Assembly: GCF_024346355.1 (NCBI RefSeq)
Contig: NZ_JAGQCU010000006.1
Span: 62,001-126,000 of the forward strand
Direction of reading: 5' to 3'
DNA: 64,000 nucleotides
From: Cyanobium sp. ATX 6A2
GTDB taxonomy: Bacteria > Cyanobacteriota > Cyanobacteriia > PCC-6307 > Cyanobiaceae
Shown here: piece by piece, positions 1 through 64,000 of the stretch
How the letters are laid out: each line of letters opens with the position of its first letter
Position numbering within the stretch: position 1 is the first letter of the stretch
The notes under the pieces: generated by a model
Told to the model about the DNA's origin: nothing
Database searches by the model: none
What the model saw: the letters and a program-made list of their open reading frames with translations, nothing else
Translations under genes and position numbers: made by a program

Positions 1-620
1 CGGTCGGGATCGGGGTCCTCGAAGAGGGCACCGGCCCGGCGCAGGGCCGCCTTGCCACCACCGCCGGGAAGGGCGGCGGCCACCTGCTCGCTCACCGGTC
101 GCTCCACCTGGTAGCGGGCGCCGCTCACAGCCGGACCCAAGGCCACGCAGAGATCGGCTCGGCGGCTGCCCGCCGCCTCCAGGGCCTCCACCGCCGCAGA
201 CAGGATGGCGCCGGCAACCCCGCGCCAGCCCGCATGGCAGGCGGCCACGGCCCCGCGCACCGGGTCGGCCAGCAACACAGGTGTGCAGTCGGCCCCGCAC
301 ACCCACAGGCTCTGGCCGCCGCCATCGCTGCAGAGGCCATCGGCCTGGGGCCAGGGGGCCAGCCGGGCGGCGGAGGCGGGCAGCACGGCGTTGCCGTGCA
401 CCTGCGAGGGCCGGTGCACACTCACCCCGGCGCTGAGATAGCCGGCCAGCACCTCCGGCTCCCGCCCCTGCCACTGGCGGGTGAAGAAGCCGTGCTCAAA
501 CCCCGCCAGCAACTCGGCCTGCAGGTAATAGCCGCCGTAGCAGCCCACCCAGGTCCAGCCCGGGAGGTCGTTGAAGCCCACATCGGGGCGGTCGAAGGGT
601 GGATCAGCGGCCTCAGCCAT
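1..620 (-). CDS. pgeF: Peptidoglycan editing factor PgeF / YfiH laccase-domain protein (C-terminus cut by window edge)
   Basis: The reading frame is open from an ATG at 620 to the left edge, giving 206 residues without the C-terminus. The family signature is clear: VHRPSQVHGN near residue 79, then DCTPVLLADPVRGAVAACHA and GWRG, which carry the Cys/His residues of the copper/zinc-binding multicopper-oxidase-like fold. Known members act as purine nucleoside phosphorylase/adenosine deaminase-like enzymes, and in E. coli they remove mis-incorporated L-Ser from peptidoglycan precursors. The start lies 3 bp after the stop of the Tab2-like gene, so the two are probably co-transcribed. The family is certain; the exact substrate is not. 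Confidence 0.9.
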   Translation of the reverse strand, partial: MAEAADPPFDRPDVGFNDLPGWTWVGCYGGYYLQAELLAGFEHGFFTRQWQGREPEVLAGYLSAGVSVHRPSQVHGNAVLPASAARLAPWPQADGLCSDGGGQSLWVCGADCTPVLLADPVRGAVAACHAGWRGVAGAILSAAVEALEAAGSRRADLCVALGPAVSGARYQVERPVSEQVAAALPGGGGKAALRRAGALFEDPDPD

Positions 621-622
621 GG

Positions 623-1528
623 TCAGGCGTCGGGGAGATCGCGCAGCAGCCAGAGGCCCTCGAAGCGCTGGTCGCTCTCACTTCCCTGCACGGCCAGAAA
701 CTGCAGGCCGCCCACCTGCTCGCGGGCGGCGGCAAAGGCGACGTTGGCGGCTTCGGCCTCCTCTCTGGAGAGGCCGCCGAGCAGCCAGCGATCCTCCAGA
801 CCGGCTTCCAGCACCAGTCTGTCGGCCTCAATCTCCAGCCGCACCGGCTCCAGGCCCGCCAGCCAACCGGCGATGGCCAGGGCCCGCCCCGCCCCGAACA
901 GGCGAATCCCCGGCACCAGGGCCTGCGGATCGGCCCCCTCGGGCAGGGGCACCAGAGAGGCGAACCCCGCCTCCCAGCCACCCGCGCCCGCCAGCACCTC
1001 CAGGGGCAGGCTGGCCCAAGTCCAGCTCTGACCGCGGGCCGCTTCCGGCAGGGGCACGGGCACCGGCCGGATCGCGGCCGGCGGTGGTGCCAGCGGCCCG
1101 GCCAGAAAGCCCTCTTCACCGGGATAAACTTCCCGTTCGCGCTCCTGCAGCCAGTTCACCAGGGCGTAGGTGCGGCGGCTGGGCACCAACTCCAAACCCA
1201 GGCCCTCCGCCGCACGCTGCACCATGGTGCGCATCGACGCCCGCCAGCAGCGCAGCCGGCGCGGCATCCCCAGTCCGGCTGCCTCGGCCTCGGCAAGGGC
1301 CTGCTCGAGGGCCTCGCGCAGCCAGATCGAATTGACGCTGGTGGCGGGACAGGCCCGCAGCCAGCGGAACTCCGCACCCAGCTGGCGACCGTCCGGCCCC
1401 ACCACAGGGGTGGAGCAGATCAGCAGTTCCCAGCGTTTCTTGCCGTCGGGGTCGAGGATCGGCCGGGAATAGAAATCGAGCTCCCAGTCCGGTGCCAGGG
1501 CCTGGCCAGTCACGGGGGTCGCCATCAT
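623..1528 (-). CDS. Tab2/Atab2-family RNA-binding protein
   Basis: This 301-residue protein carries the family hallmark WELDFYSRPILDPDGKKRWE near residue 15 and a conserved WLLRDLP-type C-terminus. Tab2 (Chlamydomonas) and ATAB2 (Arabidopsis) bind the psaB leader and are needed for photosystem I translation; the cyanobacterial homologue (formerly DUF1092) is assumed to do a similar job. The start ATG overlaps the stop of the upstream S1-domain gene (ATGATG), and pgeF follows after 2 bp. This gives a compact operon of S1 protein, Tab2 and PgeF, of which two members act on RNA. Confidence 0.85.
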   Translation of the reverse strand: MMATPVTGQALAPDWELDFYSRPILDPDGKKRWELLICSTPVVGPDGRQLGAEFRWLRACPATSVNSIWLREALEQALAEAEAAGLGMPRRLRCWRASMRTMVQRAAEGLGLELVPSRRTYALVNWLQEREREVYPGEEGFLAGPLAPPPAAIRPVPVPLPEAARGQSWTWASLPLEVLAGAGGWEAGFASLVPLPEGADPQALVPGIRLFGAGRALAIAGWLAGLEPVRLEIEADRLVLEAGLEDRWLLGGLSREEAEAANVAFAAAREQVGGLQFLAVQGSESDQRFEGLWLLRDLPDA

Positions 1529-2790
1529 CCGGCCTGCTGCTCCTGCTGGCGGAGCAGCGAGCGGGCGCGATGGGCCCGATCGGCCGCCTCCGCCATCACC
1601 GTCTGGCGATCCACCAGCAGCTCTCCGGGTTCTCCCTCCAGCAGGGCGGTATTGAGGGCGATGCGACCCCGGCCCGGGTCGAGGCTGGTGACCAGGGCCT
1701 GGAGGCGATCCCCCTGGTCGAACACCTCACGCAGGGAGCGCAGCTGGCCGCCGGTGATGCAGCTCTGATGCAACAGGCCGCTCACGCCCCCCAGATCCAC
1801 AAACAACCCGTAGGGCTTGACGGCCACCACCACGCCCTCCACGAGCTGCCCCACCTCCAGCTCGGCAAACCGGGCAGCGCCGGCAGCACGCTTCTCCGAG
1901 AGCACCAGCTTGCGGGCCTCGGCATTGACCTCCAGGAAGGTGACCCCAAGGGTTCGGCCCACCAGGGCCTCGTGGTTGTCACCATCGACCAGCTGGGAGC
2001 GGGGCACAAATCCACGCAGCCCCTCCAGGTCGCAGGTCACCCCACCGCGGTTGAAGCCATTCACCTTCACCTGCACCACCTTGCCCTCCTTCTCCATGGT
2101 CCGCACGGTCTCCCAGCTCTGGCGCAGGGCCAGGGCCCTGGCACTCACCGTGACCATGCCATCGGCGTTCTGCTCGCGGGTGACGAGCACCTCCACCTCC
2201 AGCCCCATCGGGAAGCGCTCCTTGAGGTTGGTGATCACCCCCAGCCCGCTCTCCTTCTTGGGCATGAAACCGGGGGCCTTGCCGCCGATGTCCACATACA
2301 CCCCGTCGCCTTCCAAGCCCACCACCGTGCCGCGCACCACCTCACCGGCACTGCCCACAAAGTCCTGTTCCTCGAGGGCGGCCAGGAAGGCCTCCTCGTC
2401 AAAGTCAAAGTCGTCGACGCTGCGGGACACCCCGGCCGCGGCCTGAGGGGCACTGCCGGCCGAGCGGGAGCGGCCGCGGCCAGGCTCGGGGCCCATCAGG
2501 TCGGCCATCGACAGGCCCTCGAGCGACCCCATGCCGAAGCGTTCCTCGTCGGAGCCCCCTGGGGCGCGAGCCGGGGGGGCGGCTGGGGCAGACGGCGCTG
2601 GCGCGGGCGTCGCCTCGGGGGCGGTCGCGGTCGCGGCCGCGGGCTGCGCCTCTGCGGCCGCGGAGTCGTCCTTCTTGATCATCAGCACCTGGGGCGGCCT
2701 GCGCACAGGGGCCGATGCCTGGGGACGGGAGGGACCGGGAGGCACCGGGCGAGCGGAGGACGAGGGCGGTTGCTTGCCGGATCCTGCCAT
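1525..2790 (-). CDS. S1 RNA-binding domain protein (ribosomal protein S1 homologue, Rps1b/Nbp1-type)
   Basis: The protein has 421 residues. The first ~130 are a low-complexity Ala/Pro/Ser extension. Three S1 (OB-fold) repeats follow, starting near GEVVRGTVVGLEGDGVYVDI, GKVVQVKVNGFNRGGVTCDL and GQLVEGVVVAVKPYGLFVDL. Cyanobacteria encode two or more S1 homologues with three or four S1 repeats; the long disordered N-terminus points to the second, non-canonical type. The ATG at 2790 was chosen because codons further upstream give composition unlike protein. It is divergent from the creatininase gene 50 bp away and overlaps the Tab2 gene by 4 bp. Whether it is ribosome-bound cannot be told from sequence. 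Confidence 0.8.
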   Translation of the reverse strand: MAGSGKQPPSSSARPVPPGPSRPQASAPVRRPPQVLMIKKDDSAAAEAQPAAATATAPEATPAPAPSAPAAPPARAPGGSDEERFGMGSLEGLSMADLMGPEPGRGRSRSAGSAPQAAAGVSRSVDDFDFDEEAFLAALEEQDFVGSAGEVVRGTVVGLEGDGVYVDIGGKAPGFMPKKESGLGVITNLKERFPMGLEVEVLVTREQNADGMVTVSARALALRQSWETVRTMEKEGKVVQVKVNGFNRGGVTCDLEGLRGFVPRSQLVDGDNHEALVGRTLGVTFLEVNAEARKLVLSEKRAAGAARFAELEVGQLVEGVVVAVKPYGLFVDLGGVSGLLHQSCITGGQLRSLREVFDQGDRLQALVTSLDPGRGRIALNTALLEGEPGELLVDRQTVMAEAADRAHRARSLLRQQEQQAG

Positions 2791-2840
2791 CGGCACCTCG
2801 GACTGGGGACCGCACACTGTAGAGATCGGATCTGAACCCC

Positions 2841-3659
2841 ATGCCGCCTCAGCGCCAGCTCGCCCGCCTTGCCTGGCCCCAGGTGCAGGAGGCGGCACAA
2901 CGCCCGGGAAGCACCGTGGTGTGGCCCTGGGGGGCGGTGGAGCAGCACGGCCCCCAGCTGCCCCTGGCCACCGATGGCCTGTTCGCCGAGCAGCTGCTGG
3001 ATGCGGTGCTCGAGGAGCTGGCTGAGCACCAACCGATCTGGCGCTTGCCCCTGCAGGCGATCGGTTTCTCACCCGAACACCTGGGCTTTCCCGGCAGCCT
3101 CAGCCTGCCGCCGGAGCTGCTGATCCAGACGGTGTGCAGCGTCGGCCGGCAGCTGGCCGACTGCGGCTTTCAGCGGCTGGTGCTGTTCAACGCCCACGGT
3201 GGTCAGATCGCCCTGCTGCAGACCGCCGCGCGGGAGCTGCGCCAGCAGGTGCCCGCCCTCGGGGTGCTGCCCTGTTTCCTGTGGAGCGGCATTGCCGGCC
3301 TGGCTGAACTGCTGCCGGCCTCGGAGCGACAGGGAGGTCTCCACGCCGGTCTGGCGGAGACCAGCCTGATGATGCACCTGGCAGCGGAGCTGGTGGGCCC
3401 GCAGCGCCCCTGCGACGGACAGCCGGCGGCGGTCCCTTCGGGCTGGAGTCTGGAGGGGGCGGCACCGTGTGCCTGGTTGATGGCCGACCTCAGCCGCAGC
3501 GGCGTGGTGGGGGATGCCCGCGGCTCCGATGCCTCCCTGGGCCGCGCCCTGGCCGAGCGGCTGGTGCAGGGCTGGAGACAGCGCTTCGACACCCTGCTGG
3601 CCAGCGACTGGCCACCCGGTTGTGCGATCCGCACCCCGGCACCGCCTGAACCCGGATGA
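2841..3659 (+). CDS. Creatininase-family metal-dependent amidohydrolase
   Basis: The 272-residue protein matches the creatininase (creatinine amidohydrolase) fold. It has GAVEQHGPQLPLATDG near residue 31, with Glu/His/Asp metal ligands, and LFNAHGGQ near residue 116. Members hydrolyse cyclic amides, including formamides of the riboflavin/F420/mycofactocin pathways and creatinine, and cyanobacterial members have no proven substrate. Downstream is ado, 44 bp away on the same strand. The family call is firm; the substrate is unknown. Confidence 0.8.
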   Translation: MPPQRQLARLAWPQVQEAAQRPGSTVVWPWGAVEQHGPQLPLATDGLFAEQLLDAVLEELAEHQPIWRLPLQAIGFSPEHLGFPGSLSLPPELLIQTVCSVGRQLADCGFQRLVLFNAHGGQIALLQTAARELRQQVPALGVLPCFLWSGIAGLAELLPASERQGGLHAGLAETSLMMHLAAELVGPQRPCDGQPAAVPSGWSLEGAAPCAWLMADLSRSGVVGDARGSDASLGRALAERLVQGWRQRFDTLLASDWPPGCAIRTPAPPEPG

Positions 3660-3703
3660 CGCTGGTTACAGTCCGATGATCTGTACACGCTGCTGCGTCC
3701 ACC

Positions 3704-4474
3704 ATGGTGATGCTGTCCTCCAACACCCCCAACGCGGCCACCCCCACCGCGAATCAGGACACAGCCCAGAGCGGTGGCCCCAGCTCCGCTGACGAGCAGT
3801 CGGCTCTGCCTGACTTCACCACCGCCAGCTACAAGGACGCCTACAGCCGCATCAACGCGATCGTGCTCGAGGGCGAACAGGAAGCCCACGACAACTACAT
3901 CGCCCTGGGAACCTTGCTCAGCGACCAGGCCGAGGAGCTGGCCGGCCTGGCCCGCATGGAGCTCAAGCACAAGAAAGGCTTCACCGCCTGCGCCAAGAAC
4001 CTGGGCGTGACGGCCGACATGGACTTCGCCAGGGAGTTCTTCGCTCCCCTGCACAACAACTTCCAGCAGGCCCTGGCCGCAGGCAAGGTCACCACCTGCC
4101 TGCTGATTCAGGCCATCCTGATTGAAGCCTTCGCCATCTCCGCCTACCACATCTACATCCCCGTAGCTGATCCCTTCGCCCGCAAGATCACCGAAGGCGT
4201 GGTGAAGGATGAGTACACCCACCTCAACTACGGACAGGAGTGGCTCAAGGCCAACCTCGAGACCGTGCGCGAGGAGCTGATGCAGGCCAACCGCGACAAT
4301 CTGCCCCTGGTGCGCCGCATGCTGGAGCAGGTGTCGGCCGATGCCGCCGTGCTGCACATGGAGCAGGAAGATCTGATGGCCGACTTCCTCAGCTGTTACC
4401 AGGAAACCCTGATGGATATCGGCCTGACCAGCCGGGAGATCGCCCGCATGGCGGCCTCAGCCCTCACCGCCTGA
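3704..4474 (+). CDS. ado: Aldehyde deformylating oxygenase (cyanobacterial alkane synthase)
   Basis: The 256-residue di-iron protein converts fatty aldehyde to alkane plus formate using O2 and reductant. Ferritin-like helices carry the expected iron ligands: EGEQEAHDNY near residue 52, ELKHKKGF with ExxH near residue 87, AFAISAYHIY near 141 and KDEYTHLNYG with ExxH near 170. The first ~35 residues are a Ser/Thr/Asn/Gln-rich, poorly conserved extension. The gene is followed after 70 bp by aar, which supplies its aldehyde substrate. The ado-aar-accA order is typical of cyanobacteria, so function is well supported. Confidence 0.96.
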   Translation: MVMLSSNTPNAATPTANQDTAQSGGPSSADEQSALPDFTTASYKDAYSRINAIVLEGEQEAHDNYIALGTLLSDQAEELAGLARMELKHKKGFTACAKNLGVTADMDFAREFFAPLHNNFQQALAAGKVTTCLLIQAILIEAFAISAYHIYIPVADPFARKITEGVVKDEYTHLNYGQEWLKANLETVREELMQANRDNLPLVRRMLEQVSADAAVLHMEQEDLMADFLSCYQETLMDIGLTSREIARMAASALTA

Positions 4475-4544
4475 TCCGGTTCGCCTGGTTTGGCTGGCAG
4501 GCCGTGGGAGGATGTAGCGTCCGCCACACCTGCCAACCTGCCGC

Positions 4545-5594
4545 ATGTTCGGGCTGATCGGTCACTCCACCAGTTTTGAGGAGGCCCGCTACAAGGCCCG
4601 GACCCTGGGATTCGACGCCTTCGCCGACGGCGACCTCGACATGTGGTGTGCAGCACCGCCCCAGCTGGTGGAGCGCATCGAGATCACCAGCCGCACGGGC
4701 CAGACCATCCAGGGCGCCTACATCGATTCGGTGTTTGTGCCCGAGATGCTGCGGCGGTTCAAGACGGCCAAGCGCAAGGTGCTCAAGGCCATGGAACTGG
4801 CTCAGCGCTCCGGCATCGACATCACAGCACTGGGGGGGTTCACCTCAATCATTTTTGAGGACATGAACCTGCTGCGCGAACAGCGGGTGAGTGCCGTGGA
4901 ACTCGACTGGCAGCGGTTCACCACGGGCAACACCCACACCGCCTGGGTGATCTGCCAGCAGGTTGAAACCAATGCTCCCCGGCTTGGCATCGAGCTCGCC
5001 CGGGCCAGGGTGGCTGTGGTGGGTGCCACCGGTGACATCGGCAGCGCCGTGTGCCGCTGGCTGCAGCGCCGGGGGGTGGGCGAACTGCTGCTGGTGGCGC
5101 GGCGGCCCCAGCCCCTGGCCGAACTGCGCGAAAGCCTGGGCGAAGGGCGTGTTCTGGGCCTCGATGAGGCGCTGGCTGAGGCCGACGTGGTGGTGTGGGT
5201 CGCCAGCCTGCCCCAGAGCCTGGAGATCGACAGCGCCAGGCTGCCCAAGCCCTGCCTGATGATCGACGGCGGTTACCCCAAGAATCTGGATACCAAGGCC
5301 GCCGCACCGGGTGTGCATGTGCTCAAGGGCGGCATTGTGGAGTTCTGGCAGGACATCGGCTGGCAGATGATGGAGCTGGCCGAGATGGCTGTTCCCCAGC
5401 GGCAGATGTTTGCCTGCTTCGCCGAGGCCATCCTCCTCGACTTCGAGAAGATCCACACCAATTTCAGCTGGGGCCGCAACAACATCAGCCTCGAGGCCAT
5501 GGACCGGATCGGTGCAGCCTCCCTGCGCCATGGTTTCAAGGTGTTGGAGCTGGAGCCGGCCGATCACTCAGCGCCGGTGCTCGCCGGCGCCTGA
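4545..5594 (+). CDS. aar: Long-chain acyl-[acyl-carrier-protein] reductase
   Basis: The 349-residue protein begins [14 protein letters not shown], the invariant start of cyanobacterial AAR. It reduces acyl-ACP to fatty aldehyde with NADPH. The Rossmann glycine motif [16 protein letters not shown] sits near residue 157. The catalytic-cysteine region is the segment [19 protein letters not shown] near residue 288, although the thioester cysteine itself is not identified with certainty here. It sits between ado and accA, linking fatty-acid synthesis to alkane output. Confidence 0.96.
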
Positions 5595-5654
5595 GGCCCT
5601 CAGCCCCGGCCGCCCCAGCGCCACACAACCCGTTCTCCCGCCTGCTTCCACGCC

Positions 5655-6644
5655 ATGGCACGTCGCGCCCTGCTGGATTTTGAAAAGCCACTCGTGGAAC
5701 TGGAGGAGCAGATCGAGCAGATCCGCCAGCTCGCCCGCGACTCCGAAGTGGATGTGAGCCAGCAGCTGCTGCAACTGGAGACCCTGGCCACGCGGCGGCG
5801 CAAGGAGATCTTCGACTCGCTCAGCCCCTCCCAGAAGATCCAGGTGGCGCGCCATCCCCAGAGGCCCAGCACCCTGGATTACATCCAGGTGATCTGCGAT
5901 GAGTTCATCGAACTGCACGGCGATCGCTGCGGCGGTGACGATCAGGCCCTGGTGGGAGGCATCGGCCGGATCGGTGAGCGCGGCGTGATGCTGCTTGGCC
6001 ATCAGAAGGGCCGAGACACCAAGGAGAACGTGGCTCGCAACTTCGGCATGGCCTCCCCCGGGGGATACCGCAAGGCGATGCGGCTGATGGACCATGCCGA
6101 ACGCTTCCGGCTGCCGATCTTCAGCTTCATTGACACCCCTGGTGCCTACGCCGGTGTGCTGGCTGAGGAGCAGGGGCAAGGTGAGGCCATCGCCAAGAAC
6201 CTGCGCGAGATGTTCCGGCTTCGGGTGCCGATCGTGGCCACGGTGATCGGCGAAGGGGGCTCCGGAGGAGCCCTGGGCATCGGCGTGGCCGACCGGCTGC
6301 TGATGTTTGAGCACAGCGTGTACACGGTGGCCAGCCCGGAAGCCTGCGCCTCGATCCTCTGGCGGGATGCCGCCCAGGCCTCGGTGGCGGCCGAGGCCCT
6401 GAAGATCACCGGCGCCGACCTTCTGCAGCTGGGAATCGTGGATCAGGTGCTGCCCGAACCCTCCGGTGGCAATCACTGGGCACCCCTGGATGCCGCCGAT
6501 ACCCTCAAGACCGCCCTGCTGGAGCAGCTGGAGCAGCTGGACCGCTGCAGTGAGACGGAACTGCTCGAAGGCCGCTATCAGAAATACCGGCGCATCGGTC
6601 GATTCGCTGAGGAGGCAACCCCAGACACCGCCCTCACCTCTTAA
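5655..6644 (+). CDS. accA: Acetyl-CoA carboxylase carboxyltransferase, alpha subunit
   Basis: The 329-residue protein has normal AccA length. It shows the N-terminal coiled helix [18 protein letters not shown], the oxyanion-hole segment [19 protein letters not shown] near residue 202, and [13 protein letters not shown] near residue 227. With AccD it moves the carboxyl group from carboxy-biotin-BCCP to acetyl-CoA, the committed step of fatty-acid synthesis. The start ATG follows aar by 60 bp and the gene runs in the same direction as ado and aar. Confidence 0.97.
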
Positions 6645-6698
6645 GGTTCTCACTGGGATCAGCGCCTTGCGCGGTTCCTGCTTTCCGCCCGATTCCGT

Positions 6699-7409
6699 TT
6701 GCCCACCGCCCTGATCACTGGAGCCTCACGAGGTATCGGTGCCGCCACGGCTCGTCGCTTCGCGACTGCCGGCTATCAGCTCATGCTCCTCGCCAGGCCC
6801 TCCAGCGACCTCACCCAGCTCTGCGACGACCTCACCACCAGCGGCTGTGCTGTCGCAGGTGTCGGTGCCGACCTCAGTGATCCCGAAGCCGTCCAACCAG
6901 CGCTGCTCTCCCTTGTTCGGCAGGGTGGCACGCCGAACGTGGTGATCAACAACGCCGGCATGGCCTACACCGGAAGCCTGGCGGCGATGCCACTCGGCCA
7001 GTGGCTCACCCTCATGCAGCTCAACCTCACGGCTGTGTTTCAGGTGTGCCAAGCCCTGATCCCAAGTCTGCGGACCCAGGGTGGCGGGCACATCATCAAT
7101 GTGAGCAGCCACGCCGCTCACAACGCTTTTCCCAACTGGGGAGCCTATTGCGTCAGCAAGGCTGCGCTGTCGTCCTTCAGCCGCTGTCTGGCGGCTGAGG
7201 AACGCAGCCACGGCATCCGCGTGAGTACCCTCACCCTCGGTGCGGTAAATACGCCCCTCTGGGATAGCGAAACAGTCGACAGTTCCTTTGATCGGCATGC
7301 CATGCTTGATGCGGGGCGAGTTGCCGATGCCCTGCTCTTCCTGGCTGAACAACCCGCCACTCAGGTGGTGGAAGATCTCACCCTCATGCCCGCCGCTGGC
7401 GCGCTCTGA
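6699..7409 (+). CDS. Short-chain dehydrogenase/reductase (SDR) family protein
   Basis: The 236-residue classical SDR has the cofactor motif TGASRGIGAAT at the N-terminus, NNAGMAY (NNAG motif) near residue 86, the catalytic Ser in INVSSHAA and YCVSKAAL (YxxxK) near residue 150. The start is TTG at 6699, because the glycine motif begins six residues later and no ATG fits. The order accA-SDR-folE recurs in picocyanobacteria. The substrate is unknown; an acyl or pterin-related keto group is conceivable from the neighbours, but that is only inference. Confidence 0.85.
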   Translation: MPTALITGASRGIGAATARRFATAGYQLMLLARPSSDLTQLCDDLTTSGCAVAGVGADLSDPEAVQPALLSLVRQGGTPNVVINNAGMAYTGSLAAMPLGQWLTLMQLNLTAVFQVCQALIPSLRTQGGGHIINVSSHAAHNAFPNWGAYCVSKAALSSFSRCLAAEERSHGIRVSTLTLGAVNTPLWDSETVDSSFDRHAMLDAGRVADALLFLAEQPATQVVEDLTLMPAAGAL

Positions 7410-7417
7410 GTTCTATC

Positions 7418-8161
7418 ATGACGTCCATCCTCCCCTCCAGTTTCAGCTCCGCTGAAACCATGCCCGACGCTGCTCCCCGTCCTGTGAGCCTGCGCATCCG
7501 CGATCGGCTTGACGCGGCTGATGTTCCCTACCTCGCCAACGACAACATTGCCGATCACCTGCTTGACGGCGAGCTCGACCAGCTGGAGATCGAGGTGGCC
7601 GGCAAGGTGCGGGAGCTGCTGCGCAGCCTCGTGATCGACATCGACAACGACCACAACACCGAGGAGACGGCCGAGCGGGTTGCGCGGATGTACCTCCATG
7701 AGGTTTTCAAGGGTCGCTACCACGAACAGCCCAAGATTGCAAGCTTCCCCAACGTAAAAAAGCTTGACGAGATCTACACTGTGGGGCCGATCACCGTGCG
7801 TTCTGCCTGCTCTCACCACCTGGTGCCCATCCTCGGCAACTGCTGGATCGGCATCAAGCCAGGCTCCCGGGTAATAGGCCTTTCCAAATTCACCCGTGTG
7901 GCCGACTGGGTATTCTCCAGGCCCCACATCCAGGAAGAGGCCGTGATGATCCTGGCCGATGAGATTGAGAGGCTGTGTGAGCCCCAGGGTCTCGCCATCC
8001 TGGTGAAAGCCCAGCACTACTGCATGAAGTGGCGTGGGGTGAAGGAACCCCAAACCAGCATGGTGAATTCGGTGGTGCGAGGCGATTTCCGCCGCGATCC
8101 CAGCCTCAAGGCCGAATTCTTCGAACTGGTGAAGCAACAGACCGCCCTGCTCACCACCTGA
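7418..8161 (+). CDS. folE: GTP cyclohydrolase I
   Basis: The 247-residue protein belongs to the type I family, which converts GTP to 7,8-dihydroneopterin triphosphate, the first step to folate and pterins. Visible motifs are RVARMYLHEVFKG, SACSHHLVPILGNCWIG (Cys-His-His zinc and active site near residue 130) and LVKAQHYCMKWRGVKE. The start ATG is 8 bp after the SDR stop. Its 3' end overlaps the convergent trpF gene by 11 bp. Confidence 0.95.
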   Translation: MTSILPSSFSSAETMPDAAPRPVSLRIRDRLDAADVPYLANDNIADHLLDGELDQLEIEVAGKVRELLRSLVIDIDNDHNTEETAERVARMYLHEVFKGRYHEQPKIASFPNVKKLDEIYTVGPITVRSACSHHLVPILGNCWIGIKPGSRVIGLSKFTRVADWVFSRPHIQEEAVMILADEIERLCEPQGLAILVKAQHYCMKWRGVKEPQTSMVNSVVRGDFRRDPSLKAEFFELVKQQTALLTT

Positions 8162-8819
8162 TCTCCTGCGGCTCGCGCCTCGGCAGGCATGCGAGCAGCT
8201 CACGCACCCGCTCCAGATCCTTGTCGCCCGGGCTGCGCTCCACCCCGCTGGAGACATCCAATCCGGTTGGCTGCACCCGCTGCAGCAGTGCGGCCACCCG
8301 GTCGGCCCGCACGCCTCCAGCCAGCCACCAGGGCAGCGGCGCCTGCCAGCCCTGCAACCACTCAAGCGGCACGGCATGGCCAGTGCCGCCGAGCTGGTCG
8401 GGAACCCAGGCGTCAAGCAACAGTGCGTCCACGGCATCGGCATAGGCCTCGGCCCGCTGCAGATCCCCGGGGCTGCGCAGGCGCAGCGCTTTCCACACCT
8501 GGCAGCCCAGCCGCTGCCGCAGGTGGCGGCAGGTGTGGGGCGATTCCTCGCCGTGCAGCTGAATCACCTGATGCCCGCGGGCCGGATCCAGTTCCGGCAA
8601 CAGCTCGGCACCGGGATCGGCCACCACCAGCACCCGCTGGCAGGCCGGTGCCGCCGCCTGCACCGCCGCGAACAGCCCCGGCCGATCTTGCCCGGCCAGG
8701 TACCGAGGGGAGCTGGCCACGGCGATCACGCCGATGGCATCGACACCGAGAGCGGCCACCTCAGCCGCCTGAAGCGGTTGGCGCAGGCCGCAGATCTTCA
8801 GCAGGGGCGAGGTGGGCAC
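8151..8819 (-). CDS. trpF: Phosphoribosylanthranilate isomerase
   Basis: About 222 residues starting at GTG 8819 (VPTSPLLKICGLRQ). TrpF catalyses the Amadori rearrangement of phosphoribosylanthranilate in tryptophan synthesis. Diagnostic motifs are KICGLR (catalytic Cys), VQLHG-type IQLHGEES, LLDAW with the catalytic Asp, GGTGHAVPLEWL and the phosphate loop LDVSSGVE. A more upstream ATG exists, but the extension would overlap the start region of the divergent M50 gene and has no family support. Confidence 0.93.
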   Translation of the reverse strand: MPTSPLLKICGLRQPLQAAEVAALGVDAIGVIAVASSPRYLAGQDRPGLFAAVQAAAPACQRVLVVADPGAELLPELDPARGHQVIQLHGEESPHTCRHLRQRLGCQVWKALRLRSPGDLQRAEAYADAVDALLLDAWVPDQLGGTGHAVPLEWLQGWQAPLPWWLAGGVRADRVAALLQRVQPTGLDVSSGVERSPGDKDLERVRELLACLPRREPQEIRW

Positions 8820-8929
8820 CAGAGTTCGTGGGCACTGCGTGCCGTTTCTAGGATCAGTGTGCGGATGGATCGCCCTGCACGGGGAACCACCGCCCATCGT
8901 CAACACCGCCAAGCATCAAGGGGCACCGC

Positions 8930-10228
8930 GTGGGAGAAGGCTGGCAACTGTTCAAGATCCGCGGCATCCCCCTGCGCATCCATCCCAGCTGGTTCGTGAT
9001 CCTGGCAGTGGCCACCCTGGCCTTCCAGCAGTACTACAGCCTCAACCTGGACGCGGCCGACCTGCCAGCCGGAGGCGGCACGGCCGCGCTCTGGGCCCTG
9101 GGGCTGGCCACGGCCGTGCTCCTGTTCGTGTCCGTGCTGCTGCATGAACTGGGCCATTCGCTGGTGGCCCTCAGCCAGGGGGTGAAGGTGCGCAGCATCA
9201 CCCTGTTCCTGCTCGGCGGTGTGGCCAGCGTGGAGCGGGAATCCAGCACGGCCATCGGCGCCCTGCTGGTGGCGGCGGCGGGGCCGGCGGTGAGCCTGGC
9301 CCTCGGGATCGGCCTGCTGGCCAGCACCCATGCAGCCGCCCACCTCTCGCCACTGCTCGGGGCGATGGTGAGGGAACTGGGCACCCTCAACCTCATCCTG
9401 GCCCTGTTCAACCTGCTGCCCGGACTCCCCCTCGACGGCGGCCTGATCGTCAAGGCGCTGGTGTGGCAGATCAGCGGCAGCCAGCGGCGGGGGGTGGAGG
9501 TGGCCAACGCCAGCGGCCGTCTGCTGGCCTACCTGGCCATCGGCATGGGCACCCTGGTGCTGCTGCGCGGTGGCGGCCTGAGCGGAGCCTGGCTGATCCT
9601 GCTGGGCTGGTTCGGCCTCGGGGCGGTGCGCAATCAGCAGCAACTGCTGAGCCTCCAGAGCGCCCTCACCAGCCTGCAGGTGAAGGATGCGGCCGGCCGC
9701 CGCTTCCGGGTGCTGGAAGCCAGCGACAGCCTGCGCCAGCTCAGCTACGCCCGCATCAAGGAACCGAGCCCGGTGGGCCCGGCCGACTGGCTGTTGGTGT
9801 GCGACCAGGGGCGCTGGCGGGGGCTGATCGACGACACCGCCCTGCAGGACCTGCCGGTGCAGCGCTGGGACCATGACCGGGTGGGCGATCACCTCAAGCC
9901 CCTCGACAGTCTCACTTCGATCACCGATGACGCCCCGCTGTGGCAGGCCGTGCAGCGACTGGAGGACAACAACAGCGACCGCCTGCTGGTGCTGAGTCCG
10001 GCCGGGCTGCCCAGCGGCACCATCGATCGCCCCGGGCTCGGTGAAGCGGTGCTGGGCAAGCTGGGCCTCAAGCTGCCGGCCCCGCTGCTGGAGACGGCCC
10101 GCCGTCACAACACCTACCCCCTGGGCTTGGCCCTGCCGCAGGTGGTGCGCTCCATGCTGGCCTCCGGCGAAGTGCAGGAGGCACCGGCCGCAGGCGACGC
10201 AAGCACAGCGGGTACGACACGCGTCTGA
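8930..10228 (+). CDS. M50-family (site-2-protease-like) membrane metalloprotease with CBS-like C-terminus
   Basis: The 432-residue protein has about six hydrophobic segments in its first 240 residues. The zinc motif HELGHS lies in the third segment near residue 71, and the second-motif LLPGLPLDGG near residue 163. The remaining ~190 residues are soluble and resemble a CBS-type regulatory module. Such S2P homologues cleave membrane-embedded substrates, often releasing transcription or sigma-factor regulators. The start is GTG (GEGWQLFKIRGIPLRIHPSW). The 3' end overlaps the convergent lipoate-ligase-like gene by 115 bp, which is unusually long. Confidence 0.9.
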   Translation: MGEGWQLFKIRGIPLRIHPSWFVILAVATLAFQQYYSLNLDAADLPAGGGTAALWALGLATAVLLFVSVLLHELGHSLVALSQGVKVRSITLFLLGGVASVERESSTAIGALLVAAAGPAVSLALGIGLLASTHAAAHLSPLLGAMVRELGTLNLILALFNLLPGLPLDGGLIVKALVWQISGSQRRGVEVANASGRLLAYLAIGMGTLVLLRGGGLSGAWLILLGWFGLGAVRNQQQLLSLQSALTSLQVKDAAGRRFRVLEASDSLRQLSYARIKEPSPVGPADWLLVCDQGRWRGLIDDTALQDLPVQRWDHDRVGDHLKPLDSLTSITDDAPLWQAVQRLEDNNSDRLLVLSPAGLPSGTIDRPGLGEAVLGKLGLKLPAPLLETARRHNTYPLGLALPQVVRSMLASGEVQEAPAAGDASTAGTTRV

Positions 10229-10950
10229 GCCAGCCCGGCGGCGATGGCCGCCAGCTCGGCGGCGCTGCAGGGCTGCTGGCGCAGGGGCGGCAGGGGTAAC
10301 CAGCGGGCTGCCGCCGCCATCAGCGCGGCTTCGATCTGGGCTTCCCCGCCCGGCAGCGTCGGCCACTCAGGCGGCAGGCTGCCGAACAGCTGCAGCCAGA
10401 GCCCGGGATCGGGAGCCAGCTGAATCGACCCGTGCTGCAACAGGCAGCCCGCCCGCCAGAGCTGGGCGCTGCCGATGCGCTTGCTGCCACTGCCCTGCAC
10501 CAGGTCGGCCGCCGTGGAGGTGGCGAAGCAGCTTGCCGCCGCCAGGGTGGCGGGCTGATCGCCGAACCGCAGGGGCTGGCCGAAGGACTCAAAGGCCACC
10601 TGCAACCAGCGGCAGGCCTGGCGATAGGCCTGGGGGCGGTTCGGAGGAGGGTCTGGCCAGACCAGGGCATAGGCGAGATCACCACCATGCAGCACTGCGG
10701 CACCGCCCGTGGGCCGGCGCACCAGCTCGATGGCGCCCCTGGCGGCCAGCTCCAGCCAATGCGCTGGCAGGCGCCTCTGGTGACGCCCCACCGAAAGGCA
10801 GGGCCGCGGCCAGCGGTAGAGCCGCAGCGCCGGCTGTCCCTGCTCCAGCAGCCAGGCATCGATGGCCATCTGCCAGCTGCCCCCGAGGCAGGCCAGCGGC
10901 AGCACGCGCGTCCAGCTGTGCGGCGGGCCCGCGGGTTGGCCTTCAGCCAT
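10114..10950 (-). CDS. Lipoate-protein ligase A / biotin-lipoyl-ligase-fold family protein
   Basis: This 278-residue protein contains LPLACLGGSWQMAIDAWLLE at the start, RLYRWPRPCLSVGRHQ, the RRPTGGAAVLHGGDLAYAL nucleotide/lipoyl-binding motif near residue 75, and GSKRIGSAQLWRAGCLLQHG with the conserved catalytic Lys region. Members attach lipoate or octanoate to lipoyl domains or are catalytically diverged. The start at ATG 10950 overlaps the stop of the CRR6 gene. The C-terminal ~35 residues, after QTRVVPAVLA, lie antisense to the M50 gene and look unconstrained, so the functional domain probably ends before them. Confidence 0.8.
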   Translation of the reverse strand: MAEGQPAGPPHSWTRVLPLACLGGSWQMAIDAWLLEQGQPALRLYRWPRPCLSVGRHQRRLPAHWLELAARGAIELVRRPTGGAAVLHGGDLAYALVWPDPPPNRPQAYRQACRWLQVAFESFGQPLRFGDQPATLAAASCFATSTAADLVQGSGSKRIGSAQLWRAGCLLQHGSIQLAPDPGLWLQLFGSLPPEWPTLPGGEAQIEAALMAAAARWLPLPPLRQQPCSAAELAAIAAGLAQTRVVPAVLASPAAGASCTSPEASMERTTCGRAKPRG

Positions 10951-11452
10951 CGGGCCCATCGAGCTGCTGCCAGAAACTGGCATCCAGCTCCAGGCCCAGC
11001 ACTGCCGCCATCTGCGCCAGTCCCTGGCGGCAGTTGAGGCCGTTCCCGGCAGACCAGTGATCCAGCAGGTAGAGGCGGTGGGTGAGCCACAGCTCCAGGG
11101 CCTCGGGAGCGAAACGGATGCCTTCGCTGCGGCTGAAGCCATGGGGCAGGAGCATGGCCACATGGCGGGTGAGCTGCCCGCTGCTCCGCTCGATCAGCAA
11201 CGGCAGCCAGGGGTGGTGCGCATCGGCCCGCAGGGTCCAGAGGCGCGGTTCCGGGATCTCGGAGAGTTCGCGGGGATCGTCATCCGCCCGCGGCCAGTCG
11301 TACTGAAGCTCCAGTGTGCCGGCGGCGTTCAGCAGATCAGCCGGTGCCAGGGCGGCCCAGCCGGCCAGGGGGGAGAGATCGAGGCTGCGGATCGCCGCGG
11401 CGGGAACACGCAGGGATCGATCCGCAGAGGACGGGTCGCATTCAGCGGACAC
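10943..11452 (-). CDS. CRR6-family NdhI maturation factor
   Basis: About 169 residues from GTG 11452 (VSAECDPSSADRS); an ATG at 11536 would add 28 residues of doubtful composition. The segment SLDLSPLAGWAALAPADLL and the C-terminal ALELWLTHRLYLLDHW are typical of CRR6, a protein that in plants and Synechocystis assists assembly of the NdhI subunit of the NDH-1 complex. This fits the NDH-1-dependent CO2 uptake genes elsewhere in the window. It overlaps the ligase-like gene by 8 bp and is likely co-transcribed with it. Confidence 0.75.
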   Translation of the reverse strand: MSAECDPSSADRSLRVPAAAIRSLDLSPLAGWAALAPADLLNAAGTLELQYDWPRADDDPRELSEIPEPRLWTLRADAHHPWLPLLIERSSGQLTRHVAMLLPHGFSRSEGIRFAPEALELWLTHRLYLLDHWSAGNGLNCRQGLAQMAAVLGLELDASFWQQLDGPDG

Positions 11453-11620
11453 GGCGGACGGATGGCAAAACGGGAGGAGGGCAGTGCGGGATGGGACCTG
11501 CAGGGACTGGAGACCCAGGCCCTGCCACAGCATCAAGAGCTGTGACAGGGCCGCAGCCGGAGGTGGACCGTAGCGGGGTGGGGCCGAAGAATGGTGCCGG
11601 TCTCCTGTTCATCGCCCCCC

Positions 11621-11725
11621 ATGGTCTCCACCCTCAGCCAGACCCAGATTCTGATCGCCCTGGTGGTCGCTGCCCACGCCGGGGTGCTGGCGGTGCGCCT
11701 GAGCGTCAGCCTGTTCAAGGCCTGA
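11621..11725 (+). CDS. psaM: Photosystem I subunit XII
   Basis: A 34-residue, single-helix protein (begins MVSTLSQTQILIALVVAA, ends RLSVSLFKA). PsaM is a small peripheral membrane subunit that helps hold PSI trimers together. The pattern of a short polar N-terminus, QI-rich helix entry, then RLS-LYK-like end matches psaM, and the length is exactly right. It precedes por, another photosynthesis gene. Recognition relies on a very short sequence, so some doubt remains. Confidence 0.78.
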   Translation: MVSTLSQTQILIALVVAAHAGVLAVRLSVSLFKA

Positions 11726-11808
11726 TCACGCTCCTGCATCAGGCGCGGTCCCCTTGGCAGAGCCGCCCCGGAGCGCTAGAAGCGTGGGGAACTCCGTCTT
11801 CCAGTGCC

Positions 11809-12297
11809 TTGCGGGCCACTCAACGGCGATCCTCCACCGGGGCCCCTGCCTCCCCGGTCCAACCCTGGCCGGCGGGCTCCAGCGAGCCGGCGAGTCCCGC
11901 CCTCACGGCTCGCCCCGCTCTGATTGAAGCCGGGGCCGCCGCCAGTCTCTCCAGCGAGCGCCGCGACCTGATCTGCAGCCTGATCGGTCTCACGGTGAAG
12001 CTGGGGCTGGTGGCGGTGGCGGGCATCAGCCTGGTGCGGCTGGCCGGCGCCTACCAGGAGCGCATGGATCGCCAGGGCGAGCTGGCGGCAGTGCTCCAGC
12101 TCGAGCAGGGCAAGCTGGCCCGGGCGCGGGATCGCTTCGATGCGCTGTTCACCGTGGACGGAGAACAGCGCCTGATCCGCGAGCAGAATCAGTGGATCGC
12201 CCCAGACCGCCTGCGGGTGGTGTGGAAGCAGCCCGCTGTCGAAGCGTCCCCTGCCGTCGCAGCCCAGCCCGTCCAGGATCCCGGCGAGGCGGACTGA
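11809..12297 (+). CDS. Slr1601-like membrane protein (putative cell-division-associated)
   Basis: About 162 residues from a TTG at 11809; the start is uncertain because no ATG is available. The N-terminal ~45 residues are disordered and Ala/Pro/Ser-rich. One transmembrane helix follows (CSLIGLTVKLGLVAVAGISL) and then a coiled segment (LAAVLQLEQGKLARARDRFD). The C-terminal segment LIREQNQWIAPDRLRVVWK is strongly conserved in a cyanobacteria-specific family named after Slr1601, which has been tentatively linked to cell division. Function here is inferred from that family only. Confidence 0.6.
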   Translation: MRATQRRSSTGAPASPVQPWPAGSSEPASPALTARPALIEAGAAASLSSERRDLICSLIGLTVKLGLVAVAGISLVRLAGAYQERMDRQGELAAVLQLEQGKLARARDRFDALFTVDGEQRLIREQNQWIAPDRLRVVWKQPAVEASPAVAAQPVQDPGEAD

Positions 12298-12365
12298 CGG
12301 TCGAGGGGGGGAGGGAGCCAACGTCTTTCTCTGTGTTGAGCGGAGCCCGTTGCAGGCGGAGTTGA

Positions 12366-13400
<1,035 letters not shown>

Positions 13401-13444
13401 ACGCCAGGCGGAGGTCCCAGAGGGATCCGATCAGAGGCTATGGC

Positions 13445-13897
13445 TCAGAGGTGGCGACGGAATCCACTGCCGAAACCACCTCCAAAGCCTCCATCCCGGC
13501 CGTCGTCGCCGTCGTGGGAGTCCTCAGCCTGGCTCAGCTTCCAGACATTGCGGCTGAGGCGGCGGGCGCGCAGGCCACCGCGCTCGACCACCGCGCTGCC
13601 CGGGCGGGCGCCCAGCAGAGCCGTGACCTCAGCGGTGCTCAGGGGCGCGCCCGTCTGAATCGCCAGGCGGGTGAGCTCCAGCCGCTGGCGCAGGGAGGCG
13701 AGATCGGCACTGCCGCCGTCCTCGGCTTCAGTCCAGAACCAGTCGGGGGTGTCGCCGGAACTGCGCAGCCTCTGGAACAGACCGAAGCCGATCAGGGCCA
13801 GGGCCTGTTCAGGCTTGATGCCACGGGCACTGGCCTCGGCAAGCCAGTCGGCCATCGGCGGGAGACCGAAGTCGTGGGGGAGGGTTTGCGTGACCAT
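13445..13897 (-). CDS. Hypothetical protein with Gly/Asp-rich tail
   Basis: This 150-residue protein has a helical N-terminal part (MADWLAEASARGIKPEQALA) and a predicted winged-helix-like middle (LTRLAIQTGAPLSTAEVTAL). The tail is rich in Asp and Gly and ends GGFGGGFGSGFRRHL. I do not recognise the family. The middle segment, about one helix-turn-helix long, and the nearby Arg-rich stretch would suit nucleic-acid binding, but this is speculation. It runs opposite to por and csoS1D and lies between them. Confidence 0.6.
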   Translation of the reverse strand: MVTQTLPHDFGLPPMADWLAEASARGIKPEQALALIGFGLFQRLRSSGDTPDWFWTEAEDGGSADLASLRQRLELTRLAIQTGAPLSTAEVTALLGARPGSAVVERGGLRARRLSRNVWKLSQAEDSHDGDDGRDGGFGGGFGSGFRRHL

Positions 13898-14043
13898 GGT
13901 GCTCCGCCAGCCGCTGCCGCGACGCTACCGGCTATGGCGGCAGGAGCAAGGGGGAAACCAGGTCGGACGGTAAGATCCGCGCCAGGGCAGGTCTGCCCAG
14001 GCACCACTGACTCCGCCCACCCTCGCCCACTGCCACCCTCCAC

Positions 14044-14862
14044 TTGCCTTCGCCCAGCCGTTCACGAGAGGACCTGGCGATCCGGCGGCGCAGGGGCCTG
14101 GAGCGGTCTGGTTCCTCCCTCTCCAGCGGACCCCAGATCACCGGCACCGTGATCGGTGCCCGCAGCGACGGGGCCAGCTGCGTGATCACCACCGACAGCG
14201 AGGGCATCCGGCTGGCGCGGCTGGACAGCCACGTGCAGTCGATCGAGCTGCGCACCTATGTGTTCCTCGATTCGCTCCAGCCCCAGCTGGCCGCCTACAT
14301 GGGCACCGTGAGCCAGGGGTTCCTGCCCATCCCCGGCGACGCCTGCCTGTGGCTGGAGGTGGCGCCGGGGATGGCGGTGCACCGTGTCACCGACATCGCG
14401 CTCAAGGCCAGCACGGTGCGGCTCGGCCAGATGATCGTGGAAAGGGCCTTCGGCTCCCTGGCGCTCTACCACCGCGACCAGAGCAATGTGCTCCACTCGG
14501 GCGATGTGGTGCTCGAGGCGATCGGCAACACGGTGCAGCAGCGCAGCCGCTGCGAGGTGAGCTGGACCGAGATCATCCGGGCGATCACCCCCGACCACGC
14601 CGTGCTGATCAACCGGCAGAACCGCAGGGGCTCGATGATCCAGGCGGGGATGAGCATGTTCATCCTCGAGACCGAGCCGGCCGGCTACGTGCTGATCGCC
14701 GCCAACGAGGCCGAGAAGGCCTCCAACATCACGGTGGTGGATGTGAAGGCGGTGGGTGCCTTCGGCCGACTCACCCTCGCAGGCCGCGAGGGTGACGTGG
14801 AGGAAGCGGCGGCGGCGGCCATGCGAGCCATCCACCACATCAACGCCACCGCCCTGGGCTGA
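14044..14862 (+). CDS. csoS1D: Carboxysome tandem-BMC shell protein CsoS1D
   Basis: The 272-residue protein, start TTG 14044, has a ~40-residue basic N-terminal tail followed by two permuted BMC domains. It is nearly identical in core motifs to Prochlorococcus CsoS1[81 protein letters not shown] and [11 protein letters not shown]. CsoS1D trimers stack into gated pores thought to let RuBP and PGA cross the shell. As in other alpha-cyanobacteria, the gene sits just upstream of the cso operon, separated by rdgB. Confidence 0.96.
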
Positions 14863-14870
14863 GCCGATGC

Positions 14871-15452
14871 TCAGCCCTCCAAGTGCAGCAGGCGGCGCAG
14901 GCCGGGGGCCAGCTGGCGGGCGGCCTTGCCGCGACTGCCGAGGCGGTTTCTGAGGTGCTGACCCATGCGGGCGTAGCTGCTGCCTGCCGCTCGCACGTGG
15001 AAGATCGGGTCGTAACCGGCGCCGACGCCATCGGGTTCGTGCAGCACCAGTCCATGGCACACCCCTTCCGACTCCAGCACCGTGGTGCCGCCGGGTTCGG
15101 CCAGGGCCATGGCGGTCACGAAGCGGCCGCCGCGGTAGAGCGAATCACCCAGTTCAGCGAGGAGCCGGTGGAGGCGTTCACGGTCGCTGGGGGCGTAGCG
15201 AGCCGAATAAATGCCCGGGGCGCCGCCGAGGGCATCCACCTCCAGGCCGGAGTCGTCGGCCAAGGCCCACTGGCCCGTGAGAGCAGCCACGGTTTCGGCC
15301 TTCAGCCGGGCGTTTTCAGCGTAGGTACGGCCCGTCTCCTCGATCTCCAGGCCCCTGGGCTGCTGACGCACCTGGAGATTCACACCCTCAAACATCGCTC
15401 CCAGCTCGGCCACCTTGTGGGGGTTGCCACTGGCGATGACCAACACCGGCAT
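14871..15452 (-). CDS. rdgB: Non-canonical purine NTP pyrophosphatase (RdgB/HAM1)
   Basis: The 193-residue enzyme hydrolyses dITP/XTP to monophosphates, cleansing the nucleotide pool. Diagnostic motifs are VIASGNPHKVAELGAM at the N-terminus, ADDSGLEVDALGGAPGIYSA near residue 67, and GYDPIFHV. ATG 15452 was chosen because the SGN(P/A)HK motif must lie close to the N-terminus. It lies on the opposite strand between csoS1D and csoS1, its 3' end 8 bp from csoS1D. The same interposition is known in Prochlorococcus. Confidence 0.95.
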   Translation of the reverse strand: MPVLVIASGNPHKVAELGAMFEGVNLQVRQQPRGLEIEETGRTYAENARLKAETVAALTGQWALADDSGLEVDALGGAPGIYSARYAPSDRERLHRLLAELGDSLYRGGRFVTAMALAEPGGTTVLESEGVCHGLVLHEPDGVGAGYDPIFHVRAAGSSYARMGQHLRNRLGSRGKAARQLAPGLRRLLHLEG

Positions 15453-15662
15453 CAGCAACCTGCAACGGAGGCCATTGTGTCTCAGGGCCCACACACGCTG
15501 GCGCCCAAGCATTCGCTAACGATTTGTGTGGCACTGATCGGCTCTGCTTATCAATGACCTCGAAAACGGTGATGGACTTGACAGCTCCCATGGCTTGACG
15601 GGGGGTCACGCCGAGACCGAGGGTTACCTCGACCCCCTCCCCCCCTCCATCCGGAGCAGGAC
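15453..15662 (+). promoter_or_regulatory. Divergent intergenic region that must hold the cso operon promoter
   Basis: The 210 bp between rdgB and csoS1 contain no ORF. The first part (about 15505-15560) is AT-richer than its surroundings and includes TTTGTGTGG and TTATCAATG, the latter a plausible -10 area. I cannot place a start site or a CbbR site with confidence. A GGAGCAGG ribosome-binding sequence precedes the csoS1 ATG at 15663. Confidence 0.5.
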
Positions 15663-15977
15663 ATGGCTAACGAAACCATGGGCATCGCCCTCGGCATGAT
15701 CGAAACCCGCGGTCTGGTGCCGGCCATCGAAGCGGCCGACGCCATGACCAAGGCCGCCGAGGTGCGCCTGATCGCCCGCGAGTTCGTCGGTGGCGGCTAC
15801 GTCACCGTGATGGTACGCGGTGAAACCGGTGCCGTGAACGCCGCGGTGCGCGCCGGCGCCGATGCCTGCGAGCGCGTGGGCGACGGCCTGGTGGCCGCCC
15901 ACATCATTGCCCGTCCTCACCGCGAAGTGGAGCCTGCCCTGGGCAGCAGCGCCGGTTTCGTCGGTTCCAAGGACTGA
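15663..15977 (+). CDS. csoS1A: Carboxysome hexameric shell protein CsoS1
   Basis: The 104-residue single-BMC-domain protein (MGIALGMIETRGLVPAIEAA, FVGGGYVTVMVRGETGAV, ADACERVGDGLVAAHIIARP) forms the hexameric facets of the alpha-carboxysome shell, with a positively charged central pore thought to pass bicarbonate. It is the first gene of the cso operon, as usual in alpha-cyanobacteria. An almost identical BMC domain recurs in CsoS1E at 22.8 kb. Confidence 0.97.
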   Translation: MANETMGIALGMIETRGLVPAIEAADAMTKAAEVRLIAREFVGGGYVTVMVRGETGAVNAAVRAGADACERVGDGLVAAHIIARPHREVEPALGSSAGFVGSKD

Positions 15978-16002
15978 GTCGTCTGAGGCCTGAATCCGCC
16001 GG

Positions 16003-16025
16003 GGCCTGAAACGCCCGTTCAGGCC
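16003..16025 (+). promoter_or_regulatory. Perfect 8-bp hairpin between csoS1 and cbbL
   Basis: GGCCTGAA (16003-16010) and TTCAGGCC (16018-16025) are exact inverted repeats around a 7-nt loop. No T-tract follows, so it is not a typical terminator. It could stabilise or mark mRNA ends between two cistrons with very different copy needs. Confidence 0.6.
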
Positions 16026-16069
16026 AGACCCTCTGTCATTCCCGTTCCCGACCCAATCGCACCATCCCC

Positions 16070-17482
16070 ATGAGCAAGAAGTACGACGCCGGGGTTAAGG
16101 AGTACCGCGACACGTATTGGACTCCTGATTACGTCCCCCTCGACACCGACCTGCTGGCCTGCTTCAAGTGCACCGGCCAGGAAGGTGTGCCCAAGGAAGA
16201 GGTCGCCGCCGCTGTGGCTGCTGAATCCTCCACCGGCACCTGGTCCACTGTGTGGTCCGAGCTCCTCACCGACCTCGACTTCTACAAGGGCCGCTGCTAC
16301 CGCATTGAAGACGTTCCTGGCGACAAGGAAGCCTTCTATGCCTTCATCGCCTACCCCCTCGACCTGTTCGAGGAAGGCTCGATCACCAACGTGCTCACCT
16401 CCCTGGTGGGCAACGTCTTCGGCTTCAAGGCCCTGCGCCACCTGCGCCTGGAGGACATCCGCTTCCCCGTGGCCTTCATCAAGACCTGCATGGGTCCGCC
16501 GAACGGCATTGCCGTCGAGCGCGACCGCATGAACAAGTACGGCCGTCCGCTGCTGGGCTGCACGATCAAGCCAAAGCTCGGCCTGAGCGGCAAGAACTAC
16601 GGCCGGGTTGTGTATGAGTGCCTCCGCGGTGGTCTCGACTTCACCAAGGACGACGAGAACATCAACTCCCAGCCATTCCAGCGCTGGCAGAACCGTTTCG
16701 AGTTCGTGGCCGAAGCCGTGAAGCTGGCTGAACAGGAAACCGGCGAGAAGAAGGGGCACTACCTCAACTGCACCGCCGCCACTCCTGAGGACATGTACGA
16801 GCGGGCCGAGTTCGCCAAGGAACTCGGACAGCCGATCATCATGCATGACTACATCACCGGTGGCTTCACCGCCAACACCGGTCTGGCGAAGTGGTGCCGC
16901 AAGAACGGCATGCTCCTGCACATCCACCGCGCCATGCACGCGGTGATCGACCGCCATCCCAAGCACGGCATCCACTTCCGGGTGCTGGCCAAGTGCCTGC
17001 GCCTCTCCGGCGGCGACCAGCTGCACACCGGCACGGTGGTGGGCAAGCTGGAAGGGGATCGTCAGACCACCCTGGGCTTCATCGATCAGCTGCGCGAGTC
17101 GTTCGTGCCTGAAGACCGCAGCCGCGGCAACTTCTTCGATCAGGACTGGGGCTCGATGCCCGGCGTGTTCGCCGTCGCCTCCGGCGGCATCCACGTGTGG
17201 CACATGCCTGCCCTGGTGGCGATCTTCGGTGACGATTCCGTGCTCCAGTTCGGTGGTGGCACCCACGGCCACCCCTGGGGCTCCGCCGCCGGCGCCGCTG
17301 CCAACCGGGTGGCGCTGGAAGCCTGCGTGAAGGCCCGCAACGCCGGCCGAGAGATCGAGAAGGAGTCACGCGACATCCTCATGGAAGCCGCGAAGCACAG
17401 CCCCGAACTGGCGATCGCCCTCGAAACCTGGAAGGAGATCAAGTTCGAATTCGACACCGTCGACAAGCTCGACGTGCAGTGA
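16070..17482 (+). CDS. cbbL: Form IA ribulose-1,5-bisphosphate carboxylase/oxygenase, large subunit
   Basis: The 470-residue protein fixes CO2 onto RuBP inside the carboxysome. Catalytic Lys167 lies in [14 protein letters not shown] and the carbamylated Lys193 in [11 protein letters not shown]. Loop 6 and the C-terminal motifs are intact. The N-terminus [17 protein letters not shown] is of the proteobacterial-type (Form IA) sequence acquired by alpha-cyanobacteria. It is preceded by a hairpin and followed by another before cbbS. Confidence 0.99.
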
Positions 17483-17500
17483 TCGCCTGCACCAATGGAA

Positions 17501-17528
17501 CGGGACGACGGCGTTGAGCCTCGTCCCG
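17501..17528 (+). promoter_or_regulatory. Perfect 8-bp hairpin between cbbL and cbbS
   Basis: CGGGACGA (17501-17508) pairs exactly with TCGTCCCG (17521-17528) across a 12-nt loop. It lies 19 bp after the cbbL stop. There is no T-tract. The role may be protection of the cbbL message 3' end. Confidence 0.6.
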
Positions 17529-17584
17529 GCCAGCGGTGATCCACAGACATCCGGCTTCATTCATTCCATTCCTCAAGGATCCCC

Positions 17585-17926
17585 ATGCCCTTCAAGAGCA
17601 CCGTGGGTGACTATCAAACAGTCGCCACCCTGGAGACCTTCGGCTTCCTCCCGCCGATGACCCAGGACGAGATCTACGACCAGATCGCCTACATCATCGC
17701 CCAGGGTTGGACGCCCCTGGTTGAGCACGTTCACCCCAGCCGCTCGATGTCGACCTACTGGTCGTACTGGAAGCTGCCCTTCTTCGGTGAGAAGGATCTC
17801 GGTGTGATCGTGAGTGAGCTGGAGGCCTGCCACCGCGCCTATCCCGACCACCACGTGCGCCTGGTGGGATACGACGCCTACACCCAGAGCCAGGGTTCCT
17901 GCTTCGTGGTGTTCGAAGGCCGCTGA
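17585..17926 (+). CDS. cbbS: Form IA Rubisco small subunit
   Basis: The 113-residue small subunit completes the L8S8 enzyme. Recognisable segments are YQTVATLETFGFLPPMTQDE, IAQGWTPLVEHVHPS, YWKLPFFGEKDLG and HHVRLVGYDAYTQSQGSCFV. It starts at the ATG after AAGGATCCCC and is separated by 126 bp, with two hairpins, from csoS2. Confidence 0.98.
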   Translation: MPFKSTVGDYQTVATLETFGFLPPMTQDEIYDQIAYIIAQGWTPLVEHVHPSRSMSTYWSYWKLPFFGEKDLGVIVSELEACHRAYPDHHVRLVGYDAYTQSQGSCFVVFEGR

Positions 17927-18016
17927 GCCCTCAGAGCTGAGCACTGAAACCAGGGCTCAGGATCTTCACTCCGATCCGCCTCTGATCACTCCGGGTCCCG
18001 GCCTCGGCCGGGACCC
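17924..18016 (+). promoter_or_regulatory. Two hairpins between cbbS and csoS2, one with an 11-bp perfect stem
   Basis: TGAGCCCT, which starts at the cbbS stop codon (17924-17931), pairs with AGGGCTCA (17952-17959). A second hairpin has GGGTCCCGGCC (17993-18003), a TC loop and GGCCGGGACCC (18006-18016), an 11-bp perfect GC-rich stem. No T-run follows. Partial termination or RNA processing here would lower csoS2 and downstream expression relative to Rubisco. Confidence 0.65.
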
Positions 18017-18052
18017 CTCCCCATCCACCAGATCTCCACCAGACGGGCGCCC

Positions 18053-20437
18053 ATGGCCAGCACATCCAGCCGTGAAGCAGCACTCGAGCGCCGCCGGGCC
18101 CTCACCACAGCGGGCAAGAAGGCCGTCAGCCGCTACAGCTCCTCCGCCGGCAGGGTGCGCAGCGCCGCCGATGCCCGTGCCAGCCGCACCGAGATGACGG
18201 CAAGCCCGTCGCCGCTCCCCGCCGCCTCCCGTCCTTCACCGGAACGCGCCCGCGCTCCCCAACCGCTGAGCGCCATGGCCGCCACCCCCAGCCCCCAGCC
18301 CCGCAGCAACGTCCGGCGGGTCAGCAACCCCTGCCGCGACCTGGCCCTGACCCGGCGGGAAGCCATGAGCCGCAACGGCAAGCGGGCCAACACCTCCCGG
18401 GACCGCAACCGCGCCGATGTGGTGCGCACGCCCACCCCGGCCGCAGCTCCCGCCGCTGCAGCCGCCCAGCCCACGACCGGCACCAGCGCCTCCCAGGCCG
18501 AAACAGCCCGCCCGACGCTGAGCCTGGGATCGCTGAGCCATGGCGGCCACAGCGGCCTCGAGCGGCGCAACCAGCAGCGCCGGGTCCCGGCCCGGCACAA
18601 CCCCAGTCGCTCCCTGGTGATGGCCAGGCGGGAAGCCCTGTCAAAACGGGGCAAATCGGCTGCCCTGCCCGGCAATGGCGCCGCAGCTGCGGTGGCCCGG
18701 CAGAACCACCCCGACCTCAGCACCCGGGAACTGGGCCAGAAGCTGCGGGAGCTCAAAAGCAAGGTGGGCAGTGCCGGCAGCGCCCGCGGCGGCCCAGTCC
18801 GGCCCACCGGCCCCAACCGCAACGGCGCCCGTCAGGCCGCCGCCGCAGACGCCCACTGGAAGGTGGGTGTGAGTGAAACCACAGGTGGTCAGGTGGTGAC
18901 CGGCACCCAGGCCAACCGTTCGCTGAAGACCACCGGCAACGAGGCCGCCACCTGTCGGCCGATCACCGGCACCGAATACCTCGGCGCCGAAGTGTTCCAG
19001 ACCTTCTGCCAGAGCGAAGCTCCCGCCCGCCAGCCGGACAAGGTGCGCGTCAGCGCCACCAGCCACGGCAACCGGGTCACCGGCAACGAGGTGGGGCGCT
19101 CCGACAAGGTGACCGGCGATGAGCCCGGCACCTGCAAGACGATCACCGGCACCGAATACATCTCCGCCAACCAGTCGGCCACCTATTGCGGCACGGTGTC
19201 ATCCCCGCCGCGCAAGGTGGGCCGCAGCGAAACCCTTGGCGGTCAGGCGGTGTCGGGGGTGATGGTGGGCCGCTCGCCGCGGGTCACGGGGGATGAACCC
19301 GGCTCCGGCCTGCAGCTCACGGGGGATCAGTACCTCGGCGCTGATCCCCTGATCGCCGGCCAGGCGCCCGCAAAGGTGGAGACCCTGCAGACCCTGCGCG
19401 GCACCAGCGTCACCGGCACCGCGGTGGGCCGCAGTGAGCGGGTGACCGGCAATGAGCCGGGCAGCTGCCGCAACATCACCGGTGACGAGTACATCGGCAG
19501 CCAGCAGTACGAAGGTTTCTGCGGCGCCAAACCGGCTCCCGAGGCCCCCAAGGTGGGCTTCAGCGTGACCAACAAGGCCCAGGTGGTGAGCGGCACCCGC
19601 ACCGGTCGCAGCAGCAAGGTCACCGGCGATGAACCCGGCACCTGCAAGGTGGTCACCGGCACTCCCTATGCCGGCCTGGAGCAGGCCTCCGATTACTGCA
19701 GCACCAGCGCTGTGCGCAGCATCCGCGAACGCACACCGGTGCGGGGCGGCAGCCGCATGAGCGGCATCCAACCCGGCATCGGCGGGGTGATGACCGGTGC
19801 TGAACGGGGCGCTTGCGAGAACGTGAGCGGAACCCCCTACGTGGGCGCCGACCAGCAGCAACTGGCCTGCGGTGCCGCAGCCCTCGGCGATGCCGACTTC
19901 CCCCAGTCGCTCGATGGCAGTCAGCCCTGGCAGCACTTCAGTGTGAAGTCGCCGGCGCGGGTCGCCCAGATCTCCCGTGAGCGGGGGGGTGGCGTCACCG
20001 GCACCAGCTATGAACAGGGCAACCGGGTCACCGGCCCCTTCGACCTGGCTGGCGGCAAGGTGACGGGCACCGAGCAGTTTCGCTTTGATCACCGTGCCGC
20101 CAGGATCTCCCGTGGTCCGATCGCCATGGCCACGCCCACGGGCGGCGAAGCGGAGGCCGCCCCTGGCCGGCCCACCTCACGGGTCACCGGTGAAGGGATC
20201 TCCAGCGGCCTGAAGATCACAGGTAATGACTGGGATCGGGGCGATCACGTCACCGGCACCGAGGGGGCGTCAGCCCGCCGGCGCAACCCCAGCCGCACCG
20301 GCCCGATGACTGCCGTGCCCGGCTTCCAGTCCAAGCGCAACGAGGACGTGCCGGAACCCGTGAGCCGGGTCACCGGCTCCAGCGGCAACACCAGCACCGG
20401 ATCCCTGATCACGGTCTCCGGCGGCGCCCGCGGCTGA
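18053..20437 (+). CDS. csoS2: Carboxysome scaffold protein CsoS2
   Basis: The 794-residue intrinsically disordered scaffold nucleates alpha-carboxysome assembly. The N-terminal region (1-250) carries basic Rubisco-binding helices: ERRRALTTAGKKAVSRY, TRREAMSRNGKRAN and ARREALSKRGKSAA, plus a weaker fourth. About six middle repeats follow (first at residue 270, then near 330, 387, 440, 499 and 557) of the form K-V-x-S-x-T...VTGT...GRS-x-K-V-TG-(N/D)-E-x-G-x-C...ITGTEY-x-G. The C-terminal region (from ~620) has VTGT repeats and ends GSLITVSGGARG, the shell-anchoring peptide. No internal A/B frameshift site was noted. Confidence 0.97.
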   Translation: MASTSSREAALERRRALTTAGKKAVSRYSSSAGRVRSAADARASRTEMTASPSPLPAASRPSPERARAPQPLSAMAATPSPQPRSNVRRVSNPCRDLALTRREAMSRNGKRANTSRDRNRADVVRTPTPAAAPAAAAAQPTTGTSASQAETARPTLSLGSLSHGGHSGLERRNQQRRVPARHNPSRSLVMARREALSKRGKSAALPGNGAAAAVARQNHPDLSTRELGQKLRELKSKVGSAGSARGGPVRPTGPNRNGARQAAAADAHWKVGVSETTGGQVVTGTQANRSLKTTGNEAATCRPITGTEYLGAEVFQTFCQSEAPARQPDKVRVSATSHGNRVTGNEVGRSDKVTGDEPGTCKTITGTEYISANQSATYCGTVSSPPRKVGRSETLGGQAVSGVMVGRSPRVTGDEPGSGLQLTGDQYLGADPLIAGQAPAKVETLQTLRGTSVTGTAVGRSERVTGNEPGSCRNITGDEYIGSQQYEGFCGAKPAPEAPKVGFSVTNKAQVVSGTRTGRSSKVTGDEPGTCKVVTGTPYAGLEQASDYCSTSAVRSIRERTPVRGGSRMSGIQPGIGGVMTGAERGACENVSGTPYVGADQQQLACGAAALGDADFPQSLDGSQPWQHFSVKSPARVAQISRERGGGVTGTSYEQGNRVTGPFDLAGGKVTGTEQFRFDHRAARISRGPIAMATPTGGEAEAAPGRPTSRVTGEGISSGLKITGNDWDRGDHVTGTEGASARRRNPSRTGPMTAVPGFQSKRNEDVPEPVSRVTGSSGNTSTGSLITVSGGARG

Positions 20438-20444
20438 GCCGAGC

Positions 20445-22166
20445 ATGACCCGCCGTCCGGCTGCAGCCACCCGCCCCCTTGCACCCACGGCGCCCCGTCG
20501 GCGTCCTGGGGCTGCGGCCGAAACCAATCCGGCTCAGGCCTCCACGGATGGGGCCGCAAGTCTGGACGGCAGTGCGGACGCGCCGGTGCTGCGCGGCACA
20601 AGGGCGCGGGCCGCCTATCAGCAGGCCCGCAGCCTCAGTCCTCTCACGCCGGCGCGCAACCAACCCCTGCGGCGGGCCCGCGCCAGCCGCCCCCAGGTCA
20701 ACGGGATCGGCGCCAGGCCGCCCATCAGCCGGCGCGACGCGCTCGGTGGTGAGGGGAGGGAGCACCACCCGCTCACGAACGCGGCCGCCAACGCCGCCCT
20801 GCGCGGCTACGACGAGCAGGTGAAGCACCGCTTTGATCGCATCGTGCCCGTGCTCAAGCAGATCGCCGCTCTCCAGCACGAGGATCACTTCGAGGAGCGC
20901 GCCCAGGAGCTGGCGCGGGCGGAACTCGGACACGAACTGCCGCCACCGGTACTGGAGGCTGCCTGGGTGAGTCAGCTGGACATGCGCACCCTGTTCGCCT
21001 GGTGTGTGTTCGAGGCCTACGAACACACCAGCGCCGAATTCTTTGCCAGCGATCCGCTCAGCGGCCAGCCCGGCCGGGAGCCAGCCGACACCTTCAACGC
21101 CTTCCTGCTCTCCTGCGGCTTCCATCTGCTCGACATCACCCCCTGCGCCGATGGCCGGCTGGCCCATGCCATCGCCTATGCCCTGCGGCTGCCCTTCAGC
21201 TCGGTGCGCCGCCGTCCCCACGCCGGTGCCCTGTTTGACGTGGAGACCACGGTGAACCGCTGGGTGAAGACCGAGCACAACCGCTACCGGGAAGGGGTGC
21301 CCAACCCCGCCCACGAGCCCACCCGCTACCTGAAGGTGGTGCTGTACCACTTCAGTTCCCTCGATCCCAGCCACGAGGGCTGTGCCGCCCACGGCAGCGA
21401 CGACACCCTGGCGGCCTCCTGCGGCCTGGCCCGCCTGCATGACTTTCAGGAGGCGGTGGAGAACAGCTTCTGCTGCGGCGCCTCGGTGGATCTGCTGCTG
21501 ATGGGGATCGACACCGACACCGACGCCATCCGGGTGCATGTGCCCGGGATGGATGGCAGCACCCATCTGGATCGCTGGCTGGATGCGGCCGATGTCTACG
21601 ACACCACCAGGGGCCTGGATCCCGATGCCGCCCGCGAGCGCATCGCCGCCATGGTGCTGGAGAACGCCGCCGCCAGCCCCGATCCCGGCATGGTGAAGCT
21701 CGTGAGCCGGCTACTGGAGAACAACATCTCGCAGATCGACTACGTGCGCCGCTACCACGGTGGGCATTACAGCGACGAGGGCCATGCCGAGCGCTTCATC
21801 GGCGTGGGCATCGGCTTCAAGGAGATCCATCTGCGCAACCTCACCTATTTCGCCTACATGGACACCGTCGAAGAGGGGGCCCCTGATCTGGATGTGGGCG
21901 TGAAGATCTTCAAGGGGCTGAATGTCACCAGGGGCCTGCCGGTGCCGGTGGTGGTGCGCTTCGACTACCACGGCCAGGTGCCAGGGGCCCGTGAGCGAGC
22001 GATCCGTCACTGCGAGCGGGTACAGGCCGCAATCGAGATCCGCTACGGCGATCTGTTCGAGCAGGGCCTCCTGCACGCCCTGCTCACCGTGCGCGACCAG
22101 GACCGTCACATCCCGGCCGAGACGATCGGTTCCACAATCACGTTCGCAACCGGAGGAGGGCACTGA
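20445..22166 (+). CDS. csoSCA: Carboxysomal carbonic anhydrase CsoSCA (epsilon/beta type)
   Basis: The 573-residue shell-associated enzyme converts bicarbonate to CO2 for Rubisco. Cys234, His302 and Cys313 show nearly the same spacing as the zinc triad of the Halothiobacillus enzyme, and the PCADGR segment supplies the Asp236-Arg238 dyad. The N-terminal ~120 residues are Arg/Ala/Pro-rich and probably tether it to Rubisco. The related Cyanobium enzyme has been reported to be activated by RuBP; whether that holds here is inference. The start is 7 bp after csoS2 and the end 1 bp before csoS4A. Confidence 0.96.
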   Translation: MTRRPAAATRPLAPTAPRRRPGAAAETNPAQASTDGAASLDGSADAPVLRGTRARAAYQQARSLSPLTPARNQPLRRARASRPQVNGIGARPPISRRDALGGEGREHHPLTNAAANAALRGYDEQVKHRFDRIVPVLKQIAALQHEDHFEERAQELARAELGHELPPPVLEAAWVSQLDMRTLFAWCVFEAYEHTSAEFFASDPLSGQPGREPADTFNAFLLSCGFHLLDITPCADGRLAHAIAYALRLPFSSVRRRPHAGALFDVETTVNRWVKTEHNRYREGVPNPAHEPTRYLKVVLYHFSSLDPSHEGCAAHGSDDTLAASCGLARLHDFQEAVENSFCCGASVDLLLMGIDTDTDAIRVHVPGMDGSTHLDRWLDAADVYDTTRGLDPDAARERIAAMVLENAAASPDPGMVKLVSRLLENNISQIDYVRRYHGGHYSDEGHAERFIGVGIGFKEIHLRNLTYFAYMDTVEEGAPDLDVGVKIFKGLNVTRGLPVPVVVRFDYHGQVPGARERAIRHCERVQAAIEIRYGDLFEQGLLHALLTVRDQDRHIPAETIGSTITFATGGGH

Positions 22167-22167
22167 A

Positions 22168-22455
22168 ATGCTGATCTGCAAGGTGGTGAAACCCCTGGTG
22201 TCCACAAACCGCATCTCCGATTTCCAGCACAAGCACCTGCAGGTGGTGCTTGATGGCAGCACCCAGAAAGTGGCGGTGGATGCCGTGGGAGCGATTCCCG
22301 GCGACTGGGTGATCTGTGTGGGAAGTTCCGCGGCCCGGGAAGCGGCGGGCAGCAAGTCGTATCCCAGTGATCTGACGATTGTGGGCATCATCGATCACTG
22401 GGATCCCGAATCGGCCAAGACTGACGCAGAGCGCCTCGGCGGAGGTGGGGGGTGA
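22168..22455 (+). CDS. csoS4A: Carboxysome pentameric vertex protein CsoS4A
   Basis: The 95-residue BMC-P (EutN/CcmL fold) protein starts MLICKVVKPLVSTNRI and carries AVDAVGAIPGDWVICVGSSA and the DLTIVGIIDHW end of the fold. Pentamers cap shell vertices. The stop overlaps the csoS4B start (ATGA). Confidence 0.95.
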   Translation: MLICKVVKPLVSTNRISDFQHKHLQVVLDGSTQKVAVDAVGAIPGDWVICVGSSAAREAAGSKSYPSDLTIVGIIDHWDPESAKTDAERLGGGGG

Positions 22456-22706
22456 TGGAGATCATGCAGGTGATCACATCGCTGGTGTGCACCGAACGGG
22501 TGGGCGGCCTCAACCACTGCAACCTGCGGGTGCTGCGCAACAACAAGGGCAAGATGAGTGTGGCCGTGGATCCGGTGGGTGCCGCACCCGGCAACTGGGT
22601 GTTCACCGCCAGCGGCTCCGCCGCCCGCTTCGCCTGCCCTGATCCCGCCGTGCTCACCGATCTGACGATCGGCGGAATCATCGATTTCTGGGAGCCCGAC
22701 GGCTAG
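22455..22706 (+). CDS. csoS4B: Carboxysome pentameric vertex protein CsoS4B
   Basis: This 83-residue BMC-P paralogue of CsoS4A (MEIMQVITSLVCTERVGGL, AVDPVGAAPGNWVFTASGSA, DLTIGGIIDFWEPDG) overlaps the csoS4A stop codon, indicating translational coupling. A GTG three bases upstream is an alternative start. It is normally the last of the conserved cso genes; here csoS1E follows after an 84-bp pyrimidine-rich gap. Confidence 0.95.
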   Translation: MEIMQVITSLVCTERVGGLNHCNLRVLRNNKGKMSVAVDPVGAAPGNWVFTASGSAARFACPDPAVLTDLTIGGIIDFWEPDG

Positions 22707-22790
22707 AGATCGCCATCTAGCACCCCCCTGCTCCCCCCGGGTGTCCGCCCGCCTGAGCCTCCCGTCCTCCCCCGTCTTTCCTCCCTCGCC

Positions 22791-23432
22791 ATGGCCACCA
22801 GTCCCCGCCCCTCCTCCAGCGTGCGGCCCGCCGAATCCACCCCTGCGGGGGCCAGCCCGGAGGCAGCCCCGGCGACCCCGGTTCCCGCCCAGGCCCCGGC
22901 GACGCCTGCAGCCAGCGGCAGCGCCGGCAGCGCGGCGCGGGCCCTTCCCGCCGCCGGCAGCGCCCGCAGCAGCAGCACCCGCAGCGCAGCCTCGCGTCCC
23001 GCGGCCAGCCGCACCACCACCAGGAGGGCAACCCCCGCAACGGCCAGCGGCCGCACGGGCGGCAGGGGGCGTAGCGCAGGGGGCAGCGGGGGCTCCAGCC
23101 AGGCGGCGGCAGCGGCCCGCAGTGAGGAGCCGGCCGTGAGGGGAATCGCCCTGGGCATGATCGAAACCCGCGGCCTCGTGCCGGCGATCGAGGCCGCCGA
23201 CGCCATGACCAAGGCTGCTGAGGTCGCCCTGGTGGCTCGTGAATTCGTGGGCGGCGGCTATGTGACCGTGCTGGTGCGTGGGGAGACCGGTGCGGTCAAC
23301 GCCGCCGTGCGCGCCGGTGCCGATGCCTGCGAACGGGTGGGCGACGGCCTGGTGGCGGCCCACATCATTGCCCGGCCCCACACTGAACTTGAACCGGCCC
23401 TGCGCCCCAGCGGCACCACCCGTCGTCTCTGA
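22791..23432 (+). CDS. csoS1E: BMC-domain shell protein CsoS1E with long disordered N-terminus
   Basis: The 213-residue protein has a low-complexity Ala/Pro/Ser/Arg-rich extension over residues 1-~115 (for example AARALPAAGSARSSSTRSAA) and a C-terminal BMC domain nearly identical to CsoS1 (IALGMIETRGLVPAIEAADA). The tail is basic, which would suit binding to acidic cargo or polymer-like contacts. CsoS1E is found in only part of the alpha-cyanobacteria. Its stop overlaps the next ATG (TGATG). Confidence 0.9.
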   Translation: MATSPRPSSSVRPAESTPAGASPEAAPATPVPAQAPATPAASGSAGSAARALPAAGSARSSSTRSAASRPAASRTTTRRATPATASGRTGGRGRSAGGSGGSSQAAAAARSEEPAVRGIALGMIETRGLVPAIEAADAMTKAAEVALVAREFVGGGYVTVLVRGETGAVNAAVRAGADACERVGDGLVAAHIIARPHTELEPALRPSGTTRRL

Positions 23433-23905
23433 TGCCCATGGACGCCGCGCATCCGCGCGTCCTCGGCTATCTCGGACGTGCCCTCAGCCTCGAACTCAGC
23501 GCCGTTCAGCAGTACATGACCCAGGCCTCCCTGGTGGAGGGCTGGGGAGACGCCGACGCCGCACAGCGCTTCCGCCAGGAAACGGTGCAGGAGATGCGCC
23601 ATGCCGAAACGATCGTGAAGCGGATGCTGGCCCTGGGCGTGGCCCCCGGCTCGTCCCAGCTGCGGCCACCCGGCCATGGCCGTGACCTGGAGGCTCTGCT
23701 GCGTCAGAACATGGTTCTGGAGGAGGAGCTGGTGAACCTGTATGCCGAGGCCGTGCGCTTCTGCCTGCTGGTCGGTGACCGGGACAGTGAGGCCTTCTTC
23801 CGCCAGCTCTGGACTGACGAGCAGCACCATGCCGAGGACCTGGCGGGCTGGCTGCAGAGCCTGGGGGGCTGGCGCGCGCACCATCTGGAGCGGGCAACGT
23901 TTTAG
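23432..23905 (+). CDS. Ferritin-like (bacterioferritin-family) di-iron protein of the cso locus
   Basis: The 157-residue four-helix protein has the di-iron ligand pattern: LSLELSAVQQYMTQASLVEG, ETVQEMRHAETIVKRM (ExxH), LEEELVNLYAEAVRFC and WTDEQHHAEDLAGWL (ExxH). A bacterioferritin-like gene of unknown role accompanies many cso operons, including that of Halothiobacillus. Translational overlap with csoS1E suggests co-regulation. Iron storage, redox protection or a carboxysome role are all possible. Confidence 0.85.
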   Translation: MPMDAAHPRVLGYLGRALSLELSAVQQYMTQASLVEGWGDADAAQRFRQETVQEMRHAETIVKRMLALGVAPGSSQLRPPGHGRDLEALLRQNMVLEEELVNLYAEAVRFCLLVGDRDSEAFFRQLWTDEQHHAEDLAGWLQSLGGWRAHHLERATF

Positions 23906-23998
23906 GGCCAACGGGCCAAAAGCCAGCCTGGCCAAGGGGCACGCCCCTAGAGTCCGGCCCCAAACCCGTATCCACCACCACATTCTCGGCTCCTGCCC

Positions 23999-25909
23999 TT
24001 GCCTGTCCCACTGCCCCTGTCGCTGCAGCTGGCCTGGCTGATCCCGCTGTACGGCTTCAGCGGGCTGCTGCTGGCCCTGCCCTGGGCCTGCGGCCTGTTC
24101 CGCCGCAACGGCCAGCGGCCTGCCGCCTACCTCAACATCGTCGTCACCCTGCTGGCGGTGCTGCACGGCAGCCTGGCCCTGCGCGACGTCTGGCTGAGCG
24201 GTCCCCACCACATCAGCCTGTCCTGGTTCGCGGTGGCCGATCTCAACCTGCGCATCGGCCTCGACCTCTCGCTCTACACCCTGGCGGCCCTGGAGCTGGT
24301 GACGTTCATGAGCCTGCTGGCCCAGGTGTTCGCCCTCGGCTACATGGACAAGGAGTGGGCTCTGGCCCGTTTCTTCGGCCTGCTGGGATTCTTCGAAGGG
24401 GCACTCTCCGGGGTGGTGCTGAGCAGCAACCTGTTCCTGAGCTACTTCCTGCTGGAGATGCTCACCCTCTCCACCTATCTGCTGGTGGGCTTCTGGTATG
24501 CCCAGCCCCTGGTGGTCACCGCCGCCCGCGACGCCTTTCTCACCAAGCGCGTCGGCGACGTGCTGCTGCTGATGAGCGTGGTGGCTCTGGCGTCCTGGGC
24601 AGGCTCAATGGAATTCACCGACCTCTACAGCTGGATGGCTGACGCGCGCCTGAACGGCAGCGTCAGCCCCCTGGCCGGCACCTTGCTGGGTCTTGGGCTG
24701 ATCGCAGGGCCGATGGGCAAATGTGCCCAGTTCCCCATGCATCTCTGGCTGGATGAGGCGATGGAGGGGCCCAACCCGGCCTCGATTCTGCGCAACTCGG
24801 TGGTGGTGACGGCCGGCGCCCTGGTGCTGATGAAGCTGATGCCGCTGCTGCAGCTCTCGCTGATCGCCAACGACGTGCTGCTGGTGGTGGGCACGATCAG
24901 CGCCCTGGCCGGCGCCCTGGTGGCCATCGCCCAGGTGGATCTCAAGCGCGCCTTCTCGTACTCCACCACCTCCTACATGGGGCTGGTGTTCGTGGCCATC
25001 GCCCTGCAGCAGCCGGCCATCGCCCTGTTGCTGCTGCTCTGCCACGGGCTGGCCAAGGCCCTGTTGTTCATGAGCGTGGGGGGGGTGATCGCCACCACCA
25101 ACTGCCAGGACCTCACCGAGCTGGGCGGCATCGGCCGACGCATGCCCGCCACCCTCAGCGCCTACCTGGTGGCGGCAGCGGGGCTGGTGGGCCTGCTGCC
25201 GCTGGGCTGCTACTGGTGCTACGGCCAGATGGTGGAGGCCCTGAGCCCCGCTGCCCTGCCGTTCGCGGGGGTGTTCCTGCTCACCAACCTGCTCACTGCG
25301 GCCAACCTCACCCGCGTGTTCCGCTCCCTGTTCCTGGGGGCGGCGATGCCCAAGACGCGCCGCACCCCGGAGGTGAACTGGCTGATGGCCCTGCCGATGG
25401 TGAGCCTCAGCGTGATCGTGCTGCTCACGCCACTGCTGATGCAGCGCATCGATCCGGTGCCCGGCATCGCCGCCTTCTCCCTGCCCGTGGGCCTGGCCGT
25501 GGCGGCCAGCGGACTGGTGGGGGTGCTGGTGGGGGTGCTGATCCCCCTCAATCGTTTCCGCGCCCGACCGATCGCCGATCCCCTGCGCTCGCTGCAGAAC
25601 CTGCTCTCCTACGACTTCTACACCGAGCGTTTCTACACAGCCACGGTGGTGGCCTTCGTGGCCGGGGCAGCCCGCTTCACCGACTGGGTGGATCAGCGGC
25701 TCGTGAACGGCCTGGTGAACGGCGTCGGCCGACTGTCCCTGCAGAGCGCCGAGAGCCTGCGGCTCAGCGTCAGCGGCCAGTTGCAGTCGTACGTGCTCAC
25801 GGTGGTGGTGGCGATCGTGCTGCTACTCACAGGCCTCAGCTGGTGGGGCGGCCTTCCGGAGCTGCTCCCCAACGGGCTCGCTGCGGCCCCGCCGGAGGTG
25901 CTGAGATGA
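23999..25909 (+). CDS. ndhF4: NDH-1 subunit NdhF4 (CO2-uptake type)
   Basis: The 636-residue NuoL/ND5-family protein has about 15 membrane helices. The proton-channel core includes GPMGKCAQFPMHLWLDEAME near residue 240 and the DLKRAFSYSTTSYMG segment near 315. The start is TTG at 23999 (PVPLPLSLQLAWLIPLYGF). Together with NdhD4 and ChpX, encoded immediately downstream, it marks the constitutive NDH-1MS' CO2-hydrating complex, the only CO2 uptake system in picocyanobacteria. The 93-bp gap upstream contains a short GGGGC/GCCCC hairpin and a CTAGAGT box that may be its own promoter. Confidence 0.93.
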   Translation: MPVPLPLSLQLAWLIPLYGFSGLLLALPWACGLFRRNGQRPAAYLNIVVTLLAVLHGSLALRDVWLSGPHHISLSWFAVADLNLRIGLDLSLYTLAALELVTFMSLLAQVFALGYMDKEWALARFFGLLGFFEGALSGVVLSSNLFLSYFLLEMLTLSTYLLVGFWYAQPLVVTAARDAFLTKRVGDVLLLMSVVALASWAGSMEFTDLYSWMADARLNGSVSPLAGTLLGLGLIAGPMGKCAQFPMHLWLDEAMEGPNPASILRNSVVVTAGALVLMKLMPLLQLSLIANDVLLVVGTISALAGALVAIAQVDLKRAFSYSTTSYMGLVFVAIALQQPAIALLLLLCHGLAKALLFMSVGGVIATTNCQDLTELGGIGRRMPATLSAYLVAAAGLVGLLPLGCYWCYGQMVEALSPAALPFAGVFLLTNLLTAANLTRVFRSLFLGAAMPKTRRTPEVNWLMALPMVSLSVIVLLTPLLMQRIDPVPGIAAFSLPVGLAVAASGLVGVLVGVLIPLNRFRARPIADPLRSLQNLLSYDFYTERFYTATVVAFVAGAARFTDWVDQRLVNGLVNGVGRLSLQSAESLRLSVSGQLQSYVLTVVVAIVLLLTGLSWWGGLPELLPNGLAAAPPEVLR

Positions 25910-27453
25910 ACCTGGCCGACCTACCCCTGCTGTCGCTGCTGCTGGCCATTCCCCTGGCGGGCAGCCTGGCCACCATCCTCTGGCCCGGCACACCGCTGCC
26001 GGAGCAGCTGCGCCGCGTGGCGATCGTGGTGATGGTGCTGCAGATCCTCACCAGCCTGCTGGTGCTGGTGCCCTTCGATCCCAGTGATCCGGAGCTGCAA
26101 CTGCGCGAGATCCACAGCTGGGTGCCGGGCATCGGCCTCGACTATCGCCTCGGGGTCGATGGTCTGTCGCTGCCGCTGGTGCTCATCAACGGTGCTCTGA
26201 CCCTGGTGTCGGTGGTGTGCACGCGGGAGTTCAGCCGCCGGCCGCGCATCTACTTCTCACTGCTGCTGCTGATCAGCGCGGCGGTGAATGGGGCCTTCCT
26301 GGCCGACAACCTGCTGCTGTTCTTCCTCTTCTATGAACTGGAGCTGATTCCCCTGTGGCTGCTGATCTCGATCTGGGGGGGTGCCGGTAGGTCCTACGCG
26401 GCCACCAAGTTTCTGATCTTCACGGCCATCTCCGGGATGCTGATCCTGGGTGCCTTCCTGGGTCTGGCCCTGCTCACCGGCAGCGTGGATTTCAGCCTCA
26501 CGCCCGTCACCAGCGAGCGACTGGCGATGGGCAGCCAGCTGGTGTTGCTCGGGGCACTGCTGGTGGGCTTCGGCATCAAGATGCCACTGGTGCCGTTCCA
26601 CACCTGGCTGCCGGATGCCCACACCCAGGCCTCCACCCCGGTGTCGGTGCTGCTGGCCGGCGTGCTGCTCAAGCTCGGCACCTACGGCCTGCTGCGCTTC
26701 GGCATGGGGCTGTTTCCCGAAGCCTGGGCCAGGCTGGCCCCGGCACTGGCCATCTGGGCGGCGGTGTCGGTGCTGTTCGGCTCCCTGGCCGCCATCGCCC
26801 AGCGCGACATGAAGCGGATGGTGGCCTACAGCTCGGTGGGGCACATGGGCTACGTGCTGCTGGCCGCAGCCGCCGCCACGCCGGTGGCGCTGCTGGGGGC
26901 CACATTCCAGATGGTGAGCCACGGCCTGATCTCGGCCCTGCTGTTCCTGCTGGTGGGCACCGTGTACCGCAAAACCGGCAGCCGCGATCTCGATGTGCTG
27001 CGGGGATTGCTGAACCCGGAGCGCGGCCTGCCCCTCACCGGCAGCCTGATGATCCTGGCGGTGATGGCCAGTGCCGGGCTCCCTGGAATGGCGGGCTTCA
27101 TCTCCGAATTTCTCGTGTTCCGCGGCAGCCTCAATGCCTTCCCCCTGGCCACCCTGCTGTGCATGGTGGGCTCCGGTCTCACCGCCGTGTACTTCCTGCT
27201 GCTGGTGAACCGGGCCTTCTTCGGCCGGCTGGCGATCACGCCGGTGGATGATCCCCTGCGCCACGCCCGGCTGGACATCCAGCTGCCCAGCGTGGCCACG
27301 CGCGAAACGGTGCCGGCCATGGCCCTGGCGGCGGGAGTGGTGGTTCTGGGCCTGCTGCCATCCACCCTGGGCTATCTCAGTGAAGCCACCAGCACCGCCA
27401 TGGCGCAATTGCCGGTGCTGCTGGCGGCCATCGGCGAGGGGGGTGCGAGCTGA
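25906..27453 (+). CDS. ndhD4: NDH-1 subunit NdhD4 (CO2-uptake type)
   Basis: The 515-residue NuoM/ND4-family protein has about 14 membrane helices. Conserved proton-pumping residues lie in FYELELIPLWLLI near residue 143 and FGIKMPLVPFHTWLPDAHTQ near 222. ALFG-like AIAQRDMKRMVAYSSVGHMG follows near 300. The start overlaps the ndhF4 stop by 4 bp and its own stop overlaps chpX. The pair drives electron/proton transfer for CO2 conversion at the thylakoid. Confidence 0.93.
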   Translation: MNLADLPLLSLLLAIPLAGSLATILWPGTPLPEQLRRVAIVVMVLQILTSLLVLVPFDPSDPELQLREIHSWVPGIGLDYRLGVDGLSLPLVLINGALTLVSVVCTREFSRRPRIYFSLLLLISAAVNGAFLADNLLLFFLFYELELIPLWLLISIWGGAGRSYAATKFLIFTAISGMLILGAFLGLALLTGSVDFSLTPVTSERLAMGSQLVLLGALLVGFGIKMPLVPFHTWLPDAHTQASTPVSVLLAGVLLKLGTYGLLRFGMGLFPEAWARLAPALAIWAAVSVLFGSLAAIAQRDMKRMVAYSSVGHMGYVLLAAAAATPVALLGATFQMVSHGLISALLFLLVGTVYRKTGSRDLDVLRGLLNPERGLPLTGSLMILAVMASAGLPGMAGFISEFLVFRGSLNAFPLATLLCMVGSGLTAVYFLLLVNRAFFGRLAITPVDDPLRHARLDIQLPSVATRETVPAMALAAGVVVLGLLPSTLGYLSEATSTAMAQLPVLLAAIGEGGAS

Positions 27454-28613
27454 TGCCGGTGATGCCCGCCGAACTCACCATCGACGGCGGCATGCCGCCG
27501 GCCGAAGAGCTGGTGCAGCGCCTGCTCAGCGGTGAGACCCTGCTGGCCGACTCCCCCGATCACCTGCTGGAGGTGGTGGGAGTGCTGGAGAGCTATGGGG
27601 AGGTGCTGGATGCCTACAGCATCAACCTGATCTATCAGGCGGAGCGTCAGTTCCTCAATCCATTTCCGGTGTTCAAGTATTTCAACGGGGAGATCACACC
27701 GGGAAAGATCTGGCGCTATCTCAACCACGACCGCATCAATTTCGAATATGCCGAATACTGCATGAAGGCCATGCTCTGGCATGGCACCGGCGGGCTCGAC
27801 GCCTATCTCGACAGTGATGCCTTCACCGCCTCCTGTAAGGCGATCATCGCCTGCAAGTGCCGCCGGGATCCTCTGCTGGGCCTGCTCCATCCCCTGGCTC
27901 CGAGCTTCCTGCCAGAGCTGATCCGCAGCGCCGCCACCACCCACGCCCTCGGCCAGTTCTGGCGGGTGATGAGCGATCTGTTCCTGGATCTGGCCAGCGC
28001 CGAGCGCGACGGCCGCGTGCGCTCGATCCCGGCAGTGGTGGCATTCATCAAGGATGGGCTGGTGGCCGCCGCCGCCAATCCGATCACCTATGCCGTGGAG
28101 ATCGGCAGCCAGCCGCACTGGGTGCTGCCGCCCGAGGCCGGCCTCAGCTTCCTGGTGGATGTGGCGGTTCCCTACGTGGAGGCGGTGTTCCTGCGGGGCA
28201 TGCCGTTCTTCGGCACCGTGAGCTTCAACGCCCAGGCCCGCCAGATCTCCACCGATCAGGGACGCTTCGCCTACGGGGCCCTCTACGCCGATCCCCTGCC
28301 CACCATGGGAGCCGGGATTCCCCCCAGCCTGCTGATGCAGGACATGCTCCGCCACCTACCGGAACCCCTGCACCAGTGGTACCGCCAGCGCAGCCGGGGC
28401 GACGGTGACGTGCGGGTGAAGATCTGCCGCAGCTTTCAGAAATCGATGTTCTGCGTCACCAACGCCGCCATCGACGGCACCATGCCCCACCCCCTCGATG
28501 CCGGCGAGCCCACCCAGCGGCAGGCCAACCGGGCCCACGCCGAGGCCTGGGCGGCGCGTTTGGCCGTGGCCCGTACCGACTGCCTGGACGGCGATCGGCC
28601 AGTGAGGGCCTAG
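27453..28613 (+). CDS. chpX: CO2 hydration protein ChpX/CupB
   Basis: The 386-residue protein is the carbonic-anhydrase-like subunit of NDH-1MS', converting CO2 to bicarbonate vectorially. Family segments include FPVFKYFNGEITPGKIWRYL, HDRINFEYAEYCMKAMLWHG and FFGTVSFNAQARQISTDQG. CupA/CupB use a zinc site in a deep pocket; candidate His and Cys residues are present in SCKAIIACKCRRD, but I cannot assign ligands. Translationally coupled to ndhD4 by overlap. Confidence 0.93.
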   Translation: MPVMPAELTIDGGMPPAEELVQRLLSGETLLADSPDHLLEVVGVLESYGEVLDAYSINLIYQAERQFLNPFPVFKYFNGEITPGKIWRYLNHDRINFEYAEYCMKAMLWHGTGGLDAYLDSDAFTASCKAIIACKCRRDPLLGLLHPLAPSFLPELIRSAATTHALGQFWRVMSDLFLDLASAERDGRVRSIPAVVAFIKDGLVAAAANPITYAVEIGSQPHWVLPPEAGLSFLVDVAVPYVEAVFLRGMPFFGTVSFNAQARQISTDQGRFAYGALYADPLPTMGAGIPPSLLMQDMLRHLPEPLHQWYRQRSRGDGDVRVKICRSFQKSMFCVTNAAIDGTMPHPLDAGEPTQRQANRAHAEAWAARLAVARTDCLDGDRPVRA

Positions 28614-28622
28614 GGTCGACCC

Positions 28623-28895
28623 ATGGAGCAGCCGTGGACCCCCCGCCCCAAGCCCGAGCAGGCCGAGTGGCTGGAGCGGCGCCTGGAGTTCAGCGATTAC
28701 GCCGGCACCCGCAGCTTCCTCGAGCGCCTCAACGCGCTCTGTGAGAGCGAGCAGCGCTTCCCCGACATCAGCTTCGGCCGCACCTACGTGAACCTCACCC
28801 TGCGGCCCGAGGCCGAGGGCGAGGGGGTGGGAACGCTGGAGCACGATTTCGCGGCCGCCATCGACGCCCTGGCGGCCAGCGCCCCGCGACCATGA
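28623..28895 (+). CDS. Alpha-carboxysome Rubisco assembly factor acRAF (PCD-like)
   Basis: This 90-residue protein resembles pterin-4a-carbinolamine dehydratase ([37 protein letters not shown]) but lacks the catalytic HHP histidine motif of true dehydratases. Such PCD-like proteins next to cso/cbbX genes are known as acRAF and act as chaperones in Form IA Rubisco assembly. It starts 9 bp after chpX and overlaps cbbX by 4 bp. Confidence 0.88.
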
Positions 28896-29827
28896 CAGAA
28901 GCCCCAGGGCCCCAATCCAGGCCCGACGGGGCGGTGGATCTGCGGGCGGAGTACGAGAGAGCGGGGGTGCAGGCGGTGCTCGATCAGCTTGATCGTGAGC
29001 TGGTGGGGCTCAAACCGGTGAAGGCCCGCATCCGCGAGATTGCCGCCCTGCTGGTGGTGAACCGGGCCCGCGAGCTGGTGGGGCTGGAAACGGCGCCGCC
29101 CAGTCTGCACATGTCGTTCACGGGACGGCCCGGCACTGGCAAGACCACAGTGGCCGAGCGCATGAGCAAGATCCTGCACGGGCTGGGCTACGTGCGCCAG
29201 GGCCATGTGGTCACGGCCACCCGCGATGACCTGGTGGGGCAGTACATCGGCCACACCGCCCCCAAGACCCGGGAGATGCTCAAACGGGCGATGGGCGGGG
29301 TGCTGTTCATCGACGAGGCCTATTACCTCTACCGGCCGGAGAACGAGCGCGACTATGGAGCCGAGGCGATCGAGATCCTGCTGCAGGTGATGGAAAGCAA
29401 CCGCGACGATCTGGTGGTGATCTTTGCCGGCTACAAGGAGCGCATGGATGTGTTCTACCAGAGCAATCCTGGCCTCTCCTCGCGGGTTGCCAACCACATC
29501 GACTTCCCCGACTACAGCGCCGAGGAGCTGCTGGCCATCGCCCAGCTGATTCTGGCGGCTGAAAATTACCGCTTCAGCGACGAGGCCCGATTCGCCTTCG
29601 GCGACTACATCCAGCGGCGCATGCAGCTGCCCTTCTTCGCCAACGCCCGCTCGATCCGCAATGCCATCGATCGGGCCCGCATGCGCCAGGCCAACCGTCT
29701 GTTCAGCCGCATGGGCTCTGCGGTGACCAAGCTCGATCTGATGACGATCGAAGCGGAGGACATCACCGCCAGCCGGGTGTTCCAGGGTGAAGTGGAGGGC
29801 CTCGATCCCGCCAGACCGCTGATCTAG
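28892..29827 (+). CDS. cbbX: AAA+ Rubisco activase CbbX
   Basis: The 311-residue AAA+ protein remodels sugar-phosphate-inhibited Rubisco by pulling on the CbbL C-terminus. It has Walker [18 protein letters not shown] near residue 72, the pore region [20 protein letters not shown], Walker [15 protein letters not shown] near 134, and sensor/arginine-finger segments [18 protein letters not shown]. In alpha-cyanobacteria CbbX is the carboxysomal activase. It closes the CO2-fixation locus by a 4-bp overlap with acRAF. Confidence 0.95.
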
Positions 29828-29854
29828 GCTCGCCGTGAACAATTAATCGAGCCC

Positions 29855-30373
29855 ATGCCTCTGGCGTCCTTCTGCAGATCTCTGCTGACCCGATCACAGC
29901 TGGCGGCTCTCGCCCTGGCCTGTGGCCTGCCCCTGGCGGGCACCACTGCCGCGCGTGCTGAAACCTGCACCTTTCTGCGGCCGATCGGTGGCGACAGGGA
30001 GAGCAACATCGTGTCCAAGCGTGTTGAACGGCCGAAGGTGATGCCCATGGGCATGCTGCTTGGCCAGACCAACTGGAACACCGATTTCATCGTTGATCAG
30101 CCCTACAGCAGATACAAGTTTTTCTTCACAGCCAACTCATCCGATCCCAACGCCACCTATCCGGTGGAGGGATTCATGAAATTCACTGATGGGACGAGCT
30201 TGAAGGTCATTGATCAGGAGATGAGCCCGCCGACCGGCACCGGCAAGATGTTCGGCCCCTTCCTGGCCGTGCCCGGCAAGCAGGCCAGCCAGATGAACTT
30301 CAAGGTGGGTGCCAGCAAGAACCCGGAAGCGACAGGCTTCAGCTACCGCATCTCCGTGCAGGGCTGCAACTGA
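29855..30373 (+). CDS. Secreted protein of unknown function
   Basis: The 172-residue protein has a clear signal peptide: basic start, hydrophobic LAALALACGLPLAG and an AARA|E-like cleavage site near residue 30. The mature part has two Cys (CTFLRPIG near the start and the last-but-one residue) that may form a disulfide. I recognise no domain; predicted content is mainly beta. It starts 27 bp after cbbX on the same strand and converges with dnaA. Periplasmic or lumenal location is inferred. Confidence 0.65.
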   Translation: MPLASFCRSLLTRSQLAALALACGLPLAGTTAARAETCTFLRPIGGDRESNIVSKRVERPKVMPMGMLLGQTNWNTDFIVDQPYSRYKFFFTANSSDPNATYPVEGFMKFTDGTSLKVIDQEMSPPTGTGKMFGPFLAVPGKQASQMNFKVGASKNPEATGFSYRISVQGCN

Positions 30374-30403
30374 TCAGCCGCCACGGGATCAGCCGCCAGT
30401 AGG

Positions 30404-31792
30404 TCAGCGCCGGCGGCGGCAGTCGATCTGCAGCAGGTCACGCACCTGCTGCACCTGGCGGGCAAGCACTGGATCAGTGTGGACCTTCTTCTCGATCTGC
30501 TCCACCGCGTACATCACCGTGGAGTGATCCTTGCCGCCGAACACCTCGCCAATGCGCGGCAGGGACAGGTTGGTGTTCTGGCGCATCAGGTACATGCCCA
30601 CCTGGCGGGCCTGGCTCACGGCCCGCTTGCGGCTGGGACTGCGCATCTCATCGGCCCCCACGCCGAACACCTCTGACACCTTGGCCAGCACCTGATCCGG
30701 TTTCACCTCCACATCGCCACCGGCCGGATCGAGCATCGGCGCCACCGACTCCACCGTCATCGGCAGGCCGGTGATCGAAGCGAAGGCCACCGCCCGGGTG
30801 AGCGCCCCCTCCAGTTCGCGGATGTTGGAGGTGAAGCGACCGGCGATGAACTGGATCAGCTCCCGCGGCAAACGCATCTGTTCCTGCTCCGCTTTCTTGT
30901 GCAGGATCGCCATGCGGGTTTCCAGGTCAGGGACCTGGATGTCGGCGATCAGGCCCATGGAGAAGCGCGAGATCAGGCGCTCCTGCAAGCGGGGAATCTG
31001 GCTGGGGGGGCGGTCGGAGGCGATCACGATCTGCCGGCCGGCCTCATGCAGGGCATTGAAGGTATGGAAGAACTCCTCCTGGGTGTATTCCTTGCCCTCA
31101 ATGAACTGGATGTCATCCACCAGGATGAGATCGGCGGCGCGGTAGCGGTCGCGGAAGCTCTGCATGGCGTCCTTGCGGATCGCCTGGATCAGGTCGTTGG
31201 TGAAGCTCTCGGTGGACACATAAAACACCCGCGCCTCGGGGTCGATCTCCAGCCGGTAGTGGCCGATCGCCTGCATCAGGTGGGTCTTGCCCAGACCCAC
31301 GCCACCGCACACGAACAGGGGGTTGAACTCCCTGCCCGGCGCTTCGGCCACCGCCAGGGCCGCCGCATGGGCCATGCGGCTGTTGGGGCCCACCACGAAG
31401 CGGTTGAACACGTAGCGCGGGTTCAACCCGGATCCCACCGGGCGCGGTGGCGCCACGGACTGGGAGCGGGAGCCGGTCGGCGACGCGCCGCGGGCTGCGG
31501 GCGCGATGGATGCCGGGGCCAGCAGCGTGTCGTCGCCAATGGCCGCCGACACCTCCACCTGCACCGCGGTGCCGGTGATCTGTCCCGCAGCCGCCTCAAT
31601 GGTGCCGAGGTAATTCTTGCGCAGCCACCCGCAGGCAAAGCTGTTGGGGGCCTCGAGCGCCAGCCGCTGGCCATCGAAGCCCAGGCAGCGTGCCGGCCGG
31701 ATCCAGGTTTCGAAGGTGGGCTTGCTGAGGTTGGCCTGGAGCGTCTGCTGAATCTGGTGCCACAGCTGGTCGTCCTGCTGCACCGATCCCAC
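30404..31792 (-). CDS. dnaA: Chromosomal replication initiator DnaA
   Basis: The 462-residue protein starts at GTG 31792 ([18 protein letters not shown]). Domain I covers residues 1-85; domain II is a short Pro/Ser linker. The domain III AAA+ ATPase has [19 protein letters not shown] (Walker A, near residue 163) and [12 protein letters not shown] (Walker B). Domain IV has the DnaA-box-binding signature [15 protein letters not shown]. No cluster of TTATNCACA boxes was seen beside it, so this need not be the origin. Confidence 0.97.
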
Positions 31793-31887
31793 GCCTCTCC
31801 GGTCGCGAACTCTACGCAGAGCCAACCCACCGCACCGTCTTTAATAAAGCGGAATGCCCGCGCAGCTGCCGCTCGCCACCCTCCCCC

Positions 31888-33036
31888 ATGCCACGCACCG
31901 CTCCCTGCTCCCGCAGCGCCGGCCTCGCCGGCCTGATCGCCGCAGTGGCGTTGCTGGCCGGCTGCGGCGGCCGCACCATCCCCGGCCTGCCGCGCCTGCC
32001 GGGAGAGAACGGCGGCGAGACGGTGCGCATCAGCGACGCGCCACCGGCGGCGCCGCTGCAGGCCAGCAGCAACGTGATCGTGGAGGCTGTGGAGAAGGTG
32101 GGGCCGGCCGTGGTGCGGATCGACACCACAAAGCGGGTGATCAATCCCCTCGGCGGCCTCTTCGGCCGCGGGCCCACGATTCAGCAACAGCAGGGCCAGG
32201 GTTCGGGCTTCATCACCCGCTCCGACGGGGTGATCCTCACCAACGCCCACGTGGTGGAGGGCGCCAGTGATGTGTCGATCACCCTTCCCGATGGCCGCAG
32301 CTTCAGCGGCAAGGTGCTGGGCACCGACCCGCTCACCGACGTGGGGTTGGTGAAGGTGGTGGCCAGCAAGCTGCCCGTGGCGCCGCTGGGGGACTCCAGC
32401 CGCGTGCGGCCGGGTGAATGGGCGATCGCCATCGGCAACCCCCTCGGCCTCGACAACACCGTGACCGCCGGGATCATCAGCGCCATCCAGCGCACCAATG
32501 CCGTGGGTGAGGGCCAGCGGGTGCCCTACATCCAAACCGACGCCGCCGTGAATCCAGGCAACAGCGGCGGTCCGCTGATCAATGACCGCGGCCAGGTGAT
32601 CGGCATCAACACCGCCATCCGCCAGGCTCCCGGCGCCGGCCTGAGCTTCGCGATCCCGATCGATGTGGCCCGCCAGATCGCTGCCCAGATCCTCGAGCGG
32701 GGCTACGCCAGTCACCCCTACATCGGTGTGCGGCTGCAGGCGATCACGCCCCAGCTGGCCCGCGAGATCAACGCCAGCACCGACGAGTGCCGCCTGCCCG
32801 AGGTGAATGGGGTGGTGGTGGTGGACGTGATGCCCGACAGCCCGGCCGACCGGGGTGGCATCCGATCCTGCGACCTGATCGAAAAGGTGGGCGGCGACGC
32901 GGTGCGCAACCCCTCCGAGGTGCAGCTGGGCGTGGACAAGGTGCGGGTGGGCGAGGATCTGGAGATCGTGGTGCGCCGCGGTAACGAGAGCCGCACCCTC
33001 ACCGTGAAGCCCGCCGAACTGCCACGCCAGGGTTGA
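31888..33036 (+). CDS. Deg/HtrA-type serine protease with lipobox
   Basis: The 382-residue protease has an N-terminal signal with lipobox (LAGLIAAVALLAGC, Cys near 29), so it is probably a lipoprotein facing the periplasm. The triad is His in LTNAHVVEGASD, Asp in GTDPLTDVGLVKV and Ser in AAVNPGNSGGPLINDRGQ. A single PDZ domain fills the last ~100 residues (VNGVVVVDVMPDSPADRGG). Cyanobacterial relatives are HhoA, HhoB and HtrA; I cannot say which. It is divergent from dnaA (95 bp) and overlaps the next gene by 4 bp. Confidence 0.93.
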   Translation: MPRTAPCSRSAGLAGLIAAVALLAGCGGRTIPGLPRLPGENGGETVRISDAPPAAPLQASSNVIVEAVEKVGPAVVRIDTTKRVINPLGGLFGRGPTIQQQQGQGSGFITRSDGVILTNAHVVEGASDVSITLPDGRSFSGKVLGTDPLTDVGLVKVVASKLPVAPLGDSSRVRPGEWAIAIGNPLGLDNTVTAGIISAIQRTNAVGEGQRVPYIQTDAAVNPGNSGGPLINDRGQVIGINTAIRQAPGAGLSFAIPIDVARQIAAQILERGYASHPYIGVRLQAITPQLAREINASTDECRLPEVNGVVVVDVMPDSPADRGGIRSCDLIEKVGGDAVRNPSEVQLGVDKVRVGEDLEIVVRRGNESRTLTVKPAELPRQG

Positions 33037-33644
33037 GCAGCACCCGGGAGCTGGTGGTGATGGCGCGCTGGCCCGCCCCCGGCCGCTGCAAGAGCCGCCT
33101 GGCTGCCGGTATCGGCAGGCGCCGAGCCGCGGCCGTGCAGGAGGGGTTGTGCCTGCACACCTGCGCCGTGGCCCGGCAGGCGCAGCGGCGCCTGGCCTTT
33201 GGCCTGGTGCTGGCGGTGCAGGGGCTGGGGCCGCGGGCCCGGCGGCGCTGGGGCACCGCCCTGGGCTGCGACCGGGCCGTGGCCCAGGGCGGCGGCAGCC
33301 TGGGCCTGCGCCTGCAGCGCCAGCTGCTGGCTGCCAGGCGCCGGGGGGCCCGGCAGGTGGTGCTGGTGGGCAGCGATCTGCCGCTGCTGGAGGCCGCTGA
33401 ACTGGAACGGGCCTTCCGGGCCCTGGACAGGGCACCGCTGGTGCTGGGTCCGGCCGCAGACGGGGGCTACTGGCTGATCGGCCTGCGCGGCTCCTGGCCG
33501 GCGCTGTTCAGCGGCATCCCCTGGGGCAGCGGCGGGGTACTGGAGCACACCAGCCGCACGGCGGCCCGGCTGGGGCTGGAGCCCGAGTGGCTCAGCTGCC
33601 GCCACGACCTCGACTGGCCGGCCGACCTGGCCAGCTGGCGCTGA
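33033..33644 (+). CDS. TIGR04282-type glycosyltransferase (DUF2064 family)
   Basis: The 203-residue protein starts with TTG inside the protease stop (TTGA). It has ELVVMARWPAPGRCKSRLA, the nucleotide-binding start typical of this CofC/DUF2064-like group, then VLVGSDLPLLEAAELERAF and VLGPAADGGYWLIGL. These proteins usually lie beside TIGR04283 glycosyltransferases, as here, and are thought to belong to an unidentified sugar-transfer pathway. Confidence 0.85.
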   Translation: MSSTRELVVMARWPAPGRCKSRLAAGIGRRRAAAVQEGLCLHTCAVARQAQRRLAFGLVLAVQGLGPRARRRWGTALGCDRAVAQGGGSLGLRLQRQLLAARRRGARQVVLVGSDLPLLEAAELERAFRALDRAPLVLGPAADGGYWLIGLRGSWPALFSGIPWGSGGVLEHTSRTAARLGLEPEWLSCRHDLDWPADLASWR

Positions 33645-33650
33645 AGTCGG

Positions 33651-34355
33651 ATGGATGGGCTGAGCGTGGTGATCGCCGCCCGCAACGAGAGCGCCCGCCT
33701 GCCGGCTCTGCTGGCCCAGCTGGCGGAGCAGCCCGCACTGGTGCGGGAGGTGCTGGTGGTGGATGGCGGCAGCAGGGACGCCACCGCCCTGGTGGCCCGG
33801 CTGGCCGGTGCCCGGCTGCTGCGCTGCACCCCGGGACGGGGCCGGCAGCTGGCCCTGGGCGCCGCCGAGGCGCGGGGTGCCTGGCTGATGCTTCTCCATG
33901 CCGACGTGCGCCTGCCGCGGCACTGGAGCGCCCGCATCGCCCGCGCGATCGGAGCCCACAGCGTTCAACCCGCCGCTGCGCCGGCCCGGGCCTGGTATTT
34001 CGATCTGGCCATCGAGGGCCGCAACCCCGCCCTGCGGCTGGTGGAACTGGGGACAGCACTGCGCAGCCGCTGGCTGCAGCTGCCCTACGGCGATCAGGGC
34101 CTGCTGCTCAGCCGCGACCTCTACGACGCCGTGGGCGGGATGCGGCCACTGCCGCTGATGGAGGATCTGGAGCTGGTCCAGCGCCTGCGCCGGCAGGCCC
34201 GGCTGCGCAGCCTCGGGGCAGATCTGCAGGTGGACGGGAGCCGCTGGCGGCGGCTGGGGGTCTGGCGCACCACCCTGACCAATGCCCGCCTGCGCCGTGC
34301 CTGGCGCCGTGGTGAACCGCTGGAGCTGCTGGAGCGGCGCTACTACGGCCGCTGA
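33651..34355 (+). CDS. TIGR04283-type family 2 glycosyltransferase
   Basis: The 234-residue GT-A glycosyltransferase has LSVVIAARNESARLPALLAQ at the N-terminus, VDGGSRDATALVAR, LLHADVRLP (DxD-like metal site) and PYGDQGLLLSRDLYDAVGG. It is 6 bp downstream of the DUF2064 protein, a conserved pairing. The acceptor is unknown. Confidence 0.87.
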   Translation: MDGLSVVIAARNESARLPALLAQLAEQPALVREVLVVDGGSRDATALVARLAGARLLRCTPGRGRQLALGAAEARGAWLMLLHADVRLPRHWSARIARAIGAHSVQPAAAPARAWYFDLAIEGRNPALRLVELGTALRSRWLQLPYGDQGLLLSRDLYDAVGGMRPLPLMEDLELVQRLRRQARLRSLGADLQVDGSRWRRLGVWRTTLTNARLRRAWRRGEPLELLERRYYGR

Positions 34356-34380
34356 TTAAGGGCTCCACAGGCCGGCGGGG

Positions 34381-34869
34381 TCAGGGGGCGTACCAGAAGG
34401 CACAGCGGCGCTGCAGGGGCTCCAGCTCCCAGCCCTGGTTCTGGTAGAACCCCACCACCCCCGGGTCGGCGAACAGGCTCACCCGCTCCACCTCCAGCTC
34501 GCGCAACTGATCGAGCACGTAGGCCATCAGGGAGCGGCCGAGCCCGGCCCCCTGGTAGTGGGGATGGACGGCCACATCCCACACGGTGGCCTCGACCACC
34601 CCATCGCCGGTGCAGCGGGCAAAGCCCACCAGCCGGGGCACGCGCGGATCATGGCGCCACAGACCCACCCGCAGCAGGCTGTGCTGCAGGGCCTTGCGCA
34701 CCCGCCGCAGCGGGCGGCGACTCCAGCCCACGGCATCGCAGAGCTGCTCGAGCTCGAACAGATCAATGGCCCGCTCCCTGCTCAGCACCAGGCTCAACTC
34801 CTGGTTGGGCGTCTCGCAGAGGCGATGGCCGGGCCCGTAGAGATCGCTGAGCAGGTCCACCGGGGGCAC
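34381..34869 (-). CDS. GNAT-family N-acetyltransferase
   Basis: About 162 residues from GTG 34869 (VPPVDLLSDLYGPGHRL). The GNAT core is visible: ATVWDVAVHPHYQGAGLGRS holds the acetyl-CoA pyrophosphate loop (Q-x-x-G-x-G), followed by MAYVLDQLRELEVERVSLFA and GFYQNQGWE. This subgroup is widespread in cyanobacteria and plastids; the substrate is unknown. It is divergent from the alpha/beta hydrolase 33 bp away, which limits how far upstream the start can lie. Confidence 0.85.
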   Translation of the reverse strand: MPPVDLLSDLYGPGHRLCETPNQELSLVLSRERAIDLFELEQLCDAVGWSRRPLRRVRKALQHSLLRVGLWRHDPRVPRLVGFARCTGDGVVEATVWDVAVHPHYQGAGLGRSLMAYVLDQLRELEVERVSLFADPGVVGFYQNQGWELEPLQRRCAFWYAP

Positions 34870-34902
34870 GCCTGTGCAGACGGGGTGGCACGATCCTGAC
34901 TG

Positions 34903-35673
34903 ATGGACAGCCCCGCCCGCGACGCTCCCAGTACCCAGCGGCCGCTGCTGGTGGGGTTGCATGGCTGGCTGCTGTCCGGGCGGCTGTGGCAGCCGCTGGC
35001 CAGGGAGCTGGCACCGCGCTGGCAGCTCTGGGCCCCGGACCTGCCGGGGTTCGGCGGCAGCCCGCGGCCTCGGGGCCTGCAGCCCAGCCTGGCCAGCTAC
35101 GGCGCCTGGGTGGCGCGGGAGTGCCGGCACCGCCACCAGGGGCCGGTGGTGCTGGTGGGCCATTCCCTGGGGGGCACGATCGGCCTGCACGCGGCACGGC
35201 AACTGGGCGACCAGCTGGCAGGGGTGGTGCAGATCGGCACCGGCGGGGGGGTGTATCAGCCGCGGCCGTTCGCACGGGTGCGACGGGGCGGCTGCCTGGT
35301 GTTGCGCTGGCGACCGCGCTGGCTGCTGCAGGTGCCCGGCAGCGACGCCCTGCGCAGCCCGCTGCTCGCCGACCTGCACGCCGCCCGCGGCCTGCTGGCC
35401 TGCAGCATGCGCCGCAGCGCCGTGAGCGCCCTGCCGCGGATCACCGCCGGGCTCACCGTGCCGAGTCTGTGGATCGCCGGCAGCCGAGACACCGTGATGG
35501 AGCCGCGCTACGTGCGCCATCTGGCGGGCTACGCACCGCGGCACCAGGTGACCGTGCTGGAGGGAGCGGGCCATCTGCCGATGCTGCAGATGCCGGCGCG
35601 GCTGGCGGACACCCTCACCAGCTGGCTGGAGGAGCTGCCGGCAGCCACCGCAGCGGGAGAGCTGGAGCGCTGA
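34903..35673 (+). CDS. Alpha/beta hydrolase-fold protein
   Basis: The 256-residue hydrolase shows LLVGLHGWLLSGRLWQPLA, the nucleophile elbow VVLVGHSLGGTIGLHAAR (Ser near residue 88), LWIAGSRDTVMEPRY with the acid, and EGAGHLPMLQMP with the catalytic His. The substrate is unknown; esterase or lipid roles are possible. Confidence 0.88.
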   Translation: MDSPARDAPSTQRPLLVGLHGWLLSGRLWQPLARELAPRWQLWAPDLPGFGGSPRPRGLQPSLASYGAWVARECRHRHQGPVVLVGHSLGGTIGLHAARQLGDQLAGVVQIGTGGGVYQPRPFARVRRGGCLVLRWRPRWLLQVPGSDALRSPLLADLHAARGLLACSMRRSAVSALPRITAGLTVPSLWIAGSRDTVMEPRYVRHLAGYAPRHQVTVLEGAGHLPMLQMPARLADTLTSWLEELPAATAAGELER

Positions 35674-35693
35674 TCGCAGCCCGGCAGGGCCGA

Positions 35694-37493
35694 TCAGAGT
35701 GCCGCCAGACCCCGCTCCTGCAGGTCGGCCAACTGGGCGTAGAGGCCACCGGCAGCCCGCAGCTGGAGGTGGTTGCCCTGCTCGATCAGGCGGCCGCGGC
35801 GCAGCACCAGGATGCGGTCGGCGGCCTCCACGGTGGCCAGGCGGTGGGCGATCACCACGGCGGTGCGCTGCTGCAGCAAGCGCTCCAGATCCGCCTGCAG
35901 GGTGGCCTCGGTGGAGGGATCCATGAAGGCGGTGGCCTCATCCATCACCAGCACCGAGGGATCACGGATCGCCACCCGGGCCACCGCCAGCAGCTGGCGT
36001 TCGCCGGAGGAGAGGTTGGCCCCACGCTCGCGCAGCTCGGTGGCCAGGCCGTCGGGCAGCCGGGCCAGCAGGGGGGAGAGCCCCAGCTCGCTGCAGAGAC
36101 GGCGCAGGGCGTCGCTGGGGATGGCGGCGTCGAGGCGCAGGTTGTCGGCCACGGTGCCGCTGAACAGGAAGGTGTCCTGGAGCACCACCCCCAGGCGGCG
36201 GCGCAGGGTGTCGATCGGCAGCTCGCGGATGTCGACGCCATCGAGCAGGATCCGCCCCTGCTGGGGCTCATAGAGCCGGCAGAGCAGGCGGATCACCGTG
36301 GTCTTGCCGGAGCCGGTTGGACCCACCAGGGCCACGTGTTCCCCGGGGGCGATCCGGAAGCAGAGATCGGTGAGGATTGGCTCGTCGGGGCGATAGGAGA
36401 AGGACACGTTCTCGAAGATCACCTCGCCGGCACTGCGGCGCTCAGCGCCGGTGCGCAGGGCCAGGGCCGAGCGCTGCTCCCGGGGCAGGTCGTGGATCTC
36501 GATCGGCTGCTCCAGCAGCTCCCCGATCCGCTCCACCGCCGTCAGCCCCCCCTGGATCTGGGTGAAGCGCTCCGCCAACTGGCGCAGGGGATCGAACAGG
36601 CGCTGGGAGAAAAGGATGAAGGTAGTGAGCGTGCCCAGGCCGAGGGCACCGGCGGTGACCATGGTGCCCCCCAGGGCCAGCACGGCGGCCACCGCCACCA
36701 GGGCCACCCACTCGATGTAGGCGGAGATGGCGCTGTCGTAGAAGATCGTTCCGGTCACCGCCTTGCGGTAGCGGTCGGTGGTGTGAGCGAAGCGGGCGCT
36801 GTTCTCGGCTTCGCGGCGGAACATCTGCACCACCTCCAGCCCCTGGAGGTTCTCCTGCAGGTCGGCGTTGAGCTGACTGAGCTCCTCGCGGACCCGGTAG
36901 TTGGCCCGGCGGTAGCGCCGCTGCAGCCAGAGCATGCCCAGCACCACCGGCACCTGGGCGGCGAGCAGCAACAGGCCCAGACGCCACTCGATCAACAGCA
37001 TGGTGACGGCGATCACCGCCAGGGTCACCAGGTCGGCCAGCACCCCCACGGCGCCGCTGCCGAACACCTCGGCCAGGGCGTCCACGTCACTGGTGAGCCG
37101 GGTGAGCAACTTGCCCACCGGGGTGCGGTCGTGGAAGCGCAGCGACAGCGCCATGGCATGGGCGAACAGGTCGTCGCGGATGCGGGCGGTGAGCCGCTGA
37201 CCCACGGCCTGCACGTTGAAGGTCTGCACGCCCTGGAGGCCAAGACGCACCAGCACCGCCGCCAGCAGCGTCAGCACCAGCAGGCGCAGGGCAGCCGGCA
37301 CCGCCAGGCCCTGCAGCCAGGGCAGGGTGGGCTCCCCGCGCAGCACCGAGATCGCCTGGCCCACCAGCAGCGGCTGCACCGCCGCCGCCGCCGCCACCGG
37401 GATCAGCAGCAGCATGGTGAGCAGCAGACGCTTGCGGTCGCCGGCCACGTAGGGGAGCAGCCGCAGCAGGCGCTGGCGATCGAGGGTGGCCAT
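35694..37493 (-). CDS. ABC exporter half-transporter (permease-ATPase fusion)
   Basis: This 599-residue protein has six membrane helices in residues 1-320 and a C-terminal nucleotide-binding domain. That domain carries VALVGPTGSGKTTVIRLLCR (Walker A), GANLSSGERQLLAVARVAI (signature motif) and PSVLVMDEATAFMDPSTEA (Walker B). It resembles the MdlB/MsbA-like multidrug or lipid exporters that work as dimers. Its start overlaps the hisG stop (ATGA), an odd but tight coupling. The substrate is unknown. Confidence 0.92.
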   Translation of the reverse strand: MATLDRQRLLRLLPYVAGDRKRLLLTMLLLIPVAAAAAVQPLLVGQAISVLRGEPTLPWLQGLAVPAALRLLVLTLLAAVLVRLGLQGVQTFNVQAVGQRLTARIRDDLFAHAMALSLRFHDRTPVGKLLTRLTSDVDALAEVFGSGAVGVLADLVTLAVIAVTMLLIEWRLGLLLLAAQVPVVLGMLWLQRRYRRANYRVREELSQLNADLQENLQGLEVVQMFRREAENSARFAHTTDRYRKAVTGTIFYDSAISAYIEWVALVAVAAVLALGGTMVTAGALGLGTLTTFILFSQRLFDPLRQLAERFTQIQGGLTAVERIGELLEQPIEIHDLPREQRSALALRTGAERRSAGEVIFENVSFSYRPDEPILTDLCFRIAPGEHVALVGPTGSGKTTVIRLLCRLYEPQQGRILLDGVDIRELPIDTLRRRLGVVLQDTFLFSGTVADNLRLDAAIPSDALRRLCSELGLSPLLARLPDGLATELRERGANLSSGERQLLAVARVAIRDPSVLVMDEATAFMDPSTEATLQADLERLLQQRTAVVIAHRLATVEAADRILVLRRGRLIEQGNHLQLRAAGGLYAQLADLQERGLAAL

Positions 37494-38197
37494 CAGGCGC
37501 TCAGGGCCGCAGGCACGGCCCTTGAGGCGGCCGGGACGACACCGGCGGCGGCCACCCGATCAACGATCGCCTGCAGCCGGCCGTCGTCGAGGCGCAGGGC
37601 CAGGGGATGGGCCACCAGGCGGGCGGTGGAATGGAACAGGTCTTCGATGGCGATGAGTCCGTTCTCCTCCAGGGTGCGGCCGGTGGCCACCAGATCCACG
37701 ATCGCCTCGCTCATGCCGGTGATCGGCCCCAGCTCCACCGAGCCGGCCAGGTGGATCAGCTCCACCGGCAGGTCGAGGGCCTCGAAGAACGCCTCAGCGC
37801 AGCGGGTGAACTTGCTGGCGATGCGGCAGTGGGCAGGCAGGTCGGCGGCCCTGCGGTAGGGGCTGCTGGCCTTCACCGCCACACTCATGCGGCAGCCGCC
37901 GAAGCCCAGGTCAACGAGCTGGGCCACCGGCAGTTGGTGCTCGCGCAGCACGTCGTAGCCCACCACCCCCAGCTGGGCCTGGCCGTAGGCCACGTACACC
38001 GGCACATCGGCATTGCGCACCAGCAGAGCCCGGGCGCGGCCGCAACGGCTCGGCACCATCAGCTGACGGTTGTCGGGCTCGAGCACCGCCGCGAAATCGA
38101 GCCCGGCGGCGGCGAAACGTTGCACTGTGTGGCGAAGCAGGGCCCCTTTGGCCAGGGCCACGGTGATGGGGGCCGGAGCTGGAGCCGGTGCGCTCAT
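37493..38197 (-). CDS. hisG: ATP phosphoribosyltransferase, short form
   Basis: The 234-residue HisG_S protein catalyses the first step of histidine synthesis. It shows [20 protein letters not shown] near the N-terminus, [22 protein letters not shown] and the PRPP loop [20 protein letters not shown]. The short form needs a HisZ partner encoded elsewhere. It is translationally coupled to the downstream ABC exporter. Confidence 0.95.
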
Positions 38198-38249
38198 GCG
38201 GGGGCGGGAGCGGTGAACATGGAACTGGACCGCTGAGCGGACTGTAACG

Positions 38250-39011
38250 ATGAGAACGTCGCATCACGAGCCGCACCCCCGCCCACCACTGGCGGTGTGG
38301 CTGATCCCGGTGCTGCACGACAACTACGTGATGGTGCTGCAACGCGGCAACCGGGCCGCCGTGGTGGACCCTGCCGTGGCCGAGCCGGTGGTGGCCGCCC
38401 TTGAGGAGCGCCAGCTGGAGCTGGAGGCGATCCTGCACACCCACCACCACAGCGATCACATCGGCGGCGCCCCCGGGCTGCTCCGGCGCTGGCCCAAGGC
38501 GGCGGTGATCGCCGCGGCGGCCGATGGCGAGCGCATTCCCCTGCAGACCTGGGGCGTAGCCGGCGGCGAACACCTGGAGGTGCTGGGAGAGCCGGTGGAG
38601 GTGATCGACGTGCCCGGCCACACCCGCGCCCACATCGCCTACTGGCTCCCGCAGAGCGGCCATCTGTTCTGTGGCGACACGCTGTTCGTTGGGGGCTGCG
38701 GGCGGCTGTTCGAGGGCAGCCCGGCCCAGATGCACAGTTCCCTGCAGCGGCTGGGGGCCCTGCCGGAGAGCACCCGCGTGTGGTGCGCCCATGAATACAC
38801 GGAAGCCAACCTGCGCTGGGCGGCGGCGATCGCCCCGGAGGACGGGGCGATCGCCCGCCGGCTGAGCGCGGTGCTGGCTGAGCGGGCCGCCGGCCAGGCC
38901 ACCGTGCCCAGCAGCATCGGCCTGGAGCGGAGCACCAATCTGTTCATGCGGGCCGCCGATGCCGCCGAGCTGGCCCGGCTGTGCCACAGCAAGGACAACT
39001 GGCGGGCATAG
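38250..39011 (+). CDS. gloB: Hydroxyacylglutathione hydrolase (glyoxalase II)
   Basis: The 253-residue metallo-beta-lactamase-fold protein has the metal motif [16 protein letters not shown] near residue 66, [31 protein letters not shown] and the C-terminal [11 protein letters not shown] of GloB. It hydrolyses S-lactoylglutathione to D-lactate and glutathione. It is divergent from hisG (52 bp). Confidence 0.93.
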
Positions 39012-39045
39012 GCTCAGCCCAGCCAGCCACACACCGCTCCAGCCG

Positions 39046-39447
39046 ATGCCTGCAAGCTCAGGCCCCCGGGCCGTGAACACCACCGCTGCACCGGCGCCGG
39101 TGGGCCCCTACAACCAGGCCGTGAAGGCCGGCGGACTGGTGTTCTGCTCCGGCCAGATCGCCCTCGATCCCAGCACCGGCTTGATGGTGGGAGAAGGGGA
39201 TGTGGAGGCCGAAACCCGCCAGGTGCTCGACAATCTCGAGGCCGTGCTGGCGGAGGCGGGCGTGTCGGCAGCTCAGGTGGTGCGCACCACGGTGTTTCTC
39301 GTGGACCTGGCGGATTTCGCCAGGGTCAACGCGATCTACGCCGAGCGCTTCGGTGCGGGGGTGGCACCGGCCCGGGCCTGTGTGCAGGTGGCGGCCCTGC
39401 CGAAGGGGGCCCGGGTGGAGATCGACTGCATCGCCGTGGCGCCCTGA
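39046..39447 (+). CDS. RidA/YjgF-family enamine/imine deaminase
   Basis: The 133-residue protein has the RidA fingerprints APVGPYNQAVKAGGLVFCSG, ETRQVLDNLEAVLAEAGVSA, VVRTTVFLVDLADF and PARACVQVAALPKGARVEID. The Arg in PARAC matches the catalytic arginine that handles reactive enamine intermediates. It sits 34 bp after gloB; both detoxify reactive metabolites. Confidence 0.93.
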   Translation: MPASSGPRAVNTTAAPAPVGPYNQAVKAGGLVFCSGQIALDPSTGLMVGEGDVEAETRQVLDNLEAVLAEAGVSAAQVVRTTVFLVDLADFARVNAIYAERFGAGVAPARACVQVAALPKGARVEIDCIAVAP

Positions 39448-39450
39448 GCG

Positions 39451-39885
39451 CTACCAGGGCAGGGGCGCGTTGCCCTGAACAGCGTTGCAGCCCATCTGGG
39501 AGCCGAGCAGGGCACCGAGGGGAGTGGCCCACACCCGGTCGTTGCCCTTGGCGAGCACATAGCCGGCACCGCCGCCCATCAGGCCACCTACCAGACGGCC
39601 CTGGTTGCAGCGCCTGGCCCGTTCGTCCACGCCGTAGACCACGCGCTGGCCGCCATAGGCATTGATGGTGGGGTCGTCATAGATCACCCGCTGCTGGGGC
39701 ACGTAAACCGGCGCCTGGTGACGCACCGGCAGGCGCTGGTAACCGGGCTGCCAACCGCCGCCGAAGGCCTGGGCCTGGGCGGGCGCCAGGAGGCTGAGCA
39801 GCATCCCGGCGGCCAGAGCCACACGGGCGGCGGGCAGGCGCCGCCGCTGGCCAGTTTTCGCCTGCTTGGTGTTGAGGATGGTCAT
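39451..39885 (-). CDS. Secreted glycine-zipper protein
   Basis: The 144-residue protein has a signal peptide (RVALAAGMLLSLLAPAQAQA) and a C-terminal glycine-zipper stretch (GRLVGGLMGGGAGYVLAKG) like those of Rick17/2TM surface proteins. Two Cys are present in the mature part. It converges with ridA, 3 bp apart. A role in outer-membrane integrity is typical for such domains but unproved here. Confidence 0.75.
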   Translation of the reverse strand: MTILNTKQAKTGQRRRLPAARVALAAGMLLSLLAPAQAQAFGGGWQPGYQRLPVRHQAPVYVPQQRVIYDDPTINAYGGQRVVYGVDERARRCNQGRLVGGLMGGGAGYVLAKGNDRVWATPLGALLGSQMGCNAVQGNAPLPW

Positions 39886-40013
39886 GGTTCGAGCTGCGTG
39901 AGGAACGCCCCTCTGAGGGGGTGATCCAACACAAGCGAACCGGTGTGACAGAGCCATGACCGCTGGAGGCCAAAGGTCTTACCGAATCTTTCCGTCCGTA
40001 TGCTGGGCGCGAT

Positions 40014-40087
40014 CGGGGCGTGGCGCAGCTTGGTAGCGCGGGTGCTTTGGGAGCACTAGGTCGCAGGTTCGAATCCTGTCGCCCCGA
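40014..40087 (+). tRNA. tRNA-Pro (anticodon UGG)
   Basis: Acceptor stem CGGGGCG (40014-40020) pairs with CGCCCCG (40080-40086), followed by discriminator A. The D-arm contains GCGCAGCTTGGTAGCGC, the anticodon loop TTTGGGA reads UGG, and the T-arm is GCAGGTTCGAATCCTGT. CCA is not encoded. Everything to the right until about 58 kb is accessory, so this tRNA is a likely integration site. Confidence 0.95.
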
Positions 40088-40111
40088 CTGACTTCTCAGG
40101 GATTGGCCAAT

Positions 40112-40142
40112 CCGGTTCCGCGCAAAATCCGCGCAAAACCGG
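40112..40142 (+). repeat. 11-bp tandem repeat (TCCGCGCAAAA x2) framed by CCGGTT/AACCGG
   Basis: TCCGCGCAAAA occurs twice in tandem at 40117-40127 and 40128-40138. The pair is enclosed by the inverted repeat CCGGTT (40112-40117) and AACCGG (40137-40142). It begins 25 bp past the tRNA end. Recombinase arm-type sites often look like this, but no integrase is visible. Confidence 0.6.
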
Positions 40143-40148
40143 CCCAAT

Positions 40149-40213
40149 CGGAGGGCGTGCCCCCGCTGCGCGGGGTCGCCGCTTCCGCGGCTGGCTGGCC
40201 GCTCGGCCCTCCG
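40149..40213 (+). repeat. GC-rich nested hairpin, possible distant member of the leader-hairpin family
   Basis: CGGAGGGC (40149-40156) pairs with GCCCTCCG (40206-40213), and within it CCCCGC/GCGGGG (40161-40166, 40170-40175) forms an inner stem. The arms contain the GAGGGC / GCCCTC theme of the leaders at 40.85, 51.35 and 52.09 kb. It lies about 200 bp ahead of the DUF4326 gene. Confidence 0.4.
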
Positions 40214-40411
40214 GGCTGCGCCTTGCGCACCGCTCAAGCGGCTCACGCGACACCACCCCAGCGGAAGCACCTGCCGGCCGACCCGGCCTCTCCGGGCAGG
40301 GTCAGAGCAGCCGCGCCCCGCTGCGGATCGTTCTCCAGCTCATCCACCGGGGCCAGCCCTCAGCATCGCCACCACGGCGGCGGGGTCGGGCCGTTCCCCG
40401 GCGGAGGCGCC

Positions 40412-40735
40412 ATGGAGATCACGATCGGCAAGGCACGGCGCGGCCAGCCTTCTGATGCCCTGCCCGGCCAGGCCTATGTGGGCCGGCCCAGCCCGCTCGG
40501 CAATCCCTTCCAGCTCGGCCGCCATGGCAGCCGCGCTCAGGTGATTGCCCGCTATCGGCGCTGGCTCTGGCGCCGGCTGCAGGAGCCGGGCTCGATCCAG
40601 CGCCGCGAGCTGGAGCGGCTGCTGGGCCGGGCCCAGGCCGGCCGGCTGGAGCTGTTGTGCTGGTGCGCGCCGCTGCCCTGCCACGCCGAGGTGATTCGCT
40701 CCGCTCTCCACTGGCTCGCAGAGCAGCAGCGCTGA
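40412..40735 (+). CDS. DUF4326 protein
   Basis: The 107-residue protein contains the family core AYVGRPSPLGNPFQLGRHGS near residue 22 and LELLCWCAPLPCHAEVIRSA near the end, whose Cys and His may bind metal. DUF4326 proteins occur widely in phages, plasmids and mobile islands, with no known function. ATG 40412 follows GGCGGAGGCGCC. Confidence 0.82.
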   Translation: MEITIGKARRGQPSDALPGQAYVGRPSPLGNPFQLGRHGSRAQVIARYRRWLWRRLQEPGSIQRRELERLLGRAQAGRLELLCWCAPLPCHAEVIRSALHWLAEQQR

Positions 40736-40764
40736 GGCCCTGGCGGGCCATCGGCGGCCGCCGT

Positions 40765-40797
40765 ACTTGACGGGCACTTGACGGGCATTTGATCGCC
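40765..40797 (+). repeat. 11-bp tandem repeat (ACTTGACGGGC x2 plus a degenerate third)
   Basis: ACTTGACGGGC is found at 40765-40775 and 40776-40786, followed in phase by ATTTGATCGCC (40787-40797). The 11-bp period puts the sites on one face of the helix. It precedes the first leader hairpin and the ArdC-like gene, so an operator is possible; an iteron or recombinase site is an alternative. Confidence 0.6.
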
Positions 40798-40850
40798 CTG
40801 GCGGGCTCCCTGAGTCCTGGGGGTTGGGCGCGCAGGTTGCCTCAGTGTGC

Positions 40851-40914
40851 GCGGGGTGGCGCAAGGGCTGCGCAAGCGGCTCCGCTGCGCTCCACCGCCC
40901 TTGCGCTCACCCGC
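40851..40914 (+). promoter_or_regulatory. Leader hairpin 1, upstream of the ArdC-like gene
   Basis: The left arm GCGGGGTGGCGCAAGGGC (40851-40868) and right arm GCCCTTGCGCTCACCCGC (40897-40914) are near-perfect inverted repeats. The loop contains a second stem (GCGC-A-AGCGG / CCGCT-GCGC). It ends 33 bp before the ATG at 40948. Shared motifs with hairpins at 51.35, 52.09 and 57.19 kb include CAAGGGCTG and CCCTTG, and in three of the four a GGCGTCC box before the start. Confidence 0.75.
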
Positions 40915-40947
40915 GCGGTCACTTCGGCGTCCTTTGCGCCCTGTCCC

Positions 40948-41910
40948 ATGGCCGCATCCACCACCACCCGCCGCCGCAAGAAGTTCGATGGCCCCTCGCC
41001 CGAGGAGGCGATGGTGCGCGATCTGATCGAGCTCCTCGAGGCCGGTGTCACGCCCTGGCGCAAGCCCTGGGATTGCCACGGCGGTGGCGTCCACATCAAT
41101 TTCCTCACCGGCCGGGCCTATCGCGGCGGCAATCCGATCCTGCTGGAGCTGGGGATGGCCATGCGCGGTGCCTCCCTGCCCTTCTGGTGCGGCTTCGCCG
41201 ACGCCAGGAAGCTCGGCATCGTTCCCCGCAAGGGCACCAAGTCGGTGCGCATCCTCCGGCCCCAGCTGCACTCCCGCGAGGAGGAGAGCGAGGGCGGCGA
41301 GAAGGTGCTGCACAGCTGGGCCAGCTATCGCCCGGTGCCGGTGTTCAATGCCTGCGATCTGGAGGGCGAGGCGCTCGCGGGGCTGATCGCGGCCCGCATG
41401 CCCGAGGCCACAGAGCGGCCGGCCATCGAGCCGATCGCCACTGCCGAGCAGGTGCTGCAGGCCTGGCCCGTGCCGGTGGGCTGGGGCGGTGAGCGGGCCT
41501 GCTACAGCCCGAGCCTCGATGCCATCAAGCTCCCCGAGCGGCAGAGCTTCCACGGGGCCGCGGCGCTCTATGCCACCTGGGCCCACGAATGCATCCACTC
41601 CACCGGCCACGAGTCGCGGCTCAAGCGCGATCTCTCCGGCAGCTTCGGGTCCAGGCTCTATGCCCGCGAGGAGCTGGTGGCCGAGCTGGGCAGCGTGCTG
41701 ATCGGCCAGCGCCTGCAGATCGGCTGTGAGCTCAGCAATCACGCGGCCTATCTGGAGCACTGGATCGCCGCCCTGCGCGAGTCCCCCAGGGTGCTGCTGC
41801 AGGTGATCAGCGAGGCGCGGCGTGCGGTCGATCTGATCTGCCCAGAGGCGCCGGCCCCCGATCGGGAGCCCGAGGCCGCGGCGGCTGAGGCCGAGGCCAT
41901 CGCCGCCTGA
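40948..41910 (+). CDS. ArdC-like ssDNA-binding protein with zincin metallopeptidase domain
   Basis: The 320-residue protein has an N-terminal ArdC-type single-strand-binding domain (LIELLEAGVTPWRKPWDC, NFLTGRAYRGGNPILLELGM, VPRKGTKSVRILRP). Its C-terminal domain is zincin-like, with HECIHSTGHESRL as the metal site near residue 213 and EELVAELGSVLI supplying a further ligand. ArdC proteins of plasmids protect incoming single-stranded DNA and counter restriction. Its presence suggests the element moves or replicates through ssDNA, or defends itself; this is inference. Confidence 0.88.
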   Translation: MAASTTTRRRKKFDGPSPEEAMVRDLIELLEAGVTPWRKPWDCHGGGVHINFLTGRAYRGGNPILLELGMAMRGASLPFWCGFADARKLGIVPRKGTKSVRILRPQLHSREEESEGGEKVLHSWASYRPVPVFNACDLEGEALAGLIAARMPEATERPAIEPIATAEQVLQAWPVPVGWGGERACYSPSLDAIKLPERQSFHGAAALYATWAHECIHSTGHESRLKRDLSGSFGSRLYAREELVAELGSVLIGQRLQIGCELSNHAAYLEHWIAALRESPRVLLQVISEARRAVDLICPEAPAPDREPEAAAAEAEAIAA

Positions 41911-41982
41911 GGCCCAGGGCCCCGCAGGGGCGGGCCCGCCGGGAGCCCTGATCCCGGCCGTCACCACCACCACCCACTCCCC

Positions 41983-42177
41983 ATGGATCCAGAGCAGCTA
42001 CAGGCCATCGTCGATCAACTGCGCGGCGAGCTCGACCGCGAGCACGGCCAGGAGCCCGGATGGTCGGGGCCGATCACCAGCGCCTATCTGCGCAGCTACG
42101 GCACCCAGCCCCGCTCAGAGGAGCACAGGGAGCGGCGGGCCTACCAGGAAGCGCATTGGGAGCACGGCTGGTACTGA
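41983..42177 (+). CDS. Small acidic hypothetical protein
   Basis: A 64-residue protein (MDPEQLQAIVDQLRGELDRE...) rich in Glu, Arg and His, ending EAHWEHGWY. No known domain. It lies 72 bp after the ArdC-like gene, same strand, and converges on the structural operon 7 bp away. Confidence 0.55.
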   Translation: MDPEQLQAIVDQLRGELDREHGQEPGWSGPITSAYLRSYGTQPRSEEHRERRAYQEAHWEHGWY

Positions 42178-42184
42178 TCGCCCA

Positions 42185-42616
42185 TCAGCCGTGCCGCATT
42201 GCAGCTCGGCGCTCCAGCTCGCGCAGCTCCCGCCACGCACGCACCACGTCCGCTGATCGCCGGTCCAGGTTGTGGAGGGTGCGCGAGTGCGGCCGGCGAC
42301 CGCCGGCCTGCATGCGCTCCACCATGAAGGCCCAGTGCTCGCGCTGCGCGCGCAACCGGGCCAGCCGATGCCGCGCAGCCGTGAGCTGTGATCGCAGCTG
42401 CTGGCGCTCGCTGCGGCTGGCTGCAGCAGGGCGAGCTGGTGGCGGGGGAAGAGCAGGCGCTGGCCGCACCGACCGGGCCTGCCCGAGCAGGGCCCCGGGC
42501 TGCAGGGTCAGGCCGACCGCGACCATCAGCAGCGGCAGGAAGCCAAGCAGGACAAACAGCGCCAGCACCAGCCGGGCCAGATCCCTTGCCTGGGGCAGGG
42601 CGATCGAGCCCGGCAC
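42185..42616 (-). CDS. Small membrane-anchored coiled-coil protein
   Basis: The 143-residue protein has one N-terminal transmembrane helix (LARLVLALFVLLGFLPLLMV), a Pro-rich linker and a long Arg-rich helix (SERQQLRSQLTAARHRLARL). The architecture resembles phage inner-membrane spanins or anchored adaptors, without sequence support. It is the last gene of the minus-strand structural operon, directly after the 58-residue gene. Confidence 0.55.
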   Translation of the reverse strand: MPGSIALPQARDLARLVLALFVLLGFLPLLMVAVGLTLQPGALLGQARSVRPAPALPPPPARPAAASRSERQQLRSQLTAARHRLARLRAQREHWAFMVERMQAGGRRPHSRTLHNLDRRSADVVRAWRELRELERRAAMRHG

Positions 42617-42793
42617 TCAGTTGGGCTCCTCGATCACCTCCCAACCCCGCAGCCGGAACCAGGCCGCGATCGGTGCCGCCAGGTGCGGCGGCACATCGAA
42701 CAGCCGGTGGTCGGGCTGGGGCCAGAACGGGATCTCACCCGCAAGGGCGCCAAAGCGGCGCTCACAGCGCAGGCGCACCAGGCCGCAGCTCAT
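42617..42793 (-). CDS. Small hypothetical protein of the structural operon
   Basis: The 58-residue protein (MSCGLVRLRCERRFGALAGE...) starts at an ATG that overlaps the stop of the upstream fibre-like gene (ATGA) and ends 1 bp before the membrane protein gene. The C-terminal half, rich in aromatic and Pro residues, looks folded. No family recognised. Confidence 0.6.
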   Translation of the reverse strand: MSCGLVRLRCERRFGALAGEIPFWPQPDHRLFDVPPHLAAPIAAWFRLRGWEVIEEPN

Positions 42794-43953
42794 GCTCGCC
42801 TCGGCCACAGCACACCAGCGCCAGGGCGGCTGGAGCCCCCGCCGTCGCCGTCACCGCCGCCAGAGAGCAAGGGGCTCTGGCTCACCAGTGGATGGTTCAG
42901 GGCGCCGAACAGGCCGCGGCTGATGGGCGCCCACTCGCTCACCTCATCGATCGGGTTGGCGCCGCCGATGAAGTGCTCGACCATCGGCTCAGCCCTGAGC
43001 AGCTCTGCCGTGGAGGCCCAGGGCGTCCAGGGGAAGGTGGCCGCCCAGGTGCCAAAGCCGTCCAGCTGCTGCGGCTCGGGATCGGCCTCATAGAACAGCA
43101 TCGGATGATCCGTGCCCTGCTCATTGAGGACGTAGAACGTCACCCCCTGATCGCTGGTAATCAGGCAGGTGCTGAGGTTGAACAGGCGGCCGATCCACAG
43201 CGGCCCCTGGCAGACGATCACAGGTGAGAGCTGGAAGCGGTCGAACACACCATCGGCCGCGGGCGGGAAACACAGCAGCACCGGGTGGTTGATGTAGCGG
43301 CCGCGCTGGCCATAGCGCTGAGGGGTGTAATCACCGACCAGGGACTCGCCATTGCGCACCATGCCGCAGGCGAGGGTGCCGCCGCTGTCGCGCAGCATCA
43401 CCACCCAGCGCTGCGTCACCTGATCAAAGAACAGCACGATCACAGAACTGTTGACGAGGTGGTGGCGGAGCAGCAGGAACTCGGTGCCGGGGGTGGTGTC
43501 GAACGCCACCGACAAGGAGCCGTTGCCGTTGTCACCCGAATAGGAGCCGTAGCGGTAGCTCCAGGTCCGCATCCGGTAGGTCAGCAGGTTCGGCGCTGTG
43601 CCATAGCCACCGTTGCTGGCGTCGTCCAGGTAGTCGGCAGCAGGGCAGATGAACCAGCGCCCGTCAAGCGTGAACACCGCACCAGTGCCGCTGGGCATCG
43701 TGTGAACGCCAAAGACCGCTGGATCCTGCGGGTGGCCGAGGGACAGCACGATCCCGAAGGCGCCGGCCGCGGCGGAGCTGTCGTGATCGCGCAGCACCTG
43801 CAGCGGGTAGTCCTGCTGCACCGGGTTGCCCGCGATCGCAGCCACAAAGGCATGGACGGCATCAGTGACCCGGCGGCCGGTGGTGCCCGGCTCCGCCGAG
43901 AGCCATTCGTAGGTGCCGGGCCCGTAGTTGATGGCCCCCTCGCTGCGGGGCAT
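42790..43953 (-). CDS. Fibre-like virion protein paralogue 3 with SSRPGAGVLWPRR tail
   Basis: The 387-residue protein is paralogous to the preceding 418-residue gene: both contain (Q/I)VxRDHxSS, LGHPxxxxVFGxH, DxSNGGYG, and PGTEFLLL...VLFFDQVTQRW. It ends with a Gly/Asp-rich linker (SGGGDGDGGGSSRPGAGVL) and the tail WPRRA. Predicted mainly beta, with no domain I recognise. It is translationally coupled to the neighbours on both sides (ATGA overlaps). A role as tail-fibre, receptor-binding or capsid-surface protein is inferred from operon position. Confidence 0.65.
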   Translation of the reverse strand: MPRSEGAINYGPGTYEWLSAEPGTTGRRVTDAVHAFVAAIAGNPVQQDYPLQVLRDHDSSAAAGAFGIVLSLGHPQDPAVFGVHTMPSGTGAVFTLDGRWFICPAADYLDDASNGGYGTAPNLLTYRMRTWSYRYGSYSGDNGNGSLSVAFDTTPGTEFLLLRHHLVNSSVIVLFFDQVTQRWVVMLRDSGGTLACGMVRNGESLVGDYTPQRYGQRGRYINHPVLLCFPPAADGVFDRFQLSPVIVCQGPLWIGRLFNLSTCLITSDQGVTFYVLNEQGTDHPMLFYEADPEPQQLDGFGTWAATFPWTPWASTAELLRAEPMVEHFIGGANPIDEVSEWAPISRGLFGALNHPLVSQSPLLSGGGDGDGGGSSRPGAGVLWPRRA

Positions 43954-45209
43954 CAATCAGGCCTTCGGGGATAGAGCACGCCAGTGGCCGGGCGGCTGCT
44001 GCCCCCTCCCCCGCCGCCGCCACCTCCTCCGCCAGCGGCCTGCAGCTGCCTGCGGTAGAGGGGGTTCTGGAGCACACCAGCGGCGCCGAGCACATCAACG
44101 TCGAACTCGTGCAGACCCTCAATCGTCGCGCCGCTGATCGTGAAGATCTCCGGCTGCTCCGCATACGGGGCACGGAACAGATCGAGGGGCTCACCCACTG
44201 GTGTTTCATGCCATGCCATTAACGGCTCCTCAAGAGGAAACCAGCCCGGTGGCACCACCACCGAGGCCGGCTCTGGTGCCTCGTACCAAAGATCCCAGCC
44301 GTGAACAGGAAACGTCGCAGTGGATCTGCCCACCAGTTGATACAGGCCGCTCGGCAGCTCAGGCAGCACAAACCGCCTGCGGTGGCCGCCGTATTGATCG
44401 ACATAGCCAACCCAGAACGGCTCCGGCAGCAGCGTCAACGGCCAACGGCTGTAGAGCGGAGAGATTGTGTTCAAGACATTGGCGCTGAACCCAAAGCGGA
44501 GGTAGCCGGGGTGCATCAGGTAGTTGCAGGCTCCCAGCTCCGTCGACTGGAGCTGGTCGAACAGGGTGAGAACCGCAGGATTGACAGTCACGACTCCATT
44601 GCGAACGGAGGAGGACTGGACGCTGCTGTTGCCGCGCTGCATCCGATGCGACACCCAGGCCTGCAGCGCCTCGCTCCAATGCACCAGCACGATGAGCACC
44701 TCCGCCGTTTGGTAGATGCACAGCAGGAAGAATTCAGCGCCCGGATCGTCCTCGGCAATGATCCGAATGTCGGTATCAACCGATGGGCCGTAGTTGAGAT
44801 GCAGCGTCATGTTCTGCCCCCAATGCTGCAGACAGGCATTCGTGTTGCCAGTGCTCACAGACCCATAGCCACCATTGCTGGTGTCGTTGGTGTAGTCACT
44901 CCAGAAGCGCGCGAAGTAACGGCCCGATGAGAAGCGATTGGGCTCTGCCGTGATGTTGTGGAAACCAAAGACCTGGGCTGAATCCGGGTGGCCGAGCTTC
45001 CACACGAAGCCATGGCGCAGCCCATCCGTGGAGCTGCTGTGATCGCGGATCACCTCGATCTGGTGCTGCTCCTTGCCCGGGTTGGTATTCACCGCAGCGG
45101 CCCAGGCCGCAAAGCGTTGATCGAGCATGAAGCCAGCCGAATCAGGCGCGTTCGTGCACCAGTCCCACTCGAGCAGAGGCCATCCCCGGGTGCACTGAAC
45201 GCGGGTCAT
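43953..45209 (-). CDS. Fibre-like virion protein paralogue 2 with polyglycine and SSRPATGVLYPRR tail
   Basis: The 418-residue protein shares its core with the genes on either side (IEVIRDHSSSTDG, LGHPDSAQVFGFHN, NDTSNGGYGSVS, PGAEFFLLCIYQTAEVLIVL). Near the C-terminus an 11-residue polyglycine run leads into SSRPATGVLYPRRPD. Starts and stops overlap both neighbours by 4 bp or less. The function is unknown; the coupled paralogues could form a hetero-oligomeric fibre or adhesin. Confidence 0.65.
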   Translation of the reverse strand: MTRVQCTRGWPLLEWDWCTNAPDSAGFMLDQRFAAWAAAVNTNPGKEQHQIEVIRDHSSSTDGLRHGFVWKLGHPDSAQVFGFHNITAEPNRFSSGRYFARFWSDYTNDTSNGGYGSVSTGNTNACLQHWGQNMTLHLNYGPSVDTDIRIIAEDDPGAEFFLLCIYQTAEVLIVLVHWSEALQAWVSHRMQRGNSSVQSSSVRNGVVTVNPAVLTLFDQLQSTELGACNYLMHPGYLRFGFSANVLNTISPLYSRWPLTLLPEPFWVGYVDQYGGHRRRFVLPELPSGLYQLVGRSTATFPVHGWDLWYEAPEPASVVVPPGWFPLEEPLMAWHETPVGEPLDLFRAPYAEQPEIFTISGATIEGLHEFDVDVLGAAGVLQNPLYRRQLQAAGGGGGGGGGGGSSRPATGVLYPRRPD

Positions 45210-46099
45210 GGCAGCGCCGGAGAACCGTCCCTGTAGCGGAGGGCCAGGCCGGTGTTGCTCACCAGCACCCACTCGGCGCCATCCGCCGTGCGCAGCACCA
45301 CGCCCACGTTGTAGGTGCGGGTGTAGCTGGCAAGCGGCAGCGGCGGCAGCAGCGGGAGGATCACGCGGGGGCTCAGCAGCGCCGGGTCCGTGCTGTGAAC
45401 GGCGTTCAGCACCCAGTGCGGGCGCGGCAGCAGGGCGTGCAGCGTGCCGCCGCTGTAGCGGTAGAGCTGCATCGCCGTGCGCCACTGCTGGATCGAGGCC
45501 GCCCAGCCAATGAACAGGCAGATCTCCCGCAGGTGGGCGGAGTGATCGCTGCCCGCGAACAGATCACTGCAGAGGGTCCAGTGCCCGGTGTTCGCATCCT
45601 TGGCGATGTAGAGCACCATCCCGCGGCCGCGGGTGTCGGTGCTGCGGTTGAAGCAGAAGCAGAAGAACTCCTGGCCCGGATCCAGGCTCCAGCCCGCATA
45701 GGCGATCACCGGCAGGGAGCTGTAGAAGCGGGCGGTGCGGAACTGGTTGAGCGGCCCGTCAACCAGGCCGTGGGGGGCGCCGTAGCCGGCTTCTGGATCC
45801 CAGGTGCTGGCCAGGCCCACCGCCTGGCGGATGGTCTGGGCCGAGAGGGAGGTGAGCCACTGGAGCATGAACTGCAGCGGGGCACCCTCGACCTCCACAT
45901 CGAGGGTGGCGCGGATCGTCCAGCCGATCACTCCCTCCTGCGCGTCCGGGGCCACCACCACCTCGAGCAGCTGCTGGGGGTTCTGGAGATTGGCCGCCGC
46001 CATCCAGGTGAGCAGGTGGCCGTGCACCTCCATCAGCAGGGGGTAGAGGGGATCGCCCAGATCGCCCCGGCGGCTCAGGTCGCGGAAGGTGATCGCCAT
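45206..46099 (-). CDS. Fibre-like virion protein paralogue 1
   Basis: The 297-residue protein is a more distant relative of the next two genes: SLDPGQEFFCFCFNRSTDTR and a following D-x-N/V-T-x-x-W segment match their PG-(A/T)-EF motif, but it lacks the glycine tail. It begins [20 protein letters not shown], a segment resembling virion-associated N-termini. It overlaps the preceding 136-residue gene (TGATG). Confidence 0.62.
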   Translation of the reverse strand: MAITFRDLSRRGDLGDPLYPLLMEVHGHLLTWMAAANLQNPQQLLEVVVAPDAQEGVIGWTIRATLDVEVEGAPLQFMLQWLTSLSAQTIRQAVGLASTWDPEAGYGAPHGLVDGPLNQFRTARFYSSLPVIAYAGWSLDPGQEFFCFCFNRSTDTRGRGMVLYIAKDANTGHWTLCSDLFAGSDHSAHLREICLFIGWAASIQQWRTAMQLYRYSGGTLHALLPRPHWVLNAVHSTDPALLSPRVILPLLPPLPLASYTRTYNVGVVLRTADGAEWVLVSNTGLALRYRDGSPALP

Positions 46100-46509
46100 C
46101 AGGCCGCCAGCACCAGGGCATCGACGCTCAAAGAGGCCTCGGCCGGCACCGCGAGCGTGGTTCTCAGCAGTGCCAGCAGCAGGGGGCTGGGGACCAGCTC
46201 AGCGCTGGCCCAGCTGATCCCTGGCGGCAACAGCAGCTGGGGCACTCCTGCGGTGAACAGCAGATCGGCCACCACCCCGGAGCTGGGCTGCGGGTCCTGC
46301 TCCATCGGCCGGCCGGCATCCAGCAGCCGGGCCGCATCCGAGACGTAGAAGCTCAGCCAGCCCGGCACGCTGCAGGCCACCTCCAGCAGCAGCCCGGCGC
46401 TGCCCAGGGCAGTGAACTGCAGGGGAGTCACCGCCGGCCCGGCCGCCACGGTTGCTGTCAGCTGCTGCTGCCGGCGAGCGCTGGCCGTCCTCTCAACCCA
46501 CATCGCCAT
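46099..46509 (-). CDS. Hypothetical structural-operon protein
   Basis: The 136-residue, mostly beta/hydrophobic protein ([35 protein letters not shown]) starts 10 bp after the collagen-like gene. Similar small beta proteins in virion operons form baseplate or fibre-base layers, but there is no sequence family to cite. Confidence 0.6.
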
Positions 46510-46519
46510 CAGCTGGGCC

Positions 46520-47584
46520 TCAAGGGATCACAGCCACCCGGCGGATCGCACGGGTCGGCCTGGAGACGTTCTTGTTGCCGGCCAACAGCATCCCGTTGTC
46601 GAAGAACACACCGCGGATCTGGGTCGCCGTCGGGGCCTGCGTGGAGCTGGCGTAGGTGGCAGCATCAAAGGCCTGCACCTGGCCATCGCGGAAGGCGAGA
46701 ACGCTGGTCTGGCTGGGGTTGGAGTCAAAGAACCCTCCAGCGCCGTATTCACCAGCAGGCGGAACCATGTGGGGGTTCACGCCATCACCCGGCTCCTCGG
46801 AGTTGAAGGCCTCGCTCGCATCGCCGGGCTTGAACTGGCGGTAGAGCGCGATGAGCTCGTAGCGCGACGGCACGTACCAGTCGTCGTAGCCGCCGATCGC
46901 CAGCCCCCGCGCCCAGGCCGCTGCCGGGTAGAGGGCAGCGCCGGCCGCCAGCGCGGCCTCGGTATTGGTGAAGCCGTCGAACTCGCTGGCGTAGCCGCTG
47001 CCAGCGGTGTTGGTGGTGCGCCAGACCAGGGACGTTTGGCCGCCAGACTTCGGCGCCACGACCAGTGCATGGGTCGCGATGCCGTCGGCGCTGTCAGACC
47101 ACAGGCCGGCGTAGAAGCCGCCCTCAAACGCGCCACCGAGTGCCGGCAGATCGCCGATCGGGATCCCAGCAGGCGCCTCGCCCAGGGAGTACACATCGCC
47201 CGTCGCCATGTCGAGGTACAGGTCGCCGGGAAGTGAGCCCTCGATCACGGCAGGCGGAGCACCGGTGCCGACGAACCAGCCGGTGCCACGCGGGCCCGCT
47301 CCGCCAGCCGGGCCAGGCGGCCCCTGGATCGAGCCGCCCTCCACCCAGGCAGTGGTGGCGGCATCCCAGACGTAGAGCTTGTCGTTCTCGTCCGCGACGA
47401 TGTAGGAGTCGCCCTGCTGCTGGCCAGAAGCAGGCAGGTCGGCAAAGGTCGGCACGGAGCCGTGGAAAACCAGGCCCATCCCGGCTGGACCAGCTGGGCC
47501 CGGTGGCCCGTCCGCGCCGGGGCCGCCGGGAGGCCCCGGGAGGCCCTGGGGTCCACGGATCGATCCGGTGTTGGTCCAGCTCAT
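46520..47584 (-). CDS. Collagen-like fibre protein with Lcl/DUF1566-type C-terminal domain
   Basis: The 354-residue protein has two Gly-X-Y segments, [20 protein letters not shown] near residue 10 and [13 protein letters not shown] near 88. They are separated by a [20 protein letters not shown] module, and [15 protein letters not shown] follows. The C-terminal ~190 residues match the Lcl/DUF1566 fold ([20 protein letters not shown]), as in Legionella collagen-like adhesin and phage fibres. ATG 47584 was preferred to an in-frame GTG two codons upstream. This is a classic virion- or surface-adhesin layout. Confidence 0.82.
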
Positions 47585-47681
47585 CAGCACAAGGGGCCGC
47601 TCTGATCCCTATTGCCATTGATGATTTGGGAACCCCACCAGCACGGGCCTGACCCGCCTGTTGCTGTTGAGCGCCCACAGC

Positions 47682-48413
47682 TCAGGGCAGGGCTGCAGCC
47701 CGCATCCTCACGGAATTGGGTGCCCAGTTGGCAATGCGCTGGTTCGCCGAGAAGTCCCATGGATTCGGGGCCGGGTCCGCGAACGCCACCGTGCGGCGCA
47801 GCACCGTGAAGTAGTTGGCGGCGTTGCTGCCATTGCAGCCGAGGTTCACCGCCGAGGAGAGATTGAGAGCGCGCAGAGTGGCAGTGGAGCTATGGCGCAC
47901 CCCAAGCCAGTACTGCCGCCCGCTGTCAAACGTGAAATCAAGCCCCTCGAACTTGTAGCCAACCGTCGCAGAGGAGAGCGGCAGCGACTCAAACAGCAGT
48001 TCGTCAGGCCAGCCCTCGTCGGTGGAGCCATAGATCACCAGCTTGAGTTCTGAGCCATTGACCGCCGTGCTCACCGAGACACCGATCTCGTCAATCCGCA
48101 GCGGTTGGGAGGTGTAATAAGGTGCCAGGTTGATCTCATTGGCGACACCGGCTCGCGTTGCATTTGCTGTGCCGTGAAAGGCGTTGTCGTAATACTCGCC
48201 GGCGATCACGCCACCAGCATTGGGACTGGCGAAGTTCGAGATAGCGCTGATGCGTCGATTGAGGTCGCTCCGGTTGCCTCGGGCCGCAACAACCTCGGCC
48301 TCCAGCTGATCGAAACTGGCCTGCGGCACACCGCCACCCTCGCCAGCAGGCCCGGGCGGCCCGGGTGGGCCCATCGGCCCTTTGATCGAGTGCCCCAGGG
48401 GCCACCAGCCCAT
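47682..48413 (-). CDS. Collagen-like fibre protein with C-terminal beta domain
   Basis: The 243-residue protein has a short N-terminal collagen stretch (GPMGPPGPPGPAGEGGG), a helical linker (SFDQLEAEVVAARGNRSDLN) and a beta-rich C-terminal domain (INLAPYYTSQPLRIDEIGVS). The domain resembles choice-of-anchor/receptor-binding folds of phage fibres. A GCTGGYAA-type dyad lies 18 bp before the start. Confidence 0.75.
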   Translation of the reverse strand: MGWWPLGHSIKGPMGPPGPPGPAGEGGGVPQASFDQLEAEVVAARGNRSDLNRRISAISNFASPNAGGVIAGEYYDNAFHGTANATRAGVANEINLAPYYTSQPLRIDEIGVSVSTAVNGSELKLVIYGSTDEGWPDELLFESLPLSSATVGYKFEGLDFTFDSGRQYWLGVRHSSTATLRALNLSSAVNLGCNGSNAANYFTVLRRTVAFADPAPNPWDFSANQRIANWAPNSVRMRAAALP

Positions 48414-48430
48414 GCCCAGCCCTTCCCCAT

Positions 48431-48450
48431 CTGCTGGCTGTTACCAGCAG
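48431..48450 (-). promoter_or_regulatory. Element motif, copy before the 243-residue collagen-like gene
   Basis: On the minus strand CTGCTGGTAACAGCCAGCAG, which contains GCTGGTAACAGCC and is an inverted repeat. It ends 18 bp before ATG 48413. Same core (GCTGGYAANNG) as copies at 49.27, 51.28, 54.64, 56.14, 52.45 and 56.57 kb. Confidence 0.6.
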
Positions 48451-48463
48451 CAGGGGGGGCTGC

Positions 48464-49243
48464 TCAGCCCACCAGCTCGTAGACGCTGCCGCTGAGGCGG
48501 TCCAGATAGAAGTCGCCCGGTGCCGGCGGCGGTTGGGCGGCGGCCTGCCATTCCGGCGTCGGCGCGCCATCGCCGCCGTACCAGCGCACGCCGCGGCTGG
48601 CGGCACCGGAGCCGTGCATCACCGTCAGCGCCGGCTGGCCGTCCACCGGGCTGGGCAACAACGCCAGGCCGCCCTCAGGGTGGAGGCGCAGCTGCCACTG
48701 CTCGTTGCGGCTGCCATCGAAGGCGTTGCCGATCAGGCCCGCACCAGGCACCAGGGCCATGCCAGGCCCCACCGACGGCGCATCCTGCCCAGGCCTCGGC
48801 GCCATCACCGGCAGCGGGCAGCCAAACAGGGCCACCTCGAGGCTGGCCACCAGCAGCCCCACCTGGACCGTGGCGATCATGTCCTCGGGGAAGGGATACA
48901 GATGCCGGGGTTCGGGCACGCGTGGATCGAATGGCGACCACGGCACCGTCTCGCTGCTGCCATCGCCCCAGGTGATCTGGATCGGCTGGGGCGGCAGCGA
49001 TCGCGGGTTGATCGTCAGCACCACACCACGGCTCAGCGCCGGCTCGTCCCAGCGCCGTGGTGACGGCATCCAGTACAGCTCCAGGTCGAGCTGGGGCACC
49101 GGTGCCTCCCGAAAGCCAAGCGCCAGCCAGCGCGGCACCTCATGGGGCACGACCCAGTCACCACGGCCCGGGCAACCCACAGGGGGAAGCACGCGCACCC
49201 GATCGCCGTACTGCTGCGCGCCCGGGGCCAGGGGGTAGGGCAT
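48464..49243 (-). CDS. Structural protein with PKD-like segment and fibre module
   Basis: The 259-residue protein contains PIQITWGDGSSETVPWSPFD, a PKD-type strand-turn near residue 90, and ends with PGDFYLDRLSGSVYEL. That ending matches the [15 protein letters not shown] module of the collagen-like protein downstream. The middle is a possible beta-sandwich (GNAFDGSRNEQWQLRLHPEG). Start ATG 49243; two further in-frame near-cognate starts lie just upstream. Probably a virion or fibre protein. Confidence 0.65.
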   Translation of the reverse strand: MPYPLAPGAQQYGDRVRVLPPVGCPGRGDWVVPHEVPRWLALGFREAPVPQLDLELYWMPSPRRWDEPALSRGVVLTINPRSLPPQPIQITWGDGSSETVPWSPFDPRVPEPRHLYPFPEDMIATVQVGLLVASLEVALFGCPLPVMAPRPGQDAPSVGPGMALVPGAGLIGNAFDGSRNEQWQLRLHPEGGLALLPSPVDGQPALTVMHGSGAASRGVRWYGGDGAPTPEWQAAAQPPPAPGDFYLDRLSGSVYELVG

Positions 49244-49261
49244 CAGCAACACTCCGCGCTA

Positions 49262-49276
49262 CTGGCCTTTGCCAGC
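49262..49276 (-). promoter_or_regulatory. Element motif, copy before the 259-residue gene
   Basis: Minus strand GCTGGCAAAGGCCAG, 19 bp before ATG 49243. Matches GCTGGYAANNG with a CCAG arm. Confidence 0.55.
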
Positions 49277-49345
49277 GGCCATGCAAAAGCGCCAGCCACA
49301 GGCCGAAAGACCCAAGGCTGGCGCTCGGCAAACAAGCGGCAGGGA

Positions 49346-49849
49346 TCAGATCTGGAGATCAGGGACCACAGCCTGATCGGCACCACCAGGGTCAAGCACC
49401 TCAGCGTCCAGGGCGGCCTCGCCATCGACCACAGCAGCAGCGGAGGAGCCGTCCGGTTCAGCAGGGCCACCCAATGCGGCCGCTTCCAGGGCTTCTGCCT
49501 GCAGGGCCTCGACCTCCCGCAGCAACCCATCCTTGTTCTTCCTGCCGTCGAGCTTGACCCCGAAGTGCAGCTCGGCCGCCTCCAGGATCTCGGGCTTGGT
49601 CAGGCCCTCAAAGTCGAGCACATCAACCACGGCCCCATCACCTGCAGCCTCATCGGCAGCAGGCAGGAGTTCGGAACCATCCACTCCGAGATATGGCGGC
49701 TGGTCCTCCTCCTCCAGCTCCCTCACCGGCGGGTGCACCGTCCAGCCCAGAGTCCGCCAGCCATCGGCATGGACCGGATACACCACCCGATCCGTTTCGC
49801 CCCCCTTGGAGATCCGCAGCATCCCACTCGGAACCACAATCGCGCTCAT
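49346..49849 (-). CDS. Small structural protein with HeH/LEM-like helical segment
   Basis: The 167-residue acidic protein has a beta-rich N-terminal half (IVVPSGMLRISKGGETDRVV) and a C-terminal helix-extended-helix-like segment (GLTKPEILEAAELHFGVKLD, then NKDGLLREVEAL). Proteins of this type often follow the major capsid gene in phages as head-associated proteins. It lies 18 bp after the decoration-like gene. Confidence 0.6.
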   Translation of the reverse strand: MSAIVVPSGMLRISKGGETDRVVYPVHADGWRTLGWTVHPPVRELEEEDQPPYLGVDGSELLPAADEAAGDGAVVDVLDFEGLTKPEILEAAELHFGVKLDGRKNKDGLLREVEALQAEALEAAALGGPAEPDGSSAAAVVDGEAALDAEVLDPGGADQAVVPDLQI

Positions 49850-49867
49850 GGGTTACTCCGTTCAGGA

Positions 49868-50293
49868 TCAGTAGGTGAGGCCGACGTAAGCGCCAGCCGG
49901 GGCACCAGGAACCTCCGGCACCAGCACCCGCGCATAGACCATGCAGTGCGGGTTCACGTTCAGCGCATCAGGAGCAGCCACCTGCAGCAGCGAGCCGCTG
50001 ATCGGCGCCTCCACATGGCCGCCGGCGGCCGGGATCGCCACCTCGGCCGCCGGCACCCAGGTGCCCATGGTGCCGTCCTTCAGTTCCGGCGCCACCTCCA
50101 GGGTGAAGGTCACAGCAGCGCTGTGACCCGGGTGCGACGCCGTGAAGGTGAACACATCCGCCGCATCCAGCGGCGTGCTCAGTTTCACGGTGGTGCCAGC
50201 AGCAATCACCCGCTCCTCCTGGTCCGTGGCGGTGTAATTGATCCACCCCAGCAAGGTGGTGGTGGCGTCAAGAAGTCGGTTGGCCATGGTCAT
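49868..50293 (-). CDS. Capsid decoration-like protein
   Basis: The 141-residue, mainly beta, Ala/Thr/Val-rich protein (MTMANRLLDATTTLLGWINY...) follows the capsid gene by 42 bp, the usual position for head-decoration or head-stabilising proteins. There is no direct family match. A second ATG at 50287 (MANRLL) is an equally good start. Confidence 0.58.
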   Translation of the reverse strand: MTMANRLLDATTTLLGWINYTATDQEERVIAAGTTVKLSTPLDAADVFTFTASHPGHSAAVTFTLEVAPELKDGTMGTWVPAAEVAIPAAGGHVEAPISGSLLQVAAPDALNVNPHCMVYARVLVPEVPGAPAGAYVGLTY

Positions 50294-50335
50294 GTCCTCA
50301 GCAGAAAGGTGGTCAGAAATGGCGGTCAGCCCGCC

Positions 50336-51235
50336 TCAGTTCACGGCCGGGCCGATGTTGAACAGCCGCCCCACAGAGCGGTCATGGCAGACGGCAAAGC
50401 CCACGTACCAATCCACCCGGGTGCGGAACACCGGGGCGTCCTGCACTTCGCCGAAGTCCCGCACCGAGATGCCGTAGCGGTTCTCGAACGGGCCCTGCAG
50501 GCCCGTCACCATCTCGTCGCCCATGGCGCAGACGTAGAAGCTGGTCGTGCTGCCGGCCTCCCCGAACCCGAGTACCGGGTAGCCGTTGGCGTCCTCATCC
50601 AGCACCAGGATCTCGGTGTCCTCGAACCAGTGCCGGCCGTCGATCACCTGATACAGATCACCGCCGGCCTCACGGCTGGCGTGGCTGATCTGGCGCCGGC
50701 CGGGCTTGCTGGTGATCAGCACCTTCTCGCCGCCGTTGGCGTTCACCGAATCCACCAACTGCTCCAGCCGGGTGAGGTTGACGGTGCCGCCGCCGTTGTC
50801 GATGGTCTGCGGGCCGCCGGGCTCCAGCCGCTTGCTCAGACCATCGAAGGCACGCGGGTCAAAGCTCGCGTCGCCGTTGATGATCGCCGCCTCCAGCGTC
50901 AGCCGCATCGAGCGCACCTTCTGCTCGGTCTGGCTGGCTCTGGCCTCCGGGCCGTTGAGGTCCACGATCGAGCGGTCCACATCGAGATCGCCACCGAACA
51001 GGTGCACGAACTCGGTGTCGTTCTTGATCGCGCCCACGCTCCGGCGGTAGCCCTCGTTCACCGCCCGGAAACCGACGCGGGGGAGCTTGACCTCCTTGGC
51101 GAACTTCAGGGCACCACCGGCGAGGTTGCGGAACGGCAGCCGGCTCAGCAGTTGACCCTCAGCGAAGGTCTTGGTGACAGCGAGCCGATCCACCCGCGTC
51201 TCGTGCTTCATCGCCTCGATCAGGGTCAGGCCCAT
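50336..51235 (-). CDS. HK97-fold major capsid protein (phage major structural protein family)
   Basis: The 299-residue protein begins MGLTLIEAMKHETRVDRLAV and contains LLSRLPFRNLAGGALKFAKE, VKLPRVGFRAVNEGYRRSVG, HLFGGDLDVDRSIVDLNG and RLTLEAAIINGDASFDPRAF. These match the compact (~300-residue) HK97-type capsid group found in many siphovirus prophages. The order 'GGDxDVDxxI...INGD...FDGL' is highly typical. ATG 51235 is preceded by GGAG at good distance. No scaffold, protease, portal or terminase gene is adjacent. Confidence 0.85.
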   Translation of the reverse strand: MGLTLIEAMKHETRVDRLAVTKTFAEGQLLSRLPFRNLAGGALKFAKEVKLPRVGFRAVNEGYRRSVGAIKNDTEFVHLFGGDLDVDRSIVDLNGPEARASQTEQKVRSMRLTLEAAIINGDASFDPRAFDGLSKRLEPGGPQTIDNGGGTVNLTRLEQLVDSVNANGGEKVLITSKPGRRQISHASREAGGDLYQVIDGRHWFEDTEILVLDEDANGYPVLGFGEAGSTTSFYVCAMGDEMVTGLQGPFENRYGISVRDFGEVQDAPVFRTRVDWYVGFAVCHDRSVGRLFNIGPAVN

Positions 51236-51240
51236 GCTCA

Positions 51241-51259
51241 CTCCAGGGGCTACAGCCCC
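51241..51259 (-). promoter_or_regulatory. Shine-Dalgarno and adjoining hairpin of the capsid gene
   Basis: On the minus strand GGGGCT-GT-AGCCCC (51259-51246) forms a 6-bp hairpin that ends 1 nt before the GGAG ribosome-binding site (51244-51241). The hairpin could stabilise the message 5' end or compete with ribosome binding. Confidence 0.5.
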
Positions 51260-51270
51260 AGCAACGTCAC

Positions 51271-51284
51271 CAGCTATTGCCAGC
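51271..51284 (-). promoter_or_regulatory. Element motif, copy before the capsid gene
   Basis: Minus strand GCTGGCAATAGCTG, continuing GTGACG; 35 bp before ATG 51235. It shares GCTGGCAA-(T/G)-AGCTGGTGAC with the copy at 56563. Confidence 0.62.
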
Positions 51285-51345
51285 ACGGCTGAGCGGGGGA
51301 CTGGTAACAGACCTGAAAGGGGCTGGCGGCGGCCTTCCTCACGGT

Positions 51346-51410
51346 CTGCGGCGGCGCAAGGGCTGCGCAAGTCGGCTCGCTGCGCTCCCCGACCCTTGCC
51401 CTCGCCGCAG
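51346..51410 (+). promoter_or_regulatory. Leader hairpin 2, upstream of the 182-residue gene
   Basis: Left arm CTGCGGCGGCGCAAGGG (51346-51362) pairs with CCCTTGCCCTCGCCGCAG (51393-51410). The loop repeats TGCGCAAG...GCTCGCTGCGCTC as in hairpins 1 and 4. It ends 30 bp before ATG 51441 and is followed by TTCGGCGTCC as in hairpin 1. Confidence 0.75.
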
Positions 51411-51440
51411 CGGCGTTCGGCGTCCGTCGCTGCGCCGTCC

Positions 51441-51989
51441 ATGGCACCGCACACACTGCTCATCGATCGAGGGGAGGCCCACTGCGGTGGCGTCCACCTC
51501 GCCTGGCCCCGCATCAAGCGCGTCATCGCCCACCAGTGGGAGCTGGGCCGGCCTGAGATGGCCTGGCTCTGTTTCTGCCCTCCAGAAGCCGTGCGCATCA
51601 GCAGGGTGGGGCCCATTCATCTGGCCCATGGCGGCGAGTGGGCACGCTGCCGTGAGCTCGAATCCCTCTGCTGGGATCTGCCCCCACTGCAGGGCACGCT
51701 GAGGATCCGGGGCAAGGCCATCGCGCTCAGGCCCGATTTCGAGCGGCCGGGTCGCTGGCGGGCCCTCACGGAACGGGAGGCGATCAATGCTGAGCGGGTG
51801 CTGCCGGCCTATGCGCCGGTGCTCACCCAGCCATGCAGTGATCGCTGGAGTGGGCTGCTGCGGGAGATCAGTGGCGAGCCCCTGATGCGCATCGGGCATG
51901 CCAGCCAGGCAGGGCGCGAGCGGATCCTGCTGGATTACGCACAGCGGCGAGCCGAGGCCAGGCGCGCCATCGAGGCGGCAGTCGCCTGA
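51441..51989 (+). CDS. Hypothetical element protein
   Basis: The 182-residue protein (MAPHTLLIDRGEAHCGGVHL...) is Trp/Arg/Cys-rich in the N-terminal half and helical at the end (AGRERILLDYAQRRAEARRA). No family recognised. It is transcribed away from the capsid operon from a ~205-bp divergent region holding leader hairpin 2 and, on both strands, GCTGGYAA-like sequences. Confidence 0.6.
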   Translation: MAPHTLLIDRGEAHCGGVHLAWPRIKRVIAHQWELGRPEMAWLCFCPPEAVRISRVGPIHLAHGGEWARCRELESLCWDLPPLQGTLRIRGKAIALRPDFERPGRWRALTEREAINAERVLPAYAPVLTQPCSDRWSGLLREISGEPLMRIGHASQAGRERILLDYAQRRAEARRAIEAAVA

Positions 51990-52084
51990 GGGCTGCCGGG
52001 GGGGCTGCGGCCAGCGCCGCAGCCCCCTTCCCATCCGACAGGGTTTTGCAGAGGGGATTGGCGCCAGGCAGGCCGCTGCAGCGT

Positions 52085-52141
52085 GCGGGGTGGCCTCAAG
52101 GGCTGACGCGAGCGGCTGCGCCGCCCTTGACCCCACCCCGC
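52085..52141 (+). promoter_or_regulatory. Leader hairpin 3, upstream of the 65-residue gene
   Basis: Left arm GCGGGGTGGCCTCAAGGGC (52085-52103) and right arm GCCCTTGACCCCACCCCGC (52123-52141) match at 17 of 19 positions. It ends 30 bp before ATG 52172 and is followed by TGGCGTCC. The arms differ from hairpin 1 at both sides in a compensating way, which supports a conserved stem. Confidence 0.75.
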
Positions 52142-52171
52142 GATCCGCTGGCGTCCTTCCCGTCGCCGGCC

Positions 52172-52369
52172 ATGGCCTCCACTTTCCGCATCCGCTCCCT
52201 CTCCCGCCACAGCTCCGAGTCGCTGGAGCGGCTCAGCTTCTGCTGCCGCACCGCCCTGGTTCCCCTGCCGCGCCTGGCGGCGCTGGCCGAGGAGCTGCTG
52301 CTCGAGCGGCAGCTGCTCAATCCACCCTCCTGCCCGGCCTGGATCCGGCCCGAGCAGCTGCCCTTCTGA
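52172..52369 (+). CDS. Small hypothetical element protein
   Basis: The 65-residue protein (MASTFRIRSLSRHSSESLER...) is basic at the N-terminus, then helical (LAALAEELLLERQLL). Its start has the same CCATGGC context as the other hairpin-led genes. Unknown function. Confidence 0.5.
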   Translation: MASTFRIRSLSRHSSESLERLSFCCRTALVPLPRLAALAEELLLERQLLNPPSCPAWIRPEQLPF

Positions 52370-52440
52370 AGCTTGCAAGCCTCAGCGGCCCGGCTCTGCC
52401 GGGCCAGGCGGCTCCCAATCGACAGGCCTTGTGCGCGCCT

Positions 52441-52451
52441 GCTGGCAAGAG
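52441..52451 (+). promoter_or_regulatory. Element motif, copy before the L,D-transpeptidase gene
   Basis: GCTGGCAAGAG, 21 bp before ATG 52473. The following spacer (GGAGCAGCAGCC) resembles that of the copy at 56563. Confidence 0.6.
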
Positions 52452-52472
52452 GGAGCAGCAGCCACAGAGCCC

Positions 52473-53207
52473 ATGGCCACCATGTCTCCGCAGCGGTTCC
52501 TCGACCGCTTCCTTCACTTCAAAGGCCAGGAACAGCAGGGGCGCGGCGTGCTGCTGCTCCACCAGGCGATCAGCCAGCTGGAGGGCAGCGAGGCGATCCT
52601 GCGCGAGGACGCGCCCTGGGCCCTCGCGTTCAGCACCACCCCCGCGCAGCCGGCGAGCACCACCATCGCGCCGCTCGATCCCCGCGGCAGCGAGGAGGCC
52701 GGCATGGCAGGTCCGGCCATCAAAGCGCCGGTGAAGGTCGGTGACTCCTACCTGCTCGTCAACGACCGCGACCAGGACATGGAGGCCTACGACCACACCG
52801 GCAAGCTCCTGTGGAAGGTGCCGGCGTTGGCCCGCGGCCAGGGCGCCGACACCGAGTGGCGCCACGTCGGCACCGACACCCCGCCGGGCCTGTACAAGCT
52901 CGGCACCGTCTATCGGGACTACGAGGCCAATCCCAACCCGCCCAGGGACGCCACCCTGCAGGCCTACGGCTGGTTCAGCTTTGAGATGATCGAGCTGGAG
53001 GGCCAGAAGTCCAGCATCGGCCGCGCCGGGATCATGCTCCACGGCGGCGGCACCGCCAACGGCTGGCCTGGGGCCTGGGCACCGCAGCAGAAACTCCTGC
53101 CCACCCGGGGCTGCATCCGCGTCCACAACATCGTGCTGCGGGACAAGGTTCTGCCCCTCTACGAGCAGGGCACCGTCTACGTCGGGGTGTTTCAGGAAAA
53201 AAAGTAG
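52473..53207 (+). CDS. L,D-transpeptidase (YkuD) domain protein, zero frame of a probable frameshift fusion
   Basis: The 244-residue protein has a YkuD catalytic core: HVGTDTPPGLYKLGTVYRDY, IMLHGGGTANGWPG with the catalytic His near residue 190, and KLLPTRGCIRVHNIVLRD with the catalytic Cys near 214. Such enzymes make or cut 3-3 peptidoglycan links. There is no signal peptide, unlike host L,D-transpeptidases, so delivery would need a holin or virion. The frame ends GAA AAA AAG TAG, a classic -1 slippery site. Confidence 0.85.
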   Translation: MATMSPQRFLDRFLHFKGQEQQGRGVLLLHQAISQLEGSEAILREDAPWALAFSTTPAQPASTTIAPLDPRGSEEAGMAGPAIKAPVKVGDSYLLVNDRDQDMEAYDHTGKLLWKVPALARGQGADTEWRHVGTDTPPGLYKLGTVYRDYEANPNPPRDATLQAYGWFSFEMIELEGQKSSIGRAGIMLHGGGTANGWPGAWAPQQKLLPTRGCIRVHNIVLRDKVLPLYEQGTVYVGVFQEKK

Positions 53208-53230
53208 GCAGCGGGCCAGCCCTCAGGCCC
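53198..53230 (+). promoter_or_regulatory. Candidate -1 ribosomal frameshift signal (A AAA AAG, spacer, stem-loop)
   Basis: The heptamer A-AAA-AAG (53198-53204) is in the correct phase (GAA AAA AAG) and is followed directly by the zero-frame UAG. Eight bases on, GGGCC (53213-53217) pairs with GGCCC (53226-53230) around an 8-nt loop. The -1 frame is open and leads straight into the lysozyme-like domain. This is the dnaX-type arrangement. Confidence 0.7.
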
Positions 53231-53782
53231 GAGCACACCAACCTGCAGAGCTGGTTCGCCTTCCTCACAGGTCCGGATGTGGAAACCGCCAGCAAGGGCC
53301 GCATCCGGCCGCTCACCGCCGCCGAGGCCTGCGGCTTCATCGCCTGCGTCATCGTCGAGACCGGCAGGCCCGATCTCGATCAGCTGGATGTGATCGAGGC
53401 CGGCAGCCGCCGCGGTCGCGGCGCCATGCAGTACACCGGCCCGCGTCGTCTCGCCTATGACCGTGCCCGTGAGCAGGCGGCTGCCTGCGGGATCGACACC
53501 ACCGGCAACAGCTGGCAGCAGCGGTATTTCGCTGAGGAATACGCAGGGCTGCACGATCCGCCCCAGGGCTCGCTGATCGGCTGGACCCGCATCTTTGAGC
53601 AGCGCCCCCAGGGCCTGGACCCGGCTGCAGCGGCGGCCTACTGGACTGGTTCAGCAGCATCCCGCACCGGCTACTTCCGTCCCGGGGTGCCGCACCTGCA
53701 GCGCCGACAGCAAGAGGCCGGGCGGCTGTGGGCGCTGCACCAGGGCGGGCAGCTGCAGCTCAGTGCCCGGCCCATGAATTGA
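53204..53782 (+). CDS. Lysozyme / phage tail-tip-lysozyme-like domain, -1 frame extension
   Basis: From base 53204 the -1 frame reads VGSGPALRPEHTNLQSWFAF... for ~190 residues. The segments CGFIACVIVETGRPDLDQLD, GRGAMQYTGPRRLAYDRARE and NSWQQRYFAEEYAGLHDPPQ resemble muramidase-type tail lysozymes (catalytic Glu in VETG). The only in-frame start codon near the beginning is GTG 53279, which would drop the first ~25 conserved-looking residues. A frameshift product fused to the L,D-transpeptidase is therefore the better model. The last 23 bases overlap the convergent GAF-like gene. Confidence 0.6.
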   Translation, partial: VGSGPALRPEHTNLQSWFAFLTGPDVETASKGRIRPLTAAEACGFIACVIVETGRPDLDQLDVIEAGSRRGRGAMQYTGPRRLAYDRAREQAAACGIDTTGNSWQQRYFAEEYAGLHDPPQGSLIGWTRIFEQRPQGLDPAAAAAYWTGSAASRTGYFRPGVPHLQRRQQEAGRLWALHQGGQLQLSARPMN

Positions 53783-54554
53783 ACACCCGCCGCCACAGCG
53801 GTGGGCGCAGCATCCGCGCCCGAACCACCCGGCTCAGCTCCTGATACAGGTGCTCCATCTCCTCGAGGTGGGGCATCTCGTGGTGATGCAGGGGCAAGGA
53901 CGCTGGATCGTCGAACTGAACATTGATCACCCCGATCGGCAGCCCCTCCAGCATCACCAGCCGGCCGTAGAGAAAGGCGATGCGATTGCGCATCAGGTAG
54001 TCACGGCAGGGCGTCGGCAGGTGCACACCGGCCCTGACAAATCGCCAGTGGCCCTGACTGTTGGCGATCAGATCGTCCAGGTCGTTCCTGATCCGCTCCA
54101 TCGGCATGTCCCGTGCCTCAACGTCCAGCGGCAGACGGCCTGGCGCCACGTAGCAGCTCACGAGCGTCGCCCGCGTAAAGCCGTAGCCACCCGACGCCAG
54201 CTGGGGGTTGTAGAAGGTGCCCAGCGCCACCCGCTGAGCACCCGTCATCACCGCCATCTGGGCGAGCAGCTCCACCACGTAGCGGGCGTCCTGGGCTGAA
54301 CCGAGCAGCGCACCCACGCGCTGCATGACCAGCCCGCGCAACACCTTCCGCCACAGCAGCCAGCCAGCCACACCGAGGAAGACCAGGCCATCGGCTGAAA
54401 AGGTCAGGTTCACCGGTGGCGCGGGCGTCCTCGGCACGATCGGCAGCGGTCCCACCCGGGCCGGGGTCTCAGAGAGGGGAGCTGCAGGCAGCCCGGTGCT
54501 CTGCTGCGCCGCAGTTTGCTGCCCCGCAGGCGGATCGGGAATCGCAGCGCTCAT
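53760..54554 (-). CDS. Membrane-anchored GAF-like protein
   Basis: The 264-residue protein has a Pro/Ala/Thr-rich start, one transmembrane helix (DGLVFLGVAGWLLWRKVLRG near residue 65) and a cytoplasmic-type domain. That domain includes GAQRVALGTFYNPQLASGGY, GVHLPTPCRDYLMRNRIAFL and VMLEGLPIGVINVQFDDPAS, a pattern close to GAF sensor domains. It lies divergent to the sigma-factor gene and carries an element motif upstream. A signal-sensing role is inferred. Confidence 0.62.
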   Translation of the reverse strand: MSAAIPDPPAGQQTAAQQSTGLPAAPLSETPARVGPLPIVPRTPAPPVNLTFSADGLVFLGVAGWLLWRKVLRGLVMQRVGALLGSAQDARYVVELLAQMAVMTGAQRVALGTFYNPQLASGGYGFTRATLVSCYVAPGRLPLDVEARDMPMERIRNDLDDLIANSQGHWRFVRAGVHLPTPCRDYLMRNRIAFLYGRLVMLEGLPIGVINVQFDDPASLPLHHHEMPHLEEMEHLYQELSRVVRARMLRPPLWRRVFNSWAGH

Positions 54555-54630
54555 CGGATCAGGGCGGACGGCTGGCGCGAGGGCGGGGACAGCAGGGGCA
54601 GAGGGCCCGATGCGGGCAGGGCTCGCCACA

Positions 54631-54648
54631 CCAGCGATTACCAGCAAC
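54631..54648 (-). promoter_or_regulatory. Element motif, copy before the GAF-like gene
   Basis: Minus strand GTTGCTGGTAATCGCTGG, 76 bp before ATG 54554. Matches GCTGGYAANNGCTGG of the copies at 51284 and 56563. Confidence 0.55.
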
Positions 54649-54821
54649 CCGGCGGATCCAGCTCGATCACCACCAGCGGCGGCTGCCAGCGCTGCTCGGC
54701 AGAGGGCGACTGCAGATCAGGGGCGGCCGGGTGGGGCGGGGCAGCCCGCGGCTCGGTCTGCGCTCAGCTTGGCCACTCGTTCCTCGTGGCCTGGGTGCGC
54801 GCGTTCTTCGCGGCACGGGCC

Positions 54822-55400
54822 ATGCCCCGCACCCACTCCAGGGCCGATGCCCTGTTCCACCAGTTCCAGCCCCTCGCCGAGTCCATCGCCCTGGGCTTCC
54901 ACCACAAGGGCGGCCGCTTGATCGAGCTCGAGGATTGCCGCCAGGTCGCACGCATGGCGCTCTGGCTCGCCTGCCAGCGCATCGAGGATCCGATCTCCGC
55001 TCCCGCCTATCTCTCGCGCTCCATCCGCGGCGCCCTGCTCCATCACGCCCGCGATCTCGGCCGTGCCATCCGCGTGCCGCGGCGGGAGCAGGAAAAGCCC
55101 GGGGCCAGGCACCCCTGGGTGCTCACCTCCCTCGATGCACCGCTGCCCAGCGGCGAGGGCACGCTGCTCGATCTTGTTGCCGATGAGGCGCCGCAGCCCG
55201 CCCCGCTCAGCGCTGAGGCCGAGGCGCTGGAGCAGCTGCTCGATCAGCTGCCGGCCCGCCAGGCGGCCGTGATCCGGCTGCGGCACCTGCAGGGCCTCAG
55301 CTGCAGGGAGGTCGGCGCCCAGCTCGGCGTCAGTGCCATGAGCATCTGCCGCGATGAGCGCAAGGCCCTCGCCCAGCTGCGGCAGCAGCTGCAGGCCTGA
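54822..55400 (+). CDS. Sigma-70-family RNA polymerase sigma factor encoded by the element
   Basis: The 192-residue protein has a region 2 (ALFHQFQPLAESIALGFHHK, DCRQVARMALWLACQRIEDP, AYLSRSIRGALLHHARDLGR) and region 4 (LLDQLPARQAAVIRLRHLQG, CREVGAQLGVSAMSICRDER), with a ~45-residue linker. Such short two-domain factors direct polymerase to special promoters. ATG 54822 is used; GTG 54786 in frame would add 12 residues. It is the only sigma gene seen in the element and a natural reader of its repeated motifs. Confidence 0.85.
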   Translation: MPRTHSRADALFHQFQPLAESIALGFHHKGGRLIELEDCRQVARMALWLACQRIEDPISAPAYLSRSIRGALLHHARDLGRAIRVPRREQEKPGARHPWVLTSLDAPLPSGEGTLLDLVADEAPQPAPLSAEAEALEQLLDQLPARQAAVIRLRHLQGLSCREVGAQLGVSAMSICRDERKALAQLRQQLQA

Positions 55401-55438
55401 GGGCCCTGGGCCCAGGGCACCAGGCGCTGGGGGCTTCA

Positions 55439-55465
55439 GGCCTGGGGGCTCTGCCCCCTCAGGCC
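55439..55465. terminator. Possible bidirectional transcript-end hairpin
   Basis: GGCCTGGGGGC (55439-55449) pairs with GCCCCCTCAGGCC (55453-55465) with one or two bulges around TCT. It lies between two convergent genes and overlaps the stop of the minus-strand one. No T-tract is present, so a factor-independent terminator is doubtful. Confidence 0.4.
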
Positions 55466-55830
55466 GGGCTCTGGTCCGGGGCAGCCACAACAGCGGCACC
55501 GTTGCCAGACGCCGCACCAGGGAGGTAGTGCGCGGGTGCCGTGTGATCGCAAGCAAGGCGCGGATCGTAAAGGCGAAAGAACAGGCTCAGGTCCTCTCCC
55601 GCCCAGCTCTCGCGGGTCAGCACCTCCAGCTTGGTGCGCACGATCTGCTCGAGCTGCGCACCGCTGCACTGCTGCAGCAGCGCCGGCATGAACGGGTCCA
55701 GCTGGGCGAACACCAGTGGTGCCGCCCGCAGGATCCGGCGCTGAACGACGTGTTTGGCGATCGGCTTCACCACCGCCTCCATCAGCCCCAGCAGCAGGAA
55801 GGCGAGCAGCGCATCAATCAGAACTCTCAT
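55459..55830 (-). CDS. Membrane-anchored small protein
   Basis: The 123-residue protein has an N-terminal membrane helix (MRVLIDALLAFLLLGLMEAV) and a soluble remainder (LAAPL..., EQIVRTKLEVLTRESWAGED). It overlaps the upstream 98-residue gene by 17 bp. In a lysis context it could be an accessory membrane protein; no family is recognised. Confidence 0.55.
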   Translation of the reverse strand: MRVLIDALLAFLLLGLMEAVVKPIAKHVVQRRILRAAPLVFAQLDPFMPALLQQCSGAQLEQIVRTKLEVLTRESWAGEDLSLFFRLYDPRLACDHTAPAHYLPGAASGNGAAVVAAPDQSPA

Positions 55831-56110
55831 CGTCCCCAGGGCGGCGGCGGGTGTACTGGCCCAGCGCATTGCGCCGCGGGGCTGGAGCAGGCTCCGGCCC
55901 ACTCGGACCGCGGCCGCTGTCCATGAAGTAGGTGGCGGCCGACTGGCCCACCAGCGCCACCGACGGCAGCACCAAAGCCCAGCGCTGCTCGCAGGTCTGC
56001 AGGTTCGCTGCACGCACCTCGCAGATGCCCACAAAGGCCAGCAGCACGCTGATCTCAGCTGCCACCAGCACCAGGATCGGCGTGGTGTTGGTGGACCTGC
56101 TGGCGGTCAT
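55814..56110 (-). CDS. Two-TM holin-like small protein
   Basis: The 98-residue protein has two predicted transmembrane helices (TPILVLVAAEISVLLAFVGI and WALVLPSVALVGQSAATYF) separated by a short charged loop with Cys. Its C-terminal tail is charged (NALGQYTRRRPGDDESSD). Size and topology are those of holins, and wall-lytic enzymes are encoded ~2.5 kb away. Sequence similarity to known holins is not evident. Confidence 0.55.
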   Translation of the reverse strand: MTASRSTNTTPILVLVAAEISVLLAFVGICEVRAANLQTCEQRWALVLPSVALVGQSAATYFMDSGRGPSGPEPAPAPRRNALGQYTRRRPGDDESSD

Positions 56111-56137
56111 GGCCTCAGCGGCGGAGGGCTCTACCTC

Positions 56138-56148
56138 CTCTTGCCAGC
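56138..56148 (-). promoter_or_regulatory. Element motif, copy before the holin-like gene
   Basis: Minus strand GCTGGCAAGAG, running into GAGGTAG, 27 bp before ATG 56110. Confidence 0.6.
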
Positions 56149-56151
56149 AAC

Positions 56152-56445
56152 TCAGCGAACAGGCATCACGGCGGGGCCGTGGCCGCGCAGATACACCTCC
56201 ACCTGCTCCTTGGGCACCACCCGGCTCTCCAGGTTGTTGCTGATCTGCACCTGGCCGCTGCTCACCCTGGCGCTCACGCGCCAGGGGCCGGGGGCCTGAT
56301 CGGCTGGCTGCTTGGCCTTGGGGTATGGGCTCGGTAGGGGCCTGGAGGCAGGCGGAGTGGCAGCAGGGATCGGGGCACAGGCGGTTGCACTCGGCGGCAA
56401 CTCCCCCAGGACAGAGGCCAGGAGATCGCGGGTGGAAGGAGGCAT
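56152..56445 (-). CDS. Small Pro-rich hypothetical protein
   Basis: The 97-residue protein has a low-complexity Pro/Ala/Ser half and a C-terminal beta segment (WRVSARVSSGQVQISNNLES, then EVYLRGHGPAVMPVR). It heads a three-gene minus-strand group with the holin-like and membrane proteins. Unknown function. Confidence 0.5.
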   Translation of the reverse strand: MPPSTRDLLASVLGELPPSATACAPIPAATPPASRPLPSPYPKAKQPADQAPGPWRVSARVSSGQVQISNNLESRVVPKEQVEVYLRGHGPAVMPVR

Positions 56446-56562
56446 ACCGCGTTGGGGGATAGGGATCGACAGGACAAAGGTAGAAAGCCTGAGGGTTCGG
56501 GACCAGACATTGGGCGCCCTCCCCGCTACGCGGAGACCAGGCCCCTGGCGCCGGGAGGACTC

Positions 56563-56588
56563 GCTGGCAAGAGCTGGTGACAGCCAGC
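56563..56588 (+). promoter_or_regulatory. Element motif, longest dyad copy
   Basis: A dyad with arms GCTGGC (56563-56568) and GCCAGC (56583-56588); the left half reads GCTGGCAAGAGCTGGTGACA. It ends 7 bp before ATG 56596 and also faces the divergent gene starting at 56445. The internal AGCTGGTGAC is shared with the capsid copy. Confidence 0.65.
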
Positions 56589-56595
56589 AGACGCC

Positions 56596-56883
56596 ATGGC
56601 CACGCGCAGGAGCAGCAGCACCCGCAAGGCAGGCAGCACCAGGACGAGAGGCACCACCAGAGCGTCGCCCGAGGTGGCCATGGCCGCACCCCGGATCTCC
56701 GCTGCCGAGCGGCGCAGGATCGCCGCGGAGGAAGCACGCTGGCGCGCCGAAAGCGATCTGCGCACCCTCAGGCAGGCCGAGGAAATCCGGCGGGATAACG
56801 CCCGCCTGCAGAGGGCATCGAAGGTGGCCGCCGAGGAGATGAGGGCGCTCCAGGCCATCCGCGCCATCAAGCGGGCCCGCTGA
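56596..56883 (+). CDS. Small basic coiled-coil protein
   Basis: The 95-residue protein has a Ser/Thr/Arg-rich, possibly nucleic-acid-binding N-terminus and a long helix (ISAAERRRIAAEEARWRAES, then LRTLRQAEEIRRDNARLQRA). Its start lies directly after the long motif dyad. No family recognised. Confidence 0.55.
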   Translation: MATRRSSSTRKAGSTRTRGTTRASPEVAMAAPRISAAERRRIAAEEARWRAESDLRTLRQAEEIRRDNARLQRASKVAAEEMRALQAIRAIKRAR

Positions 56884-57188
56884 GGGGGGCCTCGCTGAGG
56901 CGGGGGCAGCTCAGACAGCTCTTCTCGCTGCGCTCCCCTTCAGCAGGGGCCTGCGGCCCGGCTCAGATCAGATCGGATGGTGAGCTGGAGCCGCAGTGGG
57001 GCGATCACGGGCTGGCGGGGCAAGGCGTCTCGTTTCCTTGTGCACCCGTGCCGTCGCGGATCTTGGGGCAACCACCGCCTGGGGATCGGGGTGGCACTCG
57101 AACGCACAGCAGCCGGACGGCAGGGCCACCGGAGCCGATGGGAGGGGAACAGCAGTGGGCCACAGCACGGTGCCCCGCGACTTGGCTT
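56884..57188. other. 305-bp region without a supported gene
   Basis: No reading frame here has protein-like composition. The left part contains TCTCGCTGCGCTCCC, a fragment of the leader-hairpin loop, and CAGCAGGGGCCTGC; the rest shows nothing I can name. Confidence 0.5.
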
Positions 57189-57230
57189 GGCAAGGGCTGC
57201 GCAAGTGCTCGCTGCGCTCACACCCTTGCC
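57189..57230 (+). promoter_or_regulatory. Leader hairpin 4, upstream of the 71-residue gene
   Basis: GGCAAGGG (57189-57196) pairs with CCCTTGCC (57223-57230). The loop holds CTGCGCAAG and GCTCGCTGCGCTC exactly as in hairpin 2. It ends 49 bp before ATG 57280. Confidence 0.7.
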
Positions 57231-57279
57231 GGCGCCGACGCCGCGAGGCGCGGTCGTGGTGTCCCACGCCTCTCCTGCC

Positions 57280-57495
57280 ATGGCTGCTCCTCAAGGCCCC
57301 TCCTGCCCCGTCCGCTTCCTGGTCGAGCATCACTACCCAGAAGGCCCCAAGGGCGGCGCTTCCCCCTGCGAAGTCCGCTTCTTTGGCCGCCGCGGCAAGC
57401 CCGTCAAGAAGATGCGCCTCATCCCCGCCGCCAAGGCCTTCGCGATCGCCCGCAAGCTGCAGGGCGCCAAGGGCAGCACCATCTCGGTGATCTGA
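57280..57495 (+). CDS. Small basic hypothetical protein
   Basis: The 71-residue protein (MAAPQGPSCPVRFLVEHHYP...) is Lys/Arg-rich with a compact beta-beta-alpha look (CEVRFFGRRGKPVKKMRLIP, AKAFAIARKLQGAKGSTISV). It may bind nucleic acid. Led by hairpin 4. Confidence 0.58.
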   Translation: MAAPQGPSCPVRFLVEHHYPEGPKGGASPCEVRFFGRRGKPVKKMRLIPAAKAFAIARKLQGAKGSTISVI

Positions 57496-57540
57496 GTCCG
57501 GGGGCCTGCGGGCCCCTTTCACCCTGATCGAATGCAGCCC

Positions 57541-57936
57541 TCAGCCGGTATCAAGGCATTCATGCTCACGCTCCACCGCTCCAGCCCTGGCGCGCTGACG
57601 GATCGGGCCGTCGCGGTCGGAGCGGAACAGCACCCGTGATCCAGGTGCCGCCGCCTGCAGGCCGGCCAGCAACTGCTCCAGCACCGCAGTGCTCAGCGGT
57701 GCGCGATTGCCCATCCCCTCGCGGCTGCTCAGCAGCAGCTCCAGTTCCGCACCGGCACGCAACTCCAGCAATACCTGCACCAAAAGGGCCCGCGGGCCTG
57801 CCGTCAGGGCGATCGAGGCGTTGCGGCCATCCAGCCAGGTGAAGGTGCCGCCCATCTCCCTGGCCAGCGCCGCCAGCGCAGCCCGAAACCCCTCGCCATC
57901 GGCGACAGGCGCGAGCAGGGCTTCCAGGCGGGCCAT
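57541..57936 (-). CDS. Hypothetical protein
   Basis: The 131-residue alpha/beta protein (MARLEALLAPVADGEGFRAA, GTFTWLDGRNASIALTAG, LLVQVLLELRAGAELELLLS) has no recognised family. It converges on the 71-residue gene. Confidence 0.5.
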   Translation of the reverse strand: MARLEALLAPVADGEGFRAALAALAREMGGTFTWLDGRNASIALTAGPRALLVQVLLELRAGAELELLLSSREGMGNRAPLSTAVLEQLLAGLQAAAPGSRVLFRSDRDGPIRQRARAGAVEREHECLDTG

Positions 57937-57996
57937 GGCTGCGGGTGGGTGCCTTGATTCTGGACCGGCGCTTCCTGGCCAGGGCCCTTGGCAGGC

Positions 57997-58113
57997 ATGA
58001 CGTCAAAGCCACTCGCCCGCCTCGGTCGCTTCTCCATCAACGCCCTGCGCATCGGCGCCAGCCCTGCGGCCGTTGTGGAGCTGCTGCGCCAGCACTGGAT
58101 CTCGGCGGCCTGA
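57997..58113 (+). CDS. Possible 38-residue peptide gene
   Basis: MTSKPLARLGRFSINALRIG is followed by ASPAAVVELLRQHWISAA and a stop. It looks like a short amphipathic or winged-helix fragment. Supported only by codon-like composition and an ATG; could be chance. Confidence 0.3.
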   Translation: MTSKPLARLGRFSINALRIGASPAAVVELLRQHWISAA

Positions 58114-58256
58114 CTGCTGGCGATCCAGGCCCAGACACGGGTTCCTGTGCCCCAGGTCGCCCCAGGCAGCCGGTGAGCGAGGGCGGCGGCCGTCGTCCAA
58201 GACACCGACAGACCCGGCACCCTTTGCTAGTACAGGTGTACGCGTGGAGAAGGGTG

Positions 58257-58544
58257 ATGGGCAGCCGATTGCGACGAGCCGCCGGGGACGCCGCCGGGAC
58301 GCTGGATCAGCCCGTTGAGGAGTGGCCCTTCCTCGATCAGCAGGTGCTGGTGCCAAGCCGCAGCCGCAAGGTCTGCATGACCTGCCACTGGTTCAGGCAC
58401 CACAGCGGCGTCAACTGCATCCCCCTGCTGACCTGCCAGTTGCACCAGAGCCTCCTCGCCCAAGGCGAGCACCTCACCCACCGCTGCCAGGGCTGGACCG
58501 ACGACATGGCCCAGCAGCGGGGCTGGGCACCGGAAGCGGGCTGA
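58257..58544 (+). CDS. Cys/His-rich small protein of picocyanobacterial type
   Basis: The 95-residue protein contains RKVCMTCHWFRHHSGVNCIP, LLTCQLHQSLLAQGEHLTHR and CQGWTDD, that is CxxCxxFxxH...C...C...H...C, a likely zinc- or iron-binding knot. I recall similar small proteins, unnamed, in marine Synechococcus. It lies 7 bp upstream of the DUF1651 gene and is probably co-transcribed. Confidence 0.7.
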   Translation: MGSRLRRAAGDAAGTLDQPVEEWPFLDQQVLVPSRSRKVCMTCHWFRHHSGVNCIPLLTCQLHQSLLAQGEHLTHRCQGWTDDMAQQRGWAPEAG

Positions 58545-58551
58545 GCCGGCC

Positions 58552-58818
58552 ATGGCCGCCAGCAAGCGTCCTCCGCTCTCGCCACGGGAAGGCTGGCTCA
58601 GCGATGGCCGCCAGGTGCTGCACTTCCGGCCCAGCCGCTGGACCCGCCACAACCAGGTACTGGAGGTGACCTCCGGCGAGCTGCTGCCGGGCGAACCGGT
58701 GCCGCTGCTCAAGAGGCGGCGGGAGCTGACCCGGGAGGAGGCCATCCGGCTTTGGCGCCAGAAGCGTGAGCAGGGCTGGACGGTGTGCGCGCCGCAGTGG
58801 CAGCTGCCGGCACCGTGA
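58552..58818 (+). CDS. DUF1651 protein
   Basis: The 88-residue protein carries the family core GWLSDGRQVLHFRPSRWTRH and LTREEAIRLWRQKREQGWTV. DUF1651 is nearly confined to picocyanobacteria and enriched in their genomic islands; function unknown. It marks the return from the capsid element to flexible host DNA. Confidence 0.82.
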   Translation: MAASKRPPLSPREGWLSDGRQVLHFRPSRWTRHNQVLEVTSGELLPGEPVPLLKRRRELTREEAIRLWRQKREQGWTVCAPQWQLPAP

Positions 58819-58894
58819 GAGCTCAGGTCCCAAGGCGCGGAACAGGACGAACCGGCGGGGATGGAGGGCTGGGCCCAAGGCCCTAGACAGATCC

Positions 58895-58912
58895 GTTACA
58901 TACTGTTACAGT
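58895..58912 (+). promoter_or_regulatory. HLR1 (RpaB-binding) site of the hli gene
   Basis: GTTACATA-CT-GTTACAGT matches the HLR1 consensus of two (G/T)TTACA(T/A)(T/A) repeats 2 bp apart, differing only at one degenerate position. RpaB binds such sites and adjusts hli expression under high light. A TTAACACT-like -10 area follows, 24 bp before ATG 58936. Confidence 0.8.
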
Positions 58913-58935
58913 GCTCTTAACACTGCGTAACAAGC

Positions 58936-59079
58936 ATGTCCGACACCACTCCCCGCTTTGGTTTTGTCGCTTTCGCCGAAACCTGGAACGGCCGTCTGGC
59001 CATGCTCGGCTTCGTGATCGGCCTCGGCACCGAGCTGCTCACCGGCCAGGGCATCCTCTCCCAGATCGGTCTGGGCTGA
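58936..59079 (+). CDS. hli: High-light-inducible protein (HLIP)
   Basis: The 47-residue single-helix protein has the chlorophyll-binding motif ETWNGRLAMLGFVIGLGTEL. HLIPs bind chlorophyll and carotenoid, quench excitation and assist PSII assembly. An HLR1 site precedes it. Two tiny membrane ORFs follow at once. Confidence 0.93.
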   Translation: MSDTTPRFGFVAFAETWNGRLAMLGFVIGLGTELLTGQGILSQIGLG

Positions 59080-59084
59080 TCGCC

Positions 59085-59204
59085 ATGAGCACCGACTACT
59101 CCGCCGCCATTGCCGGCGTCACCGGCCTGGTCATCCTGCTCACAGGACTGGTGGCCTTTGTTCTCTCCCGCCCCAGCGACCTCGCCCCCTACGAGCCCCG
59201 ATGA
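59085..59204 (+). CDS. 39-residue single-TM protein behind hli
   Basis: The peptide has an acidic start (MSTDYSAAIA), one membrane helix (VTGLVILLTGLVAFVLS) and a polar end (RPSDLAPYEPR). It begins 5 bp after the hli stop and overlaps the next tiny ORF (ATGA). It resembles small photosystem subunits in layout but matches none I know. Confidence 0.6.
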   Translation: MSTDYSAAIAGVTGLVILLTGLVAFVLSRPSDLAPYEPR

Positions 59205-59278
59205 TCGCCACCCTCTCCGTTCTCCTGTTCGGCGCCTGGCTCGTCGGCGCACTGCTCCAGCCGGATCTCGCGAGCTGA
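59201..59278 (+). CDS. 25-residue hydrophobic peptide gene
   Basis: MIATLSVLLFGAWLVGALLQ followed by PDLAS. The start overlaps the preceding stop (ATGA), which suggests translational coupling. One short membrane helix. Its shortness leaves doubt. Confidence 0.45.
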   Translation: MIATLSVLLFGAWLVGALLQPDLAS

Positions 59279-59327
59279 GCGGGTCACGACGCAACACACG
59301 ATCCAGCTCCACTCACCCATCACATCC

Positions 59328-59564
59328 ATGACCAACACCCCCGCCAGCGACAAGTGGCTGCAGGAACGCACCACCGAGCAGATCCACATGGATCAGCTCA
59401 AGCGCGCTGAACTGTTCAACGGCCGCGCCGCCATGCTGGGCCTGGTGATCGGCGTCATCGTCGAAGGCCTCACGGGCTTCGGGATCGCCCACCAGATCGG
59501 CCTCGGAGCCCTGGTGGACGGCTACACCGCCTGCCGCACCCAGTTCCTGCCCTTCTGCTTCTGA
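59328..59564 (+). CDS. hli: High-light-inducible protein, longer form
   Basis: The 78-residue protein has a polar N-terminus and the motif KRAELFNGRAAMLGLVIGVI, then a C-terminal extension with two Cys (YTACRTQFLPFCF). Belongs to the longer picocyanobacterial HLIPs (~70 residues). It is likely part of the same hli cluster. Confidence 0.9.
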   Translation: MTNTPASDKWLQERTTEQIHMDQLKRAELFNGRAAMLGLVIGVIVEGLTGFGIAHQIGLGALVDGYTACRTQFLPFCF

Positions 59565-59770
59565 CGGTCCCGCCAGCGCGAACTGTCCATCAACCTCCGG
59601 GCCCGGCCTGGGGGTTTTCTCTTGGCCTCGCATCTCTGGCATTCGTCTCCCTGAGCTTGATCCGGCGAGGCTTCTGAGCCGTGTCGATCAGCAGGTTGTG
59701 CAGCAGCGCCGCACCGCTGATCAGCAGATGGGCCATCCAGCTCCCGCTGAGCCGCGACTCCGCCTGCCGA
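59565..59770. other. Short stretch without a supported gene
   Basis: Just after the hli stop, GGGCCCGGCCTGGGGGTTTTCTC lies at ~59598-59620, a weak transcript-end candidate. A minus-strand open frame (SWMAHLLISGAALLHNLLID) has no family support. Probably decayed sequence downstream of the VOC pseudogene. Confidence 0.4.
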
Positions 59771-60007
59771 TCACCGCGGTCTGCTCTGCGACGGCGCGTA
59801 GACCTCGAGCCAACCACCGGCCGGTCAGAGCACACGCCAGTGGCTGGCGCTCAACCCCGGCTGCGGCTCCACCTCCAGCAGGGCGCCATAGAAGGACGCC
59901 AGCGCAACCGGGTCATCGGCCGCCAGCACGAGCGTGCCCGTCATCCCCATCGCCGCCACCAGGGCCTGCAGCTCAGAGCCAGGGGTGGGGGCAGTCGGCT
60001 CGGGCAT
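59771..60007 (-). pseudogene. VOC-family (glyoxalase/bleomycin-resistance fold) pseudogene
   Basis: From ATG 60007 the frame reads a VOC N-terminal half (MGMTGTLVLAADDPVALASF, YGALLEVEPQPGLSASHWRV), then an in-frame TGA at 59825-59827. Reading through, PAGGWLEVYAPSQSRPR continues the same fold until a second TGA at 59771. Full members have ~125 residues. The pattern fits a Trp-to-stop mutation and loss of the C-terminal half. Confidence 0.68.
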
Positions 60008-60053
60008 GAGGATCAGCCCTCCCGTTGGGGCCCGATCCCAGTCTGGGGAGGTT

Positions 60054-60296
60054 TCAGCTGCAGGAAGCAGGCAGGCGCCGGAGCGACCGGATCACGCTCA
60101 CCGCTGGGCTCTGGCTGCGACGCACGCGCACCCGAACGGTGCAGTGGGCAGGCCCGAAGTGGTTGATCAGGGCCTCACGAGCCTCATGCTGCAGCTCCTC
60201 GAGGGTGGGAGCCGCAATGCGGATGGGCAGGGTTTCGGCCTGGGCGTCCAGCTGACCAGGGCGTTCGCGTACAACCCGGAACACAACCTCACGCAT
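60054..60296 (-). CDS. HicB-like small protein
   Basis: About 80 residues from ATG 60296: MREVVFRVVRERPGQLDAQA, then APTLEELQHEAREALINHFG and HCTVRVRVRRSQ. The beta-beta-alpha pattern with LEEL-x-x-x-x-REA resembles HicB/DUF1902 antitoxin-like folds, which are common in cyanobacterial islands. No HicA-like partner is next to it. A longer upstream start is unlikely. Confidence 0.6.
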   Translation of the reverse strand: MREVVFRVVRERPGQLDAQAETLPIRIAAPTLEELQHEAREALINHFGPAHCTVRVRVRRSQSPAVSVIRSLRRLPASCS

Positions 60297-60391
60297 GCAG
60301 GGGTATCGCTCTCGTTCCGGATCCATCCTTGGGCCGCCAAAAGCTCTGCGGGGGTGATGCTTGATACGCGGAACCCGCCCAATCCGCCACA

Positions 60392-60634
60392 GTGAAGTCA
60401 GACATTGCACTGGAACGAGAGATGGTCGAACACCAGCCCAGCGGTACGCCTCACCGCGACGACGGCCACCAGGCACCAACGAGCGGCACGTCCGATCTGC
60501 GAGGCACACTGCGGCAGATGGAGGAACGGCTGCTCCGGCATTCCGCCCTGGAAGATCTGGGCCCTCTGTTTGGGCCGGAAGCGCAAGGAAGGGTGCCCTC
60601 AGCCCAGCCAGCCCCGCCCAACTGCCAGCCGTGA
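60392..60634 (+). CDS. Doubtful small ORF
   Basis: An 80-residue frame from GTG 60392 (MKSDIALEREMVEHQPSGTP; helical middle LRGTLRQMEERLLRHSALED). The end overlaps the convergent DUF4236 gene by 36 bp and looks like chance sequence. The remainder of 60297-60598 shows nothing else. Confidence 0.3.
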   Translation: MKSDIALEREMVEHQPSGTPHRDDGHQAPTSGTSDLRGTLRQMEERLLRHSALEDLGPLFGPEAQGRVPSAQPAPPNCQP

Positions 60635-61129
60635 GGCCTCCTCCGCCGCCTCGATGCAGCGGCGGGCCCGGCGTTTCGCGTCGTCCTGGCTGCGGGCCCG
60701 GCTGATGTAGTCGGCCATCGCTTCCGGCGTTTCGATCACCGCCAGCAGCCCGGCCAGACGGCCGCCGAGGGAGCCATCGACCAGCAGCCGGCTCACCAGG
60801 CCCTGCTCCCAGAGCCGCTGACCCGGTGTTCCAGGCCCGAACACCTTCGTCTGCAGTACACCCAGCACGCTGCTGCGGAACGCTTCCAGCTGGCCTGGCA
60901 GCAGCCGGCGGCTATTGGGCAGTCCCGCCGCCGCGCCGGCGGGGGCCTCCACACTGCAGCTCAGACCGGTGCCCGGTATGCCAACGGTGGTACGGGCCAG
61001 GCCCGGCCGGGCCACCGGAATGTTGAAGGACGCCCCGCGACCGCCCACCGAGATCGAGCTCAACCCACTCTTGGCGAAGTTGAAGCGCAGGGGCCCGAGG
61101 CGGGCGGAACGTCGGAAGCGAAAGCTCAT
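60599..61129 (-). CDS. DUF4236 domain protein
   Basis: The 176-residue protein starts MSFRFRRSARLGPLRFNFAK and continues SGLSSISVGGRGASFNIPVA and RTTVGIPGTGLSCS, the DUF4236 signature of a small beta-domain at the N-terminus of bacterial proteins. A helical C-terminal region (ARSQDDAKRRARRCIEAAEE) follows. ATG 61129 is fixed by the invariant M-x-F-R-F-R-R-S start. Function unknown. Confidence 0.8.
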   Translation of the reverse strand: MSFRFRRSARLGPLRFNFAKSGLSSISVGGRGASFNIPVARPGLARTTVGIPGTGLSCSVEAPAGAAAGLPNSRRLLPGQLEAFRSSVLGVLQTKVFGPGTPGQRLWEQGLVSRLLVDGSLGGRLAGLLAVIETPEAMADYISRARSQDDAKRRARRCIEAAEEASRLAVGRGWLG

Positions 61130-61226
61130 CGGAATCAGCAGGCCGTCCAGCATCCAAGTGCAGCCGACCTCCGTCACATCAGATCCCAGCAGAATGGCGT
61201 CGGCTGCATCGGAGGCGTTCAGGCCC

Positions 61227-61886
61227 ATGCCCACGAATGTGCAGATGGAGCGCTGCATCGCCCGGGAACGCGGGGCGCTGTTGTTCTGGTCGCCCGATGG
61301 CACCGGGCGGAGGCCCACCTCGCGGGTGCAGATCCTCGATGTGTTCTCCCTGCAGGTGGCCACCGGCTACACCCGTGATCCCCAAGGCCGGCTGCTGCTG
61401 GAGGCACAGCCCTCACTCGCGGCGGGGGGCAGCTGGAGCCTGGCCAAGGCGGCGCAGCTGATCCGCAACGACGTGCGCCCCCACCGCTGGGTGGCGCTGC
61501 AGCAGGACCGACGGGCCTGGGGTCTGTTCTGGGCTGGCGGCGGGCTGCAGCACTGCCGCGACCTGCTCCTCGCTCAGGCTGGTGAGGCGGAAACCGCCTC
61601 CGGACCGATGACCTCGGCGCTGGTGCCGGTGACACCGGAAGCCTTGCTGCGGGTGCTGCTGGATCTGGAGGCCGAGCAGCCCGGCGCAGGCCGCACTTCA
61701 CCTCCCACCAGGCCATGGCGGCCAGCACTGGCGGCCAACCCCTGGAAGCTGGTGGCCTGGACTTCGATGGCCTGGCTGGTGGTGCTCGGCATCACCGTGG
61801 CGGGGTTCATGGCGGTGCTGGAGCGCCAGGACCGCCAACTGGAGCTTCTGTTGGAGCGCACCACGCCAGCTTCCAGGCAGCCTTGA
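61227..61886 (+). CDS. Hypothetical protein with C-terminal TM helix
   Basis: About 219 residues from ATG 61227 (or 213 from ATG 61245). The soluble region (ALLFWSPDGTGRRPTSRVQI, SWSLAKAAQLIRNDVRPHRW) precedes one membrane helix (LVAWTSMAWLVVLGITVAGF) and a short coiled end. It is divergent from DUF4236 and overlaps the thermonuclease start (TTGA), so the two are coupled. Confidence 0.65.
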   Translation: MPTNVQMERCIARERGALLFWSPDGTGRRPTSRVQILDVFSLQVATGYTRDPQGRLLLEAQPSLAAGGSWSLAKAAQLIRNDVRPHRWVALQQDRRAWGLFWAGGGLQHCRDLLLAQAGEAETASGPMTSALVPVTPEALLRVLLDLEAEQPGAGRTSPPTRPWRPALAANPWKLVAWTSMAWLVVLGITVAGFMAVLERQDRQLELLLERTTPASRQP

Positions 61887-62554
61887 GCCGCAAGGCGGCG
61901 CATTGGCTGTTCGGGCCAATGGCCTGGCTGAGCGTGCTCCTCACGGTGCCATCCCTGGCAGGAGCCCAGCCCCAACGCACCACGGTGATCTCGATCGGCG
62001 ATGGCGACACCATCCGGGTGCAGCAAGACGGCCGGAAGATCACCGTGCGGCTGGCCTGTATCGACGCCCCGGAGATGGCCCAGAACCCCCACGGCCAACG
62101 GGCCCGCGACTACCTGCAGCTGCGCGTACCGATCGGCTCCCAGGTGCAGCTGGATGTGAAAACCACCGACCGCTACGGCCGCACCGTGGCTGAGGTGATC
62201 ACCGGTACCAACATCAACCTGGCCATGGTGGAAGACGGCCAGGCCTTTGCCTACCGCCAGTACCTGGATCAGTGCAACGGGCGGGAGTACCTGGAAGCAG
62301 AAGATCGGGCCAGCAGGCGGCGCCTTGGCGTCTGGCAGGTGCCGGGGGGCATCACCAAGCCCTGGGACTTCCGGCGCACTCGGAGGTCAGGCCAACCATC
62401 CTCAAGAAACTCTGCCGGATCCCCTCCAGGCGGCCGCCGGTACACCTGCAGCGAGATCAGCTCCCATGCCAGAGCCCAGGAACTTCTGCACCAGGGGCAC
62501 ACCTACCTCGATGGGAACAGGGATGGTGAGGCCTGCGAGAGCCTGCGGCCATAG
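61883..62554 (+). CDS. Secreted thermonuclease (SNase) with Excalibur domain
   Basis: The 223-residue protein starts at TTG 61883. It has a signal peptide (WLFGPMAWLSVLLTVPSLAG) and a staphylococcal-nuclease domain: VISIGDGDTIRV, VRLACIDAPEMAQNPHGQRA with the catalytic Arg/Glu, and TTDRYGRTVAEVI with the second Arg. A C-terminal Excalibur calcium motif follows (YLDGNRDGEACES, DxDxDG-like). It probably degrades extracellular nucleic acids. Confidence 0.9.
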   Translation: MSRKAAHWLFGPMAWLSVLLTVPSLAGAQPQRTTVISIGDGDTIRVQQDGRKITVRLACIDAPEMAQNPHGQRARDYLQLRVPIGSQVQLDVKTTDRYGRTVAEVITGTNINLAMVEDGQAFAYRQYLDQCNGREYLEAEDRASRRRLGVWQVPGGITKPWDFRRTRRSGQPSSRNSAGSPPGGRRYTCSEISSHARAQELLHQGHTYLDGNRDGEACESLRP

Positions 62555-62669
62555 CTGAGGTCATCCCCCTTCACGGCATAGCAAGGCGGTGACGGTGAAC
62601 ATGTGGCAATCGCCCTCCATTGACCCGTCCCGGCTATGCACTAGGGTATGTAGAGTGCGATTAACAGCC

Positions 62670-63035
62670 ATGCTCACCGGTCCCGAACTGCTCGCCAAGG
62701 TCAAGGAATGTGGCGACGCCACCAAGTCTGAACTGGTTCGCGAGTGCGGCTATGTGAGCACCAAGAAGGACGGCAGCGATCGGTTGAACTTCACCGCCTT
62801 CTATGAAGCCCTGCTGGAAGCCAAGGGCGTGAGCCTCGGTGAACCAGGGCAGGGTCGGGGCAAGGGCGGGCGCAAGCTCAGCTATGAGACCAAGGTGCAG
62901 TTCAACGGCAACCTGCTGGTGGGCAAGGCCTATACCGCCCAGCTGGGTCTACAGCCTGGCGATGAGTTCGCGATCAAGCTCGGTCGCAAGCAGATCAAGC
63001 TGATGCCCATCGGTGCACCTGACGAGGACGAGTGA
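62670..63035 (+). CDS. cyAbrB-family transcriptional regulator
   Basis: The 121-residue protein matches the cyanobacterial AbrB family: LTGPELLAKVKECGDATKSE at the N-terminus, FTAFYEALLEAKGVSL, and the C-terminal AbrB-like swapped hairpin KVQFNGNLLVGKAYTAQLGL with PGDEFAIKLGRKQIKL. cyAbrB proteins regulate carbon/nitrogen genes, including CO2-uptake genes in Synechocystis. A TAGGGTATGTAGAGT stretch upstream may be its promoter, and a terminator follows. Confidence 0.92.
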   Translation: MLTGPELLAKVKECGDATKSELVRECGYVSTKKDGSDRLNFTAFYEALLEAKGVSLGEPGQGRGKGGRKLSYETKVQFNGNLLVGKAYTAQLGLQPGDEFAIKLGRKQIKLMPIGAPDEDE

Positions 63036-63063
63036 GTCGGCAGAGGCCGCCCACCAGCCTGTT

Positions 63064-63089
63064 GGCGCCCTTGTGGGGGGCGCCTTTTT
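63064..63089 (+). terminator. Rho-independent terminator of the cyAbrB gene
   Basis: GGCGCCC (63064-63070) pairs with GGGCGCC (63078-63084) around a 7-nt loop and is followed by TTTTT (63085-63089). It lies 28 bp after the stop. Confidence 0.85.
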
Positions 63090-63109
63090 GTTGCGTTCCT
63101 GCCGGCGGA

Positions 63110-63433
63110 TCAGAGCTCGGGATAGCGGCGCTGGCGTTCCTTGCTGTAGGCCCACCACGGCTGCGGTTCCTCGCCGGCCAGGAAGCGCTGGATCGAGAGC
63201 AAGACATCAAAAATGCAGGGATCCTGCCGGCAGCCTCGCTGCCGGCAGAGGCGCTGGTACAGCTCGAAGGCATCGCAGCCGATCAGATCAGCCGGCACCT
63301 GGTAGCCGAGGGACTGCAGGGCGGCGGCAAGCGCCGGGCCCACATTGGGCAGGTCGGTGAGCTGCTCCAGCTGGTGGCGGTTGCAGCGGCGTGGATTCAC
63401 GGGCGTCAGCGCCGCTGGGGTGATCGAGCCCAT
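63110..63433 (-). CDS. Helix-hairpin-helix (Cdd1/pathogenicity-locus-type) protein
   Basis: About 107 residues from ATG 63433. The core QLEQLTDLPNVGPALAAALQ and SLGYQVPADLIGCDAFELYQ, then RQDPCIFDVLLSIQRFLAGE and PQPWWAYSKERQR, matches the Cdd1 family. These small HhH proteins probably bind DNA; some were named as mitomycin-resistance factors. A longer start at 63580 is possible but its extension is not conserved-looking. Confidence 0.78.
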   Translation of the reverse strand: MGSITPAALTPVNPRRCNRHQLEQLTDLPNVGPALAAALQSLGYQVPADLIGCDAFELYQRLCRQRGCRQDPCIFDVLLSIQRFLAGEEPQPWWAYSKERQRRYPEL

Positions 63434-63588
63434 GGCAAGCCCGATGGCAGGGCCACCGGTCTTGCTCTTGAACGAAGTGAGGGCGGAACTGCCGTAGGCA
63501 ACTTCGGAATCACTTGCACATCGCCAGCCTGCGCTGGGAAGCACTCTCCTGGCAGTGGCTAACTTACCCCTGCCAGCCATCTCTTGCC

Positions 63589-63837
63589 ATGAAGCATTTT
63601 TTCGGTGTGGTCTTTGTCTACGGCCTGATCTGGTCTGGCATTCAGGCCAGCTGGACCCTCTCGGAGTACGACATGACGATCAAAGCCTTCAGGGCCGGAA
63701 GCAACCACGCCGAGCTACGGCACCGGATCAACGGACAGGCCGGTCAGATCTGCTTTTTTCTGGCAAACATCATCACGGTCGGTGGCGCCATTGGCATGAC
63801 CTTGACTTCCAAAAAGCAACCCTCAGACCAGGCGTGA
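63589..63837 (+). CDS. Small membrane protein
   Basis: The 82-residue protein has two hydrophobic helices (FFGVVFVYGLIWSGIQASW and ICFFLANIITVGGAIGMTL) separated by a charged stretch (AFRAGSNHAELRHRINGQAG). No family recognised. Confidence 0.6.
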   Translation: MKHFFGVVFVYGLIWSGIQASWTLSEYDMTIKAFRAGSNHAELRHRINGQAGQICFFLANIITVGGAIGMTLTSKKQPSDQA

Positions 63838-63879
63838 TCAGGTTTGGGCTGATCACGCTGGCCGTGGCCGCTGCCGGGA

Positions 63880-64000
63880 TCAGGCGGCCGCAGTGCTGGG
63901 GCGCTGATCGCCAACCAGGCCCTGGAGATTGACGCCAGCCTCCATCGCCACGGCCAGTAGCTCGGCCCGCTGCACCTCATCGAGACCATCCCAGAAGGCA
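63880..64000 (-). CDS. C-terminal fragment of a protein entering from the right edge
   Basis: The minus strand from the edge reads AFWDGLDEVQRAELLAVAME and then AGVNLQGLVGDQRPSTAAA before a TGA at 63882-63880. The composition is protein-like, and the 5' part lies outside the window. Family unknown. Confidence 0.5.
   Translation of the reverse strand, partial: AFWDGLDEVQRAELLAVAMEAGVNLQGLVGDQRPSTAAA

Follow-up and report, generated by a model that had tools for sequence, protein, structure and literature searches.

The minus-strand gene run at 42185-51235 of the window (the whole 64,000-nt stretch that was analysed, on contig C43 of genome G000) encodes a phage-type major capsid protein (MCP) and a series of fibre-like proteins, which raises the question of what particle such an operon serves. 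The first-pass annotation found no packaging or tail genes beside it and proposed either a domesticated shell of the encapsulin type that packages no DNA or a satellite that borrows packaging from a helper. The answer favoured here, with some reserve, is that these genes make up the capsid-and-fibre half of a large element integrated at a tRNA-Pro gene, namely a head-complete, tail-less satellite that resembles capsid-forming PICIs (cf-PICIs) and has its own fast-evolving fibres. Judged from its genes, the element would encode a portal, scaffold, MCP, decoration protein, TerL, TerS (by position) and two connector-like proteins, as well as sigma factors, lysis-type enzymes, an integrase and defence cargo, with no recognisable tail.

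Capsid-and-fibre operon

The genes at 42185-51235 form a single run on the minus strand, and their order is repeated in relatives at the MCP loci compared. Because it recurs, the arrangement is not due to chance. The packing is looser than initially described: rather than most genes overlapping by 1-4 bp, only four of the 11 junctions do so, one is abutting, and six are spaced by 10-93 bp. Genes were called with a purpose-written script, which set some starts inside longer open reading frames. The loci are partly non-independent, as L002 and the Aphanothece saxicola contig L186 have identical gene coordinates, and L125 and L131 lie on one contig. Close relatives are defined by bands of MCP identity (81-95, 71-75 and 55-67%), not by a tree.

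The MCP (50336-51235, 299 aa) is of the HK97 type, as had been claimed, with matches to phrog_212 (major head protein, 1.4e-52), Pfam GP7 (2e-14) and the 3j4u capsid (0.0023). The protein previously called decoration-like (49868-50293) follows the MCP in most loci and keeps this function by position. It is followed by o167 (49346-49849), a conserved protein of 167 aa with homologues at many MCP loci, and by o262 (48464-49252), a conserved fibre-operon protein represented across the loci by 60 homologues 230-300 aa long. The AF2 model of o262 (pLDDT 66) has a weakly PKD-like fold, its top PDB match being a PKD domain at E 0.095.

Both proteins described as collagen-like fibres bear out that description through their N-termini. 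The first, col1 (47682-48413), matches phrog_25093 (1.7e-22), a family of unknown function, while col2 (46520-47590) matches tail-fibre PHROGs at up to 1.3e-15 and Lcl_C at 1.5e-6, below the cut-off. A tRNA-Pro(ggg) called by ARAGORN at 47486-47580 lies inside col2 and was rejected as false. The next gene, o136 (46099-46509), belongs to phrog_9627 (1.3e-15), also of unknown function, and matches the S-CBS2 structural protein gp31 (CBS2_struct31) at 40% and 2e-10.

Three fibre genes had been read as tandem paralogues, which holds for two of them. The proteins fibB (43953-45209, with homologues in loci L002 and L003) and fibC (42790-43953, no significant family) are fibre-like by position and related to each other (28%, 2e-22), whereas fibA (45206-46099) gives no significant BLAST match to either. 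Compared with A. saxicola, fibA shows dN 0.59 and dS 0.66. Among the eight gene pairs for which dN/dS was computed, the ratio is about 0.9 for fibA and about 0.1 for the MCP, which is therefore under strong purifying selection. The operon ends with o63 (42617-42793, 58 aa), whose homologues adjoin fibres in loci L190 and L255 too, and with a small protein (42185-42616). The latter, formerly labelled a membrane protein, has a hydrophobic N-terminus, a feature read from its sequence, and falls in no significant family.

Integration site and flanking genes

On the plus strand, ARAGORN places a tRNA-Pro(tgg) at 40014-40088. This is the putative integration site, and G005 and SynAce01 carry an element at the same position. 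A 66-bp repeat (40043-40108, plus strand) consists of the 3' part of the tRNA and a further 20 nt, and has an exact copy at C13:49525-49590, on another contig of the same genome. Among the 20 direct-repeat families listed, out of 32 within 39-61.5 kb, there is no att pair, the partner being on C13. Next to the tRNA lies a gene for an ArdC-type anti-restriction protein (40948-41910, plus strand; ArdcN 1.3e-19, MPTase-PolyVal 9.6e-38); such a gene also occurs near both MCP operons of SynAce01.

Beyond the MCP, the plus strand encodes an L,D-transpeptidase (52473-53207; YkuD 4.1e-6), in a slot that holds an endolysin homologue in some relatives (L135, L137, SynAce01), and a lysozyme-like protein (53279-53782; Phage_lysozyme2, or Phage tail lysozyme, 3.2e-4, below the cut-off). 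These are followed by the element sigma factor (54786-55400; Sigma70_r4 6.2e-13, phrog_351 8.6e-24) and by o172 (57256-57495, 79 aa), which usually adjoins the scaffold gene in relatives and yields nothing in the Pfam scan.

Profiles of known families were run against 22 proteins at 40.8-56.9 kb (Pfam for 20, PHROGs for 20, both for 18) and, from Pfam alone, against o172. Among the 22 proteins, no significant match to portal, terminase, protease, tail-tube or integrase families was obtained. Tail-labelled matches are limited to col2, the lysozyme-like protein and two at chance level, namely those of col1 with phrog_819 (0.096) and of the 42185-42616 protein with a family of head-tail connectors (0.26).

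Packaging genes on a second contig

The reported lack of packaging genes is correct for the window and incorrect for the genome. Contig C13 carries a terminase, a sigma factor, a portal, two connector-like proteins (k1 and k2), a scaffold and an integrase, and its order scaffold-k1-k2-portal-sigma-TerL is that of relatives. The portal matches that of P-SS2 at 31% (2e-43), TerL matches S-CBS2 terL at 36% (1e-82) and Terminase_6C at 1.5e-6, and the scaffold matches that of P-SS2 at 26% (4e-11). Homologues on viral contigs fall in phrog_145 (portal, 5.6e-18) and phrog_206 (scaffold, 3.9e-13). TerS, which has no Pfam match, is labelled by position, the gene in question preceding TerL in 25 of 27 loci. 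The integrase has a match to the integrase family phrog_1 (9.5e-8).

The 66-bp att repeat recurs beside this integrase, and an exact search finds the 38-nt core twice in the whole genome. By their sequence, the repeats on C43 and C13 are an attL/attR pair. The two halves also appear co-inherited with those of Synechococcus sp. GFB01 (G003), with values of 94% for the MCP, 96% for the portal and 93% for TerL. Since no contig joins C43 and C13, whose ends share no long overlap, their reading as a single element, rather than as two neighbours in an island, is taken from SynAce01. Evidence pointing the other way comes from strain 1G10, where 99 kb separate a close-relative MCP from a portal on a single contig and the order is the opposite one; in addition, a portal is absent in two of the 14 genomes or records checked (G104 and the 32-kb L002 record). 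A phrog_212 profile search of the studied genome finds a single MCP. The PF05065 search of this genome returns no capsid and is insensitive here, because phrog_212 detects the MCP.

A domesticated empty shell or cargo carrier would suit the window, which has no packaging gene. However, portal, terminase and scaffold are present, co-inherited and part of an att-bounded mobile element; because the packaging genes share the tRNA-Pro att repeat and the halves form one element in relatives, the encapsulin-like reading is unsupported and its probability is negligible. Most of what the first-pass annotation had named as refuting evidence is present on C13. The satellite proposal survives in altered form: packaging genes are not missing, and it is the tail that is not recognised.

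Copies in related genomes

The complete genome of SynAce01 holds an 83.7-kb element at the same tRNA-Pro, bounded by a 44-bp att repeat, with both halves ordered as C43 plus C13. In G005, a 75.4-kb copy with a 42-bp att lies on one contig; G005-type copies have quite different genes after the capsid (c11, c18). Clear-D1, a Vulcanococcus MAG, contains an exact tandem dimer with a unit of 56,093 bp and a 46-bp att at a tRNA-Gly 3' end. The family is found at no fewer than 80 genome loci in picocyanobacteria (Cyanobium, Synechococcus, Vulcanococcus), and its distribution is patchy, with 13 of 99 genomes positive (including the studied one) and several copies in some. Among viral-contig loci, of which 69 were found, TerL is followed by the portal in all 27 examined, and scaffold is present in 24 of them. 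Relatives' copies also carry primase/helicase-type replication genes and cargo consisting of DISARM, BREX or type I R-M. At L003, the large genes located upstream of the MCP resembled packaging genes at first sight, but two of them belong to BREX (PglZ, BrxL).

These copies bear on two further explanations. Decayed prophage remnants retained in a genomic island are suggested by broken copies (the portal on G000 C20; SynAce01 at 264 kb) and by the terms relic or replication-defective, applied to such islands in earlier reports (PMC2784084, PMC6337551). Against this, the same tail-less module is present as open reading frames across many genomes and contigs, primase/helicase and integrase are present, and the MCP is strongly constrained, which makes simple decay very unlikely. 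A gene transfer agent, in which the host controls a particle encoded at several loci and filled with host DNA, would fit the separate contigs of the G000 phage genes, the head without an adjoining tail module and the sigma factor. Nevertheless, the att repeats, integrase, exact tandem dimer, multiple copies and patchy occurrence render it about as improbable.

Tail genes and connectors

The earlier observation that tail genes are lacking is upheld within the sensitivity of the searches. No tail-tube or tape-measure match occurs among 114 MCP loci, and phrog_1407 (major tail) and phrog_5 (Neck1) match none of 11 host genomes, while control genomes do match. The family closest to the S-CBS2 tail protein, phrog_38654, matches neither the 11 genomes nor the controls, and its search is therefore uninformative. 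Tail tube, tape measure and neck are not recognised among the best 25 of 42 PHROG families for G005 (41 element proteins up to 1614.6 of 1648.8 kb, plus one G002 protein) or the best 25 of 28 for Clear-D1 (47 of 63 element proteins). Because no tail genes are recognised, the element is probably a satellite that borrows the tail of another virus. In the head module of Cyanobium sp. FGCU6 (terS to fibB, about 17.8 kb), no protein exceeds 563 aa, so the module has no obvious tape measure. Maturation protease and HNH endonuclease do not appear among the PHROG matches listed for element proteins, where scaffold phrog_206 is found instead.

The connector-like proteins k2 and k1 align with P-SS2 gp61/gp62 and S-CBS2 gp11/gp13 in pairwise HHalign at E 7.7e-5 to 9.9e-4, whereas three control pairs give 0.48-0.88; this homology is weak, with probabilities of 22-62% and one match over 21 columns. 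The LysM protein k1 weakly matches the baseplate-hub family phrog_46 (0.0024), probably through LysM. No PDB entry matches the k2 structure model (pLDDT 69) with an E value of 0.001 or less, and k1 and k2 profiles have no convincing match among PDB sequences.

A self-sufficient temperate phage is the main alternative. Its short tail would be built from k1/k2 and unrecognised small fibre-operon proteins (o167, o262, a 270-aa protein of relatives, col1/col2 and the fib proteins). The phage-like size of 56-84 kb, the possession of its own genes for replication, lysis-type enzymes, sigma factors, fibres and an integrase, the kinship of o136 with an S-CBS2 structural protein and the baseplate-hub match of k1 all favour it. 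It is nonetheless rather unlikely, given the size limit of FGCU6 proteins, the lack of phrog_1407 and phrog_5 matches in the 11 host genomes, and the quite different genes of G005-type copies after the capsid.

Proposed life cycle and related systems

Under the satellite reading, the integrase would excise the element at the observed att pairs, the element would replicate, and its terminase would fill a head built from the operon MCP. The tail of a co-infecting P-SS2/S-CBS2-like siphovirus could then be joined via connectors related to the phage's own. The fast-evolving, element-coded fibres may set host range or head display, and re-integration would take place at tRNA 3' ends, where att repeats are observed. 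Helper, excision, particle and tail borrowing are thus predicted from genes alone, which counts against this reading. cf-PICIs are compact, about 15 kb, and the 56-84 kb of the present elements, far above that size, also speaks against it.

A broader proposal is more tentative. It holds that a widespread family of 56-84 kb head-complete, tail-less cyanosiphovirus satellites, which until now have been taken only for relic prophages, redirects host range with its own diversifying fibres, borne on the head or the borrowed tail. A cargo slot between the scaffold and capsid genes would ship DISARM, BREX or R-M, and the particle might adsorb without a helper tail. The literature searched, which included few subscription papers, contains no description of such a family in Cyanobium. 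If true, relic prophages in the genomes of Cyanobium, Synechococcus and Vulcanococcus would be recast as satellites, a vehicle moving defence islands between abundant phototrophs would be available, and the helper question would become testable in strains such as SynAce01.

Known systems are compared by description, as given in the papers cited. A cf-PICI is defined by its own capsid, portal, connectors and terminase, with the tail supplied by a helper (PMC10690885). The present elements likewise have their own MCP, portal and TerL; they differ in size (56.1, 75.4 and 83.7 kb), in carrying defence systems and sigma factors besides fibres and lysis-type enzymes, and in showing no protease or HNH gene among the families listed. 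The Streptomyces satellites MulchRoom and MiniFlayer encode TerS, TerL, portal, scaffold, MCP and adapter, and in one of the two systems tail-component genes are not detected; MiniFlayer may carry an adsorption module that includes a tail fibre, and MulchRoom encodes a tyrosine integrase (PMC10690885). Both lack primases, whereas the elements have primase/helicase, multi-gene fibre arrays and large cargo.

The cyanosiphoviruses P-SS2 and S-CBS2 have MCPs at 41% and 38% to that of the element, TerL at about 31-37% and portal at about 27-34%, and also share homologues of the scaffold, sigma factor and endolysin. Their annotation, however, includes tape measure and tail genes, and the elements show none. 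In RS9917, tRNA islands with P-SS2-like terminase, integrase, sigma and lysozyme were seen as relics (PMC2784084). Similarly, phiSynAce1 (65,524-73,790) was described as an 8.2-kb replication-defective prophage (PMC6337551); this interval covers the portal-to-terminase genes and is here part of the 83.7-kb att-bounded element. A tRNA-integrated, cyanosiphovirus-like 49-kb prophage of Synechococcus elongatus excises on antirepressor overexpression but yielded no particles, and its authors raise a helper phage (PMC9239245). It can be likened to the elements.

Tycheposons are marked by a specific deep-branching recombinase and hallmark genes. Together with related picocyanobacterial integrase islands, they are tRNA-integrated, use tyrosine recombinases and carry variable cargo over 4-200 kbp (PMC10872708, PMC10187409, PMC11389934). 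The elements have tRNA att repeats and an integrase-family match (phrog_1), and may be comparable in this respect.

The capsid and fibre operon

The minus-strand gene run at 42185-51235 is present. By its matches to phrog_212 (1.4e-52) and Pfam GP7 (2e-14), the 50336-51235 product is a phage major head protein, in agreement with the proposed HK97-type major capsid protein (MCP), and it is followed by a gene in the decoration position, collagen-like genes and fibre genes. Overlaps of 1-4 bp, previously ascribed to most genes, occur at 4 of 11 junctions. Among the three supposed tandem fibre paralogues, fibB and fibC are indeed related, and no other pair is detectable as paralogues. Family scans of 22 proteins at 40.8-56.9 kb gave no significant match to packaging, integrase or tail-tube genes, so the reported local lack of packaging and integrase genes stands. 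The tail-labelled matches in the window are the collagen-like fibre protein col2 (1.3e-15) and a tail lysozyme below the cut-off. An ARAGORN call of tRNA-Pro(ggg) at 47486-47580 falls within col2 and is probably false. Beyond o172, two small proteins (58936-59079 and 59328-59564) resemble high-light-inducible proteins by motif.

In comparison with Aphanothece saxicola, dN/dS is about 0.1 for MCP, 0.2 for o262, 0.3 for the decoration protein, 0.4 for col2, 0.7 for o136 and 0.9 for fibA; the fibB value of 0.5 is accompanied by near-saturated dS. A guarded head with fast-evolving fibres would suit a particle facing changing receptors, the fibre genes presumably acting as such.

Packaging genes in the same genome

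The claim that packaging genes are absent fails at the level of the genome. Contig C13 encodes a scaffold-like protein (25182-26093), a portal (27841-29424), the connector-like proteins k1 and k2, a sigma factor, a large terminase (TerL; 33045-34580, Terminase_6C 1.5e-6) and an integrase (48149-49399, phrog_1 9.5e-8). A relative's genome, G005, encodes a DUF4055 protein close to its MCP module; this protein is 30% identical to the portal of cyanosiphovirus P-SS2 (1e-43), and its viral-contig homologue (L117) matches phrog_145 (5.6e-18); judged by these similarities, it proved to be a portal. In a search of 60 genomes, portal matches were found in 10, nine of which also have an MCP match. The tenth, G009, has nothing more than a short portal fragment; G001 lacks a portal match, and its MCP match is a weak fragment only. 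With Synechococcus sp. GFB01, C13 shares 96% identity in the portal and 93% in TerL, and the MCPs of GFB01 and the window are 94% identical; this joint near-identity indicates that the capsid and packaging halves travel together.

A second, degraded packaging module lies on contig C20 (8786-16540, L074), with a broken portal and an open TerL frame 92% identical to that of C13. The first 126 bases of C13 and C20 are identical, perhaps marking an assembly branch point.

Element boundaries

An exact 66-bp repeat is shared by the window tRNA-Pro (40014-40088) with its next 20 nt and by C13:49525-49590, just outside the integrase; the genome holds two copies of the repeat's 38-nt core. No sequence joining the window contig to C13 was found. 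The complete SynAce01 genome has the same tRNA-Pro at 11141-11214. After it come fibres, MCP (20027-20965), lysin, sigma and ardC, then roughly 36 kb of further genes, and next o172, scaffold, k1, k2, portal, sigma, terminase, replication genes and integrase; a 44-bp att copy at 94878 closes the element, which measures 83.7 kb. Apart from some inverted cargo genes, the proteins of the two contigs are collinear with it. In the single-contig genome G005, 42-bp att copies are spaced 75.4 kb apart. In the Vulcanococcus sp. Clear-D1 MAG (L299-L305, contig 84274-196505), a unit of 56,093 bp is present as two exact tandem copies. Three att copies of 46 bp accompany this dimer, and the final one lies at the 3' end of tRNA-Gly(ccc); the dimer could be partly an assembly effect, and the unit length is given regardless. 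Gene content and order, att pairs, an integrase-family gene and the co-inheritance of the halves are documented directly. The element would be expected to excise and replicate.

A second MCP-fibre operon of SynAce01 (97-108 kb, within the 1-120 kb extracted as L306-L311) lies directly behind the att copy of the first element, which suggests stacking of elements at tRNA-Pro. Other variable genes adjoin tRNA-Pro(tgg) in G002, G006 and G009 (L109-L111), with an integrase-like gene adjacent in G006, and the site therefore looks like an insertion hot spot.

Distribution and cargo

MCP matches, a few of them fragments, come from 13 of 99 genomes, counting that of the present strain. At least 80 genome loci carry it, from Cyanobium, Synechococcus, Vulcanococcus, Aphanothece, Aphanocapsa, picocyanobacterial MAGs and one Microcystis elabens record, and so do 34 viral-contig loci. 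Scanning for TerL brought up 69 loci on viral contigs, of which 34 reach >=54% identity; in the 27 of these examined, TerL is always followed by a portal, with a gene in the small-terminase position in 25 and a scaffold in 24. Among the 76 of 114 MCP loci with >=9 kb upstream of MCP, that region contains scaffold in 54, portal in 41 and TerL in 20. None of the three occurs within up to 10 kb upstream in close relatives of the window (MCP 81-95%). Seven close relatives with both genes on one contig have the portal upstream on the same strand, 13-45 kb away (GFB01 13 kb, the L003 record 21, G105 21, G099 27, G102 32, G101 35, SynAce01 45). Strain 1G10 is an exception, with 99 kb and the opposite order, and other genomes have portal and MCP on separate contigs. 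Of 14 genomes or records inspected, 12 have a portal. Cargo includes BREX (L003), type I R-M (G005) and DISARM on C13, where DrmD, DrmMI, DrmA and DrmB (5443-21170; L092, L072) flank the packaging module at its scaffold end.

Search for tail genes

BLAST of 70 P-SS2 and S-CBS2 proteins against the 114 MCP loci was evaluated for hits whose names denote tail, fibre, structural or lysin proteins. Such hits were confined to the fibre type (S-CBS2 gp31 and P-SS2 gp87 with 38 loci apiece, collagen-like gp52 with 5), to lysin (31 loci) and to gp13 (2 loci). For the G005 element, a PHROG scan took in 41 proteins as far as 1614.6 kb, together with one protein of G002; a further scan covered 47 of the 63 proteins of the Clear-D1 unit. 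Of the 42 and 28 families matched in these two scans, the 25 listed in each case concern replication, regulation, defence-type functions and scaffold, none of them being a tail family. None of 11 host genomes has a match to phrog_1407 (major tail) or phrog_5 (Neck1), families that are matched in 2 and 5 of 14 control genomes, respectively; phrog_38654, matching neither hosts nor controls, is uninformative. A LysM-containing k1 homologue has a weak match to a baseplate-hub family (0.0024). The main rival explanation is a phage whose short tail goes unrecognised.

Pairwise HHalign of k2/k1 with P-SS2 gp61/gp62 and S-CBS2 gp11/gp13 gave E-values of 7.7e-5 to 9.9e-4 (probability 22-62%), against 0.48-0.88 for three control pairs. 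In S-CBS2, gp11/gp13 immediately precede the Neck1 protein, with the major tail protein further on, so by this resemblance the element seems to end at the connector stage. The element would be packaged into the window-encoded capsid and might borrow its tail from a P-SS2/S-CBS2-like helper.

Relation to known systems

As comparable systems we note cf-PICIs together with the Mulch/Flayer satellites (PMC10690885), tycheposons (PMC11389934, PMC10872708, PMC10187409), the relic prophages of RS9917 (PMC2784084), the S. elongatus prophage (PMC9239245) and phiSynAce1. The element may work like a cf-PICI; it is not classed as one, since its size falls outside that class, no protease or HNH was recognised among the families listed, and the helper is hypothetical. 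Predicted prophages in an Ace Lake population study, which may or may not correspond to this element, are reported with read depth far above that of the host, and those from its extra search, all <=19 kb, were taken as likely remnants (PMC9716671). The phiSynAce1 prophage (PMC6337551) overlaps the portal-terminase stretch of the SynAce01 element.
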